Of a stretch of DNA of 64,000 nt, positions 1-64,000 are shown one piece after another. The position numbers and the translations under genes were made by a program. The stretch is from the NCBI GenBank assembly GCA_016124845.1, contig WGMW01000008.1, positions 1 to 64,000 of the forward strand, in the 5' to 3' direction. The notes under the pieces are model-generated. The model had not been told where the DNA came from. It did no database searches and saw nothing but the letters and a program-made list of their open reading frames with translations. Origin of the DNA: Flavobacteriales bacterium. Its GTDB lineage: Bacteria > Bacteroidota > Bacteroidia > UBA10329. Every line of letters starts with the position of its first letter. Within the stretch, counting starts at the first letter, position 1.

Positions 1-94
1 TCTTCTTGCCTTGCATCTACCGAAGGTCGGACCGACCGCGCAAAAAGTCAAGATCATGGAAAACTGAGTTTTCAACAGGTATATTTGGGTTGTG

Positions 95-222
95 CAACGG
101 GCACAATGCCTAAAAGTATTGCGTGGGACGGTACGTCAGTCGGGCTCAGTTTCATTCTGCTGCGTTACCGTATCTCGAAAACTCAGTAGTTTCAAAACGC
201 AATACTTTTAGGCGCACCGTTG
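95..222. repeat. attC-like imperfect hairpin
   Basis: Seen in sequence: the 16-base arm gcctaaaagtattgcg at 108-123 is exactly complementary to 198-213, and an outer pair CAACGG (95-100) / CCGTTG (217-222) brackets it, separated by an asymmetric internal bulge (7 versus 3 bases). A short outer stem, a bulge and a longer inner stem around a variable loop is the general layout of integron attC recombination sites, and the outer boxes carry AAC and GTT at roughly expected places. They do not match the full RYYYAAC/GTTRRRY consensus. An alternative is a MITE or REP-type palindrome. No integrase is visible in the window. Confidence 0.45.
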
Positions 223-242
223 GCGTGCATTGCGAAAACTAA

Positions 243-749
243 TTGAAGCATCTATCATTCATATTGTCAGGAGTATTCTTGTTCTGCACTTTAAGTGCAT
301 CTGGTCAAATCGACAAAAGGAGCTTGAATGGCGAAAAGTCAGGGGTTGTTAGAATGAAGGACATCTCGGACGATGAATTGGTAAGTTTCAAATCTGGAAA
401 CCACATCATTACATTCAATTTCGTTGACATAACGCAGAGTGACACATCACTCGTTTTTCCATTTGACAGATTACCAGCGGACACATTGACTTTTAGTGAA
501 CTTGCAGACAGAACGGAACGTGCTGGAGGAGAGAACTGGGATGAATACTCACTTAAATTCAAAGTCAAATTTCTAATCGACCGTGGGTTGGTTTCCGTTT
601 ATTCGACCTTTGAAAAAAAGTGGATTAAGAAGCTTTACAGGACAGTTGTTTATCGTGGAAATTATGAAGGGACTGATTACATCTACACTCAAGATGAACG
701 TCTTGTATTCGAAGTTAATCGACCATTTATTGGATGCCCCAGCTTTTAA
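243..749 (+). CDS. small secreted protein of unknown function
   Basis: The 168-residue product starts with a plausible signal peptide (charged MKH, hydrophobic residues 4-18, cleavage near SASG-QID at residues 21-22), so it is probably exported to the periplasm or surface. I do not recognise a family in the remaining 145 residues; they are mixed alpha/beta in character, with one Cys near the C terminus. The only upstream start in frame that keeps the signal peptide is TTG at 243, which is unusual and weakens the start call. The gene sits between two copies of a 39-base repeat (105-143 and 771-809), as a mobile gene cassette would. Function unknown. Confidence 0.6.
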   Translation: MKHLSFILSGVFLFCTLSASGQIDKRSLNGEKSGVVRMKDISDDELVSFKSGNHIITFNFVDITQSDTSLVFPFDRLPADTLTFSELADRTERAGGENWDEYSLKFKVKFLIDRGLVSVYSTFEKKWIKKLYRTVVYRGNYEGTDYIYTQDERLVFEVNRPFIGCPSF

Positions 750-770
750 ATAAAACATCGACACGCCAAC

Positions 771-809
771 AATGCCTAAAATCATTGCGTGGGACGGTAC
801 GTCAGTCGG
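771..809 (+). repeat. direct repeat, second copy of 105-143
   Basis: These 39 bases match 105-143 at 37 positions, differing only in the two bases after the aatgcctaaaa start. The copies lie 666 bases apart and flank the small secreted-protein gene. The preceding bases (acgccaac) also resemble the reverse complement of 216-223. Fits repeated cassette-boundary sites, but other intergenic repeat families would look alike. Confidence 0.7.
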
Positions 810-840
810 TCTCGGTTCGGTTCTGCGCTGTCCGTGCGCG

Positions 841-931
841 GGTCAGTCCGAGTGATCTTTGATCGTATCGAGGACTGTGGGAAGGCTAACCACACACTTC
901 TCGATACGCGCTACGCGCACTCGAAGTGACC
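841..931. repeat. REP-like palindromic intergenic element
   Basis: Nested complementary arms: cgtatcgag (864-872) pairs exactly with ctcgatacg (900-908), and 841-853 pairs with 919-931 at 11 of 13 positions. The core cgcgctacgcgc is GC-rich compared with its neighbours. The ctcgatacg...actcgaagtgac theme resembles intergenic palindromes I know from other Bacteroidota genomes. No coding frame is apparent here; it lies between the two small genes of the left end. Confidence 0.55.
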
Positions 932-974
932 TAACGCATTATCTTGAGCGGAAACAGTTATAAGGCATTTAAGG

Positions 975-1469
975 ATGACAATAAAACAAACAATGAACAA
1001 TTTGAAAATATCAATTAGACTTTCAAAACTTAGCGACTTGACAGAGATGCAGAAAATGTTTGTGGACACCATTTCGACAATCTGCAAAGACGACTATTCG
1101 CCAGAACAAATTAAGGTATGGACTTCTTCCATTGAAAACACTCAACGTTGGACAGACAAATTGACTTCACAATATTTTCTTATTGCAGAGCTTGACAATA
1201 AAATTGTCGGATACGCTTCATTGGAGAATAACGACTACTTTGACTTTTTATATGTTCACAAAGACTACCAGAGACAAGGTATTGCCGACAGACTTTATTC
1301 AGAAATCGAAAAAGAAGCAATTAAGCGAAATGCAACTATTCTAAATTCAGACGTAAGCGAAACAGCAAGACGGTTTTTTGAGAAAAAGGGGTTTAAAATA
1401 ATAACACCACAGACAAACATTATCAAGGGCGTTGAAATCGTAAACTATAAAATGACCAAGACATTATGA
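975..1469 (+). CDS. GNAT family N-acetyltransferase
   Basis: A 164-residue single-domain GNAT protein that should transfer an acetyl group from acetyl-CoA to an amine on an unknown substrate. The acetyl-CoA binding motif A is visible as VHKDYQRQGIADRL (about residues 94-107, fitting Q/R-x-x-G-x-G/A), followed by the typical ETARRFFEKKGF segment of motif B (about residues 128-139). The N-terminal part (IRLSKLSDLTEMQKMF) is the usual strand-helix opening. ATG at 975 and ATG at 993 are both possible starts; the shorter version begins just before the first beta strand. The gene follows the palindromic repeats at 771-931, as if part of a cassette-like array. Substrate cannot be told. Confidence 0.85.
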   Translation: MTIKQTMNNLKISIRLSKLSDLTEMQKMFVDTISTICKDDYSPEQIKVWTSSIENTQRWTDKLTSQYFLIAELDNKIVGYASLENNDYFDFLYVHKDYQRQGIADRLYSEIEKEAIKRNATILNSDVSETARRFFEKKGFKIITPQTNIIKGVEIVNYKMTKTL

Positions 1470-1529
1470 TTTTACTTACTGAACTCCGTTCAGAACCAAT
1501 AAAAGCGACCTATAACAGCAGCTAAATCC

Positions 1530-2126
1530 CTACTTCTTCTTCTCACTTTGCTGCACCACCCCGCCTGAAACGATGAATTTCATCACTTCGGTAGAAGGCA
1601 TATCGAGAAACTCCACGTGCTCCCTGCGCACAGCCATTTGGTTACCCATAACGCCATACGAGTACGGGAAATAGACGGAGATGTAATCTTCGGAGAGCTT
1701 GAGATCCTTGAGGTCGTGGCGGGTTACAAAACCGAACTTGTACTGTTCGGGGTCGCGCTGCACCAACACTTTTACGGGCTTGCCCATCTTATCCTCCTTC
1801 CCGAAGAAAACGGTTATGAGATCCTTTACCGCAAAGTAGATGACCTTGACCAGCGGGGCGCGTTTCATCAGTTCATCGAACCACGCCACAGCCGACCGCG
1901 ACACTAAATGCGCAATGAGGTAGCCCAGCATGGCCAGCCACAGAAAGGAGAACAGCAGTCCGAAGCCGGGGATATGATACGGAAGCAGTTCGGAGAAGAG
2001 CGGTTCGAAGAGGTCATCGAGCAGCGTAACGAACCACACGATAACGAAAATGGTGACCGCAATGGGCATGATGAACAACAGCCCTTGCAGGAAATACCCG
2101 AACGCACGTCTTACAAAATTCTTCAT
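1530..2126 (-). CDS. DUF502 family membrane protein
   Basis: The 198-residue protein has two clear hydrophobic segments (about residues 10-35 and 53-75) followed by a soluble domain with the family's features: SRSAVAWFDELMKRAPLVKVIYFAVKDL and FVTRHDL. This is the DUF502 family, related to plant LIKE-COV proteins; its biochemical role is not established. It has a Lys-rich C terminus. It is probably an inner-membrane protein. It stands alone, separated from the minus-strand gene upstream by a 133-base gap containing inverted repeats. Confidence 0.85.
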   Translation of the reverse strand: MKNFVRRAFGYFLQGLLFIMPIAVTIFVIVWFVTLLDDLFEPLFSELLPYHIPGFGLLFSFLWLAMLGYLIAHLVSRSAVAWFDELMKRAPLVKVIYFAVKDLITVFFGKEDKMGKPVKVLVQRDPEQYKFGFVTRHDLKDLKLSEDYISVYFPYSYGVMGNQMAVRREHVEFLDMPSTEVMKFIVSGGVVQQSEKKK

Positions 2127-2180
2127 GGTCTATGGTGATTGTCTGCTTTCCTACACGGAAGGGTGGGTGGGTTTGTTACT

Positions 2181-2257
2181 GGTTATTGGTTATTGAGTGA
2201 TCCGAATTCGATGTACAAGTACCCTAAATAACTCAATAACCGAATAACTCAATAACT
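2181..2257. repeat. inverted and direct AT-rich repeat, possible terminator
   Basis: ggttattgagt (2188-2198) is exactly complementary to actcaataacc (2231-2241), giving an 11-bp stem with a 32-base loop, and a near-copy actcaataact follows at 2247-2257. It lies just downstream of the MmcQ-like gene on the minus strand, so it may end that transcript, although no clear T-run follows. It may simply be a short decayed repeat. Confidence 0.4.
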
Positions 2258-2259
2258 CG

Positions 2260-2643
2260 TTAAGCATCGCTTTGCATATCATCATTCGAGCTATTCTCCA
2301 ATTCTTCCTGCGTCTTTTTGGGCAAGCTACCAACCACAAGGTTGTATGAGTCCAGCACCCATTGCCGTGCCTGCTCATCGGTAATGGAACCGTCAAATAC
2401 AACGGTGTTCCAATGTTTCTTGCTCATGTGGTAACCGGGCCGTACGCCCGAGAATTCCTCGCGCAGTTCGATGGCCTTTTCGGGGTCGCATTTTGCATTG
2501 AACTGCAACGGATTGTTCTCCAACGCTGCCAAGCAGAACATCTTTCCCATCACCTTAAAAACCAGCGTGGATTCATCGAACGGAAAACCCTCCTCCACCC
2601 CTTTCAGGTTCAGACAGCATTCGCGGAGTTCTTCGATGTTCAT
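2260..2643 (-). CDS. MmcQ/YjbR family protein
   Basis: A 127-residue protein of the MmcQ/YjbR (CyaY-like fold) family. Visible family features are the opening NIEELRECCLNLKGVEEGFPFDE, the central strand VFKVMGKMFCLAAL, the NAKCDPEKAIELRE segment and the PGYHMSKKHWNTV stretch (about residues 69-81). Members have been described as double-wing DNA-binding-like proteins but a firm function is not established. The acidic tail (last 20 residues) is extra. Monocistronic or loosely linked to the genes upstream, with a 40-base gap. Confidence 0.9.
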   Translation of the reverse strand: MNIEELRECCLNLKGVEEGFPFDESTLVFKVMGKMFCLAALENNPLQFNAKCDPEKAIELREEFSGVRPGYHMSKKHWNTVVFDGSITDEQARQWVLDSYNLVVGSLPKKTQEELENSSNDDMQSDA

Positions 2644-2683
2644 GGGTTACTGATTACGGATCAATACGAATATACGAACAGGT

Positions 2684-3301
2684 TCAATGCTCCTTCAACG
2701 CACCGAAATAGCGAGTATTCATTAATTCTATATAGTCTTCAATTGAAGGAAGTCCTACTTCCATTCTCCGTTCGTTCAAACCCTCCCGATCCATTACGGG
2801 TTTTGGTTCAAAAGAGGTACTGTCAGGATTTAACGTTACCTGTGTACCATAGGTCTGCTGTTCTCCACGGTTGATGGCCAGTCTATCAAAAAGGTATGCG
2901 TAGTTAAGAGCAGGGGCATTTCCCTTATCTACCTCAATCTTCATCTGTTGAAGTACCGCTTCTTGAAATTCCACGTCCTTATCCTGATGCTGAACCAGAA
3001 GCCAAAACCTTGTGCAGCCTTCTTTGCCCACTTTATCATATCCGAGAAATCCATACTTGTGAAACAGAGCTTCTATAACTGAACCGTTCAGGCTATCGGT
3101 CAGTTGCATGTTCCTTGAAACTGTTTCCTTATCAAATCCAACCTCTCTACCATTTTCCAATTCCCTTGAAATACCTCTCCATCGCTGGTCTTCCGCAACC
3201 ATAGAATCCAATAGCGATGTGAGGGTGGAATCTACTTGTGCAACCACACTATTGCACAGAAGCATCGATACCGATATCAATATTGCATTAAGTACAGACA
3301 T
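2684..3301 (-). CDS. DUF6624-like secreted protein
   Basis: The 205-residue product has an N-terminal signal peptide (hydrophobic residues 3-20, cleavage after VVA-QVD). The rest carries features I associate with DUF6624: an early DQRWRG segment, a D-x-x-N motif, HKYGFLGYDKVGKEG, an FWLLVQHQD block and a late YLFDRLAINRGEQQTYGTQ block. Function is unknown. The start overlaps the end of the cyclase-like gene by 14 bases, implying translational coupling in a three-gene unit (nuclease, cyclase, this gene). Family call rests on motif memory. Confidence 0.75.
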   Translation of the reverse strand: MSVLNAILISVSMLLCNSVVAQVDSTLTSLLDSMVAEDQRWRGISRELENGREVGFDKETVSRNMQLTDSLNGSVIEALFHKYGFLGYDKVGKEGCTRFWLLVQHQDKDVEFQEAVLQQMKIEVDKGNAPALNYAYLFDRLAINRGEQQTYGTQVTLNPDSTSFEPKPVMDREGLNERRMEVGLPSIEDYIELMNTRYFGALKEH

Positions 3302-4034
3302 TCAGAACATAAATCACAGGCCGGCTCGGAGCAGCATCATTCTCAAAAGGAGCAACCTGCAGATTGAGCAGGTAGAGGCCATCTTTCGCTTCCTGCGGAA
3401 TGAACGCCAACTCGGTTACCGTGCAATCCATCCGAGGCGCTTCGGGATAGTTCCAAAAAGCCTTATGACCGAGCAGTTTGCCTCCATCCTCTTCCCTATC
3501 GATACTGGGTAGGTCGAGTATGAGATGGCGGCAACCGTTTGAAACCAACTTTGCCACGGTCTCATGATGCAGGTAAGGCGGATTCGTTCCCGAATACATG
3601 CGGTTGTGCTTGCTCTCGTCATTCGGTAGCGTTCGGATAATGATGGCGTCCGTTCTGGTCAGTTCTGGAAGTTGGTCAGGCATCACCACCCTGTCGCCAC
3701 CAGGCATCTCTTTCGGTTGGACCGTGATAAGTTGCGCAACGCAATGGAACTGCTTGAAATACTGGTTCACACTAAAAACCTCCTTGTCGATATGACCGAC
3801 ACATTCGGTATGCGTGCCATTGCCATGCGGGTTGAAGAAGATGTCGCGGTAATTGACCGAAGCACCTTTCTCCACCGCCCCGACCCAATCGCCCATCACG
3901 TAGGGTTCCATGGTAACGGGTTTGGCGTAATAAGCGTTCAGCTTCCCTTCCACCGAAACAGGAATGGACAGGTCGATACCTTGGGCAAGGTCGGCCGTGT
4001 ACTGTTTTCCGTTATGTGAGAGGGTCACCTTCAT
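3288..4034 (-). CDS. cyclase family protein (kynurenine formamidase-like)
   Basis: A 248-residue metal-dependent hydrolase of the putative cyclase family (PF04199), which includes kynurenine formamidase KynB. The metal-binding signature H-G-x-G-T-H with a second His six residues on is present as H70, H75 and H81. The opening DLSIPVS and the central DAIIIRT and LILDLPSIDR strands fit the fold. The canonical motif has Asp after GTH-x; here the sequence is GTHTE, a conservative change. It is translationally coupled to both neighbours: its ATG overlaps the nuclease stop by one base (TGATG), and its 3' end overlaps the DUF6624-like gene. Substrate unknown. Confidence 0.85.
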   Translation of the reverse strand: MKVTLSHNGKQYTADLAQGIDLSIPVSVEGKLNAYYAKPVTMEPYVMGDWVGAVEKGASVNYRDIFFNPHGNGTHTECVGHIDKEVFSVNQYFKQFHCVAQLITVQPKEMPGGDRVVMPDQLPELTRTDAIIIRTLPNDESKHNRMYSGTNPPYLHHETVAKLVSNGCRHLILDLPSIDREEDGGKLLGHKAFWNYPEAPRMDCTVTELAFIPQEAKDGLYLLNLQVAPFENDAAPSRPVIYVLNVCT

Positions 4035-4831
4035 CAGTTCGCCCAGGTGTTTATCCAGTCCGTGTTCTTGTCGGCCTCAACTGTATTCTCTTCTGCATCT
4101 TTCAACTCCCAAAGCAGGTCAAGGCCGCTGCGTTTCTCCACTTCGTCAATGGTTACCACTTTGGTGACCAACGCATCGTTGCGCCCACTGTTCTGATCCA
4201 TGATAAAAGCTGCATGTTCAAATGTGGATTTGCCCGTTGGCAGAATCACCACTTTCCAGTAACCGCTGGGTACCTTGTGCTCCTCGTTGGCCTTTGGCAG
4301 TGGCGGCATATCCCGTTCGTAAAGCGGACCGGTCATTACGTAAACCGTTCCGTGCTTCAGCACCAGCTCGCGCACGGCATTCTCCAACTTCACCCACGGA
4401 CCTTGGTTCAGATCCGATTTCTGGGGAGTGATGTTGCTAAGTAGATTCGTCTGCGAGGCATCCAGCGAATGCTTGAACGAACCCAACGGAGCCTGATGTC
4501 CGCGCTCGTAATCCTGTGCCGCATTGGCTCCTGAATAATCAGAGGCTTCCAAGGTCTCATCATCATCCAACCACTCTTCGGAGTGCCAGTTGCGCTCCAG
4601 TCCGAGGTCGCCATCCACTTCATGCACAGTTAGCCGATATGCGACCCAATCGGCAAACTTGGTGTCATCGTTACTGCTCAGCACGTAGATGTCGTGAAAG
4701 ATGAGATCATTGGTTGCTGGAGCCCCGTACGGAAACCCCATGAAGAAATGTTTGCAATGGATCTCGGGTCTTGTCTGCGCCATGGTGGCGACAACGGACA
4801 AACTGAGAATGAATGTGAGAACGCTCCTCAT
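4034..4831 (-). CDS. secreted DNA/RNA non-specific endonuclease
   Basis: A 265-residue beta-beta-alpha metal nuclease of the NucA/Serratia type, expected to cut DNA and RNA outside the cytoplasm. It has a signal peptide (hydrophobic residues 4-18, cleavage at MAQ). The catalytic DRGH motif appears as YERGHQAP with His112; the following LSNITPQKSDLNQGPW block supplies the Mg-binding Asn (probably N142). Glu replaces the first Asp of DRGH, a variation seen in some relatives. First gene of a coupled minus-strand trio with the cyclase and the DUF6624-like gene. Confidence 0.9.
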   Translation of the reverse strand: MRSVLTFILSLSVVATMAQTRPEIHCKHFFMGFPYGAPATNDLIFHDIYVLSSNDDTKFADWVAYRLTVHEVDGDLGLERNWHSEEWLDDDETLEASDYSGANAAQDYERGHQAPLGSFKHSLDASQTNLLSNITPQKSDLNQGPWVKLENAVRELVLKHGTVYVMTGPLYERDMPPLPKANEEHKVPSGYWKVVILPTGKSTFEHAAFIMDQNSGRNDALVTKVVTIDEVEKRSGLDLLWELKDAEENTVEADKNTDWINTWAN

Positions 4832-4870
4832 AACCGCAATTTGGGTCTAAGGTAGAATGGTGTGGTCGGA

Positions 4871-4909
4871 AATAAAGAAGCCCCGCTCATTAGTTATGAA
4901 CGGGGCTTC
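4871..4909 (-). terminator. rho-independent terminator of the 4481-residue gene
   Basis: On the minus strand, about 19 bases after the stop at 4928, a 14-bp stem with one mismatch (4877-4890 with 4896-4909) around a five-base loop is followed by TTTATT. The stem core is the GC-rich GAAGCCCCG/CGGGGCTTC. It ends transcription of the giant adhesin gene before the nuclease gene's promoter region. Confidence 0.85.
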
Positions 4910-4927
4910 CACTTTTTCAGTTCAGAA

Positions 4928-7900
4928 TTACTTCACAAGCACCAATCTTTCCTGAATGCTCCTTTCGCCATCCACCACAATGCGGAGCATGTAAACGCCA
5001 TCCGCCTCGGCAGAAAGATTCAGCATATATCGGCCGCTGAGGCCAGGCAGCTGCGCCATTTCAACCACTTGGCGACCAAGCAGATCGCGTACCTCCAACT
5101 CTACTTTAGACTGATGGTCCAACGAGTAATTGACCGTGAACATACCGGTTGATGGGTTCGGGAACACATCCATCGTCAATCCATATTCCTCAATACCTGT
5201 GGCACATGGCGAATCATCGCTATACGTGTACTCAGACGTGAAGCTGGTGAGCTCACAACCATTGGCATCTACCAGATGAACCGTGTAGTTACCGCTTTGA
5301 GTAGGACAGTAGAATGACTCTGTGGCACCTGCTATCGGAGCTCCATTGAGCGACCATTGGTATGAAACGGCTGAATCGTTTGAGCAATAAAGCACACCAT
5401 CGGAACCTGCGGTGATGGTCGGATTCTGCACATCATAGTATGATAGATACACCGTGTCCGTGTTGCTCACGCAACCATCCGCATTGACCACACTCAGCCA
5501 GTAGGTGGCCGGAGTTGAGACCGTGATACTTGGAACAGAAGCCCCTGTGCTCCAGTTGTACTGCGCATAACCAGCTGCAGCGCTCAACACAACTGCATCT
5601 CCTGGACAAACCTGAACATCGCCCGAAGGATCGATCTGAATCTCGAATGGTGCACCTTCACCGATCACCACGCTACCGACAACAGTACATCCGTTGGCAT
5701 CTGAAACTGTTACGGAGTAAGATCCCGCGGCCAACGCATTCGGATCGAATCCGCCCCAGTTCGGTGTGTATGGAGCCGTTCCGCCCGTTGTTGTGACGGT
5801 AGCTGTTCCATCGCTTCCGCTCGCACACGAGGCATCGGTTCCGGTAACCGAAACAGACATCTCCACCACATCCACAAAGAAGGTACACGTGGCCGTATTG
5901 CCGTTGTTATCCGTTGCAATGATGGTCGCGTTCAACTGAGACGTGATGGCTGAACCAGCCAAGGGCGATTGTGTCAATGTAACTGTTCCGCATGCATCGC
6001 TGGCAGTTGCCATGGCCGTGTAATCTGGAACCGTGAATTCGCAGTTGGCATCCAGGTTCAACAATTGATCGGCCGGACATGTGACCGTTGGGTTTGTGCT
6101 GTCCTCCAATGTCACATCAAATTCACAAGTGACCGAATTACCGGCATCATCAGCAACAGTGATCGTTACTGTTTGAACGCCTCCTGCGGTCAGCGAAGTT
6201 CCACTTGCCGGCACCTGCGTTATCTGAAGTGTGGCATCGCAGTTATCCGAAGCTTCCACATCACCAATGTAGTTCGCCAATGTAGCTTGGCAGTTAGCAT
6301 TCAGGGCAACTGTCTGGTTGGATGGACAGACCGTGATAACCGGATCGGTCACATCCTGCGGTAGCACCGCGAACGAACATGTGGCGGTGTTTCCATTACC
6401 GTCATCAGCAGTAAGTGTTATGGCAGTACTTGAAAGAATGAAGGTACTTGCCGGTGGGAATTGCGATACCGAAACCGTTGACCCACAGTTGTCGGCCGTG
6501 GTGGCCATTGATGTATAATCCGGCAACAGGAACTGACAGTTGGCATCCAGATCGGCCGTTTGGTTTGATGGACATGTGATGGTAGGATCCACATCATCTA
6601 TCGGAGTCACATCAAACGTACAGGTGGCATCATTTCCAAATGCATCTTCCACTGTTATGGTTACCGTGGTTCCTGCCGAAATGGTGCTACCGGCCACTGG
6701 TGACTGTGAACCGCTTACAACACCGCAGTTATCAGAATACTGCACCAACGGGCCATAATCTGGCACTTGATATTCGCAGTTGGCATTCACGGAAACCTGC
6801 TGATCGGCAGGACATGTGACCGTTGGAGGAGTATTGTCCGAAGGAATGATCTGGAACGAACAGTTAGATCCGTTTCCATTGCCATCTGATGCCGTCAGAA
6901 AGATGGTCTCGGTCTGCGCGATCAGATCTCCTGGCTGGCCACCTTGTCCACCAGATTGGCCTCCGAGTCCTTGAGTTACGATGATCTGCGAAGCGCAGTT
7001 GTCTGAAACGGTGGCAAGTCCTGTGTAATCAACCAACTCGAATGCACAGTTGGCATTGAATGTCACTTGCATATCACCAGGACAGGTTATAACCGGAGAC
7101 GTTGTATCTGCTGGAGTAATATTGAATGAACAAGAGCCTATATTTCCGTTTCCATCATCGCCAGAAAGGGTGATCTGAGCGGTACCGCTGACCAATGTTC
7201 CAGCCGCTGGGCTCTGCTGAATCACGATTGTTCCAGAGCAGTTATCCGTAGCTGTTGCAAATCCTGCATAATCTTGAATTTCAAACTGACAGTTGGAATT
7301 GAAATAGACCGACTGATCTGGTGCACAGGTCAGGTCAGGAGCAGTATGATCGGCAGGATTGACCATGAACACACAGCTGGTGGCATTTCCAGCACCATCC
7401 GTCACAGTCATCGTGATCTGGGTGGAAGTGCTGATGGCTGCTGGAGGCGCTGGCGACTGAGTTGTTGTCAGAATACTTGAACAGTTATCCGAAGATGTCA
7501 CCAAGCTTCTCATATCCGTCAGCGCATATTCGCAGTTCTGGTCGAAATCCACGTCCATATCTGCCGGACAGGTAATGTCTGGTGCGATATTGTCCTCTGG
7601 CATCACCAAGAAGACGCAACTTCCTGTATTGCCACTTTGATCGGCTGCTGTGAGAGTAACAACCGTGTTGGAGGTGAACGAAACTCCTGCCGCAGGCACT
7701 TGCGTGACCGTGAATGTAGTACTGCAATTGTCAGAAGGCGTTCCATCACCTGTATAATCTGCCAATGCAAATGCACAGTTCGAATCGAAATCGACTGTTT
7801 GATCGGATGGACAGACGATTGTCGGTGGCGTGTGGTCGGATGGAACGACATTGAACGTACAAGACGTGCTGTTTCCATTGTCATCCTCCGAAGTAAGCGT

Positions 7901-10900
7901 AACCGTTACCGAACCGGAGATCAACGTTCCAACTACAGGGTTCTGGGTGATCGTTGGACTACCATCGCAGTTGTCAGAAGAACCGGCCTGCGTTGTGTAA
8001 TCTGGCAGCTCGTAGAAGCAACTTGCATCAAACTCAACTGCCTGATTGCCCAAACATGTAATGCTCGGAGCGATGTTGTCCTCCAGCGTAATGCTGAAAT
8101 TACATGTCGAGGTATTTCCGTAATCGTCTTCAGCAGTTACCGTCACAGTTGTCTGTGTATTGATGATGGTTCCAATAGCTGGGCTTTGCGACAGCGTTGC
8201 TCCACCGCAGTTGTCGGTCACATTCGACTGAAGCGTGTAATCAGGCAACGTGAACTGACAGTTGATATCGGAACCGACCACTTGATTGGCAGGACATACC
8301 ACCACAGGTGGCGTTGCATCGATCACATCGAACGTACAACTCGCATCATTTCCTGCTCCATCCGTAGCTGTCAACGTAACAGTTGTAACCCCTGAAATGG
8401 TTGTACCAGCCGTTGGCGATTGAGAAACCGCAGGCGTACCGTTACAGTTATCGGTCGTTACCAACAAACCTGTGTAATCCGGAATCTGCAACTGGCAGAT
8501 CGCATCGAAATTCTCGAATTGATCTGAAGGACACGTAACAAGCGGTGCCTCATTATCTGTTACCGTTACGGTGAAGCTACACGTTCCTGTGTTTCCATGG
8601 CCATCGTTGGCAGAATACTCCACCGTAGTTGTTCCCAACGGGAATGAACCTCCGCTTGCCGGACCCGATTGGAGTACAGCAACCAGGCCGCTACCGCAGT
8701 TATCGGCCACGGTCGGTGTTCCGTAGGTAACCGTTGCTTGGCATGTAGAATGCGCCACATTGGCCGTAATGTCTGAAGGACATGTCAGCACAGGGTCTTC
8801 CGTATCGTTCACCGTTACGGTGAAGCTGCATGTGCTTGAGTTTCCACTACCATCAACCGCAGCGTAAACCACAGTAGAAGTACCTAATGGGAAAGACGAA
8901 CCGGATACCAACCCGGAGCTAAGTGTCGGTGTTATGCTTCCCGTGCAGTTATCTGTCACGGTTGGCGCAGAATAGGTCACCACCGCATCACAGCTTCCAG
9001 CATCGTTGTCAGTCGTGATGTTGCTTGGACATGTGATAACTGGAGCCTCATTGTCAGTCACTGTTACATCGAAGCTGCAAGAGCCCGTGTTTCCGTTGCC
9101 ATCATCTCCACTATAGGTTACCGTAGTTGTTCCAACCGGGAAGTTGGAACCGGAGGCCAGACCCGCGTCAAGCGTAGGCGTGATCGGAGAAGTACAGTTG
9201 TCAGTAACGGTTGGTGTTGAATACGTGACATCCGCACCACACGTGTTTGCAGCTACGTTCATGGTAATGTCCGAAGGACAGGTCACAACCGGATCCTCAG
9301 TATCGTTCACGGTCACGTCAAACTCACATGTAGTTGTGTTTCCGTTGCCATCATCGGCCGTGTAAACAACCGTCAGTGTTCCCGTAGAGAAAATGGTTCC
9401 ACTGGCCTGACCGGATGTCAATGTCGGAACGATCACTCCCGCACAGTTGTCTATGGATGTGATGGTGGCGTATGTGATCAGCGCACCGCATGTTCCCTGA
9501 TCTGTTCCCTGAACAATATCAGACGGACAATCGAAAATGGTTGGAACCGTATTGTCTTCCGGTGTTACCGTGAACGTACATGTTCCTGTGTTGCCAGCGT
9601 CATCTGTTCCGGTAAGTGTGATCGTGTTGGCACTTCCAATGACCGAACCGGCATTTGGAGATTGCGATACAGCAACCGTTGGATCACAGTTGTCTGCCGT
9701 AGTGGCCAAACCAGTATAATCCAGCAGAATGAATTGGCACGTGGCGTTCAGATCCACCGTCATATCCGAAGGACATGTAATGGTCGGATCGATGTTGTCC
9801 TCAAGCGTTACGGAGAAACTACACGTGGCGCTGTTTCCATTGTCATCGATCACCGTCAGATTGACCGTGGCGTTGGCAGAGATGGTTGCACCTATCGCTG
9901 GACTCTGAACGAACTGAAGATTCGCATCGCAGTTATCGTGCGCATTGGCCATCACGGTATAATCAGGAACCGTGAAATCGCAGTTGGCGCTCAGGTCTTC
10001 CACTTGGTTCGATGGACAGATAATGGTCGGAACCGTATTGTCCTCTGGCGTTACCGTAAATGAACAGCTATTGGTGTTGCCTGAATCATCCATCACATTG
10101 ATAGTGACCGAAGTGGCCGCAGTAACGATGGTCCCGATGCTTGGTGACTGCGTAACATAAGGTGTCAAATCGCAGTTGTCTGCAATGGAAGCAGAACCCA
10201 TGTAGTCCGGAATCGTGAACTGACAATCTGAAGTGAAGTTGACCGTAGCGTTTGCTGGACAAACGATTGTCGGAGCCGTTGCATCCTCTGGCACCACATT
10301 GAAGCTACACGTGGCCGTGTTTCCAGCATCATCCGTTACCGTAAGCGTAACCAATGTTGTACTGGAACGCGTAGCACCAATGGCAGGGCTTTGCGTCACC
10401 GTTGGGCTCGCATCGCAGTTATCACTGACCGTTGCTCCTGTGTAATCCGCAAGCGTAAACTCACAGTTCGTATCGAAACTTACAGTCTGATCAGTTGGAC
10501 AAGTGATGGTCGGGTCCACATCATCGTTCGGAAGCACTTGGAATGTACATGTTCCCGTGTTCGAAGATGCATCTGTAAACGTGTATGTAATAGTGGTTGC
10601 ACCGCTGATCACCACGCCCGCAGCAGGCGATTGTGTTGGTGAGAACGGAGGCGCATCGCAGTTGTCCGTTACACTCACTAATGTTGAATAGCTCGGAAGC
10701 GTGAACTGACAGTTGGCATCAAACGATTCTAACTGATCCGCAGGACATGAAAGAACTGGAGCGGTATTGTCAGAAGGCGTTACGGTGAACGTACATGTGC
10801 CGATGTTTCCTGACGCATCGGTAGCCGAGATGGTAACTACGGTTGCTCCTGCAACCGCACTTCCCGTAACTGGGCTTTGGGTGATGACTGGCGAGCCATC

Positions 10901-13900
10901 GCAGTTATCTGTAGCCGATGCAAGGCCTGTGTAGCTTGGCATGCTCAACTGGCATTGCGCTCCGAACGAAGCCGTTTGGTTGGATGGACACGTAACCGTT
11001 GGCGCGGTATGGTCTTCTGGAATCACTTCAAACGTACAGTTGGCTGTGTTCGAATTGTCATCCGTTGCCGTCAACGTTACTGTTGTTTGAGCAGAAATAT
11101 TGGTTCCAGATGATGGAGATTGCGTTACCGTTGGGTTGGTTGTGCAGTTGTCAGCCGCTGTTGCCGAACCTGTGTAATCACCCAATGTGTATCCACACGA
11201 AGCATCGAAATTCACGGTCAGATTTCCTGGACAGGCGATCGTAGGATCGGTCGCGTCATCTGGAACCACGCTGAAACTACACGTACTGGTATTGCCACCG
11301 TCATCTGTCACGGTAATGGTCACAGAAGTAGTTCCGCTGACGATCGTTCCTACACTTGGGCTCTGCGTGGCCAACGGATTGGCATCACAGTTATCAGCGT
11401 ACGTGGCCGAGCCTGTGTAATCCACCAACGCAAAACCACAATCAGCCGTAAAGCTCACATTCTGAGTCGTTGGACACGTAAGCGATGGTTGCGTAACGTC
11501 CTGAGGCGTTACCACCAACGTACAGGTAGATGAATTGCCTGATGCATCTGTAGCAGTAATACTCACCGTTGTGGTTGCCGTAAGTGTTGTTGCTGCCGCT
11601 GGCGACTGCACGAGTGCTGGGCTTGCATCGCAGTTATCACTCACCGTGGCTGAAGCCGTGTAGTCTGCCAAGCTGAATTCGCAGTTGGTATCGAAATCAA
11701 CTGTTGCATTTGCAGGACAGGTCAATGACGGATCTTGGTCATCATTAGGAATTACCTGGAACGTACATGTTCCTGTGTTGGATGAAGCATCTGTTGCAGA
11801 GAATGTCACCGTGGTCGGACCTGTGATTGTTCCGCCAGAAGCTGGTGATTGCGTCAAAGTGAATGGTCCCAAATCGCAGTTATCGCTTACAGACACAAGT
11901 GCCGAGTAATCCACCATAGTGAACTCGCAGTTTGCATCCACAGAAACTGTTTGATCCAATGGACAGTTCAGCGATGGAGGCGTGTTGTCTTCTGGCGTTA
12001 CCGTGAATGTACATGAACCAATGTTTCCTGAAAGGTCTGTAGAAGACAGTGTGATCACAGTTGAAGAACCGATCAAGGTCCCAGCCACGGGACTTTGAGA
12101 GATCGGAAGACCACTATCGCAGTTATCGCTCGAAGAACCCATGGAAGTGTAGTCGACCAATGTGAACTGGCAGTTGTTGTTGAATGATTCTGTCTGTGCC
12201 GAAGGACAGGTAACGGTCGGAGCCGTATTGTCGTCAGGAACTACATCAAACGAACAGGTCGCGGTATTGGAATCACCATCCGTAGCGGTCAATGTGATAG
12301 TTGTTGTTCCATTGATCACCGTTCCCACAGATACGTCCTGTGTGATGGTTGGAGAAGCGCTACAGTTATCGGTTGCCGTTGCAAGAGATGTGTAATCGAC
12401 AACGGTAAACTCACAGTTGGTATCGAAATCCTCCAGTTGGTCTCCAGGACAACTGATACTTGGGTTGTTGTTGTCATTTGGAGTAACGAGGAATGTACAG
12501 TTAGACGTGTTTCCGTTGGCATCTTCAGCCGTCAACGTCACGTTAGTTGCAACAGTTATCAGCGTTCCGAAAGCAGGGCTTTGCGTCACATTCGGGCTGA
12601 CATCACAGTTATCGGAAACCGAACCAGAACCCGTGTAATCAACGATCAAGAAATCGCAACTGGCATTGGAGCTCACGATCTGATCGGAAGGACAAACGAT
12701 GGTCGGATCCACATTATCATCTGGAATCACATTGAATGTACACGTACTGCTGTTTCCCGAAGCATCTGAAACCGTAAGTGTGATGGCCGTTTGACCAGCG
12801 ATCATTGTTCCTGTGCTTGGGCTTTGCGTCACGGTCGGGCTGCTATCGCAGTTATCGCCCGTTGTGGCCGAACCGGTGTAATCCACCAATGTGAATTGAC
12901 AGTTGGTGTCGAAGTTCACGTTCTGATCCGATGGACACGAGATCGTTGGATTCATGTTGTCCGAAGGAATCACATCAAACGAACATGTATTCGAATTTCC
13001 ATCCGCATCTTCTGCGGTGATCGTGATCGTCTGCGTAGCTGTGATAGGAGTTGAAGCCGCTGGACTTTGCGTGACTGTTGGAGAACTGTCACAGTTATCA
13101 CTCACGTTCACCATGCCCGTGTAGGTCAAAAGCGTGTAGTTACAGCTTGCGGTAAAGCTAACTGCTTGATCTCCAGGACACGAAACGGTTGGAGCTGTAT
13201 TGTCTGATGGAATCACATCGAATGTACACGTGGCAGTATTTCCGGCATCATCGGTTGCCGTAAGTGTAATCGTAGCAGTTGTTCCGATCGATGTTCCCGC
13301 GATTGGCGATTGGGAAACTGTCGGAGAAGTCGTACAGTTGTCCGCAGCCGTTGCCATCGATGTGTAATTGAGCAACGAATACTGGCATTGCCCATTGAAT
13401 GAAACCGTTTGATCGGATGGACAGGAAATGGTCGGATCAGTATTGTCAACTGGAATCACGTTGAACGTACATGTTCGGATATTTCCGGCATCATCGGTAG
13501 CCGTCAATGTAACAGTCTGGCCTCCAGAAATGCTTGTACCAGCAGTTGGAGACTGCGTGATGGCAACACTTGCATCGCAGTTGTCTACAGCCGTTCCGAG
13601 TGAAGTATAATCAGGCAAACTCAACGTACATCCCGCACCGAACTGCTCTGTTTGGTTGGATGGACAAGTGATGGTCGGCAGCGTGTGGTCAGCTGGAATC
13701 ACATCGAATGTACACGTGGCGGTGTTTCCAGCATCATCCGTTGCGGTCAACGTGATTGTTTGCGTTGCGGTAACAACTGTTCCTGTAGCGGGACTCTGTG
13801 TAACCGTTGGCGAAGCATCACAGTTATCGGCAGCCGTGGCCAAACCAGTATAGGTCTGTAGCGGATATTCGCAATCTGCATTGAAGTTCACATCAATATT

Positions 13901-16900
13901 GCTCGGACAGGAAATTGTCGGATCGACATGATCATCCGGAATCACATTGAATGTACATGTATTGATGTTTCCGCTGGCATCGGTTACCGTCAATGTAACT
14001 GCTGTCTGACCAGAAATGGTAGTTCCCGAAGCAGGACTTTGCGTAACTGTTGGCGAAGAATCGCAGTTATCGGCAGCGGTAGCAGAAGACGTCCAATCGG
14101 CCAAAGAATGCTGACAGCTGGCATCGAAGCTCACATTCTGATTCGAAGGACAGCTGATGGTCGGATTGGTCACATCATTAGGAATAACGCTGAACGTACA
14201 TGTGCTGGTGTTGTTGTCTGCATCTGTTGCAGTAATGGTTACCACTGTTGTTCCGGTCACGACCGTAGAGGCCGTTGGGCTTTGCGAAAGTGTTGGCGAT
14301 CCATCGCAGTTATCGTTCACAGTGGTCAAACCCGTGTAGCTCAAAAGTGTGTACTGGCAAGAAGCGCTGAACGAAACCGTCTGATCGGTAGGACAGGTAA
14401 CCGTTGGTCCGGTGTTGTCAGAAGGAATTACATTGAACGTACATGTTCCGGTGTTTCCACTTGCGTCTGTGGCGGTTAAGGTAACCGCAGTTGTACCACC
14501 CACTGAAGTTCCAGAAACGGGTGATTGCGAGATGACAGGACTTGCATCGCAGTCATCCGAAGCAGAACCCAAAGCAACATAAGAACCTATTGTGTACTGA
14601 CATTGGGAATTGAAAGACACGTTCTGATCGCTTGGACACGAAACAGTCGGATCCGTATTATCAACTGGAAGCACGCTGAACGTACATTGACTGCTGTTCG
14701 AGTTATCATCAACAGCCGTAAGGGTTATTGTCTGAGCACCGGAAATGGCAGTTCCTGGTGACGGAGATTGCGTTACAAGCACACTATTGTCACAGTTGTC
14801 AGAAGTTGAACTCAAACCTGTATAGTTCGGAAGCACAAACTGACATCCCGAACCGAATACTTCTGGCTGGTTTGATGGACAACTGATGGTTGGAGCCGTG
14901 TTGTCGGCAGGATATGCGCTGAATGTACATGTACCTGTATTTCCAGCATCATCCGTTGCTGTCAAAGTAACCGTTGTAGAAGCGGTAAGAATGCTACCGA
15001 TAGATGGTGTCTGCGTGACTGTTGGCGATGGATCGCAATCGTCCGTTGCAGCCGTTCCTGTGTAATCAGGCAGCGTGAACTGGCAAATGGAATTCACAGT
15101 GATCGGCTGATTGCTCGGACAGATGATGGTCGGATCGACAATATCATTGGGAAGAATGGAGAACGTACAGCTTGCCGCATTTCCATCTGCATCCGTTGCC
15201 GTCATGGTAATTACCGTACTACCAGTAATAAGCGTATTTGCCGCAGGGCTTTGGGTCACAACTGGCGAAGGGTCACAATTATCTTGAAGGAAACCTACTT
15301 GACCTGTGTAATTCAAAATCTGGTACTGACAACTTGCGTTGAACGTCACTGTCTGATCTGAAGGACAGTTCATCTGCGGAGCTTCATTATCCTCCACCGT
15401 TACGGTGAACGAGCAGGTTCCCACATTGCTGGCACCGTCCGTTGCGGTATAGGTTACTTGCGTATCTCCGATCGGGAATGTGGCTCCACTTGCCAGACCA
15501 GTACTCAATACTGGTGTTACCGGACCATCGCAGTTGTCATTTGCCAGAAGGTTCACATAGGTCACAACCGCATCACACGATCCCGGATCAGAATCAACCG
15601 TAAAATCAATCGGACAGTTAAGGAATACCGGAGGTTGATTATCGGTGATCGTTACCGTGAAAGAGCATGTGGCTGTATTCGAAGACGCATCGGTAACTAC
15701 AAATGTCAATGTCTGCGTTCCAACGGCAAAGAAGCTTCCACTTGCCAATCCGGCCGTTTGGCTCAATGTCTGTCCCGTACAGTTATCCGTAGTGGTCGGA
15801 GCTGCGAACGTGACAACCCTTCCGCATTGACCAGAAGAAGCAACCATGTTGATATTCGATGGGCAACTGATCGTTGGATTCTGGTTATCGATCACTGTCA
15901 CCGTTTGGGTACATGTGTTTGTATTCCCTGCATTGTCGGTAGCCGTCCAAGTCACGGTTGTATTTCCTACCGGATATGCCGAAAGCCCATCATTGGTTGT
16001 AGAAGCCACCGCACAGTTATCAGATGCTGTTGGGGTGCCGAGAGAAACACCGGACGCAGTACACTGACCGGCATCCGCATTCACTGTAACAGTAGAAGGA
16101 CATGAAATGGTCGGATTCTGACCATCGGTCACGGTTACCGTTTGATTACACGTGGCCGTATTTCCAGAGCCATCGGTAACAGTCCAAACAACCGTTGTAT
16201 TTCCAAGCGGGAATGTGCTCGGAGCGTTATTCACGGTTGTTGCAACCGAACAGTTATCTGCAGTAGATGGCGAACCCAGAGAAACACCAGAAGCGGTACA
16301 CACACCTGTTGATGTGTTCACGCTCACAGTTGCAGGACAGGTAATGGTCGGATTCTGTGTGTCTACAACCGTTACTGTTTGGTTACAGGAACTCGTATTG
16401 CCGGAACCATCAGTTACAGTCCATGTAACCGTGTTGGCTCCAAGCGAATAGCTTGATGGAGCATTATTCGAAGTTCCGGCCACCGAACAGTTATCCGATG
16501 TGGTTGGAGAACCAAGGGTGACGCTCGTTGCCGAACACGTTCCGCTGGCCGCATTCACCGAAACATTTGACGGACAGGTGATGGAAGGATTCTGATTATC
16601 GCTGACGTTGACGGTCTGCGTACATGTGGCGGTGTTTCCAGAACCATCAGTCACGGTCCAAGTAACTGTATTGGCACCCAGCGGAATATTGGAAGGAGCG
16701 TTATTGGTGGTACTTGCAACAGAGCAATTATCTGAAGTAGCAGGAGATCCCAAAGAAACTCCTGATGCATGGCAGGTTCCAGAGTTTGTGCTCACACTAA
16801 CGGTTGCCGGGCATGAAATGGTCGGATTCTGATTATCATTCACCGTAACCGTCTGGTTGCAGGAAGCCGTATTTCCGGCAGCATCCGTTGCCGTCCATGT

Positions 16901-18373
16901 TACCGTATTCGCGCCAAGCGAATAAGTAGAGGTTGCATTATTGGTGTAGGTAACTCCCGAACAGTTATCTGAAACCGTTGGCGTGCCAAGCGAAACACCG
17001 CTGGCGGAACATCCTGAGTTCACATTGACCGAAACATTGGAAGGACAGGTTATACTTGGATTCTGATTATCGTTGACCGTGACCGTGAAACTGCACGACA
17101 CGTTATTTCCAGATGGGTCGGTGGCTTTGTAAGTAACCGTTGTGGTGCCGACCGGGAACGAGCCACCACTTGCCGGTCCAGCGGTCCTTGTGAGCGTTGC
17201 CGAACAGTTATCATTATACGTAGGCAATGAATAAGAAACATTCTTAGAACACGAACCGCCCGTATTATTGGTGGTAATATTGGTTGGACAACTTATGGTC
17301 GGGTTGGTATTGTCCTGAACCGTCACAGTAGCATTGCAGCTTGCAGAATTACCATTGTTGTCGGTCACGGTCATGGTAACTGTATTGTTGCCAATGTTGC
17401 TACAGCTGAAACTTGTTTGGTTTAATGAATAAGTAGAAATTGAGCAGTTATCAGTACTTCCGTTGTTGATGCTACTTGCAGAAACTGAACCTGAACCAGA
17501 TGAATTAAGCGTAACTGTTGCATTCTGACAATGAGGTGTTGGAGCAACGTTATCGATTGTAGGGGCGCCAACCGATTGGCACGAAATAGAAACAGAACTT
17601 GGATTGGCACAGCCACCCACTCCTCTTACAAAATACTGAGAGCTGAAAGGAGGAGCAATTGAAACACTTGAGCCCGAAGTGGCACCTACAGTTGTCCCAC
17701 CACAACTGCCTGTATAAACCTGCCATTGCGTTGCGTCATGTAAATTTCCGCTGATCTGTAGATTGGTTGCGCTGCCCGCACAGACGGGGTTCGGGTTCCA
17801 AGAGAGAGACGGAGTAGAGGCGTAATTACAAGGCGTATAACTTATTGTAACTACAATTCTATCAACGCAAATGGCATTGTCTACACCTCCATTAGAGACG
17901 TTTGTTGTGATAGTGTTGGTTCCTCCATAGTTGTACGCATTCAAAACTGCGGAACTGGAACTTGAAACCGTTGTATTGAAACAGCTATTACAGGCGCAAC
18001 TCCAACCACTGTTAACCCCAGATGCAATGGTGGCGCTATTGAGAAGCACATTGAATGAACCACCATCACAGACGGCATAATAGGTACACGAGATTCCTGT
18101 GACCACCGAGTTGGCAGGAAGGGGATCAGTGAATGTTTTACTTGGTGTCCAACCACCAGTTGAGTTGGATGAACACTGATAATCCTGAATTCCACAAAGT
18201 TGACAGAAACCACCTCCTGTGTAATCAAGGGTCACGGTTGCCGTCTGGGAAAAAGCAAAGGAAACGTTCAGTAAGATAATGGCCACCAAGGAAACAAATC
18301 CTAAATAACGCTGTGATCCTTGCTTTCGCTTACGTAAGAACTTCACAAATGGAGAGAGTAAAGAAATATTCAT
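4928..18373 (-). CDS. giant HYR-repeat adhesin-like protein with T9SS sorting domain
   Basis: A 4481-residue secreted protein. Layout: charged N terminus and signal peptide (hydrophobic residues about 23-42); a Cys-rich cap to about residue 190; an Ig-like linker; then about 48 tandem HYR units of roughly 80 residues (first one degenerate), each with a D-N-x-x-P-x-I-x-C-P opening, a conserved DNC and a closing CTF strand; a SprB-like repeat (about 4173-4240); Ig-like segments; and a C-terminal type A T9SS sorting domain (FPNPSTG at about 4403, ending RLVLVK). The family predicts Sec export, T9SS transport and surface attachment with adhesive function. Each unit usually has two or more Cys, suggesting disulfides. 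It has its own terminator and is a paralog of the next gene upstream. Partner or substrate unknown. Confidence 0.93.
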   Translation of the reverse strand: MNISLLSPFVKFLRKRKQGSQRYLGFVSLVAIILLNVSFAFSQTATVTLDYTGGGFCQLCGIQDYQCSSNSTGGWTPSKTFTDPLPANSVVTGISCTYYAVCDGGSFNVLLNSATIASGVNSGWSCACNSCFNTTVSSSSSAVLNAYNYGGTNTITTNVSNGGVDNAICVDRIVVTISYTPCNYASTPSLSWNPNPVCAGSATNLQISGNLHDATQWQVYTGSCGGTTVGATSGSSVSIAPPFSSQYFVRGVGGCANPSSVSISCQSVGAPTIDNVAPTPHCQNATVTLNSSGSGSVSASSINNGSTDNCSISTYSLNQTSFSCSNIGNNTVTMTVTDNNGNSASCNATVTVQDNTNPTISCPTNITTNNTGGSCSKNVSYSLPTYNDNCSATLTRTAGPASGGSFPVGTTTVTYKATDPSGNNVSCSFTVTVNDNQNPSITCPSNVSVNVNSGCSASGVSLGTPTVSDNCSGVTYTNNATSTYSLGANTVTWTATDAAGNTASCNQTVTVNDNQNPTISCPATVSVSTNSGTCHASGVSLGSPATSDNCSVASTTNNAPSNIPLGANTVTWTVTDGSGNTATCTQTVNVSDNQNPSITCPSNVSVNAASGTCSATSVTLGSPTTSDNCSVAGTSNNAPSSYSLGANTVTWTVTDGSGNTSSCNQTVTVVDTQNPTITCPATVSVNTSTGVCTASGVSLGSPSTADNCSVATTVNNAPSTFPLGNTTVVWTVTDGSGNTATCNQTVTVTDGQNPTISCPSTVTVNADAGQCTASGVSLGTPTASDNCAVASTTNDGLSAYPVGNTTVTWTATDNAGNTNTCTQTVTVIDNQNPTISCPSNINMVASSGQCGRVVTFAAPTTTDNCTGQTLSQTAGLASGSFFAVGTQTLTFVVTDASSNTATCSFTVTITDNQPPVFLNCPIDFTVDSDPGSCDAVVTYVNLLANDNCDGPVTPVLSTGLASGATFPIGDTQVTYTATDGASNVGTCSFTVTVEDNEAPQMNCPSDQTVTFNASCQYQILNYTGQVGFLQDNCDPSPVVTQSPAANTLITGSTVITMTATDADGNAASCTFSILPNDIVDPTIICPSNQPITVNSICQFTLPDYTGTAATDDCDPSPTVTQTPSIGSILTASTTVTLTATDDAGNTGTCTFSAYPADNTAPTISCPSNQPEVFGSGCQFVLPNYTGLSSTSDNCDNSVLVTQSPSPGTAISGAQTITLTAVDDNSNSSQCTFSVLPVDNTDPTVSCPSDQNVSFNSQCQYTIGSYVALGSASDDCDASPVISQSPVSGTSVGGTTAVTLTATDASGNTGTCTFNVIPSDNTGPTVTCPTDQTVSFSASCQYTLLSYTGLTTVNDNCDGSPTLSQSPTASTVVTGTTVVTITATDADNNTSTCTFSVIPNDVTNPTISCPSNQNVSFDASCQHSLADWTSSATAADNCDSSPTVTQSPASGTTISGQTAVTLTVTDASGNINTCTFNVIPDDHVDPTISCPSNIDVNFNADCEYPLQTYTGLATAADNCDASPTVTQSPATGTVVTATQTITLTATDDAGNTATCTFDVIPADHTLPTITCPSNQTEQFGAGCTLSLPDYTSLGTAVDNCDASVAITQSPTAGTSISGGQTVTLTATDDAGNIRTCTFNVIPVDNTDPTISCPSDQTVSFNGQCQYSLLNYTSMATAADNCTTSPTVSQSPIAGTSIGTTATITLTATDDAGNTATCTFDVIPSDNTAPTVSCPGDQAVSFTASCNYTLLTYTGMVNVSDNCDSSPTVTQSPAASTPITATQTITITAEDADGNSNTCSFDVIPSDNMNPTISCPSDQNVNFDTNCQFTLVDYTGSATTGDNCDSSPTVTQSPSTGTMIAGQTAITLTVSDASGNSSTCTFNVIPDDNVDPTIVCPSDQIVSSNASCDFLIVDYTGSGSVSDNCDVSPNVTQSPAFGTLITVATNVTLTAEDANGNTSNCTFLVTPNDNNNPSISCPGDQLEDFDTNCEFTVVDYTSLATATDNCSASPTITQDVSVGTVINGTTTITLTATDGDSNTATCSFDVVPDDNTAPTVTCPSAQTESFNNNCQFTLVDYTSMGSSSDNCDSGLPISQSPVAGTLIGSSTVITLSSTDLSGNIGSCTFTVTPEDNTPPSLNCPLDQTVSVDANCEFTMVDYSALVSVSDNCDLGPFTLTQSPASGGTITGPTTVTFSATDASSNTGTCTFQVIPNDDQDPSLTCPANATVDFDTNCEFSLADYTASATVSDNCDASPALVQSPAAATTLTATTTVSITATDASGNSSTCTLVVTPQDVTQPSLTCPTTQNVSFTADCGFALVDYTGSATYADNCDANPLATQSPSVGTIVSGTTSVTITVTDDGGNTSTCSFSVVPDDATDPTIACPGNLTVNFDASCGYTLGDYTGSATAADNCTTNPTVTQSPSSGTNISAQTTVTLTATDDNSNTANCTFEVIPEDHTAPTVTCPSNQTASFGAQCQLSMPSYTGLASATDNCDGSPVITQSPVTGSAVAGATVVTISATDASGNIGTCTFTVTPSDNTAPVLSCPADQLESFDANCQFTLPSYSTLVSVTDNCDAPPFSPTQSPAAGVVISGATTITYTFTDASSNTGTCTFQVLPNDDVDPTITCPTDQTVSFDTNCEFTLADYTGATVSDNCDASPTVTQSPAIGATRSSTTLVTLTVTDDAGNTATCSFNVVPEDATAPTIVCPANATVNFTSDCQFTIPDYMGSASIADNCDLTPYVTQSPSIGTIVTAATSVTINVMDDSGNTNSCSFTVTPEDNTVPTIICPSNQVEDLSANCDFTVPDYTVMANAHDNCDANLQFVQSPAIGATISANATVNLTVIDDNGNSATCSFSVTLEDNIDPTITCPSDMTVDLNATCQFILLDYTGLATTADNCDPTVAVSQSPNAGSVIGSANTITLTGTDDAGNTGTCTFTVTPEDNTVPTIFDCPSDIVQGTDQGTCGALITYATITSIDNCAGVIVPTLTSGQASGTIFSTGTLTVVYTADDGNGNTTTCEFDVTVNDTEDPVVTCPSDITMNVAANTCGADVTYSTPTVTDNCTSPITPTLDAGLASGSNFPVGTTTVTYSGDDGNGNTGSCSFDVTVTDNEAPVITCPSNITTDNDAGSCDAVVTYSAPTVTDNCTGSITPTLSSGLVSGSSFPLGTSTVVYAAVDGSGNSSTCSFTVTVNDTEDPVLTCPSDITANVAHSTCQATVTYGTPTVADNCGSGLVAVLQSGPASGGSFPLGTTTVEYSANDGHGNTGTCSFTVTVTDNEAPLVTCPSDQFENFDAICQLQIPDYTGLLVTTDNCNGTPAVSQSPTAGTTISGVTTVTLTATDGAGNDASCTFDVIDATPPVVVCPANQVVGSDINCQFTLPDYTLQSNVTDNCGGATLSQSPAIGTIINTQTTVTVTAEDDYGNTSTCNFSITLEDNIAPSITCLGNQAVEFDASCFYELPDYTTQAGSSDNCDGSPTITQNPVVGTLISGSVTVTLTSEDDNGNSTSCTFNVVPSDHTPPTIVCPSDQTVDFDSNCAFALADYTGDGTPSDNCSTTFTVTQVPAAGVSFTSNTVVTLTAADQSGNTGSCVFLVMPEDNIAPDITCPADMDVDFDQNCEYALTDMRSLVTSSDNCSSILTTTQSPAPPAAISTSTQITMTVTDGAGNATSCVFMVNPADHTAPDLTCAPDQSVYFNSNCQFEIQDYAGFATATDNCSGTIVIQQSPAAGTLVSGTAQITLSGDDGNGNIGSCSFNITPADTTSPVITCPGDMQVTFNANCAFELVDYTGLATVSDNCASQIIVTQGLGGQSGGQGGQPGDLIAQTETIFLTASDGNGNGSNCSFQIIPSDNTPPTVTCPADQQVSVNANCEYQVPDYGPLVQYSDNCGVVSGSQSPVAGSTISAGTTVTITVEDAFGNDATCTFDVTPIDDVDPTITCPSNQTADLDANCQFLLPDYTSMATTADNCGSTVSVSQFPPASTFILSSTAITLTADDGNGNTATCSFAVLPQDVTDPVITVCPSNQTVALNANCQATLANYIGDVEASDNCDATLQITQVPASGTSLTAGGVQTVTITVADDAGNSVTCEFDVTLEDSTNPTVTCPADQLLNLDANCEFTVPDYTAMATASDACGTVTLTQSPLAGSAITSQLNATIIATDNNGNTATCTFFVDVVEMSVSVTGTDASCASGSDGTATVTTTGGTAPYTPNWGGFDPNALAAGSYSVTVSDANGCTVVGSVVIGEGAPFEIQIDPSGDVQVCPGDAVVLSAAAGYAQYNWSTGASVPSITVSTPATYWLSVVNADGCVSNTDTVYLSYYDVQNPTITAGSDGVLYCSNDSAVSYQWSLNGAPIAGATESFYCPTQSGNYTVHLVDANGCELTSFTSEYTYSDDSPCATGIEEYGLTMDVFPNPSTGMFTVNYSLDHQSKVELEVRDLLGRQVVEMAQLPGLSGRYMLNLSAEADGVYMLRIVVDGERSIQERLVLVK
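5870..17560 (-). repeat. array of about 48 HYR repeat units (coding)
   Basis: Counting DN-x-x-P...CP openings gives 47 clear units and one degenerate first unit; boundaries are approximate. Two subtypes alternate: a longer type with a GxC-x-A-x-V-x-Y segment (mainly units 2-9 and 34-37) and a shorter type with a NC-x-F-x-L-x-DYT segment (most others). Unit 44 carries a Gly/Gln-rich insertion. The units are diverged from one another, so this is an old array, not a recent microsatellite-like expansion. Confidence 0.88.
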
Positions 18374-18466
18374 GTATCAAGAGGGTTGGGACAAGTAAAA
18401 GACGAAAATACCATTTTCCTCCATGAGACACATCATTTCATCGACCATCGGCAAGCGCGGTACAAG

Positions 18467-18500
18467 TAAAAACAAAAGGCCACCGTTGCGGGTGGCCTTT
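18467..18500 (-). terminator. rho-independent terminator of the 3301-residue gene
   Basis: On the minus strand, 24 bases after the stop at 18524, a perfect 10-bp stem (AAAGGCCACC, 18475-18484, with 18491-18500) and six-base loop is followed by a T-rich run (TTTTGTTTTTAC). It separates transcription of the two giant adhesin genes, so the downstream 4481-residue gene should have its own promoter in the 18374-18466 gap. Confidence 0.9.
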
Positions 18501-18523
18501 CATTATTCTCCTTGGAGCATCTT

Positions 18524-21500
18524 TTACTTGATCAGCACAAGTCTTCGCTGCGTCACATTTTCATCATTGATCAACATACGAAGGATATAGACCCCGTCAG
18601 CTTCTCCTGAAAGGTCAATGATCTTCCTTCCGGTCGACCCCATCAATTGTTCTCCGACTATCACCTGCCGCCCCATCTGATCCAGAACAGCCATTTCCAA
18701 CTTCGAATCATTACTCAACGTGTAGCTCAATGTGAACTGACCAGTAGATGGATTCGGATATACTTCCATGCTCAGGCCGTACTCTTCAATGCCTGTGGCA
18801 CAAGGCGAATCCTCGCTATACGTGTATTCTGAAGTGAACGAACTGACCACACACCCGTTGGCATCGGTAAGTTCTACTACATAGTTTCCACTCTGCGTTG
18901 GGCAATACCAAGAGTTGGTGGCACCCGAGATCGGTGTTCCATTGAACGACCATTGATAGTTGGTGGCCGTATCATTGGAGCAATAAAGTACACCATCTGT
19001 ACCTGAACTGATGGTAGGGGTCTCCGAGGCAAAATAGGCCACATTCACCGTATCCGTATTGCTCACGCATCCATTAGCATTTACCACGGTTACCCAGTAG
19101 CTGGCCGGGTTGGTAACCGTAATGCTCGATACGGTTGCTCCTGTACTCCAATTGTATTGCGCATAGCCGGCACCGGCACTCAGAACCACTGATTCCCCTG
19201 GACAGACCTCGATGTCTCCAGATGGGTCGATGGTGATCTGGAAAGCACTGCCCGAACCGATGGTAACGCTACCATTTGCAGCACAACCATTGGCATCCGT
19301 TACGGTAACGGAATACTGACCCGCGACCAAGGCATTCGGATCGAAACCACCCCAGTCCTGCGTGTATGGGCCTGTTCCTCCTGTGGGAACAGCGATCGCG
19401 GTACCGTCATTTCCGTTCGAACAGGTGACATCGGTGCCAGTAACGGACACGGACATTTCCACAACATCAACCAAGAACGTACATGAAGCCGTATTGCCTC
19501 CACCATCCGTTGCAATGATAGTTGCATTCAATTGAGATGTGATGGTTGAACCTGCCGCTGGAGACTGGGTCACGCTTACGGTTCCACAAGCATCGCTTGC
19601 CGTTGCCAGAGAGGTGTAGTCCGGAACTGTGAACTCGCAGTTGCCATCCAAATTCAGCACCTGATCTGATGGACACGCAACCACAGGAGCAGTAGCGTCC
19701 TCAACTGTAAGATTGAACTGACATGCTGAATAGTTCCCGTTATCATCAATCAGTGCGACTCCCACCTGACTGGTTCCGGCCACGTTGATCTGGCTTCCCG
19801 CAGCAGGCAATTGCTGAAACGATAACGTTGCATCGCAGTTATCGGTACCGGAAACAAGCGAGCTGTAATTCGGTACGATGAACTGGCAGTTGGCATTCAG
19901 ACTTACGGTCTGATCCGGTGGACAGGACGTGATGACCGGATCCATGTTATCTTCTGGTTGAATACTGAACGAACATGTCCCCTCATTCCCAGCATCATCC
20001 TGCGCTGTAATGGTTACGGTTGTAGTGGAAACGATGACCACTGTGGCTGGGGGAAACTGAGAATAAGTGAGGTTGGAAGAGCAGTTGTCCTGAGCCGAAG
20101 CGGATGAGGTGTAATCCCCCAGTTCGAACTGGCAGTTGGCATCCACATCAACAACCATATCTGAAGGACAGGTGACGGTTGGCGCATTCACATCTGATGG
20201 AATAACCATGAAACTACATTGAGCAGTATTGCCAGCACCATCTGTCACTGTAATCGCAACAGAGGTGGAAGAACCGATGGAGGTGCCTTCTTCGGGAGCC
20301 TGTGCGATGAACGTATTCGGACAATTGTCCAAGGCCATCACCATGGACTTGTAATTCGGCATTTCAAACTGACAGTTCGAATCGAATTCAACAAACTGAT
20401 CGGTTGGACAAGTAACTGTCGGATCGGTAATGTCTGAAGGATTGACCCAGAAACTACAGGTGGCCTGATTGCCATTTCCATCATTGGCCGTCATGGTAAC
20501 CAGCACCGTATCTCCTACAAATGACCCTACCGCATAGTCTTGCGATACAAGAACATTGCCCGAACAGTTGTCGGTGGCGGTGGTCATAGAGGTGTAGTCC
20601 GCCATCACAAAACTGCACGAATTACCAAATGCCACATCCTGATCTGATGGACACACAATGACCGGATCCTCATCATCCGTAGGATTGACATTGAAGCTAC
20701 ATGTGCTTGAATTTCCGCTTGCATCCGTTGCAGTCAGAACGACATTGGTCGAAGCGTAAACCAAAATTCCTGTTGACGGGTTTTGATCGATAGCAATTGT
20801 TCCCGAACAATTATCAGTTACCGATGCAAACCCTGCATAATCACCGATCTCATAAGCACAGTTCTGATCGAATGAAACGGTAATGTCTCCCGAACAGACC
20901 ATTGTTGGTCCGAGATTATCAACTGGCGTGATAGTGAAAGTACAATTGCTGGCATTACCACTCACATCCTGCGCGGTCAGGGTTACAAGCGTATTTGAGG
21001 TTACCACCGTTCCAGCAATCGGGCTTTGGGAAACATTGAAATTGGAAGAACAATTGTCAGTAACCGTTGCCTGATTCGTAAAATCAACCAGCGCGTATTC
21101 GCAGTCAGCATCCAGATCGACCTCTGCATCGGACGGACACGTGATAACAGGCGCAATAGCATCTTCTGGTTCCACCAAGAACAGACAACTTGCAGAATTG
21201 CCGGCTCCATCAACAGCGGTCATGGTGACAATGGTGCTCGTAGTGAAAACGGAACCCACCGCTGGCGACTGAGAAACCGTGGGAGCACCGTTACAGTTAT
21301 CTGTGCTGCTCACGGAAGATGAATAGTCAGAAAGCATGTATTCGCAATTGGCGTCCAACTGTGCCATCTGAGTGGACGGACAAGTGATGGATGGCGGAAT
21401 ATTGTCCACGGGCAGCACGCTGAATGTACACGAGGCCGAATTCCCCTCATCGTCTGTTGAAGTGAACGTGACCACCGAAGTTCCAGTAAGCATACTTCCA

Positions 21501-24500
21501 GGAGCGGGCGACTGTGTAATTGTCGGACTGAGGTCGCAGTTATCGGAAGTTGATGCCTGAGACGTGTAATCTGCCAACTGAAACTCACAGTTTGCATCGT
21601 AGAAAACCTGCTGATTTCCGATACACGTGATGCTTGGAGCAATGTTGTCGATCAGAATCACCTCAAACGTACAGGAGGCCTGATTGCCTACACCGTCTTC
21701 CGCGGTTACAGTAACGGTTGTCTGTGCAGACACAACCACACCAATGGCTGGCGACTGTGTCATTGTTGTAGAACCGCAGTTATCGCTCGATTGAGACAAG
21801 AGCGTGTAATCGGGCAATGTGAACTGACAGTTGATGTCTGAACCGACCGTCTGGTTGCCTGGACAGGTAACGGAAGGTGGAGACGAATCGCTTACCGTGA
21901 ACGTACAACTGTTGGTGTTCCCGGCATTGTCCTCTACAGACATGGTAACCAACGTTGTTCCTGTAATGATAGAAGATGCCGCAGGTGATTGCGTAAGTGC
22001 AGGAGACGCATCACAGTTGTCATTGGTCGTAACCAAGGCTGTGTAATCTGGAATTGCCAACTGACAAAGGTTGTTGTATGCCTCGGTCTGATCGGAAGGA
22101 CATGTGATCTCCGGCATCTCGTTATCCACAATTGTCACCGTGAACGAACATGTTACGATCTGACCATTGCCATCATCCGCAGAATAAGTGATCTGGGTAT
22201 CTCCCAACGGGAACGAGCTACCACTTGCAAGACCCGACTGCAGCGTTGCCGTGATGGAAGGATTACAATTGTCTGAAACGGTTGCATCCGAATAGGACAC
22301 AACGGCCTGGCAGGTCGTTGGCTCCACATTCACGCTGGTATCGGATGGACAACTGATGACAGGATCTTCGTTGTCCTCAACAGTTACCGAGAAAGAGCAA
22401 AGACTTACATTTCCCGAAGCGTCCGTAGCTGAATATCTAATGGCGGTCGTTCCCAACGGGAATGTGCTTCCAGACGCAAGTCCCAACTCCAAAGCAGGCG
22501 TTATCGGTGAGGTACAATTATCGGTAACCGTTGGCAATGAGTAGGTCACAACCGCATCACAACTGCCTGAGTCATTATCAACCGTAATATCAGCAGGACA
22601 CGTGATGACCGGAGCTTCATCGTCCGTAACCGTTACCGTGAAACTGCAAGTTGAAGTATTTCCATACTCATCTTCAGCCTGATAGGTGTTGGTAGTTGTA
22701 CCAACTGGGAAGTTTGAACCCGAAGCTATTCCCGCCTCCAATGTTGGCGTAATGGAACCTGTGCAATTATCCGTCACCGAAGGAAGGCTATAAGTGACAT
22801 CTGCACCGCATGTGCCCGCATCCACATTCACCGAGATATTTGAAGGACATACGATGATCGGGTCTTCTGTGTCGTTTACCGTTACGCTGAATGAGCAATC
22901 GGTTGCATTTCCAGCCCCATCGGTAGATGTGTACAGAACTGCGGTTGTTCCAACTTGGAAAATGGAACCACTTGCCGCCCCATTTATCAACTGCGGGATC
23001 ACATTTCCATCGCAGTTATCGATGGCCGTAATGGCCGAATAGGTCACAACCGCCCCACAGATGGAAGCATCGTTCGTTGTGGTAATATCCGATGGACAAC
23101 CGATAACGATCGGAGCCGTGACATCTTCTGGAGTCAGCACGAAGGTGCATGTTCCGGAATTGCCCGAAGCATCCGTGGCAGTGATGGTGACCGTGGTCGT
23201 TCCACCGATCAATGAACCGGCCAATGGCGATTGGCTAACGGTCGGACTTCCATCGCAGTTATCGCTCACCGTTGCCGAGTAACTTCCCACAGTGTAGGTG
23301 CAGGAAGCAGACAGGGAAACCGTAGCATCAGCAGGACAGTTGGTAAGCGTTGGTGCTTCCTGATCCTCCCCTACTACATTGAATGTACAAGTGGAAGAAT
23401 TGCCGCTATCATCGGTGGCAGTAAGAGTTACCTGCGTTGTGCCAGAAACATTCGCCCCAATATTCGGACTTTGCGTTACCGTAACTGTTAGATCACAGTT
23501 GTCGGTTGCTGTTCCCAATGTGGTATAATCGGCCAACGAATAACCGCAGGTTGCATCCGTGGCAACTGTTTGTGTTGCAGGACATGAAATGCTTGGAGGC
23601 GTGTTATCATCCAACTGAACCGTAAACGTACATTGACCGATATTTCCTTCCGAATCGGAAGAAGAAAGCGTTACAACCGTAGTTCCTCCAATGGCAGAAC
23701 CTGCAACTGGAGATTGTGTGATGGCAAGTCCCGAGCCATCGCAGTTATCAACCGATGACGCGCTTGAAGTAAAGTCGGTGAGGAATACCAGACAGTTGAC
23801 ATTCGATGCAATGGTCTGTGGGCTCGAAGGACAGGTCACGGTCGGAGCCGTAACATCCATGGCCGTGATGTCGAATGTACACGAAGCCGTGTTGCTCGAA
23901 TCATCCGTTGCTGTCAACGTAATGGTTGTAGCCACACCTACACCGATCGTGCTTCCGATGGCCGGAGAAGTGCCTTGCGTCACCGTTGGTTCGGCAGCGC
24001 AGTTGTCTGAGGCAACGGCCAACGTGGCGTAATCCTGAATCTGATACTGACAGCTTGCATCGGCATCCACAGTCATATCTCCCGGACACGTAATGGTTGG
24101 AGCCGAATTATCGTTCAGAATGAGCTGGAACGTACAGTTGGAAGTATTTCCATTGTCGTCCTGAGCCGTAAGCGTTACAGTCGTATTGACGGTAATGGAT
24201 GATGAGATTGCGGGAGACTGGGTAACTGTAACCGTATTGTCGCAGTTATCGGTAACGGTTGCACTTCCTGTAAGGTCTGGAACGAGGAAGACACAGTTCG
24301 AACCCACGATGGAAGAACTCACTACCTGATCGCTCGGGCAAGTAATTACCGGAGCTGTATTATCCACAGGGGTCACATTGAACGTACAGGTACTTGTATT
24401 TCCATCATCATCCGCAGCCGTAAGCGTTACCTGTGTAGTACCACTTTGGGTCGTACCTGATGATGGAGATTGCGTCACATCGATGGTCAGATCGCAGTTA

Positions 24501-27500
24501 TCGGAAGTTGTAGCGAAACCACTGGTGTAGTCGCCCAATGCAAACTGGCAGTTGGCATCCGCGTTCACGGTTTGATTCGATGGACAACTGATGGTCGGAG
24601 CAGTTTGATCATCATGAATTACCGTGAATGTACACGAAGCAGAATTCTCAGATACATCTGTTGCGGTTAGCGTCACCACCACATCACTATTGTGTGTTGT
24701 TCCGGCTGCAGGGCTTTGCTCTACAGTAACATTCGGATCACAGTTGTCATCCGTAGTTGCGAGATAAGCGTAGCTCGAAAGCGTGATCAGACAGCTTGCG
24801 TTTGCAACCGCAGTTTGTGTAGCAGGACATACGATGGTCGGATTGGTGTTGTCCTCAACGATGAGGGCAAACGTACAATTGGAAGAATTACCGGCATCAT
24901 CCGTTCCGGTAACGGTAATGGTGGTTGTTCCCTGAACCGTTGTCCCTTGCGTTGGCACCTGTGTAAAGGTCAACGAACCATCGCAGTTATCAGAAGTACC
25001 TGCCTGTGCATTCACCAGACCCGTATAGTTTCCCGCAGAGAAAGTGCAGTTCGAATTTCCCGTTACCACAACATCTGATGGACACTGAAGGGTCGGTGCA
25101 ATCGCATCATGCAGAACCACATTGAATGTACAAACCGATTGATTCGTTCCATCCGAAGCGGTCATCGTAACAGCAACCGTAGAATTTGAGGTCAGATTGT
25201 AAGTTGATCCAGAAGAAGGTGACTGCGTAACTGTAACCGTGCTCAATGATGGGCAGTTGTCCGTGGCTGTCACCAAACTGGTGTAATCTGCCAAGCTGAT
25301 GTTGCAGCTCGCATCCACATTCACTGTCTGTGCCGATGGGCAGACCACAACTGGAGCTGTATTGTCGTTCAGGTTGAGTGTGATCTGACACGTGCCATCA
25401 TTTCCAGCCTCATCAGTTACCGTGAGAACCACAACCGATGAACTTGCACCGATGGAAGTTCCAGCAGATGGATTCTGGCTCACAACCAAGTTTCCGGTTG
25501 AAGAACAGTTGTCCGCAAGGGATGTGGCCAAGCTGGTAAGATCCTCCATTACGTACTGGCAGTTGGCATTGAAATTCTTGCTTACCGATGCCGGGCAAGA
25601 AAGCGTTGGTGCGGTTTGGTCTTCCGCAGAAACAGTAAATGAGCAGCTTGTGGAATTGCCCGCATCATCTGTTGCCGTCATTGTAACGATGGTGTTTCCA
25701 GACACAGGACCTACAATATCCTGCGTCACATCCAAGTTCGAATCGCAGTTATCACTTTCAGAAAGCAGCGAATAGGCTGGAATGACCATACCGCAGCCCG
25801 AAGTTGCCGCCAACGTGGAGTTCGGTGGACATTGGATGGTCGGAGCGATCACATCCTTCGGATGCATATCGAACACACAGGTTGCCACGTTCGTTCCGTC
25901 CGTTACACTCACAGTCACTGTGGAGTTTGAGGAAAGCACCGTTCCCGCAGTTGGCGATTGTGAGAATGTCAATGTCGAGTTGCAATCGTCCGTCACATTC
26001 AGCGTGGAGTAATCGGGCACGAAGTATTGGCAGATGGCATTTACATCCACCGAATCCGGCTCTGTTGGACAGTTGGTGAAAACCGGAACAGAGTTATCGA
26101 ACGGAGTGATGGTCCAAGCACAGGTGCTTGCATTGCCGGAGTTGTCTGTTGCGGTGATCTGCACCGTGGTCTCACCCGTCAGCGTTCCCGTAGGAGGTGT
26201 TTGAACCACCGAGGCCAATCCGCAGTTGTCAGCTATTCCACTCGCTCCGGTAAAGTCATTCAATTGATATACACAGTTCGGGAAGGTGGTGGTAATTGAG
26301 GTTGGACATACAACATCAGGAAACTCGGTATCTTCCACCGTAACGGTGAATACACAGTTTGCCGGTGAATTACCAGCACCATCAACCACCGAATATTCGA
26401 CCGTGGTAGTTCCGAGCGGGAACGTATCACCATTGCCCAAAGTAGAAACTTGAGTAATCGTAGGGTTGGCAGTACAGTTGTCCTGAGCATCGATCGAGAA
26501 ATTGACCACCGCATCGCATACATCTACATCTGTGGACACGGTCATGTTGGAAGGACACGGATCCCATTCAGGATCTTCCGTGTCCGCAATCGTGAAACTG
26601 AAATCGCAAGAAGCGGTGTTTCCAGAACCGTCTGTCACTTGATATCCAATGGTGTAAGAACCATTCTGGAAAGTGTTTCCACTCGTTAGAGGAACATTGT
26701 CCGTTCTACTCAATGGATTTCCAGGAAGTGTACAGTTATCGGAGATTGTCGGGTTTTGCCAGATGACCTGAGCTCCGCAGGCACCGGTTGTGTAGTTGAT
26801 AGTTGGTGTGGGACAGGCAATGGTCGGATCGGTAACATCAGAGACCGAAACCGTGAAACTACAGTCAGCTGTGTTTCCGTTCACATCTGTTGCCCGGTAT
26901 GTAACGGTTGAAACCCCAAGTGGGAAGTTGGCACCTTGATTCGGTCCAGCTGTCTGCGTGACACTCAATATGGAACAATTGTCGGTTGCTGTTGGCGTGC
27001 TCCAGGTGGCCGATCCGACACACGAAGAACTTGCATTGACAGACATGTTGGAAGGACAAGTGATGTGGGGATTGGTCTCGTCTGTAACAGTAACCTGAAA
27101 CGAGCAATTGGCCTGATTACCCGAAGGATCCTGTGCGGTAAAGCTCACATTGGTTGTTCCAACCGAAAAGGTTCCACCACTCACCGAATGCCCGGTTGAA
27201 CTGGAAATGGTGGCAGAACAATTATCTGATGCGGTGATCGAATAGGAAATATTTGCACCACAACTGTTGCTCGGAGCAACAGCACTCAACGTTCCCGAAG
27301 GACATGAAATGGATGGATTCTGGTTATCTACAACCGTTACTGTGAAGGAACAGTCATAATTGGAACTGCCCTGAGTTGCTCGGAACGTAACTGTGGTTAC
27401 ACCGACCGGAAAGGCCGAACCGGAACCTGGACCCGAAAGAAGGGACGGACCGGTAAAGCTGCAGTTATCGCTCGCGGTTGCGGACGAATAGGTAACGGTG

Positions 27501-28429
27501 GCCGTACATTGGTTTGAAGGAGCATTGACAGAAATATTCGAAGGACAGGTTATTTGTAGCGGCTGATTATCAGTAACAGTAACGGTAAATGAATGATCGG
27601 CCGTATTTCCGTAAGTGTCCGTTGCCCGATGTGTTACGGTGGTGGTTCCAACGGGGAATTGCGAACCGCTTGCGGGTCCGGCAATGCGCTGCACAGTTAC
27701 ACCACAGAGGTCGCTTGCAACAGGAGTATCGTAACTGACAACTGCATAGCATTGACCAGAAGCTGTATTCGCTGTCATATTTCCAGGAACACTGGTCCAA
27801 GTAGGTGCGGTATTGTCTGTGGCGGTTGTGATCTTCAAATCGTATCCCGAAACAAGCAGCGGATCGCCTGATGCTTGATCACCCGCATCGAGACTCCAGT
27901 TTCCGTAAACAGAAGTTCCCACGTAATCATTCAGGTTTCCACCGTCAGGTTTCCATGTTCCCGTTGCCGGGGTGCTGTCGTCAGGAATAACGGAACCGTT
28001 CTGCCTGAACTTGGTGGCAACAGCATAACCAATAGATTGACAGCCACCCCAAGTACTGGCTCCCCCATTGGTGGAACCATAGGCACTGACAGCCAAAACT
28101 TCATTGTTGGAAGGCCCATTCAACCTGTAGTTGACCTCATTGAAATAAGAGCACCCTGTACCGGTAGGATTCGCACAGGAACCACCCGTTTTTGACCAAT
28201 GTATCACCACCTCCACATCAGAAATGGCACAACCCGAGGCAAACTGAGAATGCGACAGAGAAACCCCTCCTAAAGTTTGTGTCTGGGCATCGATACAGAC
28301 CGAACTGACCGGTGTGTACGAGTAAGTATATGTTTGAGATGATGCATTCGAGTGTACCTGAAGCAGGATCAATAGTAAGGCTGAAGCCCTCACAAGTAGT
28401 CGTTTTAACATAGTTTTCTGTTTCTGCAA
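18524..28429 (-). CDS. giant HYR-repeat adhesin-like protein with P-domain-like cap and T9SS sorting domain
   Basis: A 3301-residue secreted protein. Layout: signal peptide (hydrophobic residues about 9-25); an N-terminal cap to about residue 205 that resembles the proprotein-convertase P-domain jelly roll (GNWSLDAGDQASGD and SGYDLKI near its end); 34 HYR units; a SprB-like repeat beginning near residue 2993; Ig-like segments; and a type A T9SS sorting domain with YPNPSTGQF and a terminal RLVLIK. Its last 15 HYR units and everything after them are collinear with the neighbouring 4481-residue protein, while the N-terminal caps are unrelated. Expected surface adhesin. It lies 74 bases downstream of the TMTC-like gene, on the same strand. 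Confidence 0.93.
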   Translation of the reverse strand: MQKQKTMLKRLLVRASALLLILLQVHSNASSQTYTYSYTPVSSVCIDAQTQTLGGVSLSHSQFASGCAISDVEVVIHWSKTGGSCANPTGTGCSYFNEVNYRLNGPSNNEVLAVSAYGSTNGGASTWGGCQSIGYAVATKFRQNGSVIPDDSTPATGTWKPDGGNLNDYVGTSVYGNWSLDAGDQASGDPLLVSGYDLKITTATDNTAPTWTSVPGNMTANTASGQCYAVVSYDTPVASDLCGVTVQRIAGPASGSQFPVGTTTVTHRATDTYGNTADHSFTVTVTDNQPLQITCPSNISVNAPSNQCTATVTYSSATASDNCSFTGPSLLSGPGSGSAFPVGVTTVTFRATQGSSNYDCSFTVTVVDNQNPSISCPSGTLSAVAPSNSCGANISYSITASDNCSATISSSTGHSVSGGTFSVGTTNVSFTAQDPSGNQANCSFQVTVTDETNPHITCPSNMSVNASSSCVGSATWSTPTATDNCSILSVTQTAGPNQGANFPLGVSTVTYRATDVNGNTADCSFTVSVSDVTDPTIACPTPTINYTTGACGAQVIWQNPTISDNCTLPGNPLSRTDNVPLTSGNTFQNGSYTIGYQVTDGSGNTASCDFSFTIADTEDPEWDPCPSNMTVSTDVDVCDAVVNFSIDAQDNCTANPTITQVSTLGNGDTFPLGTTTVEYSVVDGAGNSPANCVFTVTVEDTEFPDVVCPTSITTTFPNCVYQLNDFTGASGIADNCGLASVVQTPPTGTLTGETTVQITATDNSGNASTCAWTITPFDNSVPVFTNCPTEPDSVDVNAICQYFVPDYSTLNVTDDCNSTLTFSQSPTAGTVLSSNSTVTVSVTDGTNVATCVFDMHPKDVIAPTIQCPPNSTLAATSGCGMVIPAYSLLSESDNCDSNLDVTQDIVGPVSGNTIVTMTATDDAGNSTSCSFTVSAEDQTAPTLSCPASVSKNFNANCQYVMEDLTSLATSLADNCSSTGNLVVSQNPSAGTSIGASSSVVVLTVTDEAGNDGTCQITLNLNDNTAPVVVCPSAQTVNVDASCNISLADYTSLVTATDNCPSLSTVTVTQSPSSGSTYNLTSNSTVAVTMTASDGTNQSVCTFNVVLHDAIAPTLQCPSDVVVTGNSNCTFSAGNYTGLVNAQAGTSDNCDGSLTFTQVPTQGTTVQGTTTITVTGTDDAGNSSNCTFALIVEDNTNPTIVCPATQTAVANASCLITLSSYAYLATTDDNCDPNVTVEQSPAAGTTHNSDVVVTLTATDVSENSASCTFTVIHDDQTAPTISCPSNQTVNADANCQFALGDYTSGFATTSDNCDLTIDVTQSPSSGTTQSGTTQVTLTAADDDGNTSTCTFNVTPVDNTAPVITCPSDQVVSSSIVGSNCVFLVPDLTGSATVTDNCDNTVTVTQSPAISSSITVNTTVTLTAQDDNGNTSNCTFQLILNDNSAPTITCPGDMTVDADASCQYQIQDYATLAVASDNCAAEPTVTQGTSPAIGSTIGVGVATTITLTATDDSSNTASCTFDITAMDVTAPTVTCPSSPQTIASNVNCLVFLTDFTSSASSVDNCDGSGLAITQSPVAGSAIGGTTVVTLSSSDSEGNIGQCTFTVQLDDNTPPSISCPATQTVATDATCGYSLADYTTLGTATDNCDLTVTVTQSPNIGANVSGTTQVTLTATDDSGNSSTCTFNVVGEDQEAPTLTNCPADATVSLSASCTYTVGSYSATVSDNCDGSPTVSQSPLAGSLIGGTTTVTITATDASGNSGTCTFVLTPEDVTAPIVIGCPSDITTTNDASICGAVVTYSAITAIDNCDGNVIPQLINGAASGSIFQVGTTAVLYTSTDGAGNATDCSFSVTVNDTEDPIIVCPSNISVNVDAGTCGADVTYSLPSVTDNCTGSITPTLEAGIASGSNFPVGTTTNTYQAEDEYGNTSTCSFTVTVTDDEAPVITCPADITVDNDSGSCDAVVTYSLPTVTDNCTSPITPALELGLASGSTFPLGTTAIRYSATDASGNVSLCSFSVTVEDNEDPVISCPSDTSVNVEPTTCQAVVSYSDATVSDNCNPSITATLQSGLASGSSFPLGDTQITYSADDGNGQIVTCSFTVTIVDNEMPEITCPSDQTEAYNNLCQLAIPDYTALVTTNDNCDASPALTQSPAASSIITGTTLVTMSVEDNAGNTNSCTFTVSDSSPPSVTCPGNQTVGSDINCQFTLPDYTLLSQSSDNCGSTTMTQSPAIGVVVSAQTTVTVTAEDGVGNQASCTFEVILIDNIAPSITCIGNQQVFYDANCEFQLADYTSQASTSDNCDLSPTITQSPAPGSMLTGTSVVTFTSTDDEGNSASCTFSVLPVDNIPPSITCPSTQMAQLDANCEYMLSDYSSSVSSTDNCNGAPTVSQSPAVGSVFTTSTIVTMTAVDGAGNSASCLFLVEPEDAIAPVITCPSDAEVDLDADCEYALVDFTNQATVTDNCSSNFNVSQSPIAGTVVTSNTLVTLTAQDVSGNASNCTFTITPVDNLGPTMVCSGDITVSFDQNCAYEIGDYAGFASVTDNCSGTIAIDQNPSTGILVYASTNVVLTATDASGNSSTCSFNVNPTDDEDPVIVCPSDQDVAFGNSCSFVMADYTSMTTATDNCSGNVLVSQDYAVGSFVGDTVLVTMTANDGNGNQATCSFWVNPSDITDPTVTCPTDQFVEFDSNCQFEMPNYKSMVMALDNCPNTFIAQAPEEGTSIGSSTSVAITVTDGAGNTAQCSFMVIPSDVNAPTVTCPSDMVVDVDANCQFELGDYTSSASAQDNCSSNLTYSQFPPATVVIVSTTTVTITAQDDAGNEGTCSFSIQPEDNMDPVITSCPPDQTVSLNANCQFIVPNYSSLVSGTDNCDATLSFQQLPAAGSQINVAGTSQVGVALIDDNGNYSACQFNLTVEDATAPVVACPSDQVLNLDGNCEFTVPDYTSLATASDACGTVSVTQSPAAGSTITSQLNATIIATDGGGNTASCTFLVDVVEMSVSVTGTDVTCSNGNDGTAIAVPTGGTGPYTQDWGGFDPNALVAGQYSVTVTDANGCAANGSVTIGSGSAFQITIDPSGDIEVCPGESVVLSAGAGYAQYNWSTGATVSSITVTNPASYWVTVVNANGCVSNTDTVNVAYFASETPTISSGTDGVLYCSNDTATNYQWSFNGTPISGATNSWYCPTQSGNYVVELTDANGCVVSSFTSEYTYSEDSPCATGIEEYGLSMEVYPNPSTGQFTLSYTLSNDSKLEMAVLDQMGRQVIVGEQLMGSTGRKIIDLSGEADGVYILRMLINDENVTQRRLVLIK
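19465..27825 (-). repeat. array of 34 HYR repeat units (coding)
   Basis: Counted from CP-type openings, boundaries approximate. Units 20-34 match units 34-48 of the neighbouring giant protein one for one, including the four consecutive long-type units and the unusual unit joined by a short linker (SDSSPP here, DATPP there). Units 1-19 have no comparable register with the neighbour. Confidence 0.87.
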
Positions 28430-28446
28430 GCGAATTTATCCTTTTT

Positions 28447-28466
28447 GGAACAGATAGGTCTGTTCC
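28447..28466. promoter_or_regulatory. dyad in the leader of the 3301-residue gene
   Basis: ggaacag and ctgttcc form a 7-bp inverted repeat with a six-base spacer, 18 bases before the start codon at 28429 on the minus strand. It could be an operator, a leader hairpin or a weak transcript end for the upstream operon; there is no T-run after it on the minus strand. The 28430-28503 gap holds no other clear signal. Confidence 0.35.
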
Positions 28467-28503
28467 TTTCCTAAATATGAAATTGGGGTAACAAACACGT
28501 GGG

Positions 28504-30363
28504 TCAGGAGCCTATCTGTCTCCTCAGCGCAACAAGACCTGCATTTCCCGGATAGATGGCCAGACCCCGGTCTATGGCACTCAGTGCCTTACCCGTTTCT
28601 CCAACCTTCATGTAGAGCTTGGCCATCAGCTCGAAATAGGAAGCAGAGCTGGTGCCAAGCTTTTCTCCTGTTTCCAATCTTTCAATTGCATCATCATACC
28701 ATCCGGAATTGAAAAGACATATGGACAACAGGTAATAGAAGTCGGAATTTGTACTACCGTTCTTAATAGCGTGTTGAAAATAAGGAATGGCCTTGGCATA
28801 TTCCTGAAAGCTCATGTAATACTTGCCCATCTGCACGTAAGGCATGGAAAGATCAGGATACTCTTCGATGGCCGCCTCAAATACAGCCTTGCCCTTGTTC
28901 GGATAGCCGAACTCCATGTAGGCAGACCCCAGATCGATATACACGTTGAAAAGGCGATCGGTGAGCTGCAACGTACGTTCATAATAGTGGAGTACCTTCT
29001 TTGCAGCCTCTGGGCGTTTCGGCTCGGGCAATGAATAATACTCGCGATGGAGCAGAAGCGCATAATTGTAGTTGGCGCGCACGCAATTCTCAAGTTTCGG
29101 CAGGTCGGTCTCTAAGAGCGTTCGGTTGTCTTTCCATGCCTTGTTGCGATAAACGCCATATCCGAACAATGGAATCATAACTACCAGAATGACCACCCCA
29201 CTCCACTTCTTGGTAACCTCGAATGTGAAAAGACTGAGTAGAGCCACACATAATCCGAGCGATGGTGCAAATAGGAATCTTTCGGCAAAGATATCGGGAG
29301 CTATCTGCACCAGATGAAGGTAAATTGAACCAGTGAGCAGAAAAATGATCAGGCCAATGCCGTAAGGTTTACGCTTTAGAACTCCACGGATTGAAACAAC
29401 AACTGCGACAAGAAGTACGATGGCTGCCAACCAGACCATCGGATCACCGAAAGAACGGACCGCGAACTGACTGTAGCTATAATCGTGTACCAGAGGATAT
29501 GGAACAACAAAGCGGTACACGAAATAGCCGGCCAGGTAGACGGCCGTTGCCAATCGTTCTGAGGTTGAAGCTGCAAAGAGCGGGTTGCCAACATAGCCAT
29601 CTTCCAAAAACAGTCCTTTTTCCTGCAGTTCAAAATCATTGGATTCGAAAAACAGATCCGAGTAGACCAATGCCCGCAGAACAAGAGCAAAAATCAGGAA
29701 GATAAATAGTGGAAGGGTCTTCTTCAGGTTTCCAAGATGATCCTGCGGATCCAGTAGCACCCACGGCAGTATGAATGCAACCCCAATGAGCGTGACGGCA
29801 CTTTCTTTGGACAGGAAGCCCAGTACCATGAACAGCAAACTGACCAGATAATGCCACCATTTACCACCGGAAATGGCTTTCGCATAACTCATTAGACCAA
29901 GAAGTCCGAAACCAAGGGCCAGTATTTCATCGCGGCTTTTAATGTTTGCGACCACCTCTGAATGAATCGGGTGCACCACAAACAGTAGAGCTACAAGGAA
30001 ATTACCTGCCACCATCTCCGGAAACAGTCTGTGCAAAAACACAAGAACGATAACCGATAAAAGTCCGTAAAGGAAAATATTGACCCTATGCGCAGCGTGC
30101 GGATCCATCCCGAAAAACTGAACATCTGTGGCAAATGAGAGCAGAGCAATGGGGCGGTAACCGTAGTGATTCTCTGTTTCGTTAGACTTTTTGTTCTTGA
30201 AAAGTTCGGGTATATCCTTCAGTCCTTGTTTGACACGGCTGTTCTCGGTAATGACAATGGCATCATCCCAAGCGTAATCATGATTGGCGGTGTTGGCATA
30301 TTGCAGCACTGCAATCAGGAAAACAAGAGCGGCCTGCACCCTGATGTTCTTGAGAAAAGCCAC
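28504..30363 (-). CDS. TMTC-like GT-C glycosyltransferase with TPR repeats
   Basis: A 619-residue polytopic membrane protein. The first luminal/periplasmic loop has the acidic AWDD motif (D33-D34) and a second conserved loop reads HPIHSEVVANIKSRDEIL (131-148), both typical of TMTC/PMT-like GT-C enzymes that use lipid-linked sugars. About ten membrane segments run to residue 420, then four or more TPR-like helical repeats (about 420-610) complete the TMTC plan. In animals TMTC proteins O-mannosylate cadherin domains on the extracytoplasmic side; bacterial homologs are mostly uncharacterised. It is the last gene of the eight-gene operon and is immediately upstream of two Ser/Thr-rich beta-sandwich adhesin genes. 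Donor and acceptor are inferred, not shown. Confidence 0.85.
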   Translation of the reverse strand: MAFLKNIRVQAALVFLIAVLQYANTANHDYAWDDAIVITENSRVKQGLKDIPELFKNKKSNETENHYGYRPIALLSFATDVQFFGMDPHAAHRVNIFLYGLLSVIVLVFLHRLFPEMVAGNFLVALLFVVHPIHSEVVANIKSRDEILALGFGLLGLMSYAKAISGGKWWHYLVSLLFMVLGFLSKESAVTLIGVAFILPWVLLDPQDHLGNLKKTLPLFIFLIFALVLRALVYSDLFFESNDFELQEKGLFLEDGYVGNPLFAASTSERLATAVYLAGYFVYRFVVPYPLVHDYSYSQFAVRSFGDPMVWLAAIVLLVAVVVSIRGVLKRKPYGIGLIIFLLTGSIYLHLVQIAPDIFAERFLFAPSLGLCVALLSLFTFEVTKKWSGVVILVVMIPLFGYGVYRNKAWKDNRTLLETDLPKLENCVRANYNYALLLHREYYSLPEPKRPEAAKKVLHYYERTLQLTDRLFNVYIDLGSAYMEFGYPNKGKAVFEAAIEEYPDLSMPYVQMGKYYMSFQEYAKAIPYFQHAIKNGSTNSDFYYLLSICLFNSGWYDDAIERLETGEKLGTSSASYFELMAKLYMKVGETGKALSAIDRGLAIYPGNAGLVALRRQIGS

Positions 30364-31497
30364 CTATCTGTTGTTCATTGATGAATTTGAAACCGTCTCT
30401 TCAAACTCAAATAGGCCAGGGTAAAGTTCATCGATCTGGTCAACCACCTCTTTGGTATCAATTACTCGCACCGAACGACCGGCCTGCGCCAAGGCCACGG
30501 CCAACCGTAACTGTTGCGATTCGGTGATCTGGGTCGTACCTTTCTTATAAGCGACTCCATTGAAAACGATCAGATCCGACTCTGCATAGTCTTTTAAATA
30601 TTGATTGAGTTGAAACTGGAAGTGTTCATCATTGACCTTATCCGTAGCATTACTGAGGTGCAATGGCATACCAAGCATTCCACCGAACTTTCCGAGTGCC
30701 CGGTTATCTCTTGGAAAACAAGGCCCACCGAAACCGAAACCATATCTCAAGTATTTGCTGCCAATACGAGAATCAGAACCAACTGCAGCCAAGATCTTGT
30801 CAGGATCGGCACCAGCGACCATTGCCATATCTCCGATGGAGTTGGCGAAGGATATTTTAGTGGTCAAAAAGCAATTGGTGGCCAATTTGGCTATTTCAGC
30901 ACTCAAAGGATCCATACGACAGTATACGGGTTCGTTCTTTACAATGGCCGCATAGATGGATTGCAGCCTAAGACCTACTTCCTCTGTTGCCTCCCCGATC
31001 AACACCTGATCTGGATAAAGTTGATCGTGGATAATGGCACCTTGGGCGATGAACTCAGGGTTGTACGACACGGTATAGCCATGAGGTTGGAGTCGTTTAG
31101 CCAGGGCATTGCAATACCCTGGCATGGTCGTACATCCAACGTAAACATGTCTTTGCACCCCATCATTTGCAAGTCCCAGCAACTTATCGGCAACGCGGTC
31201 AACTTGCGAATGGTCATAACCACCGTCTGCCATGGATGGCGTGGCAACCATTATGAAGATATCTCGAATGTCTTTCTCAACAATACATTCAATCTTATCC
31301 GTCAGGTGCATCGCCTTGGCACTTGCCAAAAGTTCGTTCACCTCCGGCTCTGCGCTGTCCAAGGTTCTGTCGGTCAACGATCGTAAGTACTCGCTATTCG
31401 CTTCTACACCCCAGACCTCAAAACCTGAGCGTTCCAAATTGAGGGCAAAACAGATTCCCAACTTACCTACTCCAACAACTGCTATTCTCTTGGCCAT
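30364..31497 (-). CDS. UDP-glucose/GDP-mannose dehydrogenase family protein
   Basis: A 377-residue cytoplasmic enzyme that should oxidise a nucleotide sugar to the uronic acid using NAD. The Rossmann motif GVGKLG is at residues 9-14, the NPEF segment near 156, and the catalytic Cys in the FGGPCFPRD motif is C260. It is shorter than typical UDP-glucose dehydrogenases (about 430) and has a truncated C-terminal nucleotide-sugar domain. In the operon it is butted against the TMTC-like gene (stop and start adjacent) and follows a glycosyltransferase-like gene by two bases. The actual substrate (UDP-Glc, UDP-GlcNAc, GDP-Man) cannot be told from sequence. Confidence 0.85.
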   Translation of the reverse strand: MAKRIAVVGVGKLGICFALNLERSGFEVWGVEANSEYLRSLTDRTLDSAEPEVNELLASAKAMHLTDKIECIVEKDIRDIFIMVATPSMADGGYDHSQVDRVADKLLGLANDGVQRHVYVGCTTMPGYCNALAKRLQPHGYTVSYNPEFIAQGAIIHDQLYPDQVLIGEATEEVGLRLQSIYAAIVKNEPVYCRMDPLSAEIAKLATNCFLTTKISFANSIGDMAMVAGADPDKILAAVGSDSRIGSKYLRYGFGFGGPCFPRDNRALGKFGGMLGMPLHLSNATDKVNDEHFQFQLNQYLKDYAESDLIVFNGVAYKKGTTQITESQQLRLAVALAQAGRSVRVIDTKEVVDQIDELYPGLFEFEETVSNSSMNNR

Positions 31498-31499
31498 CC

Positions 31500-32540
31500 T
31501 TAAACTCTTCCTTCAAAAACGTATTCGTCAAAATCTTCATTCGCCCAACCCCAATCAGGCTTGTTCAATCCCCAATTCTTACCATCGGCCACCATTTTCA
31601 TCCCTGCCCGATGGACAATGGAATAGTCTAAACTTGGTTTGTCGGATATGAACCGGATGGTCTGAATGATGTCATCAGATTCCCAACCATTGTCATGATC
31701 GATATGATACACACATGCCCTGTATGGGAAAATGACCTGCTGCATACCCAATGCACAGGCAGACCACAGCCCCATACTGTCAACATGTATTGAATACATG
31801 TCGAGTTCGGCATACCCGTCTATTCTCAACCAATCCTCTCTGCTCATGAGCGTGTAATCGCCACAGGCCATGAAATCTATGGTAAAGTGAGCAAACTGAC
31901 CTGGATGCGTTTTTTTCCAGACCCACATCAACATTTTATTCAGCAGCGTGGCAACCCACGCGTACTTGTAAATGATGTCAGGCCCTTTGATGGCCTCGTG
32001 TCCAGGCGAATTGCCCAGTCTTCTGATAATGTGCTGTGAAGCATAGTCCAGCTGCTCATCATGCGAAGTGAACTTTAGCACGTCCTTGGGAATGTCGCAT
32101 CTGTTGGCCCTATAGAACTTTCCCTTTTCCAGATTCCTTGCCGCCAACATTTCAAAGTTCAGATCCGAAAAAAGGATGTCGATGTTGGTGCAGAGTACAA
32201 ACTCGCCCTTTGCCCGTCTGATACCAACGTTCTTAGCGATCATCTGATAAAGCGGAAGCGAATCGGCAAACCGATACCGATTATGCAGTTGGGCCGGTAC
32301 CACAATGATTCTCAGGTCTACCCGGGTATCTGCATCTGGCTTTGGCAATACTTCGTTCAAGAGAGGCTTATCATGTGGGGGGTTCCACTCCACAATGATC
32401 AGCTCGATCGGCAGATCAAATTTTTTGGACTGATGATAAACGCTTTGAATGAATGCGCATGTGCGTTTCAGCAGGTCACCACCATGATTGTCGTTACGCG
32501 TGGTGGCAACTATCGAAAGATAATAGGACCTGTTCTGCAC
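31500..32540 (-). CDS. glycosyltransferase-like protein, paralog 1 of 3
   Basis: A 346-residue soluble protein with a GT-A/GT2-like beginning: SIVATTRNDNHGGD, an LIIVEWNPP strand, and the acidic site NVGIRRAKGEFVLCTNIDIL, where NxD stands in the place of the usual DxD. It aligns along its length with the products of the next two genes upstream (same NDN/D-YGGD, EWNPP/NWNP, NVGIRRA(R/K)G and a final NWGLN/DWGL box). I infer a nucleotide-sugar-dependent transferase; no catalytic base is assignable. It is 61 bases downstream of paralog 2. Confidence 0.7.
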   Translation of the reverse strand: MQNRSYYLSIVATTRNDNHGGDLLKRTCAFIQSVYHQSKKFDLPIELIIVEWNPPHDKPLLNEVLPKPDADTRVDLRIIVVPAQLHNRYRFADSLPLYQMIAKNVGIRRAKGEFVLCTNIDILFSDLNFEMLAARNLEKGKFYRANRCDIPKDVLKFTSHDEQLDYASQHIIRRLGNSPGHEAIKGPDIIYKYAWVATLLNKMLMWVWKKTHPGQFAHFTIDFMACGDYTLMSREDWLRIDGYAELDMYSIHVDSMGLWSACALGMQQVIFPYRACVYHIDHDNGWESDDIIQTIRFISDKPSLDYSIVHRAGMKMVADGKNWGLNKPDWGWANEDFDEYVFEGRV

Positions 32541-32601
32541 TGTGGTTGAAATAAGCTCACAAATTTATACAAACAGACATGCCGAATCGCTTTGGGCAAA
32601 C

Positions 32602-33636
32602 TCAAGTGAGAGTTTCGGGCAGGTCATGAGCTGCCAACCCCCAACTGTCGGTATTGTAGATGACAGGTCTCCCCGAACGGACCATTGCTTCAACATCATT
32701 CTTAAACTGCTGATAAACAAATCGTTGGTCGGAATCATCTTTTCCTATGGCATCGAATCTCCTAACGTGGTGTTTATGATAAATGGGTGGTACGAACACT
32801 TTTTCGCGCAGGCCTGAAAAAGCCGCCTGAATGACCATGAGTGAATCCACGTGAAGCGAAATGAGCGAATTCTCCTTATATCCCTTCAGCTGCGCCCAGT
32901 GGTCTCGGTGCATGAGCATCAGGTCGCCACTTGCGTTGCAATGCAACCTATACTCTATGTTGTGATAGTAAACTGGAATCGAGAAATAGTTGAGTACCGC
33001 TTCAAAATAAACCGTGTTGCCACGCCATTTGTTCTCGAACCATTTTCTTGCCCATTGCTTGAGGTACATGCTCATACTGAAGTTTTCGAAATCCTCATGG
33101 CTTCCTTTGAACCAGACGGTGCGCACATGATTCCGAAGCTGTTCATAAACGGTAGATGTGGTGGTCAGTTCCCCTTCAAAGGTGTGATCCGACCTGTTGG
33201 CTCGATAATAGGTGCCCTTTTTTAGTTTCTTCAATTTCGGGAACAATGCTTCGCTCATGACTATGTCCGGGTTCATGGCCATGATGAACCGACCTCTGGC
33301 TCTTCGTATGCCAACGTTCTTGGCAACGTATTCCAGAACAGGCACATCCTTCACCTTGCTTTCAGCTACCGTTTCCTTATGAATGAGACCTGGTACCGTA
33401 ACGATGCGTACGTCAACCCATTGGTTTGAACGGGGCCATTCAATGAAATCTTCAATCGGAGACCCATCTACAGGATTGTAATTCACAAATATCAGTTCCG
33501 ACCTTATTCGGGCTTCAGTGAGGTGATGGAAAGTCCAACGTACGAAGGTCTGTAACCGTAAGCGGAAATCGCCTCCATAATCGTCATTTCTACCTACTGC
33601 CACAATGCTCAGATCCATATCTTCGGAGTTTACCAT
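32602..33636 (-). CDS. glycosyltransferase-like protein, paralog 2 of 3
   Basis: A 344-residue paralog of the flanking two proteins. It shares the opening LSIVAVGRNDDYGGDF, the VNYNPVDG strand, the NVGIRRARGRFIMAMNPDIV acidic segment (NPD in place of DxD) and the terminal NTDSWGLAAHDLPE box. GT-A-like fold inferred. The start overlaps the stop of paralog 3 by seven bases. The acidic motif differs in each copy (NID, NPD, NAD), so the three may use different donors or acceptors. Pairwise divergence is high, so the triplication is old. Confidence 0.7.
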   Translation of the reverse strand: MVNSEDMDLSIVAVGRNDDYGGDFRLRLQTFVRWTFHHLTEARIRSELIFVNYNPVDGSPIEDFIEWPRSNQWVDVRIVTVPGLIHKETVAESKVKDVPVLEYVAKNVGIRRARGRFIMAMNPDIVMSEALFPKLKKLKKGTYYRANRSDHTFEGELTTTSTVYEQLRNHVRTVWFKGSHEDFENFSMSMYLKQWARKWFENKWRGNTVYFEAVLNYFSIPVYYHNIEYRLHCNASGDLMLMHRDHWAQLKGYKENSLISLHVDSLMVIQAAFSGLREKVFVPPIYHKHHVRRFDAIGKDDSDQRFVYQQFKNDVEAMVRSGRPVIYNTDSWGLAAHDLPETLT

Positions 33637-34670
33637 TCAATTAACGGAAGATCTTCGTGTGCAAGCCCCCAATCGTCAGTATTCAAAAAGCGGTGGGTAT
33701 CTTTTCCCTCCTTCACTTCATTCGATATGTCTTCGAACAGCCGATAGGTCTCTTCAAACATGCTGTCTTTTTTGATGTCATCCCAGGCGTACCTGCGCTC
33801 ATGTTCCTGATGGAATACCGGGGCGTGCAGAACGACTTCGCTATACCGCTGATTGGCAAGTACGGTGAAGATCGCGTCCGTATGTGTACTGATGCGGGTA
33901 TACTCAGGGTACCCCTTCATCCGATCCCAAAGTCCGTTCGGCATCAGCATAAAATCTCCCGAATTGAGACAATGGGCAAGATAGGCACCATTATCGCGTA
34001 CCACGTTCAGTTTCAGTCTGTCGGCCAATCTGCTATGCTGGAACTTAAGCAGTTCCCATCTTAGGCGGAACGAATTCAATATTCTGAGAAGATGAACCTG
34101 AAAAGGTTTGGCAGGTCCGCGAAGACTGTACATGAACCCCTTCAGGGATATTGCAAATCCGTGCTGCCAGAAGTCAGAAATACGGTGGGTTTCGGTTTTG
34201 CGGAAATCAAGCCTATCGGCCCGGTAATAGGTATCGGGAGCGAGCTGTGAGTGGGCCAAAAATTCAAATATCCTCGGATGAATGAGAATATCGGCATTGG
34301 TGCAGAGAATGTTCTTACCCTTTGCTCTTCTGATGCCAGCATTCTTGGCAATGAATTCAAACATGGGTACCGTATTGCGCACCCTCGGGTCCACATACTT
34401 ATTGTGGATTCCGGCCGGAACTTCCACCATCCTGTAAGTCACATACTCCCTGTTCAACGGCCAACGTACCGTTTCGGTCAGGTCGGGCCGCTCCGTCAGC
34501 GGATTCCAGTTCACCAACACGAATTCGGTGGCGATACGATAGTGTTCCAACCAGCGGGTGTTCCAATCTATACTGGTCTGCAATCGTTCAGCAAAGTCGC
34601 CACCATAGTTATCGTTTCGGACGGCAACAACAACTGAAAGCTCCGGACGCCCGTCTTCCATTTTGTTCAA
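33630..34670 (-). CDS. glycosyltransferase-like protein, paralog 3 of 3
   Basis: A 346-residue member of the same GT-A-like trio: opening LSVVVAVRNDNYGGDF, VLVNWNPLTERPDL strand, NAGIRRAKGKNILCTNADIL acidic segment (NAD) and C-terminal NTDDWGLAHEDLP box. The shared final box, ending with an acidic Leu-Pro, is diagnostic of this small family here. Its start overlaps the end of the SGNH gene by four bases (translational coupling), and its end overlaps paralog 2. Probably cytoplasmic. Substrate unknown. Confidence 0.7.
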   Translation of the reverse strand: MNKMEDGRPELSVVVAVRNDNYGGDFAERLQTSIDWNTRWLEHYRIATEFVLVNWNPLTERPDLTETVRWPLNREYVTYRMVEVPAGIHNKYVDPRVRNTVPMFEFIAKNAGIRRAKGKNILCTNADILIHPRIFEFLAHSQLAPDTYYRADRLDFRKTETHRISDFWQHGFAISLKGFMYSLRGPAKPFQVHLLRILNSFRLRWELLKFQHSRLADRLKLNVVRDNGAYLAHCLNSGDFMLMPNGLWDRMKGYPEYTRISTHTDAIFTVLANQRYSEVVLHAPVFHQEHERRYAWDDIKKDSMFEETYRLFEDISNEVKEGKDTHRFLNTDDWGLAHEDLPLIEW

Positions 34671-36199
34671 CGGTCTGATGTGTTTAAGGGTAAGTCCTGC
34701 AAGGGTCCAATATTGATCGCTATCACGGAATCGATCAGCCCCTGCAGATGATCGGCATACAAAAGATGGCCTGCATCATTGAAGTGGCCATCGCTTTCCT
34801 TATACACTTCTGCAGAAACTTGGGGTTGGTGGTAGGTTATGCCCTTAAACAGTCCATCCACGCTCTCTGCTCCGAAGACCTTACCTTTTTCCAATTTCGG
34901 AATGACGGAAATTATAAGAGGTACATGAACACTATCGCAAAACGAAATAATGGGAGCCAAAAGCTCATTCGTAATATCCTTTTCGGGAAAGTCTTTTCCG
35001 ACAAAGAAACGGTGGTCAATCAAACCTTCATTTACCATGAACTCCCACAGATAGGTGGTTATCACCGTTTTCCGCATAAGCCTATTTATTCGTGTGGTGG
35101 CAGGGATCTGCATGTTGCGCATCACGTTCTCGTAAGCGGATTCCAACGAACTGAACTCTACACCGTTATGCATAGCGTAGATGTTTCCTGCATTGGACCA
35201 ATACATCAATTGATGTTGCACACCAACCGGTCTCTTAAAATGCGCCACGTCATTCCCAATAAAGAAGTTCAGAACCACAAGGCTCGGTCTCAACTCTTCA
35301 TAATAGGCCTTCAGTACCGATCCGTACTGCTGCACATCGGCACCACTTATGCCGGTATTTAGCACATTGTACCCACGTCCCAGCAATATGTTAGAAAAAC
35401 TGCTGAACTTGCGGGATGCCGAATGTCCCCAAGTGAAGGAATCTCCCAACAGCAATATTCTTGGCCCTTTCAAAGTTGCCGTATCGAAGGGTATGCTGTA
35501 AAAACCGTCCTGATTGATGGGATGTTGAATGTATTGCCCGATCAATTGAGCGCGCATGTCATCATCGAGAATCACGTTTTGCCTCCAATTCTCTCTATAT
35601 GTTTCGTACCAAGGATAGGTTGACCAGTGTTCGGTAAGCAACGCCAAGAGGTCTCCGGCATATCTCTTTTCCAACGAATCGGTACCCCAAAACGCACTGA
35701 AGTGCTTCTTCTGGGCCCCCAGCTCATTCACCATTAACGTATCCACCTTCAATATTCCGTTCTGATCTGTGATAAACCCTTTGAGAGCATAGACCGAATC
35801 TACCGGGTGGAACCACTGGTCATAGGTGAACTGGCCGGGTCTGTAACCGATGAGTCTCAGGCCGAACTCGGCCAATAGGAGTGTGAAGCACAAGGAAAAA
35901 AACGACAGTATCAAGTTCTGCTTCAATCGCCTGCCGATAAATGTCACTATGAGAAGTATCGATGAAATGACAAGGAATCCGAATCTCAGCCCCCGCATGA
36001 AGATATAGACCAACCAATGCCAATGCGGAAAACCTCGTTCGAGTTCGTGAGAACCGGCACCCGTTAACCAACAAAGGTCTGTTTGGAAGACCCTGATCTC
36101 TGAACACCAGAGCCGCAATGATACCGTTACTCCAGCAACAAGCATTAACTGAAGAACCGCAATTACCTGTACACGTGTCAGTTTTCCGGTCTTTGTCAT
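34667..36199 (-). CDS. membrane-anchored SGNH/GDSL hydrolase-like protein
   Basis: A 510-residue protein with three probable membrane segments in the first 115 residues, then an SGNH hydrolase domain. The nucleophile motif is GDSFTWG with Ser254, the Gly block is TGISG, the Asn block is FFIGND, and the catalytic pair is probably D475 and H478 in FNDAGH. SGNH proteins with membrane anchors often add or remove O-acetyl or other acyl groups on exported glycans; that role is an inference here. The domain probably faces the periplasm. It is the third gene of the operon and is coupled to the glycosyltransferase-like trio. A 30-base gap separates it from the HTTM gene. Confidence 0.82.
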   Translation of the reverse strand: MTKTGKLTRVQVIAVLQLMLVAGVTVSLRLWCSEIRVFQTDLCWLTGAGSHELERGFPHWHWLVYIFMRGLRFGFLVISSILLIVTFIGRRLKQNLILSFFSLCFTLLLAEFGLRLIGYRPGQFTYDQWFHPVDSVYALKGFITDQNGILKVDTLMVNELGAQKKHFSAFWGTDSLEKRYAGDLLALLTEHWSTYPWYETYRENWRQNVILDDDMRAQLIGQYIQHPINQDGFYSIPFDTATLKGPRILLLGDSFTWGHSASRKFSSFSNILLGRGYNVLNTGISGADVQQYGSVLKAYYEELRPSLVVLNFFIGNDVAHFKRPVGVQHQLMYWSNAGNIYAMHNGVEFSSLESAYENVMRNMQIPATTRINRLMRKTVITTYLWEFMVNEGLIDHRFFVGKDFPEKDITNELLAPIISFCDSVHVPLIISVIPKLEKGKVFGAESVDGLFKGITYHQPQVSAEVYKESDGHFNDAGHLLYADHLQGLIDSVIAINIGPLQDLPLNTSDR

Positions 36200-36229
36200 T
36201 CAAGTCATCCGATATCTGGGCGAAAGTAT

Positions 36230-38107
36230 TCAGTTACACTCCTGTTCGCTGGACCAAAATATCAATATTTCAGGAACGTCCTCACCCGACCTGTCCGGAT
36301 GCAACGGTTCAGAGCGAATCTTGAATCGGTAGGCGCGCGCGCGATTTACTTCCGGAACGCTGGAGCAAAGCAACTTCCAATAGGTGACCACCTCGCTCTC
36401 CACCGAACCGCCCTTGTTGTGAGCGTTGATGATCGCATCCTCATAGGGCGTGTCGCTTTCTCTCCGATACCCAGCTCGACTGAGCGCATCGTCCACATTT
36501 ACCCACACCCCTTCTTCATTCTTCATTTCAATGATCACGAACTTCAGCTCATCACCGTAAATGCGCGTGTAACCCGGAAAAGATGTGAACGGATAGCTGT
36601 AAATCGCAGCGAAACCGAAGATGGAATTGAAAAAGAACAAAATGGAAGTGACCATGATCATCAGTTTACTTTGTAATCCGAGCTTGAAACAAACAGTATG
36701 GCCTGAAGCGGCCCTCCATTTCGGGAACACTCGCCCCAGGTTGAAATAAAAGACATACATGCCAAGTACCGATGGGAACCAGATCCGCAAGGTCAGTCCG
36801 GTCAACGTATGGAAGATGACCCCTCCTGAGATCGCCACCCATCGGGTCTTATCGGTCAGTAGCAGGAATATGTAGGCCATCTCAAAAAGTATGACCGAGA
36901 GACCGCCAATTTTGACCATCCCCGGAAATCGCTCTACCGGAAGCATGGAACGCCAGCCATAGTGCTGATGCCACTCTACATAGATCTGATTGAGCATGGA
37001 GTTGCTCAACGCCCAATCAAATCCGGCAATCCAAAGTTTCTGAAACCCGGGAAAGAAATACACCACTCCCAAGGTGATCCAGATAAGACGTATCGGCAGC
37101 CCATAGGCCACCGAGACGGGTATCTCGATCTGCTTTCCGAACCATTTTCTCATCAGGGCATCTATTGACAGTACATCGGAGCATGGCGAGAACGTCAGTA
37201 TCCACGGAATCCATATCCAAAGATGTTCATGGAACAGTTTGCCGTAGAAGTTGGGCGTGGCCATGACCACGAAGATCAAAATGGCGTTCAACAGCAACAT
37301 CGGACGGGTAAGGAATCCCAAACAAATGAACAGGTTGACCACGGATGTGGTCTTACAGATCATTACATACTGCTCCCGTGTGAGATTGACAACTTTGATG
37401 TACCAATCCATATACGGCAAGCCCTGCGGCTTGATATCGAAATACGCGCTATGTTGATCGGGGTAAAACCAACAGATTACGGCCATGAACCCGAAGTACA
37501 GGAAGCGTAACATGGCCAGGTTGTAGGGCGTGTCCGCCACAAGGAAGAATCTTTTTAACAAACCCACGAAACTCTTCCATTTTACTGTTACGGAAAGGGC
37601 GATCAGGACAATTAGCGATAGGGCAAATGCCCGTGAAACCACAAGTTGATCCTGAAATGTAGTGTCTCCCGAAGAAATGACACCGGTCCTTACAGCAAAG
37701 TAGAGCAGCAGGAAAGCCGAAAGACTCAGAAGCACGGCCGCGGTCAAATACCTGAGGTTATGGTCCAAATTATCAGAAAGAGTCGGAAACAGTTTGGTCG
37801 GTTCGGTGGGTGAGAACAAGGACCTGATCTTGCATCTCCTGAAGAGCAGGTAAACCATTGCAAGCACCGCCAAGCAGCCGGCAATGAGTAGAGAGCGGAC
37901 TCCCCAAAATGCCAGGTCATGGTAGTGAGGGAACCATTGTTGATATTGCTGTGGCGTACCTTGAAGCAACCAGCCAAGGTTCCAGTGCGAACCCATGAAT
38001 GCATTGTTCCAAACCTCATGGCACAACCACATGACCGAACCAAGAGAAAGCAGAGCCACAATTACCGACCATTTACAAAGGTCGCGTGCCACCAGACGGT
38101 ACATCAT
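36230..38107 (-). CDS. HTTM domain membrane protein
   Basis: A 625-residue polytopic protein. An N-terminal part with four or so membrane helices (to about residue 185) precedes an HTTM domain, the membrane domain shared with vitamin K-dependent gamma-carboxylase: the segment beginning NLAMLRFLYFGFMAVICW, the loop with LPYMDW, then WIPWILTFSPCSDVLSIDAL and a long set of helices to about 510, with a soluble C-terminal tail. Bacterial HTTM proteins are poorly understood, and carboxylase activity cannot be assumed. Its start overlaps the end of the radical SAM gene by four bases (ATGA), so the two are co-translated. A second large membrane protein of comparable architecture (LMF-like) lies at 48888-50486. 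Confidence 0.8.
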   Translation of the reverse strand: MMYRLVARDLCKWSVIVALLSLGSVMWLCHEVWNNAFMGSHWNLGWLLQGTPQQYQQWFPHYHDLAFWGVRSLLIAGCLAVLAMVYLLFRRCKIRSLFSPTEPTKLFPTLSDNLDHNLRYLTAAVLLSLSAFLLLYFAVRTGVISSGDTTFQDQLVVSRAFALSLIVLIALSVTVKWKSFVGLLKRFFLVADTPYNLAMLRFLYFGFMAVICWFYPDQHSAYFDIKPQGLPYMDWYIKVVNLTREQYVMICKTTSVVNLFICLGFLTRPMLLLNAILIFVVMATPNFYGKLFHEHLWIWIPWILTFSPCSDVLSIDALMRKWFGKQIEIPVSVAYGLPIRLIWITLGVVYFFPGFQKLWIAGFDWALSNSMLNQIYVEWHQHYGWRSMLPVERFPGMVKIGGLSVILFEMAYIFLLLTDKTRWVAISGGVIFHTLTGLTLRIWFPSVLGMYVFYFNLGRVFPKWRAASGHTVCFKLGLQSKLMIMVTSILFFFNSIFGFAAIYSYPFTSFPGYTRIYGDELKFVIIEMKNEEGVWVNVDDALSRAGYRRESDTPYEDAIINAHNKGGSVESEVVTYWKLLCSSVPEVNRARAYRFKIRSEPLHPDRSGEDVPEILIFWSSEQECN

Positions 38108-39393
38108 TCAAACAGTAGCGTTAGTTCAGGGAAAACTGCTTTTGCATCTTCATTGCGCAATCGGTCCAGTTCCTTCGTCTTATTTCTGAACTCAGGGATC
38201 AGGTGGCTCAGATCTTCAGAATTCATGTGATCGATGCTTTTCTCGAATTCATTTATAACAACGTAAAGTTTTACATGGGCATCAATCGAGAATCCCTTCA
38301 ACCAGTCCAGATGCTTCCGATATTTTTCCACCACCTGCTCCTTGAGCTGCTTCGGTAGGATCTTGATGTCGTATATCTTGGGATGCAACAGCACATGAGG
38401 CAGAAAATCATCCACGTAGATCAATTTCTTCTCCACCCATTCCCGATGAAAATCCGGGAGATGAAACACGTTGAACACGTTCAGTGTCGATGTGATCATG
38501 AAATCGACATGCGGGCACTCTCTTAGCAGCCGCTCGCGGTTTTTCACGGCCTCCTCCCAAACCTGACCGCTGCGCTGTAATTCTCCCCTTTTGTTAGATC
38601 CGTCCAAACTCACATGCAAATTCACATCTTTGAACTTCTTCCAATCTTGGAACAGATCACGTCCTTTTAATCCGGTGGCTGAGAAGTTGGTACTGTAGCG
38701 CAACTTCACATCATTCTTGCCGTTCTGCAACAGCAGGTCAAGTATTCGGTAATGCTCTTCCATGAGTATGGGTTCACCTCCAGCAAAGTAAACCTCCTCC
38801 ACCTCATTCACATATTGGCCCAGTTGACCCAGCACATCATCAAAGTCGTCCATGCTGTAATCCAGTCGGTGCGGAAATGAGGTCTCGCCCAATGCTTTGG
38901 CATCTTCGTACCACTTACTGCTGGCAAAATGACCACAGATGCGGCATTTGAAGTTGCATAGGTTGGATATGCGAATGTCCCAATAGATCGGTTTTGCATC
39001 TACTGCGTATCCGTTTGCCTTCGTACTGTTCACCCAGTCCAATTTGTGACTATAACAGAAATTGGCCGTCTTTCTGTGACTTCTGAGCCCATTTTGCTCA
39101 TTCTGATAACACTGCCAGCATCGCTCATCCTTGCGGTCCTGTAACATCTTTGCTCTCAGCTTCCTCATTTCTTTGCCATTCCAGATCTCAGATAGCGGTA
39201 CCTTGTTAATATTCCCCAACGCTTGGTCCTCATCCCAAGGGGTTACACAGCACGGAACAACTGTACCTCTTTGTGAAAGATAGAGATGGACCCAGGGCAG
39301 CATGCAGAAAGCCTTGCTACTGTCAACCGAATCTTTATCGAAAATCTTTCTGCCCTGGATGTGTTTCTGAAATACCTTCTTGAAATCTGCCAT
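38104..39393 (-). CDS. twitch domain-containing radical SAM protein
   Basis: A 429-residue radical SAM enzyme. The [4Fe-4S] motif is C146-x3-C150-x2-C153 (CNFKCRIC), followed by the GGEP motif (FAGGEPIL) and VSLDG. Additional Cys in the N-terminal third (C30, C48, C49, C92, C95) form a twitch/SPASM-like auxiliary cluster region placed ahead of the core, the arrangement of the Bacteroidota twitch radical SAM family. Such enzymes often modify peptides or sugars; the target here is unknown and no short precursor peptide gene is evident nearby. First gene of the eight-gene operon running to 28504. Confidence 0.88.
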   Translation of the reverse strand: MADFKKVFQKHIQGRKIFDKDSVDSSKAFCMLPWVHLYLSQRGTVVPCCVTPWDEDQALGNINKVPLSEIWNGKEMRKLRAKMLQDRKDERCWQCYQNEQNGLRSHRKTANFCYSHKLDWVNSTKANGYAVDAKPIYWDIRISNLCNFKCRICGHFASSKWYEDAKALGETSFPHRLDYSMDDFDDVLGQLGQYVNEVEEVYFAGGEPILMEEHYRILDLLLQNGKNDVKLRYSTNFSATGLKGRDLFQDWKKFKDVNLHVSLDGSNKRGELQRSGQVWEEAVKNRERLLRECPHVDFMITSTLNVFNVFHLPDFHREWVEKKLIYVDDFLPHVLLHPKIYDIKILPKQLKEQVVEKYRKHLDWLKGFSIDAHVKLYVVINEFEKSIDHMNSEDLSHLIPEFRNKTKELDRLRNEDAKAVFPELTLLFE

Positions 39394-39549
39394 GTCGTAA
39401 ATTTATCAATCCGGTGCAGTTCATTCGAATCACACCAAGCCCAGAGGCTTCAATTGGTAACACAATATAGCACAAAAAGCAAACACATTAAGCCTTTCTG
39501 TCGCTTCGGATCGGCTGTTGTCTCAACATCAAATAGTTACTATGCCGAC

Positions 39550-39795
39550 ATGATGATGTTTACAAGTGCCGGTGCGTTAGCGGCCTTAACGGGGCTTCTT
39601 TTGCTTGCATTCATGCTGGTCCGATTTTGTCGTCTTGGGGAATTCCCATTCCATTCTGGTCCGGCACATCATAGGATACCTCGTCTGTCAATCGGCCAAG
39701 AAACCTTGCAATTTGCGGATCAGGTAAGAAGGTTTGTTGCAACCAATGCAGATAGAGGGTTGCTGAACAATCCCATAACCGAAGGGTTGACTTAA
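39550..39795 (+). pseudogene. truncated paralog of the transglutaminase-like gene
   Basis: An 81-codon frame with a hydrophobic N terminus (residues about 8-25) followed by LSIGQETLQFADQVRRF and DRGLLNNPITEGLT. This matches LTQGQDSLQFVEQVRRF and DGLLYNPILEGLAKLS of the next gene (39959-40855), but stops where the catalytic region should begin. The stop codon lies inside a perfect palindrome (39791-39827). No continuation of homology is seen in other frames after it. Either a decayed duplicate or a small secreted protein made from the propeptide-like part alone. Confidence 0.55.
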
Positions 39796-39827
39796 CCACT
39801 GTGGACTTCCAGTCCACAGTGGTTAAG
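39791..39827. repeat. perfect 17-bp inverted repeat, hairpin
   Basis: cttaaccactgtggact (39791-39807), a three-base loop, then its exact reverse complement (39811-39827). It overlaps the stop codon of the truncated gene. It could be a strong bidirectional transcription stop, but there is no T-run on either side (tgtttc follows), so it may instead be a remnant of the event that truncated the gene. Confidence 0.8.
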
Positions 39828-39958
39828 TGTTTCACCGGCTTGAAAATTCGAATAGGCCAGATACTACAGCTGTCGGCAAGGACAGATTTATTTTTTTTCA
39901 CTTTCCGCCCGAATCCATTGTCGGTTTACCTTCGCAACGGTATTTTAAAGATGCGGGA

Positions 39959-40855
39959 ATGGATTGGAGAAGTTGGATGAGGTCGATGATGACAGGATCT
40001 CTGTTCGTTATTCTTTTCATGACCCGTTTTCCCGGTTTTGAAGCATTTGCGTTTCAAAGCCGGTCAATGCATACCCAGGAGCCTATATTGACCCAAGGTC
40101 AGGACTCGTTACAATTTGTAGAACAAGTAAGGAGGTTTGTGGCCGAATATGCGGATGACGGACTTCTTTACAATCCGATCCTTGAGGGTCTGGCAAAGCT
40201 TTCTATTGCTCAGTTGTATCCACAGCAGTTGTTGGATGAGTTTGATCATGACAATGCCGTCATATCTTGTGCGATGGCGTCAAAACTCATGGTAAGAATA
40301 CTTCTTGACAACGGCATCGATGCCTATACCTACAGTTTCGGGTTTGCTTGTACGAACCTCACCCATACTGTGGTCCTGGTAAAGCTATCAGGCAAGCTGT
40401 ACGTGTATGATCCTTTTCTCAACTATTCACTTTTGGATGAGCAGGGCGGTCACTTGGATATTCTCACCCTATTGGAATCGGCAAGCAGAGACGACCTTAG
40501 AATGATGGCCTCACAGGATACTGTTGTAGCTGATATGCTGGTGGATGAGGAACTGATGATGGCCATGGCAAATGCTGATTCGCTGAAGGAAGACCCCAGA
40601 TGCCGAGTACAGTTCCATGATGAGGTGAGAATACGCGAACATCTGCTCAAATTCAGGGTTAACCGCTGCTACCAATGCATGGTCGAACGATGCGACAGTT
40701 TCATCGAACTGTTTGAGACCAAGCTGCGTACCGATACCGCGTTGAGGCAGTTCCATCAAGGATACCTGCTGAAAGTGGGCTGTATGGATGGAGCTGAAGA
40801 TTGGCCGAAGATCGACCGATTGTTGAATGAGGCGATCGAAAGGCTGCAGAACTGA
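39959..40855 (+). CDS. secreted transglutaminase-like (Cys/His/Asp) protein
   Basis: Starting at ATG 39959, 298 residues: signal peptide-like residues 7-31, a helical LQFVEQVRRFVAEYADDGLL segment, then a core recalling the transglutaminase/papain-like fold. Candidate triad: C104 (VISCAMASKLMVRIL), H136 (LTHTVVLVK) and D151 (YVYDPFLNY), in the order and spacing typical of transglutaminase-like domains. A Cys pair RCYQCMVERC follows. I do not recognise a named family, so enzymatic activity is a prediction. Extending the frame to GTG at 39827 would put the start inside the palindrome and was rejected. It has a truncated relative just upstream and another relative at 44231-45208. Confidence 0.65.
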   Translation: MDWRSWMRSMMTGSLFVILFMTRFPGFEAFAFQSRSMHTQEPILTQGQDSLQFVEQVRRFVAEYADDGLLYNPILEGLAKLSIAQLYPQQLLDEFDHDNAVISCAMASKLMVRILLDNGIDAYTYSFGFACTNLTHTVVLVKLSGKLYVYDPFLNYSLLDEQGGHLDILTLLESASRDDLRMMASQDTVVADMLVDEELMMAMANADSLKEDPRCRVQFHDEVRIREHLLKFRVNRCYQCMVERCDSFIELFETKLRTDTALRQFHQGYLLKVGCMDGAEDWPKIDRLLNEAIERLQN

Positions 40856-40861
40856 ATCCCG

Positions 40862-41845
40862 TCAGTAAACCCGTGATTTTCTGTTCAACGCTTTCACATT
40901 CTTCTCTATCCATCTGTAGGTCAAGATTATTCCTTCCTCAAGGGATATTTTGGGATTCCATCCGAGCCGTTCTCGGATGAGTTCATTATCAGAACTACGG
41001 CCTCGCACACCAGTTGGGCCCGAGATGTTCTTGATGTTGACCGACCTGCCACTTACCTTGGCAATGAGGCGCGTGAAATCGTTGATTGATATCATTTCTT
41101 CCGACCCGATGTTCACAGGCCCCACAAAATCGCCTTGCATCATCAGCCTCACCGCATCCAAACAATCGTCTATGAACAGGAAGGAACGCGTCTGTTTGCC
41201 GTCTCCCCATATTTCTACCGTACCATTATCGCCTGCTTCGGCAACCTTTCGGCATATAGCGGCTGGAGCCTTTTCCTTTCCATTGTTCCAAGCTCCTTCC
41301 GGACCGTAGATGTTGTGAAATCTTGCAATTCGCACCGAAAGTCCATGGTTACGGGCAAACGTTAGATACAATCTCTCGCTGAAGAGTTTTTCCCAACCGT
41401 ACTCGCTGTCCGGCTCGGCTGGGTAAACTGAGCTCTCCTCACATCTTGGGTTGTCCGGGTCAAGTTGATTGCGCTCCGGATACACACAGGCTGATGAGGA
41501 ATAGAACACGCAGCCTACCCTTTTCTTTACACACTCGTTGGCAACATGAAGGTTGATAAGGGCCGAGTTGTGCATGACGTGTGCATCATTTTCGCCCGTA
41601 AAAATGTACCCTGCACCACCCATGTCTGCCGCAAGCTGATAAACCTCATCGGTCTCTTCGGGTATGCATTGTTCAACAAACGATGCATCTCTCAAATCTC
41701 CATGAAAGAACATATCCGCAACGGTCTTGGAATATTCGGGGAGTTTCAGGTCGGCTCCAAGTACGTGATAACCTTCACCTTTCAATCGTCTCACCAAATG
41801 ACCTCCAATGAAGCCTCCTGCACCCAATACTACTGCTCTCTTCAT
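40862..41845 (-). CDS. GDP-mannose 3,5-epimerase-like NAD-dependent epimerase
   Basis: A 327-residue extended short-chain dehydrogenase. It has the GAGGFIGG NAD motif (8-15), Y149-x3-K153, and a set of features close to plant GDP-mannose 3,5-epimerase: ADMGGAGYIF, SSSACVYPE with C120, SEYGWEKL, RFHNIYGPEG, GKEKAPAAICRK with K192, WGDGKQTRSF and PVNIGSEE. In the plant enzyme the residues matching C120 and K192 act as the acid/base pair, converting GDP-D-mannose to GDP-L-galactose and GDP-L-gulose. Its start overlaps the stop of the UbiA-GT4 fusion gene by four bases, so the sugar may be used by that protein. It is convergent with 39959-40855, six bases apart. Confidence 0.85.
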   Translation of the reverse strand: MKRAVVLGAGGFIGGHLVRRLKGEGYHVLGADLKLPEYSKTVADMFFHGDLRDASFVEQCIPEETDEVYQLAADMGGAGYIFTGENDAHVMHNSALINLHVANECVKKRVGCVFYSSSACVYPERNQLDPDNPRCEESSVYPAEPDSEYGWEKLFSERLYLTFARNHGLSVRIARFHNIYGPEGAWNNGKEKAPAAICRKVAEAGDNGTVEIWGDGKQTRSFLFIDDCLDAVRLMMQGDFVGPVNIGSEEMISINDFTRLIAKVSGRSVNIKNISGPTGVRGRSSDNELIRERLGWNPKISLEEGIILTYRWIEKNVKALNRKSRVY

Positions 41846-44145
41846 CTCTTGATTTTGTGGAGGTCTATTAACCTCGATAATATTTCAATATGTTCTCTGA
41901 CCAAATCGTTGGACCTAATGCTATCGGCCGCAGCATCGCCCAATTCACGCATCTTTTCCGGATGGTTGAAAAGAGCTGTCATCTCTTCGGCCATTCGAAG
42001 GTAATCAAACTCGTTGACCAGAATACCGGTTTGGCCATTCTGTATCATATCTTCAATTCCAGCATGCTTGGTAGAAACAATGGGCATGCCGCACGCCATG
42101 GCTTCCATAATGGCCACGGGGGTACCTTCCCGGTCGCCTGTTTCGGGAGCAGTTACCGAATGCTGTACGAAAAGGCTTGCAGACCTCATTTCCTGTGCAA
42201 TTGATTCATGGTCCAAAGATCCCAGAAATTCAACTTGGGTCTCAATTCCGAGGGCTTTCACCAAGGATCTGCACGACTCCATGATGCCATTACCCTCGTC
42301 CAAACCCACCATGCGAAGTTCGGCATTGGGATGACGCTTCAGGACATCATTGAAAGCAAGGATAGTGAGATTGGGAGCCTTTGTAACGCAGAAGCGTCCT
42401 ACGGTAAGGATCACCTTTCTGGAAAAGTCTCTCTCTACCGGACTGAACAGTTGCAGATCGACATAACATGGAAGATAGAATATCTTAGAGGAATGACACC
42501 CTAACCGCTGAAGCTGTCCGCAGATATCTCTGCTTACGCCAACCACCGCTGAAGCCTGCCTGAACATTTCCTGATATTCTGCCTCATTCTGAAGCAATTC
42601 CTTGGAATGCCAAGCATCGTAGCCATAAAATATGACGATCATAGGGATGCCGGTCAACCTTGATACGTTGGTCAATCTGGCACCCATTGTACCGAATTCC
42701 GCAACCATCAGGCACACTTCCTTGTCAACCAGGTTTCTGCACAACAAACGGTCTTCACCAATGCGGGCATCAAGTGCCAATGTTTCCCACCAATTGTAAA
42801 TGAGCGACCTCAGATATCGGTTATCTGAAACCAAGTTTCCGTGTTGCAGTAAAAACATTGGAGATGGCCAGCCATAGAGCTGGATGACATGATAGGGCAA
42901 TTGGCCGATGTGCCCCTGAACGAACGTCTCCGTGTATTTTTTCAGGTTCTGATTGAAAATGGCAATAGTTCCGCGTTTTTTACGCGCTTCAATCGCCTTG
43001 TCCTCAAGGTGCTTAGCGTAATGAACTCCCCAATTGCGTTCTTCACTCCAATTCAGAAACCACTTTCTGAAGTAGTAAACCAACCAGTTGGCAGATAGGG
43101 ACAGAACATTGGAAGGGTGTGAGAGCGTGCGAAAAGACCACAGCTTCAACGGAACCCATATCGGGTGCTTGATGAGGTTGGAGAAAAGAAAAAGAAAGAC
43201 CAGAAGGACAATTAAATATCGGGCATCATGAGCAGAGAGAAGCAATAACGAAAACACACCAAGATAATAGGACGTGAGCCTATCTGTTGGAATGCCATCG
43301 AACCACAGCTCGGTTCTTTTGATAGGGAGCAGCGGTATTCCGAGAATAACGACCCCACACGCCAAAGCAATCGAAAATAACCCAGAGAACTCCCAACAGG
43401 AGAGAAAGAATCCTACGGATGAGACAAATTCAACAGGGTAAATAATCCGCCCCACCATACCGCGAATCCTATATATCTCCATTCGTAAAGCAAGGTTCGG
43501 TGTACCACTGACACGGTCATTTTCACGGTCTTGGACATGGTGATTTACAATCTGACGGAGGCCACGCATGGTCATCCATACTGCGAGAAATACCAAGTGC
43601 GGCTGCAAATTCGACACAACTCTGTTCAGCACCATAAGATCGAACGTATGCCACGCCAAGACAGTTGGCACAGTAAACGCATAGAGAGAATCGGCAAGCA
43701 TGGCTGCTCGAGGATGGTTCTTCAAACGGAAAGGAGGTAAAGGGTATAGGAATATCAGCATAAATTCCAATGCGATAAGCACTTTGCTAAAAGAATCCGA
43801 CCGGAAGAACAGAAACCATGGGGCCATGGTAAAACCTATTACAACGAGAAAAATGGGCAACCTCGTCCACGGCAACAGGTCGGCAACTGCATTCGTTTTA
43901 CCAGCTTTGCGGTCGGACGGAATATCTGCCCAATCGTTGAGGAAATATGTGGCTAGCCCAAAGCCGCAGAGCGTGACGACAGAACTGAAAAGCAATTGCA
44001 CCGCAAAGTTGAACGGCAAATTTCTGGCCGACAGGTAAAACAATAGCAATGAAAGAATGGTTCCTGCCTTCGGCCTCCACCATTCTTTCAGACGCGCCAT
44101 TTTAGCTGAAGACATGATACAGGAATTTAAACTTGGTGGGTTCAA
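41842..44145 (-). CDS. UbiA prenyltransferase-GT4 glycosyltransferase fusion
   Basis: A 767-residue protein in one uninterrupted frame. Residues about 15-350 form a UbiA-type polytopic domain with the two Asp-rich motifs N70-D71-x2-D74-x3-D78 and D206-x3-D210, eight or so helices. Residues about 380-767 are a GT-B, GT4-type transferase with the YGYDAWHS segment, SAVVGVSRDICGQL, ILTVGRF, and the E-x7-E region EGTPVAIMEAMACG followed by G-IEDMIQNGQTG. UbiA enzymes join an activated donor to, or transfer, a polyprenyl group in the membrane; the GT4 half would add a sugar. The DPPR-synthase HPxKRxRP signature is absent. This domain pairing is unfamiliar to me. Several Met codons (1, 11, 16) could be the start. 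Confidence 0.85.
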   Translation of the reverse strand: MNPPSLNSCIMSSAKMARLKEWWRPKAGTILSLLLFYLSARNLPFNFAVQLLFSSVVTLCGFGLATYFLNDWADIPSDRKAGKTNAVADLLPWTRLPIFLVVIGFTMAPWFLFFRSDSFSKVLIALEFMLIFLYPLPPFRLKNHPRAAMLADSLYAFTVPTVLAWHTFDLMVLNRVVSNLQPHLVFLAVWMTMRGLRQIVNHHVQDRENDRVSGTPNLALRMEIYRIRGMVGRIIYPVEFVSSVGFFLSCWEFSGLFSIALACGVVILGIPLLPIKRTELWFDGIPTDRLTSYYLGVFSLLLLSAHDARYLIVLLVFLFLFSNLIKHPIWVPLKLWSFRTLSHPSNVLSLSANWLVYYFRKWFLNWSEERNWGVHYAKHLEDKAIEARKKRGTIAIFNQNLKKYTETFVQGHIGQLPYHVIQLYGWPSPMFLLQHGNLVSDNRYLRSLIYNWWETLALDARIGEDRLLCRNLVDKEVCLMVAEFGTMGARLTNVSRLTGIPMIVIFYGYDAWHSKELLQNEAEYQEMFRQASAVVGVSRDICGQLQRLGCHSSKIFYLPCYVDLQLFSPVERDFSRKVILTVGRFCVTKAPNLTILAFNDVLKRHPNAELRMVGLDEGNGIMESCRSLVKALGIETQVEFLGSLDHESIAQEMRSASLFVQHSVTAPETGDREGTPVAIMEAMACGMPIVSTKHAGIEDMIQNGQTGILVNEFDYLRMAEEMTALFNHPEKMRELGDAAADSIRSNDLVREHIEILSRLIDLHKIKR

Positions 44146-44178
44146 CTTCTGCTACAATGGTACGAAGCCTATTTGACA

Positions 44179-44186
44179 TATCTTTG
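44179..44186 (+). promoter_or_regulatory. candidate -7 promoter element
   Basis: TATCTTTG fits the Bacteroidota -7 consensus TAnnTTTG exactly and lies 45 bases before the start at 44231, in the 85-base gap between divergent genes. No good -33 TTG box is found at the expected distance, so this is tentative. Confidence 0.3.
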
Positions 44187-44230
44187 ATGCAAACGCCAGA
44201 TAAGCCTCTGTTAGGGTTTCGGTTAAGAAT

Positions 44231-45208
44231 TTGAATACAAGAACTTTGAAAGAACCATTTCAATTTACAAAAGCAAGAGGTCTCGGCACCCTGTTGGTGC
44301 TAAGTGTGGCTGGTATGCTCCTTACCAGATGCGAGACCAGCAATAAGACGGACACTGTAACACCCCAAGAAAAGACCATCCTGTGCCAAAAATGTCCCAA
44401 GTTCAATAACGGGCAAGATACTTTGAAGTACGTAAAGGACGTAATGTACTATGTGGCGCGGACAGCGGATGCAGGTTTGCTGGACAACGAAAAGATCATG
44501 GCCACTTTGGATGTTCCCTTCGATAGGATCGATGCAGACCGGGTCGTTGAAATTTTCGAGCATGATAGTGGAATTGCGGATTGTGGGCAAGTGGCCAGTC
44601 TAATGGCAAAGATCTTGGTTGACAATGGAGTTGACGCTTATATATTCAGTTTCGGTTTTGACGACATGGCACTGAGCCGTTCATTGGTACTGGTAAAGGT
44701 GAACGGCCAACTACTCATGTTCGACCCTATACAGAACTATTGGGTAGAGGACGAAGCGGGTCATCCGTTGGGCCTTATCAACCTGATAACCCAAGTAGGA
44801 AAAGGCGAATTGAAGGTGCGCACATCCGCAGACACAGTGATTGCCGAAATGCTTATCGACCAACGCAAGTTGCCCAAACCGCCCCTTCAGAAAAACTACC
44901 GACTTGATTCGGAATGCTTCAAGTATTGGTCTAAGGTGGAGACCGTGAGAGATTCGGTTATTAAAAAGAAATTTACCCGGTGCTTCGCATGTGAAACCGA
45001 CCGTCCGTGCATGAAAAAGAACTTTAGAGAACAGTTCGTTGACACCCTCGCGGTCAAAACGCTGCTAACCTCCTATCATCAGGGGTTTGTGGTCAATCCT
45101 CATGTCATATCTGGGGCAAAGGACGCCCAAAGAATAGATGACATGATACAAACGGCCATTTACAGCCAGCCTGGGCTTGGCAAACTTGTAAATGGCAGAA
45201 TAAAATGA
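44231..45208 (+). CDS. lipoprotein-like transglutaminase-fold protein lacking the catalytic His
   Basis: A 325-residue paralog of 39959-40855. The N terminus has a hydrophobic stretch (about 18-31) ending LLTRC, a poor but possible lipobox with C34. The homologous core keeps C118 (IADCGQVASLMAKIL) and D165 (LLMFDP), but the position of the putative catalytic His is R150 (ALSRSLVLVK versus NLTHTVVLVK), so a Cys-His-Asp triad is broken. Two extra Cys pairs, CQKC and CFAC, are present. The start is TTG at 44231; no in-frame ATG precedes the lipobox-like segment, so the start is uncertain. First gene of the operon with the ABC ATPase, UbiA, oxygenases and LMF-like protein. Confidence 0.6.
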   Translation: MNTRTLKEPFQFTKARGLGTLLVLSVAGMLLTRCETSNKTDTVTPQEKTILCQKCPKFNNGQDTLKYVKDVMYYVARTADAGLLDNEKIMATLDVPFDRIDADRVVEIFEHDSGIADCGQVASLMAKILVDNGVDAYIFSFGFDDMALSRSLVLVKVNGQLLMFDPIQNYWVEDEAGHPLGLINLITQVGKGELKVRTSADTVIAEMLIDQRKLPKPPLQKNYRLDSECFKYWSKVETVRDSVIKKKFTRCFACETDRPCMKKNFREQFVDTLAVKTLLTSYHQGFVVNPHVISGAKDAQRIDDMIQTAIYSQPGLGKLVNGRIK

Positions 45209-45235
45209 TTTTCGACTATTGATTCTCAACTGATA

Positions 45236-46387
45236 ATGGCATCCAATAGAGTTACAAGCATCAAGGTTGAGAGCTTATGCAAACAGTATTCTCTCAACCA
45301 ACAAGGAAACAAGTCTGCCATTTATGCCCTTGAGGATGTGAGTTTCAATCTCTTCGAAGGAGACAGGGTCGGTCTCATCGGGCTGAACGGTTCAGGAAAG
45401 TCAACTCTTCTGAAGATACTGTCTGGGCATCTGAGACCCAGTTCCGGACGTGTTACTCTCTCAAGTGAAGTTTTGTCGCTTAGCCATTTTGACTCTCTGT
45501 TACACCCAGACCTTACTGGGACGGAGAACATCAGAATGCAACTAAGAGTGCTAGGAATACCTAAAACCGCACTGGAGAAGGCATGCCGAGAGGTTGTAGA
45601 TTTCTCTGAACTCGGTGAATCCGTAAACCGACCAGTTAAGACCTTCAGTTCGGGAATGATGCTGCGGCTCTCTTTTTCCATCTTCAGAACGGTAAAACCT
45701 GAGATACTGTTGCTTGATGAAGTGCTTTCAGCTGGAGACATCCTTTTCCGAAAAAAATCTGACGACCTGCTTCGGCATCACCTCGAAGCTGTTTCGTGTA
45801 TCATTATGGCAAGTCATGAGCTGACAGAAATCGCGCGGTACTGCACCCGCTGTCTTGTGCTCCAACACGGCCGTTTGGTATTTGACGGCACAGTGGATGA
45901 TGCAATAGCGAAGTATATTGACCAAAGCCAGTCGCAAAACAATCTTGTACTGGCCAATGCCGAGATCGAGCTGGTCAAAGTGTTTCTAAACAGGTCAGAA
46001 CCTCGTTTCGAGGTTAGTGAAGATGTGACCGTAAACGTAGTATATCTTAAGAAAACCCCAGAAGTGGCGGATCTAGTAGTTTACATACGCAACAACTTCG
46101 GAAACGCGCTGACAGATTGCGACATTTACCGTGAGAGTTTTATACGGGTAAACGAACCTGTTGGAAGGTATTTGGTGAGCTTCACCATACCTAAAAACCT
46201 ATTGAACGTTGGAAAATACATGGTGGACCTCGCCTTCGGAAATGGCGTTAAGGACATTCTGAAAATAGATGCCGCTGTTAATTTTGAGATAGGACCCGAC
46301 AAATGGGAAACTGAAAAGCTCTGGAATCAGAACCCTACCGTTCCTATACGACCTCAACTGAATTGGAAAAAAGACCGTATAGCATGA
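45236..46387 (+). CDS. Wzt-like ABC transporter ATP-binding protein
   Basis: A 383-residue ATPase of the polysaccharide/teichoic-acid export type. Walker A GLNGSGKST (49-57), signature region FSSGMMLRLSFS (137-148) and Walker B ILLLDEVLSAGD with D161-E162 are all present; the VLSAGD ending is typical of the Wzt/TagH subgroup. A C-terminal beta-sandwich (about 245-383) resembles the carbohydrate-binding domain that in Wzt proteins recognises the modified end of the O-chain. The usual Wzm-type permease gene is not found beside it or elsewhere in the window. 27 bases after the lipoprotein gene; its stop overlaps the UbiA start (ATGA). Confidence 0.9.
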   Translation: MASNRVTSIKVESLCKQYSLNQQGNKSAIYALEDVSFNLFEGDRVGLIGLNGSGKSTLLKILSGHLRPSSGRVTLSSEVLSLSHFDSLLHPDLTGTENIRMQLRVLGIPKTALEKACREVVDFSELGESVNRPVKTFSSGMMLRLSFSIFRTVKPEILLLDEVLSAGDILFRKKSDDLLRHHLEAVSCIIMASHELTEIARYCTRCLVLQHGRLVFDGTVDDAIAKYIDQSQSQNNLVLANAEIELVKVFLNRSEPRFEVSEDVTVNVVYLKKTPEVADLVVYIRNNFGNALTDCDIYRESFIRVNEPVGRYLVSFTIPKNLLNVGKYMVDLAFGNGVKDILKIDAAVNFEIGPDKWETEKLWNQNPTVPIRPQLNWKKDRIA

Positions 46388-47190
46388 GAGTTCTGATGGT
46401 GGGTTACCAATGGTCTCGAAGAATCCTATTCAACTTCGTACGGTATAGGATTCACCTATCGCTTATTTACTACTTCCTCTTGGTTTACAATAACCTCAGG
46501 ATTGGCAGCCCGCTCAATTATCATCTTATCATTTCCTTTACCCTTTGGCACTTTGCTCTGTTTCTTTTCGACCGCATTTATGACAGACACATCGACCGAA
46601 TTGCGCAACCCGATGAGTATGTGCCAGACAATCAGGCCAAATTCCTTTATGGGCTCGTTGCCACTCTCACGTTCGCTTCGCTAGCGATTTATCTGTCCGG
46701 TGGATTTGATGTAAAGTATTGGCTTATCCTCTTACCTATCACGTTTCTCTATCCACTGAGAATTTATCGCAGTAAACGTGTTAAGAGCATCTTACTAATC
46801 AAGAACCTATACTCTGCCGTGCTCATTTATGCCATGCCCATTGGTCTTCAGGCATTCTTACTAAATAGGTATGCTATGCCTGACAATGAGGTGATAGAAC
46901 CCATCAGTTCACTCATGATCTATGTGATGATCGGAGAGATATTCTGGGACATCAGAGATATGTCGGTTGACCTGAATAATGGCACCCGAACGATTCCCAA
47001 TACAATCGGTCCAAATTTAACGAAGATGATTTTAGTCAGTCTCGTATTGGTTGATGCAGCCTTCAGAAACTGGAATTTCAATGGAAGTGCCATAATATAC
47101 CTTGTACTTCTTTCCTTTGTGCAAGAGAAAACCGATCGGCTTGTTTACCATTTGCCTCCACTTATTGCCCTGCTCCGCTTCTTGATATGA
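46384..47190 (+). CDS. UbiA family prenyltransferase
   Basis: A 268-residue polytopic protein taking the ATG at 46384, which overlaps the ABC ATPase stop (ATGA); a longer start seven codons upstream would overlap more. The two UbiA Asp motifs are D63-x3-D67-x3-D71 (LFDRIYDRHID) and D189-x2-D192-x3-D196 (WDIRDMSVDL), the latter followed by the usual NNGTRTIPNTIG. UbiA proteins transfer isoprenoid or related groups in the inner membrane to aromatic, sugar-phosphate or lipid acceptors. Its stop overlaps the next gene's ATG. The second UbiA-type protein in the region is the fusion at 41842-44145. Substrate unknown. Confidence 0.85.
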   Translation: MRVLMVGYQWSRRILFNFVRYRIHLSLIYYFLLVYNNLRIGSPLNYHLIISFTLWHFALFLFDRIYDRHIDRIAQPDEYVPDNQAKFLYGLVATLTFASLAIYLSGGFDVKYWLILLPITFLYPLRIYRSKRVKSILLIKNLYSAVLIYAMPIGLQAFLLNRYAMPDNEVIEPISSLMIYVMIGEIFWDIRDMSVDLNNGTRTIPNTIGPNLTKMILVSLVLVDAAFRNWNFNGSAIIYLVLLSFVQEKTDRLVYHLPPLIALLRFLI

Positions 47191-48041
47191 TAGATACATT
47201 ATTCACATTTGAGACTGTTTTCAAGGGCGAGGCCATTCATGACACGATGATCCGAGACCTTCTTGAAGAGCGCATTACCGGCATTATCGTCAAAGGTTTT
47301 CTAAGCAATGAAGAAGTGATGTCGGTACTTCACACATTCAACAACATACCAGACAGCAAGAAAACCAAGGTGAACGATGGTTTCACCTCATTCCCTCTCA
47401 GTTTTGCACAGTTCACACAGATGAAGGCCGCTGGGCTTATGACCATTGAAGACTACCTCCAAATTGCAGGTGACGTGATGGATGAGCAACGCCAGCGTTT
47501 CGGTGTTGACGTTCTGAGCAAACTCTGCCAGTTGCTCGAAATGACCGAAGTGTTTGAAACAGTTAGGCCGATATACAACTCAGATGCCGGTAAACCGATG
47601 GTACCATTCAACTTCAGAGAACTCTATCCCGGCAACGGAGAACTCATCGTTCATTGCGAGAATCTATTTTTTGAGGAGTTCCCTGATTTCTTCAATTGGT
47701 TGAAGCTGATGGATATAACAAACAACAAGTTGAGTTATTTCATCACGCTGCAAGAACCGGATGAAGGAGGAGAACTTTGCTGTTTCGACCTGAACTGGAA
47801 TTCAGTAAAGTACCGGGAGAATCCGACAGTTGTGATAGACATGGACCGGAATGAAATAGACGTGGACAGTGAAACCGTTGCCAGACAACTGATAAAACCA
47901 AATGAGGGTGATCTGCTTCTATTTGCCGGTGGTAACGTGTGGCACAGGGTGGAAAAAGTAAGAGGGAGCAAAAGCAGAATAACGCTTGGAGGCTTTGTAG
48001 CTGAAACTACCGAACCGGGCAAATACTACATCTGGTCCTGA
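47187..48041 (+). CDS. 2OG-Fe(II) oxygenase-like protein
   Basis: A 284-residue soluble protein. The last third looks like a double-stranded beta-helix: LSYFITLQ, GGELCCFDL, GDLLLFAGGNVWHRV with H253, and R264 in SRITLGGF, where the distal His and 2OG-binding Arg are expected. The proximal ligands could be H156 and E158 (VHCEN), but that spacing is larger than usual and I am not certain. If active it would hydroxylate or desaturate a substrate using O2 and 2-oxoglutarate. Coupled to UbiA upstream by an ATGA overlap and 11 bases before the PhyH-like gene. Confidence 0.65.
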   Translation: MIDTLFTFETVFKGEAIHDTMIRDLLEERITGIIVKGFLSNEEVMSVLHTFNNIPDSKKTKVNDGFTSFPLSFAQFTQMKAAGLMTIEDYLQIAGDVMDEQRQRFGVDVLSKLCQLLEMTEVFETVRPIYNSDAGKPMVPFNFRELYPGNGELIVHCENLFFEEFPDFFNWLKLMDITNNKLSYFITLQEPDEGGELCCFDLNWNSVKYRENPTVVIDMDRNEIDVDSETVARQLIKPNEGDLLLFAGGNVWHRVEKVRGSKSRITLGGFVAETTEPGKYYIWS

Positions 48042-48052
48042 TAGAATTTACG

Positions 48053-48898
48053 ATGAAATCTCTTATGCTCAAAGACCGCGACCTGAACCAACAGGTTTTG
48101 GAGCACGGGTTTATCAAGGTTAGATTCTTTGATGAGAACCTCCTTAATGCAACCCTTAAGGAGATCATGACTGAGCTAAAAAGCGAATCATCCTCACTGA
48201 AAGGCAAACAGAACCCAGACAATAACGTCACATTTCATAGCACGTTTCTAGATACTGACCAAACATATAAGACCGTAGTTTGGAAACATCTTTCCAAGTT
48301 GTTCAAACCATTGGTTAACGAACTTCTATACGGCCATCGGATCATTCAAACAAGCATCTTCAATAAACCTTCGGGTGAAGGATTCATCAGCCCACACCAG
48401 AATCTGACCACTGTCGATGAGGAAAAATTCACCTCGCTTTCCATTTGGACTCCGCTACAAGACACGAATGAAGTTAACGGAACGCTTCATTTCAAACCAC
48501 GCAGCCATGGTCGTTTTGAGAAATTCCGAAATGGAGATATCTGGTGGCCACCTTTGAGCATCACTCAGCGGATTGAAGATTACGGGATGGTTCCGGTGAA
48601 TGTTGATGTTGGAGAGGTTCTGATCTTTGATGACAGTTTGGTTCATGGATCTCCGGCCAACCACTCTGACACCGACAGGCTCATTTTTCATTGCCTTGCC
48701 ATACCTAACGCTGCATCTGCCATTTACTGCAAAAAAATGGACGGAAAGGTTGAATTGATCGAGGTTGACGACCGCTATTGGCAGTTCAGTCGTCCTGGCA
48801 AACCGGTGCCCACAGGGAACGTTCTGAAAGTGGTTGATTTTGAAACTACGACCTACACTAAGGAGATGCTGTTCAAAGAAATCAGCAATGCTTCTTGA
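48053..48898 (+). CDS. PhyH-like dioxygenase with altered Fe-ligand motif
   Basis: A 281-residue protein of the phytanoyl-CoA dioxygenase (PhyH) superfamily. The proximal H-x-D motif reads H115-Q116-N117, so Asn replaces the usual Asp. The rest is conserved: SIWTPLQDTNEVNGTLHFKPRSH, GEVLIFDDSLVHGS with H198, and R209. The AAT codon for N117 is clear in the DNA. With Asn the site might bind iron weakly or use a halide-like or altered chemistry; it may also be a non-catalytic relative. The two PhyH proteins at 52661-54500 keep HQD. The gene overlaps the LMF-like gene by 11 bases. Confidence 0.8.
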   Translation: MKSLMLKDRDLNQQVLEHGFIKVRFFDENLLNATLKEIMTELKSESSSLKGKQNPDNNVTFHSTFLDTDQTYKTVVWKHLSKLFKPLVNELLYGHRIIQTSIFNKPSGEGFISPHQNLTTVDEEKFTSLSIWTPLQDTNEVNGTLHFKPRSHGRFEKFRNGDIWWPPLSITQRIEDYGMVPVNVDVGEVLIFDDSLVHGSPANHSDTDRLIFHCLAIPNAASAIYCKKMDGKVELIEVDDRYWQFSRPGKPVPTGNVLKVVDFETTTYTKEMLFKEISNAS

Positions 48899-50486
48899 AC
48901 GATTCAGAAATTGGGCGGCAGCACCGTCACAAACGGAAAGCATCTTTCGGCTTTTTCACAAATCCCTTGGGCTGGTTTACATGGTGGCACTTGTCCCACT
49001 TCTGTATGAGGTTGATGCGCTGATCGGGTCGAATGGGCTTCTTCCCGCCAAAGGATTGCTTGAAATGTCCTATGCCGACCAAGGAGTAATTCGAAGTCTG
49101 CTCCAATTTCCGTCACTTTATCACCTCTATCCTTCGGATCTTTCACTTTACATTATTCTTGGAATTGGAGTACTCGGAGCTTTGCTCTTACTGCTCACGC
49201 GTCATGTCTTCTTAGGCGCGTTTTTGGCCTGGATCTCCTTCCTTTCAGTAACCTCCATCGGTGGAGATTTCCTGATCATCATCATCGACCTGTTCCTTGC
49301 CGAAGTCGGATTCCTCGCACTCTTTTCCACGTATCTTATTCAATATCGTGGATACGTCCCCAAACTGGTTCACTTCAGTTTTCTGATGCTCAACTTCCGG
49401 TTATGGTTCTGCATGGGTGTCAACAAATTCTACATGCCATCCTCCGTTTGGGTGAATTTCGAATTCTTCGACACCTTCTTTCAGGCGCAACCAATGCCAA
49501 CGCCTGTGGCCTACTATTTTCATCAGGTTCCCCGTATTATGAAATGGCTTGCGGAAATCGGACTTTTCATCGGTGAGGTGTTCATTCCATTTGCTGTTTT
49601 CGGTGGTAAGAAACTCAGAAAACTGAGCTTTTGGACGTTCGTTGCCATCTCGGTTCTAATTCAATTGAACGGCAATTACGGGTACTTCAATGTGCTTTCC
49701 ATTGTTGCCGCCCTCACAATTCTAAAGGATGACGACTTTGGTTGGTTCCGTAAATTGAACTGGAAAGACACCAAAACCACATTCGGGATTCCAAGATTTC
49801 TGGCCTGGATCCTGTCAGCACAGATCGCATGGCAAGTGCTTTACTCGATCTACGTCTTTGAGCCTACTCCGTATTCTGCGCAGAATCATCTCAATATCAT
49901 GTTCAACACATGGAAAACCGATTCAAAGGTTCTCAACGTGTTGTATGAACCCTTCAGATGGATCGGCTATTGGCGTGTTTGTAATCCATATGGCGTTTTC
50001 AAAGGCATACCGAAGTACCATGGAGAACTTCGGTTCTCAGGAAGTATAAATGGAGAAGAATGGAAAGATTACGAATTCAGATTTCTTCCTTCGGGCAAAA
50101 CCGACCAAATAGGATTCTTCGCTCCATATTACCCACGGCTCGATCATCTTATGTTCTACGAGACCCTTAGCGAAAGCAATTGCAGGCACAACCCACTAAA
50201 CCCATATTACACACTGGAAAATGCTTGGAGTTGCAATTTTGTCAATGCATTATTTTCAAATAATGGGCATGTGACGAAACTTCTAAGAAAGAATCCCTTT
50301 GAAGATGAGCCTCCCAAGTTCATTCGAACTGAAGTGTATCGACTCAGTTTTGACGAATGTTCCAAAGGGTATTGGAAATCGGAAAGAATGGACGGAATGG
50401 GCAGAGTCTACGACCTTGGAAACTGCTCAGCCCCGTTGATAAACTATAAGGAAGCAATGGCCACGGTTTATGGTGTCAGTAACTGA
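48888..50486 (+). CDS. lipase maturation factor (LMF)-like membrane protein
   Basis: Starting at ATG 48888, 532 residues. About eight membrane helices (to about residue 340) precede a soluble C-terminal domain with the LMF1/LMF2 signatures: RVCNPYGVFKGI, GEEWKDYEFRFLPSG, APYYPRLDHLMF, and NPF-x4-PPKFIRTEVYRLSF. Animal LMF1 supports folding of dimeric lipases in the ER; bacterial family members have no settled role. A longer frame (from 48834) would overlap the PhyH gene by 65 bases and adds no domain, so the shorter start is preferred. Last gene of the 44231-50486 operon; its 3' end overlaps the convergent WD40 gene by 11 bases. Confidence 0.88.
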   Translation: MLLERFRNWAAAPSQTESIFRLFHKSLGLVYMVALVPLLYEVDALIGSNGLLPAKGLLEMSYADQGVIRSLLQFPSLYHLYPSDLSLYIILGIGVLGALLLLLTRHVFLGAFLAWISFLSVTSIGGDFLIIIIDLFLAEVGFLALFSTYLIQYRGYVPKLVHFSFLMLNFRLWFCMGVNKFYMPSSVWVNFEFFDTFFQAQPMPTPVAYYFHQVPRIMKWLAEIGLFIGEVFIPFAVFGGKKLRKLSFWTFVAISVLIQLNGNYGYFNVLSIVAALTILKDDDFGWFRKLNWKDTKTTFGIPRFLAWILSAQIAWQVLYSIYVFEPTPYSAQNHLNIMFNTWKTDSKVLNVLYEPFRWIGYWRVCNPYGVFKGIPKYHGELRFSGSINGEEWKDYEFRFLPSGKTDQIGFFAPYYPRLDHLMFYETLSESNCRHNPLNPYYTLENAWSCNFVNALFSNNGHVTKLLRKNPFEDEPPKFIRTEVYRLSFDECSKGYWKSERMDGMGRVYDLGNCSAPLINYKEAMATVYGVSN

Positions 50487-51447
50487 GAGAATGGAGCAAC
50501 TCACCGGTTCTGGTGTCAAATATCTTGGCACCGCCACCTTCACTTCCGGCCACCATATGATCACCGCTGGGAGAATAATGGATGGTATTGATAAGTGTCT
50601 TGAAAGCATCGATTCTCATTCTCACCTCGGTTAATGTGGTGTCCAAGAAATAGATGCTCCCAGAAGATGTGGAGGCCGCAATGAGATCATCATTGTGATT
50701 GAAACACGACACATAAGCTCTCCCATCCAATTTAGGTGACGTATACAGCAATCGTTCGGTGCCCCGATCAAAAATCCTCACCGTGCTGTCGGCCGAAGAA
50801 GTGACAACTCTGGTCTTATCATTGCTTGGCATTATACAATAGACCCTGTCACTGTGACCGGCAAAACGCTTACTGACCACTCCCGTTGGTATGTCCACTT
50901 CATAGCCATGGAGTCCAGAAGACACCACAACAGTCGTGTCCGCGTGCACAAAGAAGATATAATTGGCCCCATCATCTTCCAGTTGAACTTGTTGTCCTTG
51001 TTTCTTCAATCCATCCCAGATAACTACGCCACCACCACTTCCACAACTAACAATTTTTGAATAGCCGTATATCGTGGTGTAAGGGCTGAAATCAATAGGT
51101 ATCTCTTGCATCAAACCGAGATCGGGAACACTCCATTCTTTCAGTGAACTGTCACTTCCACCAGTTATGATACAGCTATCGTTCAATCCAAAAAATGAGG
51201 AAGAAACCCGAATATCATGAGCATTCACGGTCTTTATGACATTCAGCAGACTATCCGCAAGTATCAGTCTACCATCAGTGGTTGCAATTGAAATCCAGCG
51301 TCCGGAACCGTCATAAAACGCAGAATGGACGCCAACCATCTTCTGTTCAGAAGTAGCATCACTTTCCTTCATCTTGGTATCTTTATCCGAGCACGAAAAG
51401 AATATGAACAAGGTAGCGGCAATAGCGATCTCTCTAATAATTCTCAT
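50476..51447 (-). CDS. WD40-repeat lipoprotein
   Basis: A 323-residue protein with a lipoprotein signal (lipobox FFSC, C19) and WD40-like beta-propeller repeats: segments such as DGRLILAD, GGSDSSLKEWSV, VTSSADSTVRIFD, ASTSSGSIYFLD and SEGGGAKIFD. Six to seven blades can be traced, ending with the last residues. A surface or periplasmic scaffold for protein contacts is likely; no enzymatic motif is seen. Its first 44 bases overlap, on the opposite strand, the 5' end of the FGE-like gene, and its end overlaps the LMF-like gene. Confidence 0.8.
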   Translation of the reverse strand: MRIIREIAIAATLFIFFSCSDKDTKMKESDATSEQKMVGVHSAFYDGSGRWISIATTDGRLILADSLLNVIKTVNAHDIRVSSSFFGLNDSCIITGGSDSSLKEWSVPDLGLMQEIPIDFSPYTTIYGYSKIVSCGSGGGVVIWDGLKKQGQQVQLEDDGANYIFFVHADTTVVVSSGLHGYEVDIPTGVVSKRFAGHSDRVYCIMPSNDKTRVVTSSADSTVRIFDRGTERLLYTSPKLDGRAYVSCFNHNDDLIAASTSSGSIYFLDTTLTEVRMRIDAFKTLINTIHYSPSGDHMVAGSEGGGAKIFDTRTGELLHSLSY

Positions 51448-52294
51448 GTCTTGTGAAGGAGTGAAATCAGGGATTGGAAGGGTAGATTTTAATCACGTCA
51501 AAGATACTGTTATTCAAGGCATTGAATTGGTATTTGTTCCCAGAGGCACCTACAAAGCGGGACTGCAATGTGATTCGAGGAACCTCGAATACGATTATTG
51601 GATCGGACGCTTTGAAATCACCAACGGACAATACTTCCATTTTCTGAAGCAAGCCCTTTCAGACAGCTTTCTTGTCCTCACTGATTCCAACCTCCTGTAT
51701 CACTATAAAGGTGATTCTCTTATCCCGGAAGATGATTATCACATCAAATTATTTGACAACCGTATCACTTATTCTTCAGGGACATTGAATTTAGACACCT
51801 CGTTCGCTAACCATCCGGTAACTGGAGTTACTTGGTATGGAACCAAAGCATTCTGTGATTATTTCGGTTTGTATTTGCCCACCGTGGCCGAATGGGAAAA
51901 AGCGGCTCGAGGATCAAATAATTTCCGTTTTCCTTGGGGGGATTCCATTGATGGAAGTTTCGCAAACTATTATCAAAGTGGTGATCCATTTGAACCTGGC
52001 ACCACACCTATCGGATTCTATGACGGCTCTTTACGTGGAGGATTTCAAACCTCCAATGCCCAAAGTTGCTTTGGCTGTTACGATATGTGTGGAAATGCGT
52101 GGGAATGGGTAGAAGATGTTTGGGATGAAAGAACTCCATACCACATTGGCAAGGGTGGCGGTTTCTACTATCACACCCCCGCTCAACTTCAAATTTATTT
52201 TCACAGCGTTTACGGACCAAGCACTCCACCACCCTTGGATATGTGCGATGTGCCAGATGGTTTCAGAGTTGTATACAAGACTATCGGACAATGA
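51404..52294 (+). CDS. FGE-sulfatase domain (SUMF1-like) lipoprotein, catalytic Cys absent
   Basis: A 296-residue lipoprotein (signal residues 1-16, lipobox LMSC, C17). The formylglycine-generating-enzyme-like domain is clear: YWIGRFEITNGQY, HPVTGVTWYGTKAFCDYFGLYLPT, AEWEKAARG, GNAWEWVEDVW, GGGF and a final DGFRVV. In true FGEs two Cys of the SW-C-H-x3-C region make formylglycine; here the matching stretch GGGFYYHTPAQLQIY has none, so sulfatase activation is unlikely. Such domains also serve as ligand-binding or scaffold proteins. The ATG at 51404 gives the signal peptide; ATG at 51446 would lose it. Coupled to the FKBP gene by an ATGA overlap. Confidence 0.85.
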   Translation: MNKVAAIAISLIILMSCEGVKSGIGRVDFNHVKDTVIQGIELVFVPRGTYKAGLQCDSRNLEYDYWIGRFEITNGQYFHFLKQALSDSFLVLTDSNLLYHYKGDSLIPEDDYHIKLFDNRITYSSGTLNLDTSFANHPVTGVTWYGTKAFCDYFGLYLPTVAEWEKAARGSNNFRFPWGDSIDGSFANYYQSGDPFEPGTTPIGFYDGSLRGGFQTSNAQSCFGCYDMCGNAWEWVEDVWDERTPYHIGKGGGFYYHTPAQLQIYFHSVYGPSTPPPLDMCDVPDGFRVVYKTIGQ

Positions 52295-52668
52295 AAATCC
52301 AAGCTATTTTCCTTGCACTGCTTCTACTTGCCCTTGTAGGTTGCAGTGATAGAGCTGCTAAAGAGAGGAATACAGTGTGCATTTTATATGAAATAAAGAA
52401 CGGAGAAGACTTACGAATTGATGGTACAAACCAACCGGGAACTCCTCAACCTTTGTGTTTTGTGGTTGGGCATCATGAGGTTATAAATGGAATTGACAAA
52501 GCCGTTCTTGGCATGAAAACCGGAGAATCGAAAACCGTACGAGTTCTACCCGAAGATGCCTATGGAAAGCGCGGTCTTGATTATGTTGACCATTTCGGAA
52601 AAACCGTATTTCTTGCTAAACCGAACGATACGCTTTCGGTATGGATAAAGATTGAGAATATCAGATGA
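52291..52668 (+). CDS. FKBP-type peptidyl-prolyl isomerase lipoprotein
   Basis: A 125-residue lipoprotein (lipobox LVGC, C18) with a short FKBP fold: FVVGHHEVINGIDKAVLGM, ESKTVRVLPEDAYGKRG and a final strand LSVWIKIENI. It should speed prolyl cis-trans isomerisation of envelope proteins. The domain is close to minimal in size (about 95 residues). The start overlaps the FGE-like stop (ATGA), so the two lipoproteins are made together. Its end overlaps the convergent PhyH gene by eight bases. Confidence 0.8.
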   Translation: MKIQAIFLALLLLALVGCSDRAAKERNTVCILYEIKNGEDLRIDGTNQPGTPQPLCFVVGHHEVINGIDKAVLGMKTGESKTVRVLPEDAYGKRGLDYVDHFGKTVFLAKPNDTLSVWIKIENIR

Positions 52669-53512
52669 CCAAGGCCCTCTCAACCTCACTTATAAATACG
52701 GGTTCTACCTGAAACGGAGGTCTTACCTCTACAGGCGAATCCGTTGGCGGCCGTGTAAACGATTCTTCCCGCACTTTTTCGTACCCAAATGCAAAATTAT
52801 CTTCGGGTCGGTGCACCTCCAGTTTGTCGTTCGGAGTTCGTTGGAAATACACTTGTAAAGGTGCTTCTTTTGGAATGATGGACACCTGCACCGCAATGCG
52901 TGGTTCGTTCGAAAGATTGCGTGGGGAACCATGAACAGTGCTATGATAGAAAAGTGCCGCTTGGCCCGCCTTCAGCGGATACTGCGACATGCTTGGCCTC
53001 AATTCATCCAAAATGCCAGTATAATCAGGGAAAAGATAGCCTGGGCCTCTCACTTTGCGGTTCAGATTATGCGTACCATGAACTACCCACATGGCACCGT
53101 TGGATTCATCCACATCATGTAATGCAAGCCAAAGATTGAAGGATGGATATTTGTATTCATCCACAATGCTCCAATCCTGATGTACGGGAAAATCCGTTTC
53201 CGCTCCGGGCATTTTTACAATGAACTGGTGTGAAATGGCCCGGTAGTTCTGAAAAGCACGGTCACAGGCAGGCTGCAAAATTGCTTTCAACCCTTCGTAG
53301 ACCTTCAGCTTATACTCAAGATCTGAATGCCAAATGGTCATATGGATTCGGCTGTACATGGTAGGAGGCTCCATTCCTTGATGCATCTCAGCATAGAAAT
53401 CCTTTACCTGTTGCAATTCATCAGGCGTCAGGAACGGAATCCGGACAACGCCATACTTTACCAGATCATCGCTGAATTTCTTTTCAATTACTATGTCGTT
53501 GGTTACCATCAT
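52661..53512 (-). CDS. phytanoyl-CoA dioxygenase (PhyH) family protein A
   Basis: A 283-residue Fe(II)/2OG oxygenase. The iron ligands are H111 and D113 (VHQDW) and H194 (STVHGS), with the 2OG-binding Arg at R205; the ESNGAMWVVHGTH stretch between them is typical of PhyH. It would hydroxylate an unknown small molecule or lipid. It follows the paralogous gene B by one base on the same strand. The proteins A and B share the overall layout but are only distantly alike. The extra Met before residue 2 leaves a one-codon ambiguity in the start. Confidence 0.88.
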   Translation of the reverse strand: MMVTNDIVIEKKFSDDLVKYGVVRIPFLTPDELQQVKDFYAEMHQGMEPPTMYSRIHMTIWHSDLEYKLKVYEGLKAILQPACDRAFQNYRAISHQFIVKMPGAETDFPVHQDWSIVDEYKYPSFNLWLALHDVDESNGAMWVVHGTHNLNRKVRGPGYLFPDYTGILDELRPSMSQYPLKAGQAALFYHSTVHGSPRNLSNEPRIAVQVSIIPKEAPLQVYFQRTPNDKLEVHRPEDNFAFGYEKVREESFTRPPTDSPVEVRPPFQVEPVFISEVERALVI

Positions 53513-53513
53513 G

Positions 53514-54500
53514 TCAGACCGGTTCTTGAATTATATCACAGGCTACCTGAGTTAGGCTGGCCTCGTATTGCACGGCAGAAATTGTTGCTTCCTTACCAAG
53601 AAGATCCCTTAACTCATCTGCGGTCATTTTCAGCTTTACGCTCTTGCTTTCCCCGATCTTACGACCCGTTCTTGGCCGCACCGTGCAATCAATGTAAAAA
53701 TTCAGATTTTCGGTTAAATAATCTTCTTCCTGAGCATAGATCTCTACGGGCCCATTCGCCTGCTCATCCCTATAAACACTGATCAGTTCTGCCCCGCGTG
53801 GGAAAATACCCGACCTTACCGCAACACGACAGGTCTTACCAATGTTGGAACCTGAAAGATGCACAATGCGGTCATCGAACAGTAAAACGTCTCCTTCAGT
53901 CATTTCAATCGGTATCAAATAGGGCTTCAACAGCTCAATATGGTCATCGAACATGGATCTGAAAGAGATGCCCCGATAGGGCGAAAACCAGCGATGACTC
54001 TTTGGTATCAACCAAATACAACCATCGGTAATATTCGTGTTCTGCAAAGGAATCCAAAGGCTCAATGGTGAATAACGCCATTCGTCAAGTCCGGTTGAGT
54101 CTTGGTGGAGGTAAAATTCACTTCGAGTTCCTGGAAACTTTACAATGAACGAGTTATTCGTGACATAATAATTCTCGAACAGGCTATCATTCAACGCTTT
54201 GAGAGCAGTACCCAGTTCTACATTGATCTTCCTTCGGTAGTTCCTGTCCTGCGAGTAGGCAGTATAGAACATACCTCCATTTACCGGACTCTGATGGTGG
54301 GCCGAAGCATAGACTCTTTGGAACTCTGAGATATTAACATCCCCACTATTCCGAAGAACGTAGTAACCCTTTTCGGCAAGTGTACTTTCAATTTCCGGGT
54401 TCTTTATAACCGTGTACGGTTGAGGCTTCCAATTTGAGCCATCGAACGAGGGGAAATCCTGTGCGTCCTTCTTAAAAAGTGATTTCAGTTGTTGTAGCAT
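53514..54500 (-). CDS. phytanoyl-CoA dioxygenase (PhyH) family protein B
   Basis: Using ATG at 54500, 328 residues (a TTG seven codons earlier is possible but less likely). The PhyH facial triad is intact: H132 and D134 (LHQDS), H214 (DRIVHLSG), with R225 near the end of the 2OG site, and SLWIPLQNTN-x3-CIWLIPKSH between them. The N-terminal 45 residues and the C-terminal 60 are additional to the family core. It forms a two-gene unit with PhyH A. It probably acts on a substrate of the same island, such as a lipid or sugar; this is inferred from location. Confidence 0.87.
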   Translation of the reverse strand: MLQQLKSLFKKDAQDFPSFDGSNWKPQPYTVIKNPEIESTLAEKGYYVLRNSGDVNISEFQRVYASAHHQSPVNGGMFYTAYSQDRNYRRKINVELGTALKALNDSLFENYYVTNNSFIVKFPGTRSEFYLHQDSTGLDEWRYSPLSLWIPLQNTNITDGCIWLIPKSHRWFSPYRGISFRSMFDDHIELLKPYLIPIEMTEGDVLLFDDRIVHLSGSNIGKTCRVAVRSGIFPRGAELISVYRDEQANGPVEIYAQEEDYLTENLNFYIDCTVRPRTGRKIGESKSVKLKMTADELRDLLGKEATISAVQYEASLTQVACDIIQEPV

Positions 54501-54623
54501 GGTTGGATGATTACCCTTCAAAGTTACCGTTTAACTGAAACATTTGAGCGGCCGGCCGGGTGATTCATATCATCGTCAGAAGCCTCTTTCCCTTTACGAA
54601 TTCAATAATCGCGGCCCGGACAT

Positions 54624-54631
54624 TAGATTTG
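54624..54631 (+). promoter_or_regulatory. candidate -7 promoter element next to start codon
   Basis: TAGATTTG fits TAnnTTTG exactly and ends five bases before the ATG at 54636. If used, the transcript would be leaderless or nearly so. No clear -33 box is present, so it may be chance. Confidence 0.25.
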
Positions 54632-54635
54632 CAAT

Positions 54636-55871
54636 ATGTCTGTTCCGTTCCAAGTTTCGAACAACTGTCTATCATGCGGCTCTGCCCAATTGGAAGAAAT
54701 TTTCAGAATGGAAGCTCTTCCTTTGGCTGACCGACTGAAAAGCGATGCAAATGAAGTTTCGGAATCAGTACCGTTAACGTGGGTCAGATGCCGTGCATGT
54801 GAACTGGTGTATGTTCGGGAACTCGTAGAGCCCTCCGTTCTTTTTCCACCAGACTACCCTTACTTTACTGGTGTTTCCAGTGCTTTGACCAAACACTTCC
54901 GCGAGTTGGCGGACACGGTCATTGAACGGTACGAGTTGACAGAGGACTCGTTTATTCTTGATATTGGCAGCAACGATGGTACCGCGCTGAAACGATTCAA
55001 AGAGAAAGGGATTTCAGTTCTTGGTATCGACCCTACAACTTGGCCAGCACTAAGGGCGTTGAAAGATGGTATTCCCACGCTCCGCGAATTCTGGAATTAC
55101 AAGACATCTGGAATTGTTCGGGCAGAACTTGGACGACCTATCGATGTGATCCTCTCGAACAATGTGATTTCTCATGTTGCCGACCCAAGCGACTACATAC
55201 GTGGGCTGGCGAATGTTTGCGATGAGAATACAGTTGTAGTTGCAGAATTTCCCTACCTGAAATCGATCATTGAAAACACTGCATTCGACATCATCTTTCA
55301 CCAGCATGTTTCCTATTTCACCTTAAAGTCTTTCGGCTCGCTTATTTCTACTCACGGATTCCACTTAAACGATGCTGAGGTTCTGAACGTGCATGGAGGC
55401 AACCTACGGGTTTATTTCAGTAAGAAAGAAGGCGGTTCTTCTCGCCTTAAAAAACTTCAATCTGAGGAAACATATGAGAGTGAATTGAACACGTTACGGT
55501 CCTTTGTAAAGCGCATTGACGAGACAAAAGCAGACACACTTCAACTTATTGACAATCTTATTGCGGAAGGAAAAACAATAATGGGTTACGGTGCTGCGGG
55601 CAAGGCCACTATGCTGATCGAATATTTCGAACTGGACAAAACGCGGATTTCAGGAATGTTTGACAAAAACCCAGTAAAACAAGGTCGATATTTCCCTGCA
55701 TTCGGTCATTTCATCCACTCTCCCGAAATTCTAAAAGACCCCGATCAGCGGCCAGATTTCCTCATTATTCTGGCTTGGACATTGAAGGATGAGATCATGA
55801 AGGAATTGGAGTTCTTCCACCGAGATGGTGGAAAATTCATCATCATCCTGCCTGAATTAATAGTGGTCTGA
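54636..55871 (+). CDS. C-methyltransferase-like class I SAM methyltransferase
   Basis: A 411-residue three-domain protein of the sugar C-methyltransferase type (TylC3-like). It starts with a Zn-binding part with CLSCG (about residues 11-15) and CRAC (about 50-53), then the SAM domain with the motif I FILDIGSNDGTALKRF (about 105-120) and a GYGAAGKATML motif that begins the Rossmann-like C-terminal domain (about 312-322). Such enzymes methylate the C3 of nucleotide 3-keto-sugars, for example in mycarose-type sugars. Here it lies beside CDP-sugar genes, so a branched sugar is a fair inference. Convergent with the nucleotidyltransferase gene, 15-base overlap. Confidence 0.85.
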   Translation: MSVPFQVSNNCLSCGSAQLEEIFRMEALPLADRLKSDANEVSESVPLTWVRCRACELVYVRELVEPSVLFPPDYPYFTGVSSALTKHFRELADTVIERYELTEDSFILDIGSNDGTALKRFKEKGISVLGIDPTTWPALRALKDGIPTLREFWNYKTSGIVRAELGRPIDVILSNNVISHVADPSDYIRGLANVCDENTVVVAEFPYLKSIIENTAFDIIFHQHVSYFTLKSFGSLISTHGFHLNDAEVLNVHGGNLRVYFSKKEGGSSRLKKLQSEETYESELNTLRSFVKRIDETKADTLQLIDNLIAEGKTIMGYGAAGKATMLIEYFELDKTRISGMFDKNPVKQGRYFPAFGHFIHSPEILKDPDQRPDFLIILAWTLKDEIMKELEFFHRDGGKFIIILPELIVV

Positions 55872-56597
55872 AGATTTGATCTTCTCCCACTCGGTTCTCA
55901 GTGTGACCAGATCCTTGTAGGTATCCACACCTTTCCAAAAGCCATTGTGTTTATGACCGAAAAGTTTTCGTCCTTCCCTTATCATCCTTGGAAGCAACTC
56001 GCTTTCAAACTCAAGATTCGTATCCACTCCTTCCAAACATCTGCGGTTAATAATGAATGAACCCGCATTGATCCAATCTTCCAAAATGGGTTTTTCAATG
56101 AAATCGTAAACGCGGTTCTCATCATCCAGCATTACTCTACCATACGGCATGCGTGCTTTTACCAAGGTCATCGTCACGTCTCGGTCATGCGCTTCATGTT
56201 CAGCAGTCATTCTGTCAATGTCCACGTTAGAGAGAACATCAGCATAGGCCACAAAAAACCGTTCTCCATCAACATGTTTGAGCGCCTGTGCAATACGGTA
56301 AGTAGCCGTAGAAGTGGTTCCAGTATCAAGCATCACCACCTTTGAATCTCCCCATTTTTGATTCTGGTACAATTCTGCCTTGTTTACGGATTCGGCTATC
56401 ATCTCGCTATCATTTCCCAGGCACAGCACAACCTTATCAAACTTTTTCAGCGAATCATAATGATCCAGAATATGATGAAGCAGCGGTCTGCCCGCAACTT
56501 CCGCAAGAATTTTGTTTGTGGCCGGAAGATCGAATCTCATTCTCAAGCTCTGCCCACCACAGAGAAGAACACACGTACATTTGTCTGACTGTTTCAT
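55857..56597 (-). CDS. sugar nucleotidyltransferase (RfbF-like, glucose-1-phosphate cytidylyltransferase type)
   Basis: A 246-residue nucleotidyltransferase that should make an NDP-sugar from a sugar 1-phosphate. It matches RfbF along its length: LCGGQSLRM near the N terminus, GRPLLHHI, VVLCLG, MLDTGTTSTATYRI, FVAYADVLSNVDID, INAGSFI and the GFWKGVDTYKD ending. The canonical GGxGTRL is GGQSLRM here, a notable change in the phosphate-binding loop. It is divergent from the adjacent CDP-glucose 4,6-dehydratase gene (79-base gap), which supports CTP as the nucleotide. Function not certain. Confidence 0.8.
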   Translation of the reverse strand: MKQSDKCTCVLLCGGQSLRMRFDLPATNKILAEVAGRPLLHHILDHYDSLKKFDKVVLCLGNDSEMIAESVNKAELYQNQKWGDSKVVMLDTGTTSTATYRIAQALKHVDGERFFVAYADVLSNVDIDRMTAEHEAHDRDVTMTLVKARMPYGRVMLDDENRVYDFIEKPILEDWINAGSFIINRRCLEGVDTNLEFESELLPRMIREGRKLFGHKHNGFWKGVDTYKDLVTLRTEWEKIKSSDHY

Positions 56598-56676
56598 TTC
56601 TGTATCCTTCCAGATGCGAAAATATTGGGAACTTCCATCAATTGTGTTGATACCTTTAGAAACTCAGAGTTAGTGC

Positions 56677-57753
56677 ATGAGCCAATTGGAATCATTTTAC
56701 AAGGATAAGAAGGTATTCATTACCGGACATACGGGTTTCAAAGGTTCTTGGCTGAGTGCTTGGCTCCTGAAATTGGGTGCTGAGGTTCATGGTTTTGCCA
56801 AGAACATTCCTACCGAACCATCGGTGTACAAGTTGACCGGTCTTACAAGGTTTATTCATTCTACCGAGGGAGACATCCTGGATCATGAACGACTTTGGAA
56901 AGCGATTGATGTGGTTAGACCGGACATCATTTTCCATACAGCAGCGCAACCGATTACCACGTTGGCGTTCGAACAACCGCTACAAACCTTTGAAACGAAC
57001 GTTATCGGAACAGCCTCCGTTCTGGACGCAGTGAGAAAATCGGAGCGTCCATGCACAGTGGTTTGTATTACCAGTGATAAAAGCTATTTGAACAAGGAGT
57101 GGGTTTGGGGCTATCGCGAAACGGATGAGTTGGGAGGAAAGGATCCATACAGCGGTTCGAAGGCTGGGGCCGAAATGGTCATCCGCTCTTACTACCATAC
57201 TTTCTTCAAGAAAAATAACGGCAAAAGAGTGGCTGCCGTACGGGCAGGCAACATTATTGGTGGTGGCGATTGGGCCGCAAACCGTATTGTTCCAGACTGT
57301 ATCCGTGCTTGGCAAGAAGATGAGTCTGTAATTATCAGAAGTCCAAATGCTATTAGACCTTGGCAACACGTGATTGAACCGATCTACGGCTACATGCTTT
57401 TGGCAAAAAAGCTCCATCAAGATGAAAACCTGAATGGTGAGGCTTTCAATTTCGGACCAGATCCATTACATTTTAAAACGGTTTTGGAACTGGTGGAATT
57501 ATTGGCAAGTTCGATGAGAAAGAACGGAGTGGATGCCAAGGTAAACGTGGAAGATGCCAACGACCATCGTGAAGCTGGAATTCTGAAATTGAACTGCGAA
57601 AAGGCGTTATCGCACTTGAATTGGCGGCCAGTACTTTCAATAGAAGAAAGCATGGGATTGACAGCCGATTGGTACTTCGGGTCTTTGTGGAAACAGGAGG
57701 ATGCGCTGAATCTGTGCCACGAACAGATAAGCCAATTTGAAAGCAGACTTTGA
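56677..57753 (+). CDS. rfbG: CDP-glucose 4,6-dehydratase
   Basis: A 358-residue short-chain dehydrogenase/reductase that converts CDP-D-glucose to CDP-4-keto-6-deoxy-D-glucose. The NAD motif GHTGFKGSWL (17-26), HTAAQP, TSDKSY, the YSGSKAG catalytic box with Tyr and Lys, AVRAGNIIGGGDWA and IRPWQHV are all as in RfbG. This is the first committed step for CDP-dideoxy and branched sugars. It lies beside the RfbF-like gene and its stop overlaps the start of the first B12 radical SAM gene, so the three are likely linked. Region 56598-56676 is the divergent promoter region; TACCTTTA at 56651-56658 is a near -7 match. Confidence 0.93.
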   Translation: MSQLESFYKDKKVFITGHTGFKGSWLSAWLLKLGAEVHGFAKNIPTEPSVYKLTGLTRFIHSTEGDILDHERLWKAIDVVRPDIIFHTAAQPITTLAFEQPLQTFETNVIGTASVLDAVRKSERPCTVVCITSDKSYLNKEWVWGYRETDELGGKDPYSGSKAGAEMVIRSYYHTFFKKNNGKRVAAVRAGNIIGGGDWAANRIVPDCIRAWQEDESVIIRSPNAIRPWQHVIEPIYGYMLLAKKLHQDENLNGEAFNFGPDPLHFKTVLELVELLASSMRKNGVDAKVNVEDANDHREAGILKLNCEKALSHLNWRPVLSIEESMGLTADWYFGSLWKQEDALNLCHEQISQFESRL

Positions 57754-59795
57754 GCAGAAAGTTGAACATATATCTGGCCGACCTGCGGCATAACTACCTC
57801 GGTTATGTCTCTTCTGATGCCATGCCGCTTGGTATCGGCTACATGAAATCGGTCATGGATTATCGGTTGTCTGACCACACCAGTCGCTTATTCGCTTATC
57901 CGGATAAACTTGAGGCAGCAATAAATGAGGCTGCTCCAGACGTTCTCATGCTCACCAATTATACATGGAATGAGGCACTATCCATGAGTTTTGCGGAATA
58001 TGCAAGGCAGAAAAACACAGATTGCCTGATCATTGTCGGTGGGCCGAATATTCCAATTGAAACAGAACGCAGAATTGCCTTTCTGCAATCGCATCCTTAC
58101 GTTGACCTGTACGCGCTTGGCGAAGGCGATTTCTTTGCCACTGAACTGGTTACCCGATATGTCGAGTGTGGTTTTGACAGGGAAAAACTTTTGTCTCAAG
58201 AGATCCATTCATCTGCCTACAAGCAAAATGGCAAATACGTTTGCACGGAAATAAAACCACGTAGCAAGAATTTGGATGACATTCCTTCTCCATGGCTCAC
58301 GGGCATTTTGGATGAGTTCTTTGATGGAAAACTCGTTCCGCTTTTGGAAACCAACCGTGGTTGTCCTTTCTCCTGTGCTTTCTGTGTTCAAGGAACCAAA
58401 TGGTATCAGAAGGTGAACGAATTCTGTTTGGAACGGCTTGAAAAGGAGATCCATTATATCGCCAAGAAGATCTCTACCGATTTTCCGCAACAGAAAGTGC
58501 TACGCATTGCAGATCCGAACTTCGGCATGTTCAACCGTGATGTGGACATAGCTGGCTACTTGGGCGAAACGCAGATCAAGTACAATTATCCGTTGCTTAT
58601 CGATGCCACCACAGGCAAGAATCGCGCTGACAACATCATCAAAACCATGGAGAAAGTGAATGGAGCCTTGGTACTTTACCAAGCCGTTCAGTCTTTGGAT
58701 GATGAGGTTTTGGAGAATATTCAGCGCTCAAACATCAAACTCGAAGCCTACGAGCAGTTACAAGTTTACATCAAAGGTCGCGGCATGAAATCCAGTTCGG
58801 ATCTCATTCTGGGGCTGCCTGGCGAATCATTGAAAAAGCATCTCAGTTCGTTGGAAAAATTGATCAATGCCAAAACAGACAAGCTGAACAATTTTCAGGC
58901 AATGCTGCTTAAGGGATCAAACCTGGAAACCTTTGCTACACGCAGCAAGTACGATTTCCAGACCATGTTCCGCCTGTTGCCAAAAAGCTATGGGAAATAT
59001 GCTGGCCGATTGGTATTCGATACGGAAGAGATAGTGGTAGCGAACAAGGATTTGACCTTTGATGATTACCTGACCGCCCGCAAGCATCATTTGGTCATCA
59101 ATATCTTCTGGAATTTCACCCGTTTCGAAGGTTTTATCAAGGTGGCTGAAAGCTTCGGATTTACACCTTGGCAATGGCTCGAAAGTGTTGTCAGAACGGT
59201 TAACAATTCAAACTTGCTATCAGAGGTTTACGATGGATTTCTTTCCGAAACCAGATCGGAACTGTTCGAATCGGAGGAAGAATTACAGGAATTCTACAGC
59301 GACAAGACCAACTTCGAAAAACTGAACAGAGGCGAGCTTGGTGACAACCTCATTTACAAATACAGAACACTTGCGCTGTTCTACTATTGGAATGAAGTGG
59401 TTGAAACTGCATTTACATCAACCCTAAGACTGCTTGAAGATAAAGCGGTTGATCCGCAACTTGCAGAACTTCTCAACCAATACAGAAAGCATATTCGGTT
59501 TGCCTATGTTTCAGGCAAATCTCCCGAGCAGATACTGGAAGATCATACCGAAACGTTTGACTTTGACATTGATCATTGGACCAGAGATGACTATAACGTA
59601 TCCGATGTAAACCTTTATAAACTGAAGCAGCCAAAGGCTATTTCATTCCAACTTTCAACTTCCAATCGGAGTAATTTGGAGGATACATTCAAGATATGGT
59701 CGTTCGACCCAAGGTCCTTTTCCATGTTTATCAGACGTATACACAACGATTGGCTGAAACGCGAGGTTACGGACACCAGCACTTGTGAGGTCTGA
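57750..59795 (+). CDS. B12-binding-type radical SAM protein A
   Basis: A 681-residue enzyme. An N-terminal Rossmann-like B12-binding-type domain (about 1-190; starts KLNIYLADLRHNYLGY, with IIVGGPN and GEGDFFATE) is followed by a radical SAM core with C205-x3-C209-x2-C212, then a large C-terminal region (about 430-681) peculiar to this pair. The DxHxxG base-off His motif is not evident. Such class B proteins often methylate unactivated carbons or rearrange sugars and lipids. The start is TTG at 57750, whose T-T-G overlaps the rfbG stop, so translational coupling to the CDP-sugar gene is likely. 22 bases before paralog B. Confidence 0.82.
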   Translation: MSRKLNIYLADLRHNYLGYVSSDAMPLGIGYMKSVMDYRLSDHTSRLFAYPDKLEAAINEAAPDVLMLTNYTWNEALSMSFAEYARQKNTDCLIIVGGPNIPIETERRIAFLQSHPYVDLYALGEGDFFATELVTRYVECGFDREKLLSQEIHSSAYKQNGKYVCTEIKPRSKNLDDIPSPWLTGILDEFFDGKLVPLLETNRGCPFSCAFCVQGTKWYQKVNEFCLERLEKEIHYIAKKISTDFPQQKVLRIADPNFGMFNRDVDIAGYLGETQIKYNYPLLIDATTGKNRADNIIKTMEKVNGALVLYQAVQSLDDEVLENIQRSNIKLEAYEQLQVYIKGRGMKSSSDLILGLPGESLKKHLSSLEKLINAKTDKLNNFQAMLLKGSNLETFATRSKYDFQTMFRLLPKSYGKYAGRLVFDTEEIVVANKDLTFDDYLTARKHHLVINIFWNFTRFEGFIKVAESFGFTPWQWLESVVRTVNNSNLLSEVYDGFLSETRSELFESEEELQEFYSDKTNFEKLNRGELGDNLIYKYRTLALFYYWNEVVETAFTSTLRLLEDKAVDPQLAELLNQYRKHIRFAYVSGKSPEQILEDHTETFDFDIDHWTRDDYNVSDVNLYKLKQPKAISFQLSTSNRSNLEDTFKIWSFDPRSFSMFIRRIHNDWLKREVTDTSTCEV

Positions 59796-59817
59796 AAAAG
59801 TACGATCTTTACTGACT

Positions 59818-61905
59818 ATGAAAAAGGTGAAAGTGTTCTTGGCCGACCTTCGGCATGTGCGTGATGGCGTTCTGTTTGCCGATACGATGCCGTTGGGAAT
59901 TGCCTATATGAAAGCGGTAATCGATAGAGACCTTTCAGACCAAGTAGAGTGTCAGATCTTCGCTTATCCGGATGTGTTCCGCGAAGCCGTTATCAACGAG
60001 AACCCCGATGTGGTAATGGTTACCAACTACATGTGGAATGAGGCCTTGAGCCTATGGTACTTGAAATTGGTTAAAGAGCGAAATCCCCAGGCGCTAACTG
60101 TTATGGGCGGACCCAATATTGCTATTGAGGAAGAACGCCAGATTGAATTCGTTTCCAGCAATCCACAAATAGACATTTATGCCATTGGAGAAGGAGATTT
60201 TCTTGCCCGCGACATTGTAAAGCTGTTCATTGAAAATGATTGTAACGCGGATAAATTGAAGGACTCCGGTTCTCTCTCGCATTGTGTTTACCGAAGTTCG
60301 GATGGCGTGAAATTGGGAAACGTGAATCCGCGCAGCAAGGAATTGGATGAGATTCCATCGCCTTGGCTCAATGGCATCATGGATAAGTTTTTCGACAATA
60401 AACTTTCTCCGCTTTACGAGACAAACCGTGGCTGCCCGTTCACTTGCACGTTCTGCGTACAGGGAACCCGCTACTACACGAAGGTGAGCCATTTTGGACT
60501 GAACCGTGTGCGAGAAGAACTATTTTACATTGCCGATAGGATCAAAAGCCACAGCCCGAATGTGAAGATTCTTCGTATTGCCGATCCGAATTTCGGCATG
60601 TACGAACGTGATGTTGACATTTCACGCTACATGGGCGAAACGCAGAAGCTTTATGATTATCCGATGTTCATAGATGCCACTACGGGAAAGAACAAGCCCG
60701 AACGCATTATTGAGGCAATGGAACAGGTTAGCGGTGCCATGATCATGTGGCAATCGGTTCAGTCGTTGGATGACACGGTTCTTACCAATGTGAAACGCAA
60801 GAACATCAAGCTGAGCACATACAACGATATCAATGTTTATCTGAAAGGAAGAGGACTTCGTTCCCAGGCCGATCTGATCTTATGTCTTCCAGGAGAATCG
60901 TTGGAATCTCACAGAAAGGCACTGGAAGGGCTTACAAATTCTGGTGTTCTACGGTTCAATAATTTCCAGGCCATGCTTCTGAAGGGTTCAGAAATGGAAA
61001 CCGTAAAATCCAGAAAGGAATTCGGTTTTGAAGCCAAACACAGATTGATTCAGAAGAACTTCAGCATTCATCATGGAGAAAAGGTTTTTGAAACTGAGGA
61101 GATCATCATTTCAAGCGACACGTTCTCTTTTGAAGAGTACATCATTGCCAGAAAGTACCATCTTATCATTAATCTGTTCTTGAATGAACTTCGGTTTGAG
61201 AAACTGTTGCATCTATTCGATTCACAGAAAATTCCTCGTTGGAGTTGGATTCAGAGGATGTATGAAATGATCGATGATGATCCGTTCGTAAAGGATGTCT
61301 TCGATCAGTTTGCTCAAGATACAGAAAATGAGCTTTTCGACAGCGTTGAAGAGCTGACGGCCTTTTACAGCGAACCAGAAAACTATGCAAAGCTGGAGCG
61401 CGGAGAAATTGGTGATAACGTCATTCACAAGTATCGTGTCATTTCCAACTACCATAACTGGAAAGACATCTGTGATTTCGCCTATCGCGCAGCTTACGAC
61501 CTCATCAACAACCAAGAACAAGGGTTGTCAGAAGAAGAGGGATTCGATGTTTTTTGGAATGACCTTAAAACGTATCAGTACCACTCTAGTGCCCACGGCA
61601 AAACCAGAGAAGAAATTCTTAGCGGTTCAACTGCAAGTTTCACTTACGATGTTCACAGATGGATGGTTGATGATATGGAAAAGGCGTTTGGGAAGTATCG
61701 TAACGGACTGGCCATCAACTACAACTTTGCGCTTTCTGCCAGCAACAAAAAGAACTTGGAGGCCTCTCTCAACAGATGGAACACCGATCTTGTGGGCATG
61801 TCGCTAATGATCAGAAAGATCAAGCAACATTGGCTTGAGAAAGAGCCCAGCAAAGCCTCTTCTGAGATCGAGTCTGAAAACGCATTCGATCATGTGGTTG
61901 GTTAA
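59818..61905 (+). CDS. B12-binding-type radical SAM protein B
   Basis: From ATG 59818, 695 residues; an upstream start at 59785 would overlap paralog A and is less likely. It aligns with paralog A throughout: KVFLADLRHVRDG opening, MGGPNIAIEEE, GEGDFLARD, PSPWLNGIMDKFFDNKL, the C206-x3-C210-x2-C213 cluster, NFGMYERDVDIS, IDATTGKNK, LPGESLESH, and the ERGEIGDNVIHKYR segment near residue 525. The pair keeps the same long C-terminal region, so it forms a distinct subfamily. It may use the same substrate at a different position, or work with A as a heteromer. Unknown product. Confidence 0.85.
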   Translation: MKKVKVFLADLRHVRDGVLFADTMPLGIAYMKAVIDRDLSDQVECQIFAYPDVFREAVINENPDVVMVTNYMWNEALSLWYLKLVKERNPQALTVMGGPNIAIEEERQIEFVSSNPQIDIYAIGEGDFLARDIVKLFIENDCNADKLKDSGSLSHCVYRSSDGVKLGNVNPRSKELDEIPSPWLNGIMDKFFDNKLSPLYETNRGCPFTCTFCVQGTRYYTKVSHFGLNRVREELFYIADRIKSHSPNVKILRIADPNFGMYERDVDISRYMGETQKLYDYPMFIDATTGKNKPERIIEAMEQVSGAMIMWQSVQSLDDTVLTNVKRKNIKLSTYNDINVYLKGRGLRSQADLILCLPGESLESHRKALEGLTNSGVLRFNNFQAMLLKGSEMETVKSRKEFGFEAKHRLIQKNFSIHHGEKVFETEEIIISSDTFSFEEYIIARKYHLIINLFLNELRFEKLLHLFDSQKIPRWSWIQRMYEMIDDDPFVKDVFDQFAQDTENELFDSVEELTAFYSEPENYAKLERGEIGDNVIHKYRVISNYHNWKDICDFAYRAAYDLINNQEQGLSEEEGFDVFWNDLKTYQYHSSAHGKTREEILSGSTASFTYDVHRWMVDDMEKAFGKYRNGLAINYNFALSASNKKNLEASLNRWNTDLVGMSLMIRKIKQHWLEKEPSKASSEIESENAFDHVVG

Positions 61906-61968
61906 GGCTATTGCCGCATGCTGAAATTTTCGATCAATTCTTAATCCGAGAATCACTATTATGCTCCC

Positions 61969-63522
61969 ATGGAAGTTCTAAACCGACTACGCAACTATGG
62001 GACTAAGGATTTCTATGGACTGATTGGGTTTCTCTTCTTTGGGTATTTCCTATTGCTATCCATTGTATTCTACAAGGAGTGTATTGTCCATCAGGATTAC
62101 GCGTGGGAACTGACCTGGATACTCAACGGAAATGGGCTAACCCCGGTTTACTTCAGATGGGGTGCCATACCATGGAGAATCTTTTTCATAATCGGACCAT
62201 CCCTGGACTTATCCCTGAAAACAATTCTGATACTCAGTTCAGTCTGGTTCGTTTTCAGCAAATTCCTTACTTGGCTTGTATGCCATTTCTATTTCAGGAA
62301 TCCAATCGCAGGGTTACTGGTTATAATTAGCATTCTCTTCAGCCATTCGGAAGGATTTTTCGCACAAAACCTACAGGTTTATAACGCTTCAGTCTATTTC
62401 TGCCTCCTCTTTGCTGTAGTAACCGATGGTTTCAGAATAAAAAACGGTTGGCTCAAAATCGGTGTCATTTCCCTGTTGTTGATCTTGATAAAAGGAACCC
62501 ACATTGCCGTCTTGATTGGTAGTGCCCCACTAATGCTGATTTATCTATTGGATGAATTCTCGCTCAAAAAGCTTGTCCCGCTTTTCTGTGTGACCGTATT
62601 TGTGGTCATTTCTCAGTTTTGGTTTCCGGCTCCTTATGAAGGAAACCACATGTCATCCATGTTAATGGCGTTCCGAAACGCGAGAATATCTGACATGGGC
62701 GGCATCCTCATGTATCTGGGCACACAGACGGTGGGGCTCGTTTATCTGATCCCATTGATGATGCTCATCGACACCGTCAGATTATGCATCGCTTCTCAGA
62801 GACTGCTGTTTCTGGTCATCTATCTGATCATAGCGACTACATTTGGGCTGCTCATCATGTACAAACTGATAACATACGATGCAGATTATCCATTATCAAA
62901 CGAAGTCGAATTTTACATTGAAGGTGCCTTCTACAGTCTGATTTTGATGTTTGCAAGCGTCTTTCTGTACCTCAACCAGACATCGGTCGATCTTTTAAAA
63001 CTTCCACAAATTCAAGCTGCCGTAGTTTTTTCGGTCCTGTTCTATTCCTCCAATATCACCAAGGCAGGTATTGAACATTACGAATACAACATCTATGAAA
63101 CCGAACTTATGGAGGAACTTTCGGGAAAATTCGATGAATCAATTTTCATTATTGATGAAAAGTACATACCTGCCAGATTCTCCAAAATCGATATGAACAT
63201 TGAGTTTGAGACACTTGTCAAAAGCAATGTCGAACTGGGTCACTCTGTAGTTCTAATTGTTACAGCTCATCCGGATACATTCCAATTAAGCGAGGTCGGC
63301 CCTGAGTTTATCATAAGCCTATCTTGTCTGGAGAAAGAGAACCAGATCAACCCCAAAATGAATACAGACAAATACTTGTACAAATCTTTTGCACCCAACA
63401 CACACTTCGAATCTCTGAACACAGATTATTTTCATTTCGAGAACTTCAGACATAGAACCGTACCACAAGAATTTCTTGCACGCTTCAACGCAAACTATGG
63501 CTTTGCAATTTCCGAATACTGA
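61969..63522 (+). CDS. polytopic membrane protein of unknown function
   Basis: A 517-residue protein with about ten membrane helices (residues 20 to about 355) and a soluble C-terminal part (about 360-517). I do not recognise a defined family. The early loop HQDYAWELTWILNG-x-G recalls the first acidic loop of GT-C transferases, so an enzyme using a lipid-linked sugar is possible but not shown. It follows the radical SAM pair by 63 bases and is followed by a GT2-type gene two bases on, consistent with an operon for glycan or lipid assembly. Confidence 0.65.
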   Translation: MEVLNRLRNYGTKDFYGLIGFLFFGYFLLLSIVFYKECIVHQDYAWELTWILNGNGLTPVYFRWGAIPWRIFFIIGPSLDLSLKTILILSSVWFVFSKFLTWLVCHFYFRNPIAGLLVIISILFSHSEGFFAQNLQVYNASVYFCLLFAVVTDGFRIKNGWLKIGVISLLLILIKGTHIAVLIGSAPLMLIYLLDEFSLKKLVPLFCVTVFVVISQFWFPAPYEGNHMSSMLMAFRNARISDMGGILMYLGTQTVGLVYLIPLMMLIDTVRLCIASQRLLFLVIYLIIATTFGLLIMYKLITYDADYPLSNEVEFYIEGAFYSLILMFASVFLYLNQTSVDLLKLPQIQAAVVFSVLFYSSNITKAGIEHYEYNIYETELMEELSGKFDESIFIIDEKYIPARFSKIDMNIEFETLVKSNVELGHSVVLIVTAHPDTFQLSEVGPEFIISLSCLEKENQINPKMNTDKYLYKSFAPNTHFESLNTDYFHFENFRHRTVPQEFLARFNANYGFAISEY

Positions 63523-63524
63523 AA

Positions 63525-64000
63525 ATGAAAGAAAAATCCATACCTGAAAATACCTGTGTTTGTCTACCAACTTATAACGAAGCTGAAAGTGTTAAGGCAG
63601 TAGTGGAGAACATTCGGCAAACCGGTTATTCAAGTCTGCTTTTCATAGTTGACGGGTTCTCCACGGACGGAACGTTGGAAATAGCCCGCAATCTGCAAGT
63701 CCCTGTTTTTCACAGACCTCGTTCCGGAAAGGGCTCTGCTCTTCGAATGGCTCTTGAAATTGCCCATGAGCAACAAAAGGAACACCTTATTTATCTCGAT
63801 TGTGACCAAACCTATGATGCTGCTGACCTCAGAAAATTTCTGGCTGTGGCGGAGGATGCAGATCTAATCATCGGTAAAAGACCTCCCAATCTTATACGTC
63901 CTTTCTTCCGAAGACTGGGCAACCGAATCGCAACGTCAATCGTGAATCTTAATGGAATAGATAAAATTGAAGATACTTTAACGGGATTCAAATGCCTTCG
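63525..64000 (+). CDS. GT2 family glycosyltransferase (partial, runs off the window)
   Basis: The visible 158 codons encode the start of a GT2/dolichyl-phosphate mannose synthase-like transferase: CLPTYNEAESV (about 13-23), IVDGFSTDGT, RSGKGSALRMAL and the metal-binding DxD as YLDCDQTYD near residue 90. It is cut by the window edge. The start at 63525 is two bases after the previous stop, so it is translated with the membrane protein. A polyprenyl-phosphate sugar synthase is a plausible role, which would supply donors for GT-C enzymes. Confidence 0.88.
   Translation, partial: MKEKSIPENTCVCLPTYNEAESVKAVVENIRQTGYSSLLFIVDGFSTDGTLEIARNLQVPVFHRPRSGKGSALRMALEIAHEQQKEHLIYLDCDQTYDAADLRKFLAVAEDADLIIGKRPPNLIRPFFRRLGNRIATSIVNLNGIDKIEDTLTGFKCL

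Follow-up and report, generated by a model that had tools for sequence, protein, structure and literature searches.

In animals, TMTC1-4 (CAZy family GT105) are O-mannosyltransferases of cadherin domains and TMEM260-like proteins are O-mannosyltransferases of IPT domains. In bacteria, T9SS cargo with a Por_Secre_tail-type tail is often attached to A-LPS. The cadherin domains on which TMTC1-4 act are Ig-like, and the TPRs of these enzymes have been proposed to recruit the substrate (PMC11292533); prokaryotic homologs of TMTC had been noted previously (PMC7801869). For the general O-glycan of Bacteroidota, a common core of hexose (mannose), deoxyhexose and hexuronic acid has been reported, together with an initiating transferase described as undiscovered, for which a 2025 review proposed seeking homologs of eukaryotic O-mannosylation (PMC12871550). 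A literature search covering few subscription journals returned no description of a conserved TMTC-HYR giant locus, of its recurrence or of its occurrence together with a TMEM260-like enzyme that is nearly universal; no paper on HYR with T9SS and glycosylation was found in this search, and none on DUF2723.

The window (the whole stretch analyzed, 64,000 nucleotides of a Flavobacteriales contig) encodes at 28504-30363, on the minus strand, a TMTC-like GT-C glycosyltransferase with C-terminal TPRs, hereafter T1, identified from its ORF, its motifs and its predicted fold. The ORF (619 amino acids, GTG start codon) corresponds to a real gene, since full-length relatives with 50-60% identity exist in six congeners. 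Compared with the TMTC motifs listed in PMC7801869, T1 retains most signature residues of the family: DD33-34, NHYGYRP65-71, HPIH131-134, SRDE143-146, SKE185-187 and AERF360-363. Over 64 relatives, D33, D34, R70, P71, H131, P132, H134, E136, K142 and R362 were invariant, and D145, E146, K186 and E187 nearly so. As in animal TMTC1-4, a polytopic GT-C module carries the DD motif in the first extracytoplasmic loop (D33 D34, in 64 of 64 sequences), the SHKSYRP-like EL1 motif that contacts the donor phosphate (H..YRP; NHYGYRP 65-71 in T1, in which H66 is present but not family-invariant, unlike R70 and P71), an acidic EL2, the EL3 lysine (K186 of SKE) and the arginine of the EL5 AERV motif (R362 of AERF), followed by a C-terminal TPR array predicted to lie on the trans side. 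The differences are that the animal enzymes reside in the ER and T1 in the bacterial inner membrane, that the EL2 SRDE motif (143-146) has, by eye, Glu at the Asp position, that the EL4 DW of T1 resembles DY by eye, and that T1 is located within a glycan gene cluster.

T1 also differs from its animal counterparts with regard to PF08409 (TMTC_DUF1736), the diagnostic EL4 domain: it was matched in 45 of the 64 relatives (E up to 10, best 3.1e-9), whereas T1 itself was below the cut-off (12.6 bits vs. 27, E 0.14), its sub-threshold match (residues 260-319) falling where expected. Other Pfam comparisons gave a sub-threshold PMT_2 match (residues 90-229), several TPRs (residues about 450-610, in a search with the single protein) and no match to PF11028, the TMEM260-like family, at E up to 10. 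A sequence search of the PDB with T1 matched TPRs only, and the profile of its N-terminal part detected no PDB chain. The AF2 model of T1 (built from 64 sequences) reached a pLDDT of 92.9 and a pTM of 0.91; a fold search with the whole chain again matched TPRs only, and the membrane module (residues 1-430) was therefore folded alone (pLDDT 89.2). The best 18 PDB matches to this predicted module were all GT-C glycosyltransferases or GT-C-related (STT3, ALG9, AglB, Pmt4, AftD, DPY19, PglB, PimE and ArnT among them), with modest E-values (3e-3 to 5e-2) and a probability near 1; Pmt4 was the best by TM-score normalized to the query. With the ArnT, PglB and Pmt enzymes T1 shares the predicted fold and is expected to share the use of a polyprenyl-linked donor; it differs from them in its C-terminal TPR domain and in an N-terminal profile that matches no PDB chain by sequence. 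The motifs, the Pfam matches in relatives and the predicted GT-C fold make membership of T1 in the TMTC family well supported at the clade level, the PF08409 cut-off being the one formal criterion that T1 itself does not reach. The TMTC-like gene with TPRs proposed in the initial annotation was thus confirmed.

That annotation had also placed T1 74 bases upstream, on the same strand, of two Ser/Thr-rich giant proteins made of Ig-like units, and both statements held. Giant 1 (18524-28429, minus strand, 3301 amino acids, signal-peptide-like start) is the probable client of T1, and giant 2 (4928-18373, minus strand, 4481 amino acids) follows it. Both are HYR (PF02494) arrays, with about 34 and 48 HYR-like repeats respectively (counted with a local HMM), and end in a C-terminal T9SS sorting tail (Por_Secre_tail, PF18962). 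Ser plus Thr make up 27.2% of giant 1 and 28.4% of giant 2, Lys and Arg are nearly absent from both, and the two are paralogous, with 49% identity across some 3100 residues. They may be adhesins, and they may be glycosylated. As in the animal system, the possible clients of T1 would be Ig-like beta-sandwiches, with HYR instead of cadherin as the putative client domain.

The gap between T1 and giant 1 (28430-28503, minus strand) measures 74 bases with the giant 1 ORF called from a TTG, or about 92 if translation starts at the ATG at 28411, six codons further in, which the signal-peptide-like N-terminus suggests to be the true start. Within this gap lies a perfect inverted repeat of 8 bp (GGAACAGA-CCTA-TCTGTTCC) that no T-run follows, and no clear counterpart was found in the corresponding gaps of relatives. 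Giant 2 starts 150 bases past the end of giant 1, behind a strong intrinsic-terminator-like hairpin on the minus strand (18504-18471), and is for these reasons probably a separate transcript. Promoter-like matches in a scan of the region were not clearly above those in shuffled sequences. Genes for a non-specific endonuclease and a putative cyclase lie beside giant 2 (3288-4831).

Upstream of T1, a glycan cluster that T1 closes as its last gene reaches back to about 44145, with nearly all of its genes on the minus strand. Abutting T1 with no gap is its most conserved partner, a gene for an NDP-sugar (UDP-Glc type) dehydrogenase (30364-31497, minus strand; TIGR03026, PF00984/PF03721, synteny). 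Three putative GT-A glycosyltransferases follow on the minus strand: one at 31500-32540 (no Pfam match; a conserved partner in the genus, in the congener G006 and in the Fluviicola-type loci described below), its paralog at 32602-33636 (32% identity; weak PF00535 match, E 0.18) and a third paralog at 33630-34670; the sequences and the weak PF00535 match suggest this assignment, with no confident Pfam match for any of the three. The remaining genes encode a GDSL/SGNH-like hydrolase or acyltransferase with N-terminal membrane helices (34667-36199, minus strand; PF13472 below the cut-off, conserved in the genus), a polytopic membrane protein with no family match (36230-38107, minus strand; homologs in the G007 and G006 clusters), a twitch-domain radical SAM protein (38104-39393; strong NF033640 match), an NAD-dependent sugar epimerase/dehydratase (40862-41845, minus strand; PF01370, 61-80% identity in related loci) and a GT4-type glycosyltransferase (41842-44145, minus strand; PF00534, synteny). 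A large glycan-modification island (44231-63998) extends the cluster to the right end of the window, and includes genes for a Wzt-like ABC ATPase, UbiA, a WelO5-halogenase-like 2OG oxygenase, several PhyH/2OG oxygenases, an LMF1-like protein, B12-radical SAM proteins, a C-methyltransferase, a nucleotidyltransferase, a GDP-mannose-dehydratase-like protein and a GT2.

Across the loci compared, the most constant neighbours of T1 are the sugar-nucleotide dehydrogenase and the glycosyltransferase cluster, not HYR, and this makes polysaccharide assembly a serious rival explanation: T1 may act as a periplasmic glycosyltransferase in the making of LPS or a surface polysaccharide, with a lipid-linked glycan as acceptor in the manner of ArnT-type GT-C enzymes, and the giant may owe its place beside T1 to being anchored to that glycan or to binding it, without being modified by T1. 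This alternative is a substantial possibility, somewhat less probable than protein glycosylation by T1. The position of T1 directly beside the dehydrogenase and at the end of an island with glycosyltransferases, a Wzt-like ABC ATPase, epimerases and a nucleotidyltransferase argues for it, and the predicted GT-C fold is compatible with it, as the matches cover both protein- and lipid-acceptor enzymes and cannot separate protein from lipid or polysaccharide acceptors. On the other hand, TMTC, the closest family in sequence, acts on proteins where tested, and the C-terminal TPRs of T1 suit a protein partner.

The genus seems to be represented by MAGs alone. Comparison with the congeners showed the T1-HYR giant pair to be contiguous in three of them: in G004, T1 is followed after 89 bases by a 3783-aa HYR giant (L069); in G003, by the start of the giant at the contig end (L012); and in G001, by another TMTC (T2, with about 30% identity to T1) and then the giant (L072/L116). 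Two further genomes fit the same order on split contigs: in G005, the giant and T2 lie at one contig end (L084/L121) and T1 with the dehydrogenase at another (L073), and in G007, 40 bases separate the end of T1 from the edge of its contig, and the giant starts 263 bases from another such edge (L068, L104). The G002 contig stops 16 bases after T1 (L071), leaving adjacency unreadable. No dehydrogenase, glycosyltransferase, T1 or giant was found in G008. T2 (L116:6577-8520; L121:152-2098) is a divergent TMTC of a different clade, present beside the giant in two congeners, G001 and G005.

G006 bears on the nature of the acceptor in both directions. It retains the series GT4-epimerase-GT-GT-dehydrogenase and lacks both T1 and the HYR giant, a joint absence that represents a single event; that T1 and the giant are missing together while the sugar genes are still there speaks against a role of T1 in polysaccharide assembly. 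The slot of T1 is however occupied in G006 by a different TMTC-like protein of 900 amino acids (36% identity across about 180 residues), with an ABC1-type kinase gene next in line. A sugar cluster that ends in a TMTC-like gene persists without HYR here and in HF-Dia22 (L117, see below), which favours the polysaccharide alternative. This separate TMTC-like type, about 900-940 amino acids long, was found in the genus at L216:9967-12669, L217:6642-9410, L218:5991-8738 and L219:5307-8129; its neighbours in G005 are a T9SS-tailed cytochrome-like protein on one side and a PKD-like giant on the other.

Conserved gene order is not in itself proof of shared function, because in the window genome (G000), G004 and G007 it extends to the endonuclease and cyclase genes past the giant. 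This wider synteny favours the possibility that T1 and its neighbours have unrelated functions and have only been inherited together, in a genus whose genomes rearrange slowly. In G002 the endonuclease and cyclase genes are both present, at a contig end; no endonuclease homolog was found in G001 or G005. Past the giant of G005, none of the genes read has a match in the window, and the junction between the TMTC gene and the giant is nevertheless kept; this survival of the pair across a break in downstream synteny, and its recurrence in Fluviicola NORP8 with a T1 only 37% identical, make mere co-inheritance very improbable.

Outside the genus, three T1-type loci were found in Flavobacteriales/Fluviicola MAGs (37-38% identity to T1); their T1s form one fully supported tree group with those of the genus and with the paralog on contig C10 of the window genome. 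In these Fluviicola-type loci T1 lies directly behind a 639-aa GT2-type gene (truncated in L118). Two HYR proteins with T9SS tails are encoded directly downstream of T1 in Fluviicola NORP8 (L119), whereas no HYR was found beside T1 in HF-Dia22 (L117) or in the Fluviicola MAG of L118, genomes that encode HYR_4C proteins elsewhere; the L118 arrangement, a T1 behind a GT-type gene without HYR, also agrees with the polysaccharide alternative. The link between T1 and HYR giants is a conserved feature of the genus, with one recurrence in a more divergent lineage. HYR was found within up to 10 kb on each side in 0 of 75 other Bacteroidota TMTC-like loci (mostly 24-33% identity), and a general TMTC-HYR association beyond this clade was rejected. 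Within the window genome, none of the TMTC-like paralogs (contigs C10, C15 and C61) adjoins HYR genes, and five other contigs encode HYR proteins, none of them beside a TMTC-like gene. The association of TMTC-like genes with HYR giants, whose co-occurrence across genomes the initial annotation proposed to test, holds as adjacency genus-wide and in NORP8, and not for the 75 other loci, for L117 and L118 or for the paralogs of the same genome.

Clustering of the label “HYR-adjacent” on the tree was not significant (values as low arose in 94 of 500 shuffles), partly because adjacency could not be scored on split contigs. An association of TMTC-like genes with any large T9SS protein was also considered: 12 of 90 TMTC ORFs had a same-strand neighbour of at least 800 amino acids, and those outside the HYR loci included a few T9SS giants (L130, L154, L161, L166), a frequency that is probably near chance. 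Contigs C61 and C15 of the window genome carry two more TMTC-like gene pairs (L075:7301-12837 and L076:8535-12436), in tandem on C15 and one gene apart on C61, with no HYR in the regions read.

The linkage in one genus and in one of three Fluviicola-type loci, and the presence of other HYR proteins elsewhere in the window genome, would also be expected if T1 glycosylated a large number of periplasmic or T9SS proteins without favouring the HYR giants, the adjacency being historical. The distribution of the candidate enzymes and the composition of the giants make this broad role improbable. PF11028 proteins (TMEM260-like, about 1000 amino acids, mostly single copy) were encoded in 55 of the 59 Bacteroidia genomes sampled, the window genome having one gene (G000:C13:63085-63624, plus strand), while TMTC-likes (E 1e-20 or better) occurred in 39 of the 59, often in several copies. 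The two are separate GT-C families, each with animal and Bacteroidota members. From the near-universal distribution of one and the patchy distribution of the other, we infer that the TMEM260-like protein is the better candidate for the initiator of the general Bacteroidota O-glycan, which leaves the TMTC-likes for special clients.

The general Bacteroidota system, which uses a D(S/T)X sequon, acts by periplasmic O-glycosylation of secreted and T9SS proteins, as proposed here for T1. It differs from the T1 locus in that the latter is not of the metG-wzx LFG type, that T1-type genes are far from universal and that the T1-linked giants are depleted in the sequon. Giants 1 and 2 contain 5 and 4 D(S/T)(A/I/L/V/M/T) sites respectively, below the background of 29 and 42 expected from shuffles. 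The T1-linked giants together have 12 sites in 20,157 HYR residues (0.6 per 1000), and 21 HYR proteins without a T1 neighbour have 121 in 24,269 (5.0 per 1000), a depletion to be taken as suggestive because the controls vary between 0 and 14 and few lineages are represented among the linked giants. The T1-linked giants may avoid general O-glycosylation, which would fit a dedicated enzyme, or they may simply be unglycosylated; their poverty in the general sequon speaks, with the same reserve, against a T1 serving many clients.

In the most likely reading, T1 is a TMTC-type glycosyltransferase that belongs to a glycan locus, and its client is probably the adjacent HYR giant. That it is specifically an inner-membrane TMTC-family enzyme that glycosylates secreted beta-sandwich proteins, chiefly the adjoining giant, has a little less than an even chance of being right. 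T1 would then be a GT-C enzyme with its active site facing the periplasm, taking a single sugar (mannose by analogy) from undecaprenyl phosphate and moving it onto Ser/Thr of HYR units or other secreted beta-sandwich proteins. Its TPR domain would recruit the client, mainly the neighbouring giant, after Sec export and before T9SS passage of the outer membrane, the recruitment by TPRs being modelled on the proposal for TMTC and cadherins (PMC11292533), and the upstream sugar-nucleotide dehydrogenase, epimerase, GT-A, GT4 and GDSL enzymes would supply or extend the glycan. The TMTC-family sequence of T1, its GT-C fold prediction, the T9SS/HYR nature of the giants and their conserved linkage come directly from the data; the sugar, the lipid donor, the protein acceptor, the client and the order of events are inferred. 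The glycosylation interpretation of the initial annotation is thus partly supported, and a dedicated bacterial adhesin-glycosylation system at this locus is plausible. A client-specific bacterial counterpart of cadherin O-mannosylation, with a TMTC-type enzyme encoded together with an Ig-like giant beside a general TMEM260-like O-mannosyltransferase, is a more doubtful proposition.

The T1-HYR locus provides a concrete candidate enzyme-client pair for Bacteroidota O-glycosylation, and the genome survey yields two candidates with different distributions, the near-universal TMEM260-like enzyme and the patchy TMTC-likes. If TMTC-likes modify bacterial beta-sandwich surface proteins, this would bear on the origin of cadherin O-mannosylation, as well as on the protection or adhesiveness of very long surface proteins. 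If the client-specific reading is true, the division of labour seen in animals, TMEM260 for IPT and TMTC for cadherin domains, would be paralleled in Bacteroidota.
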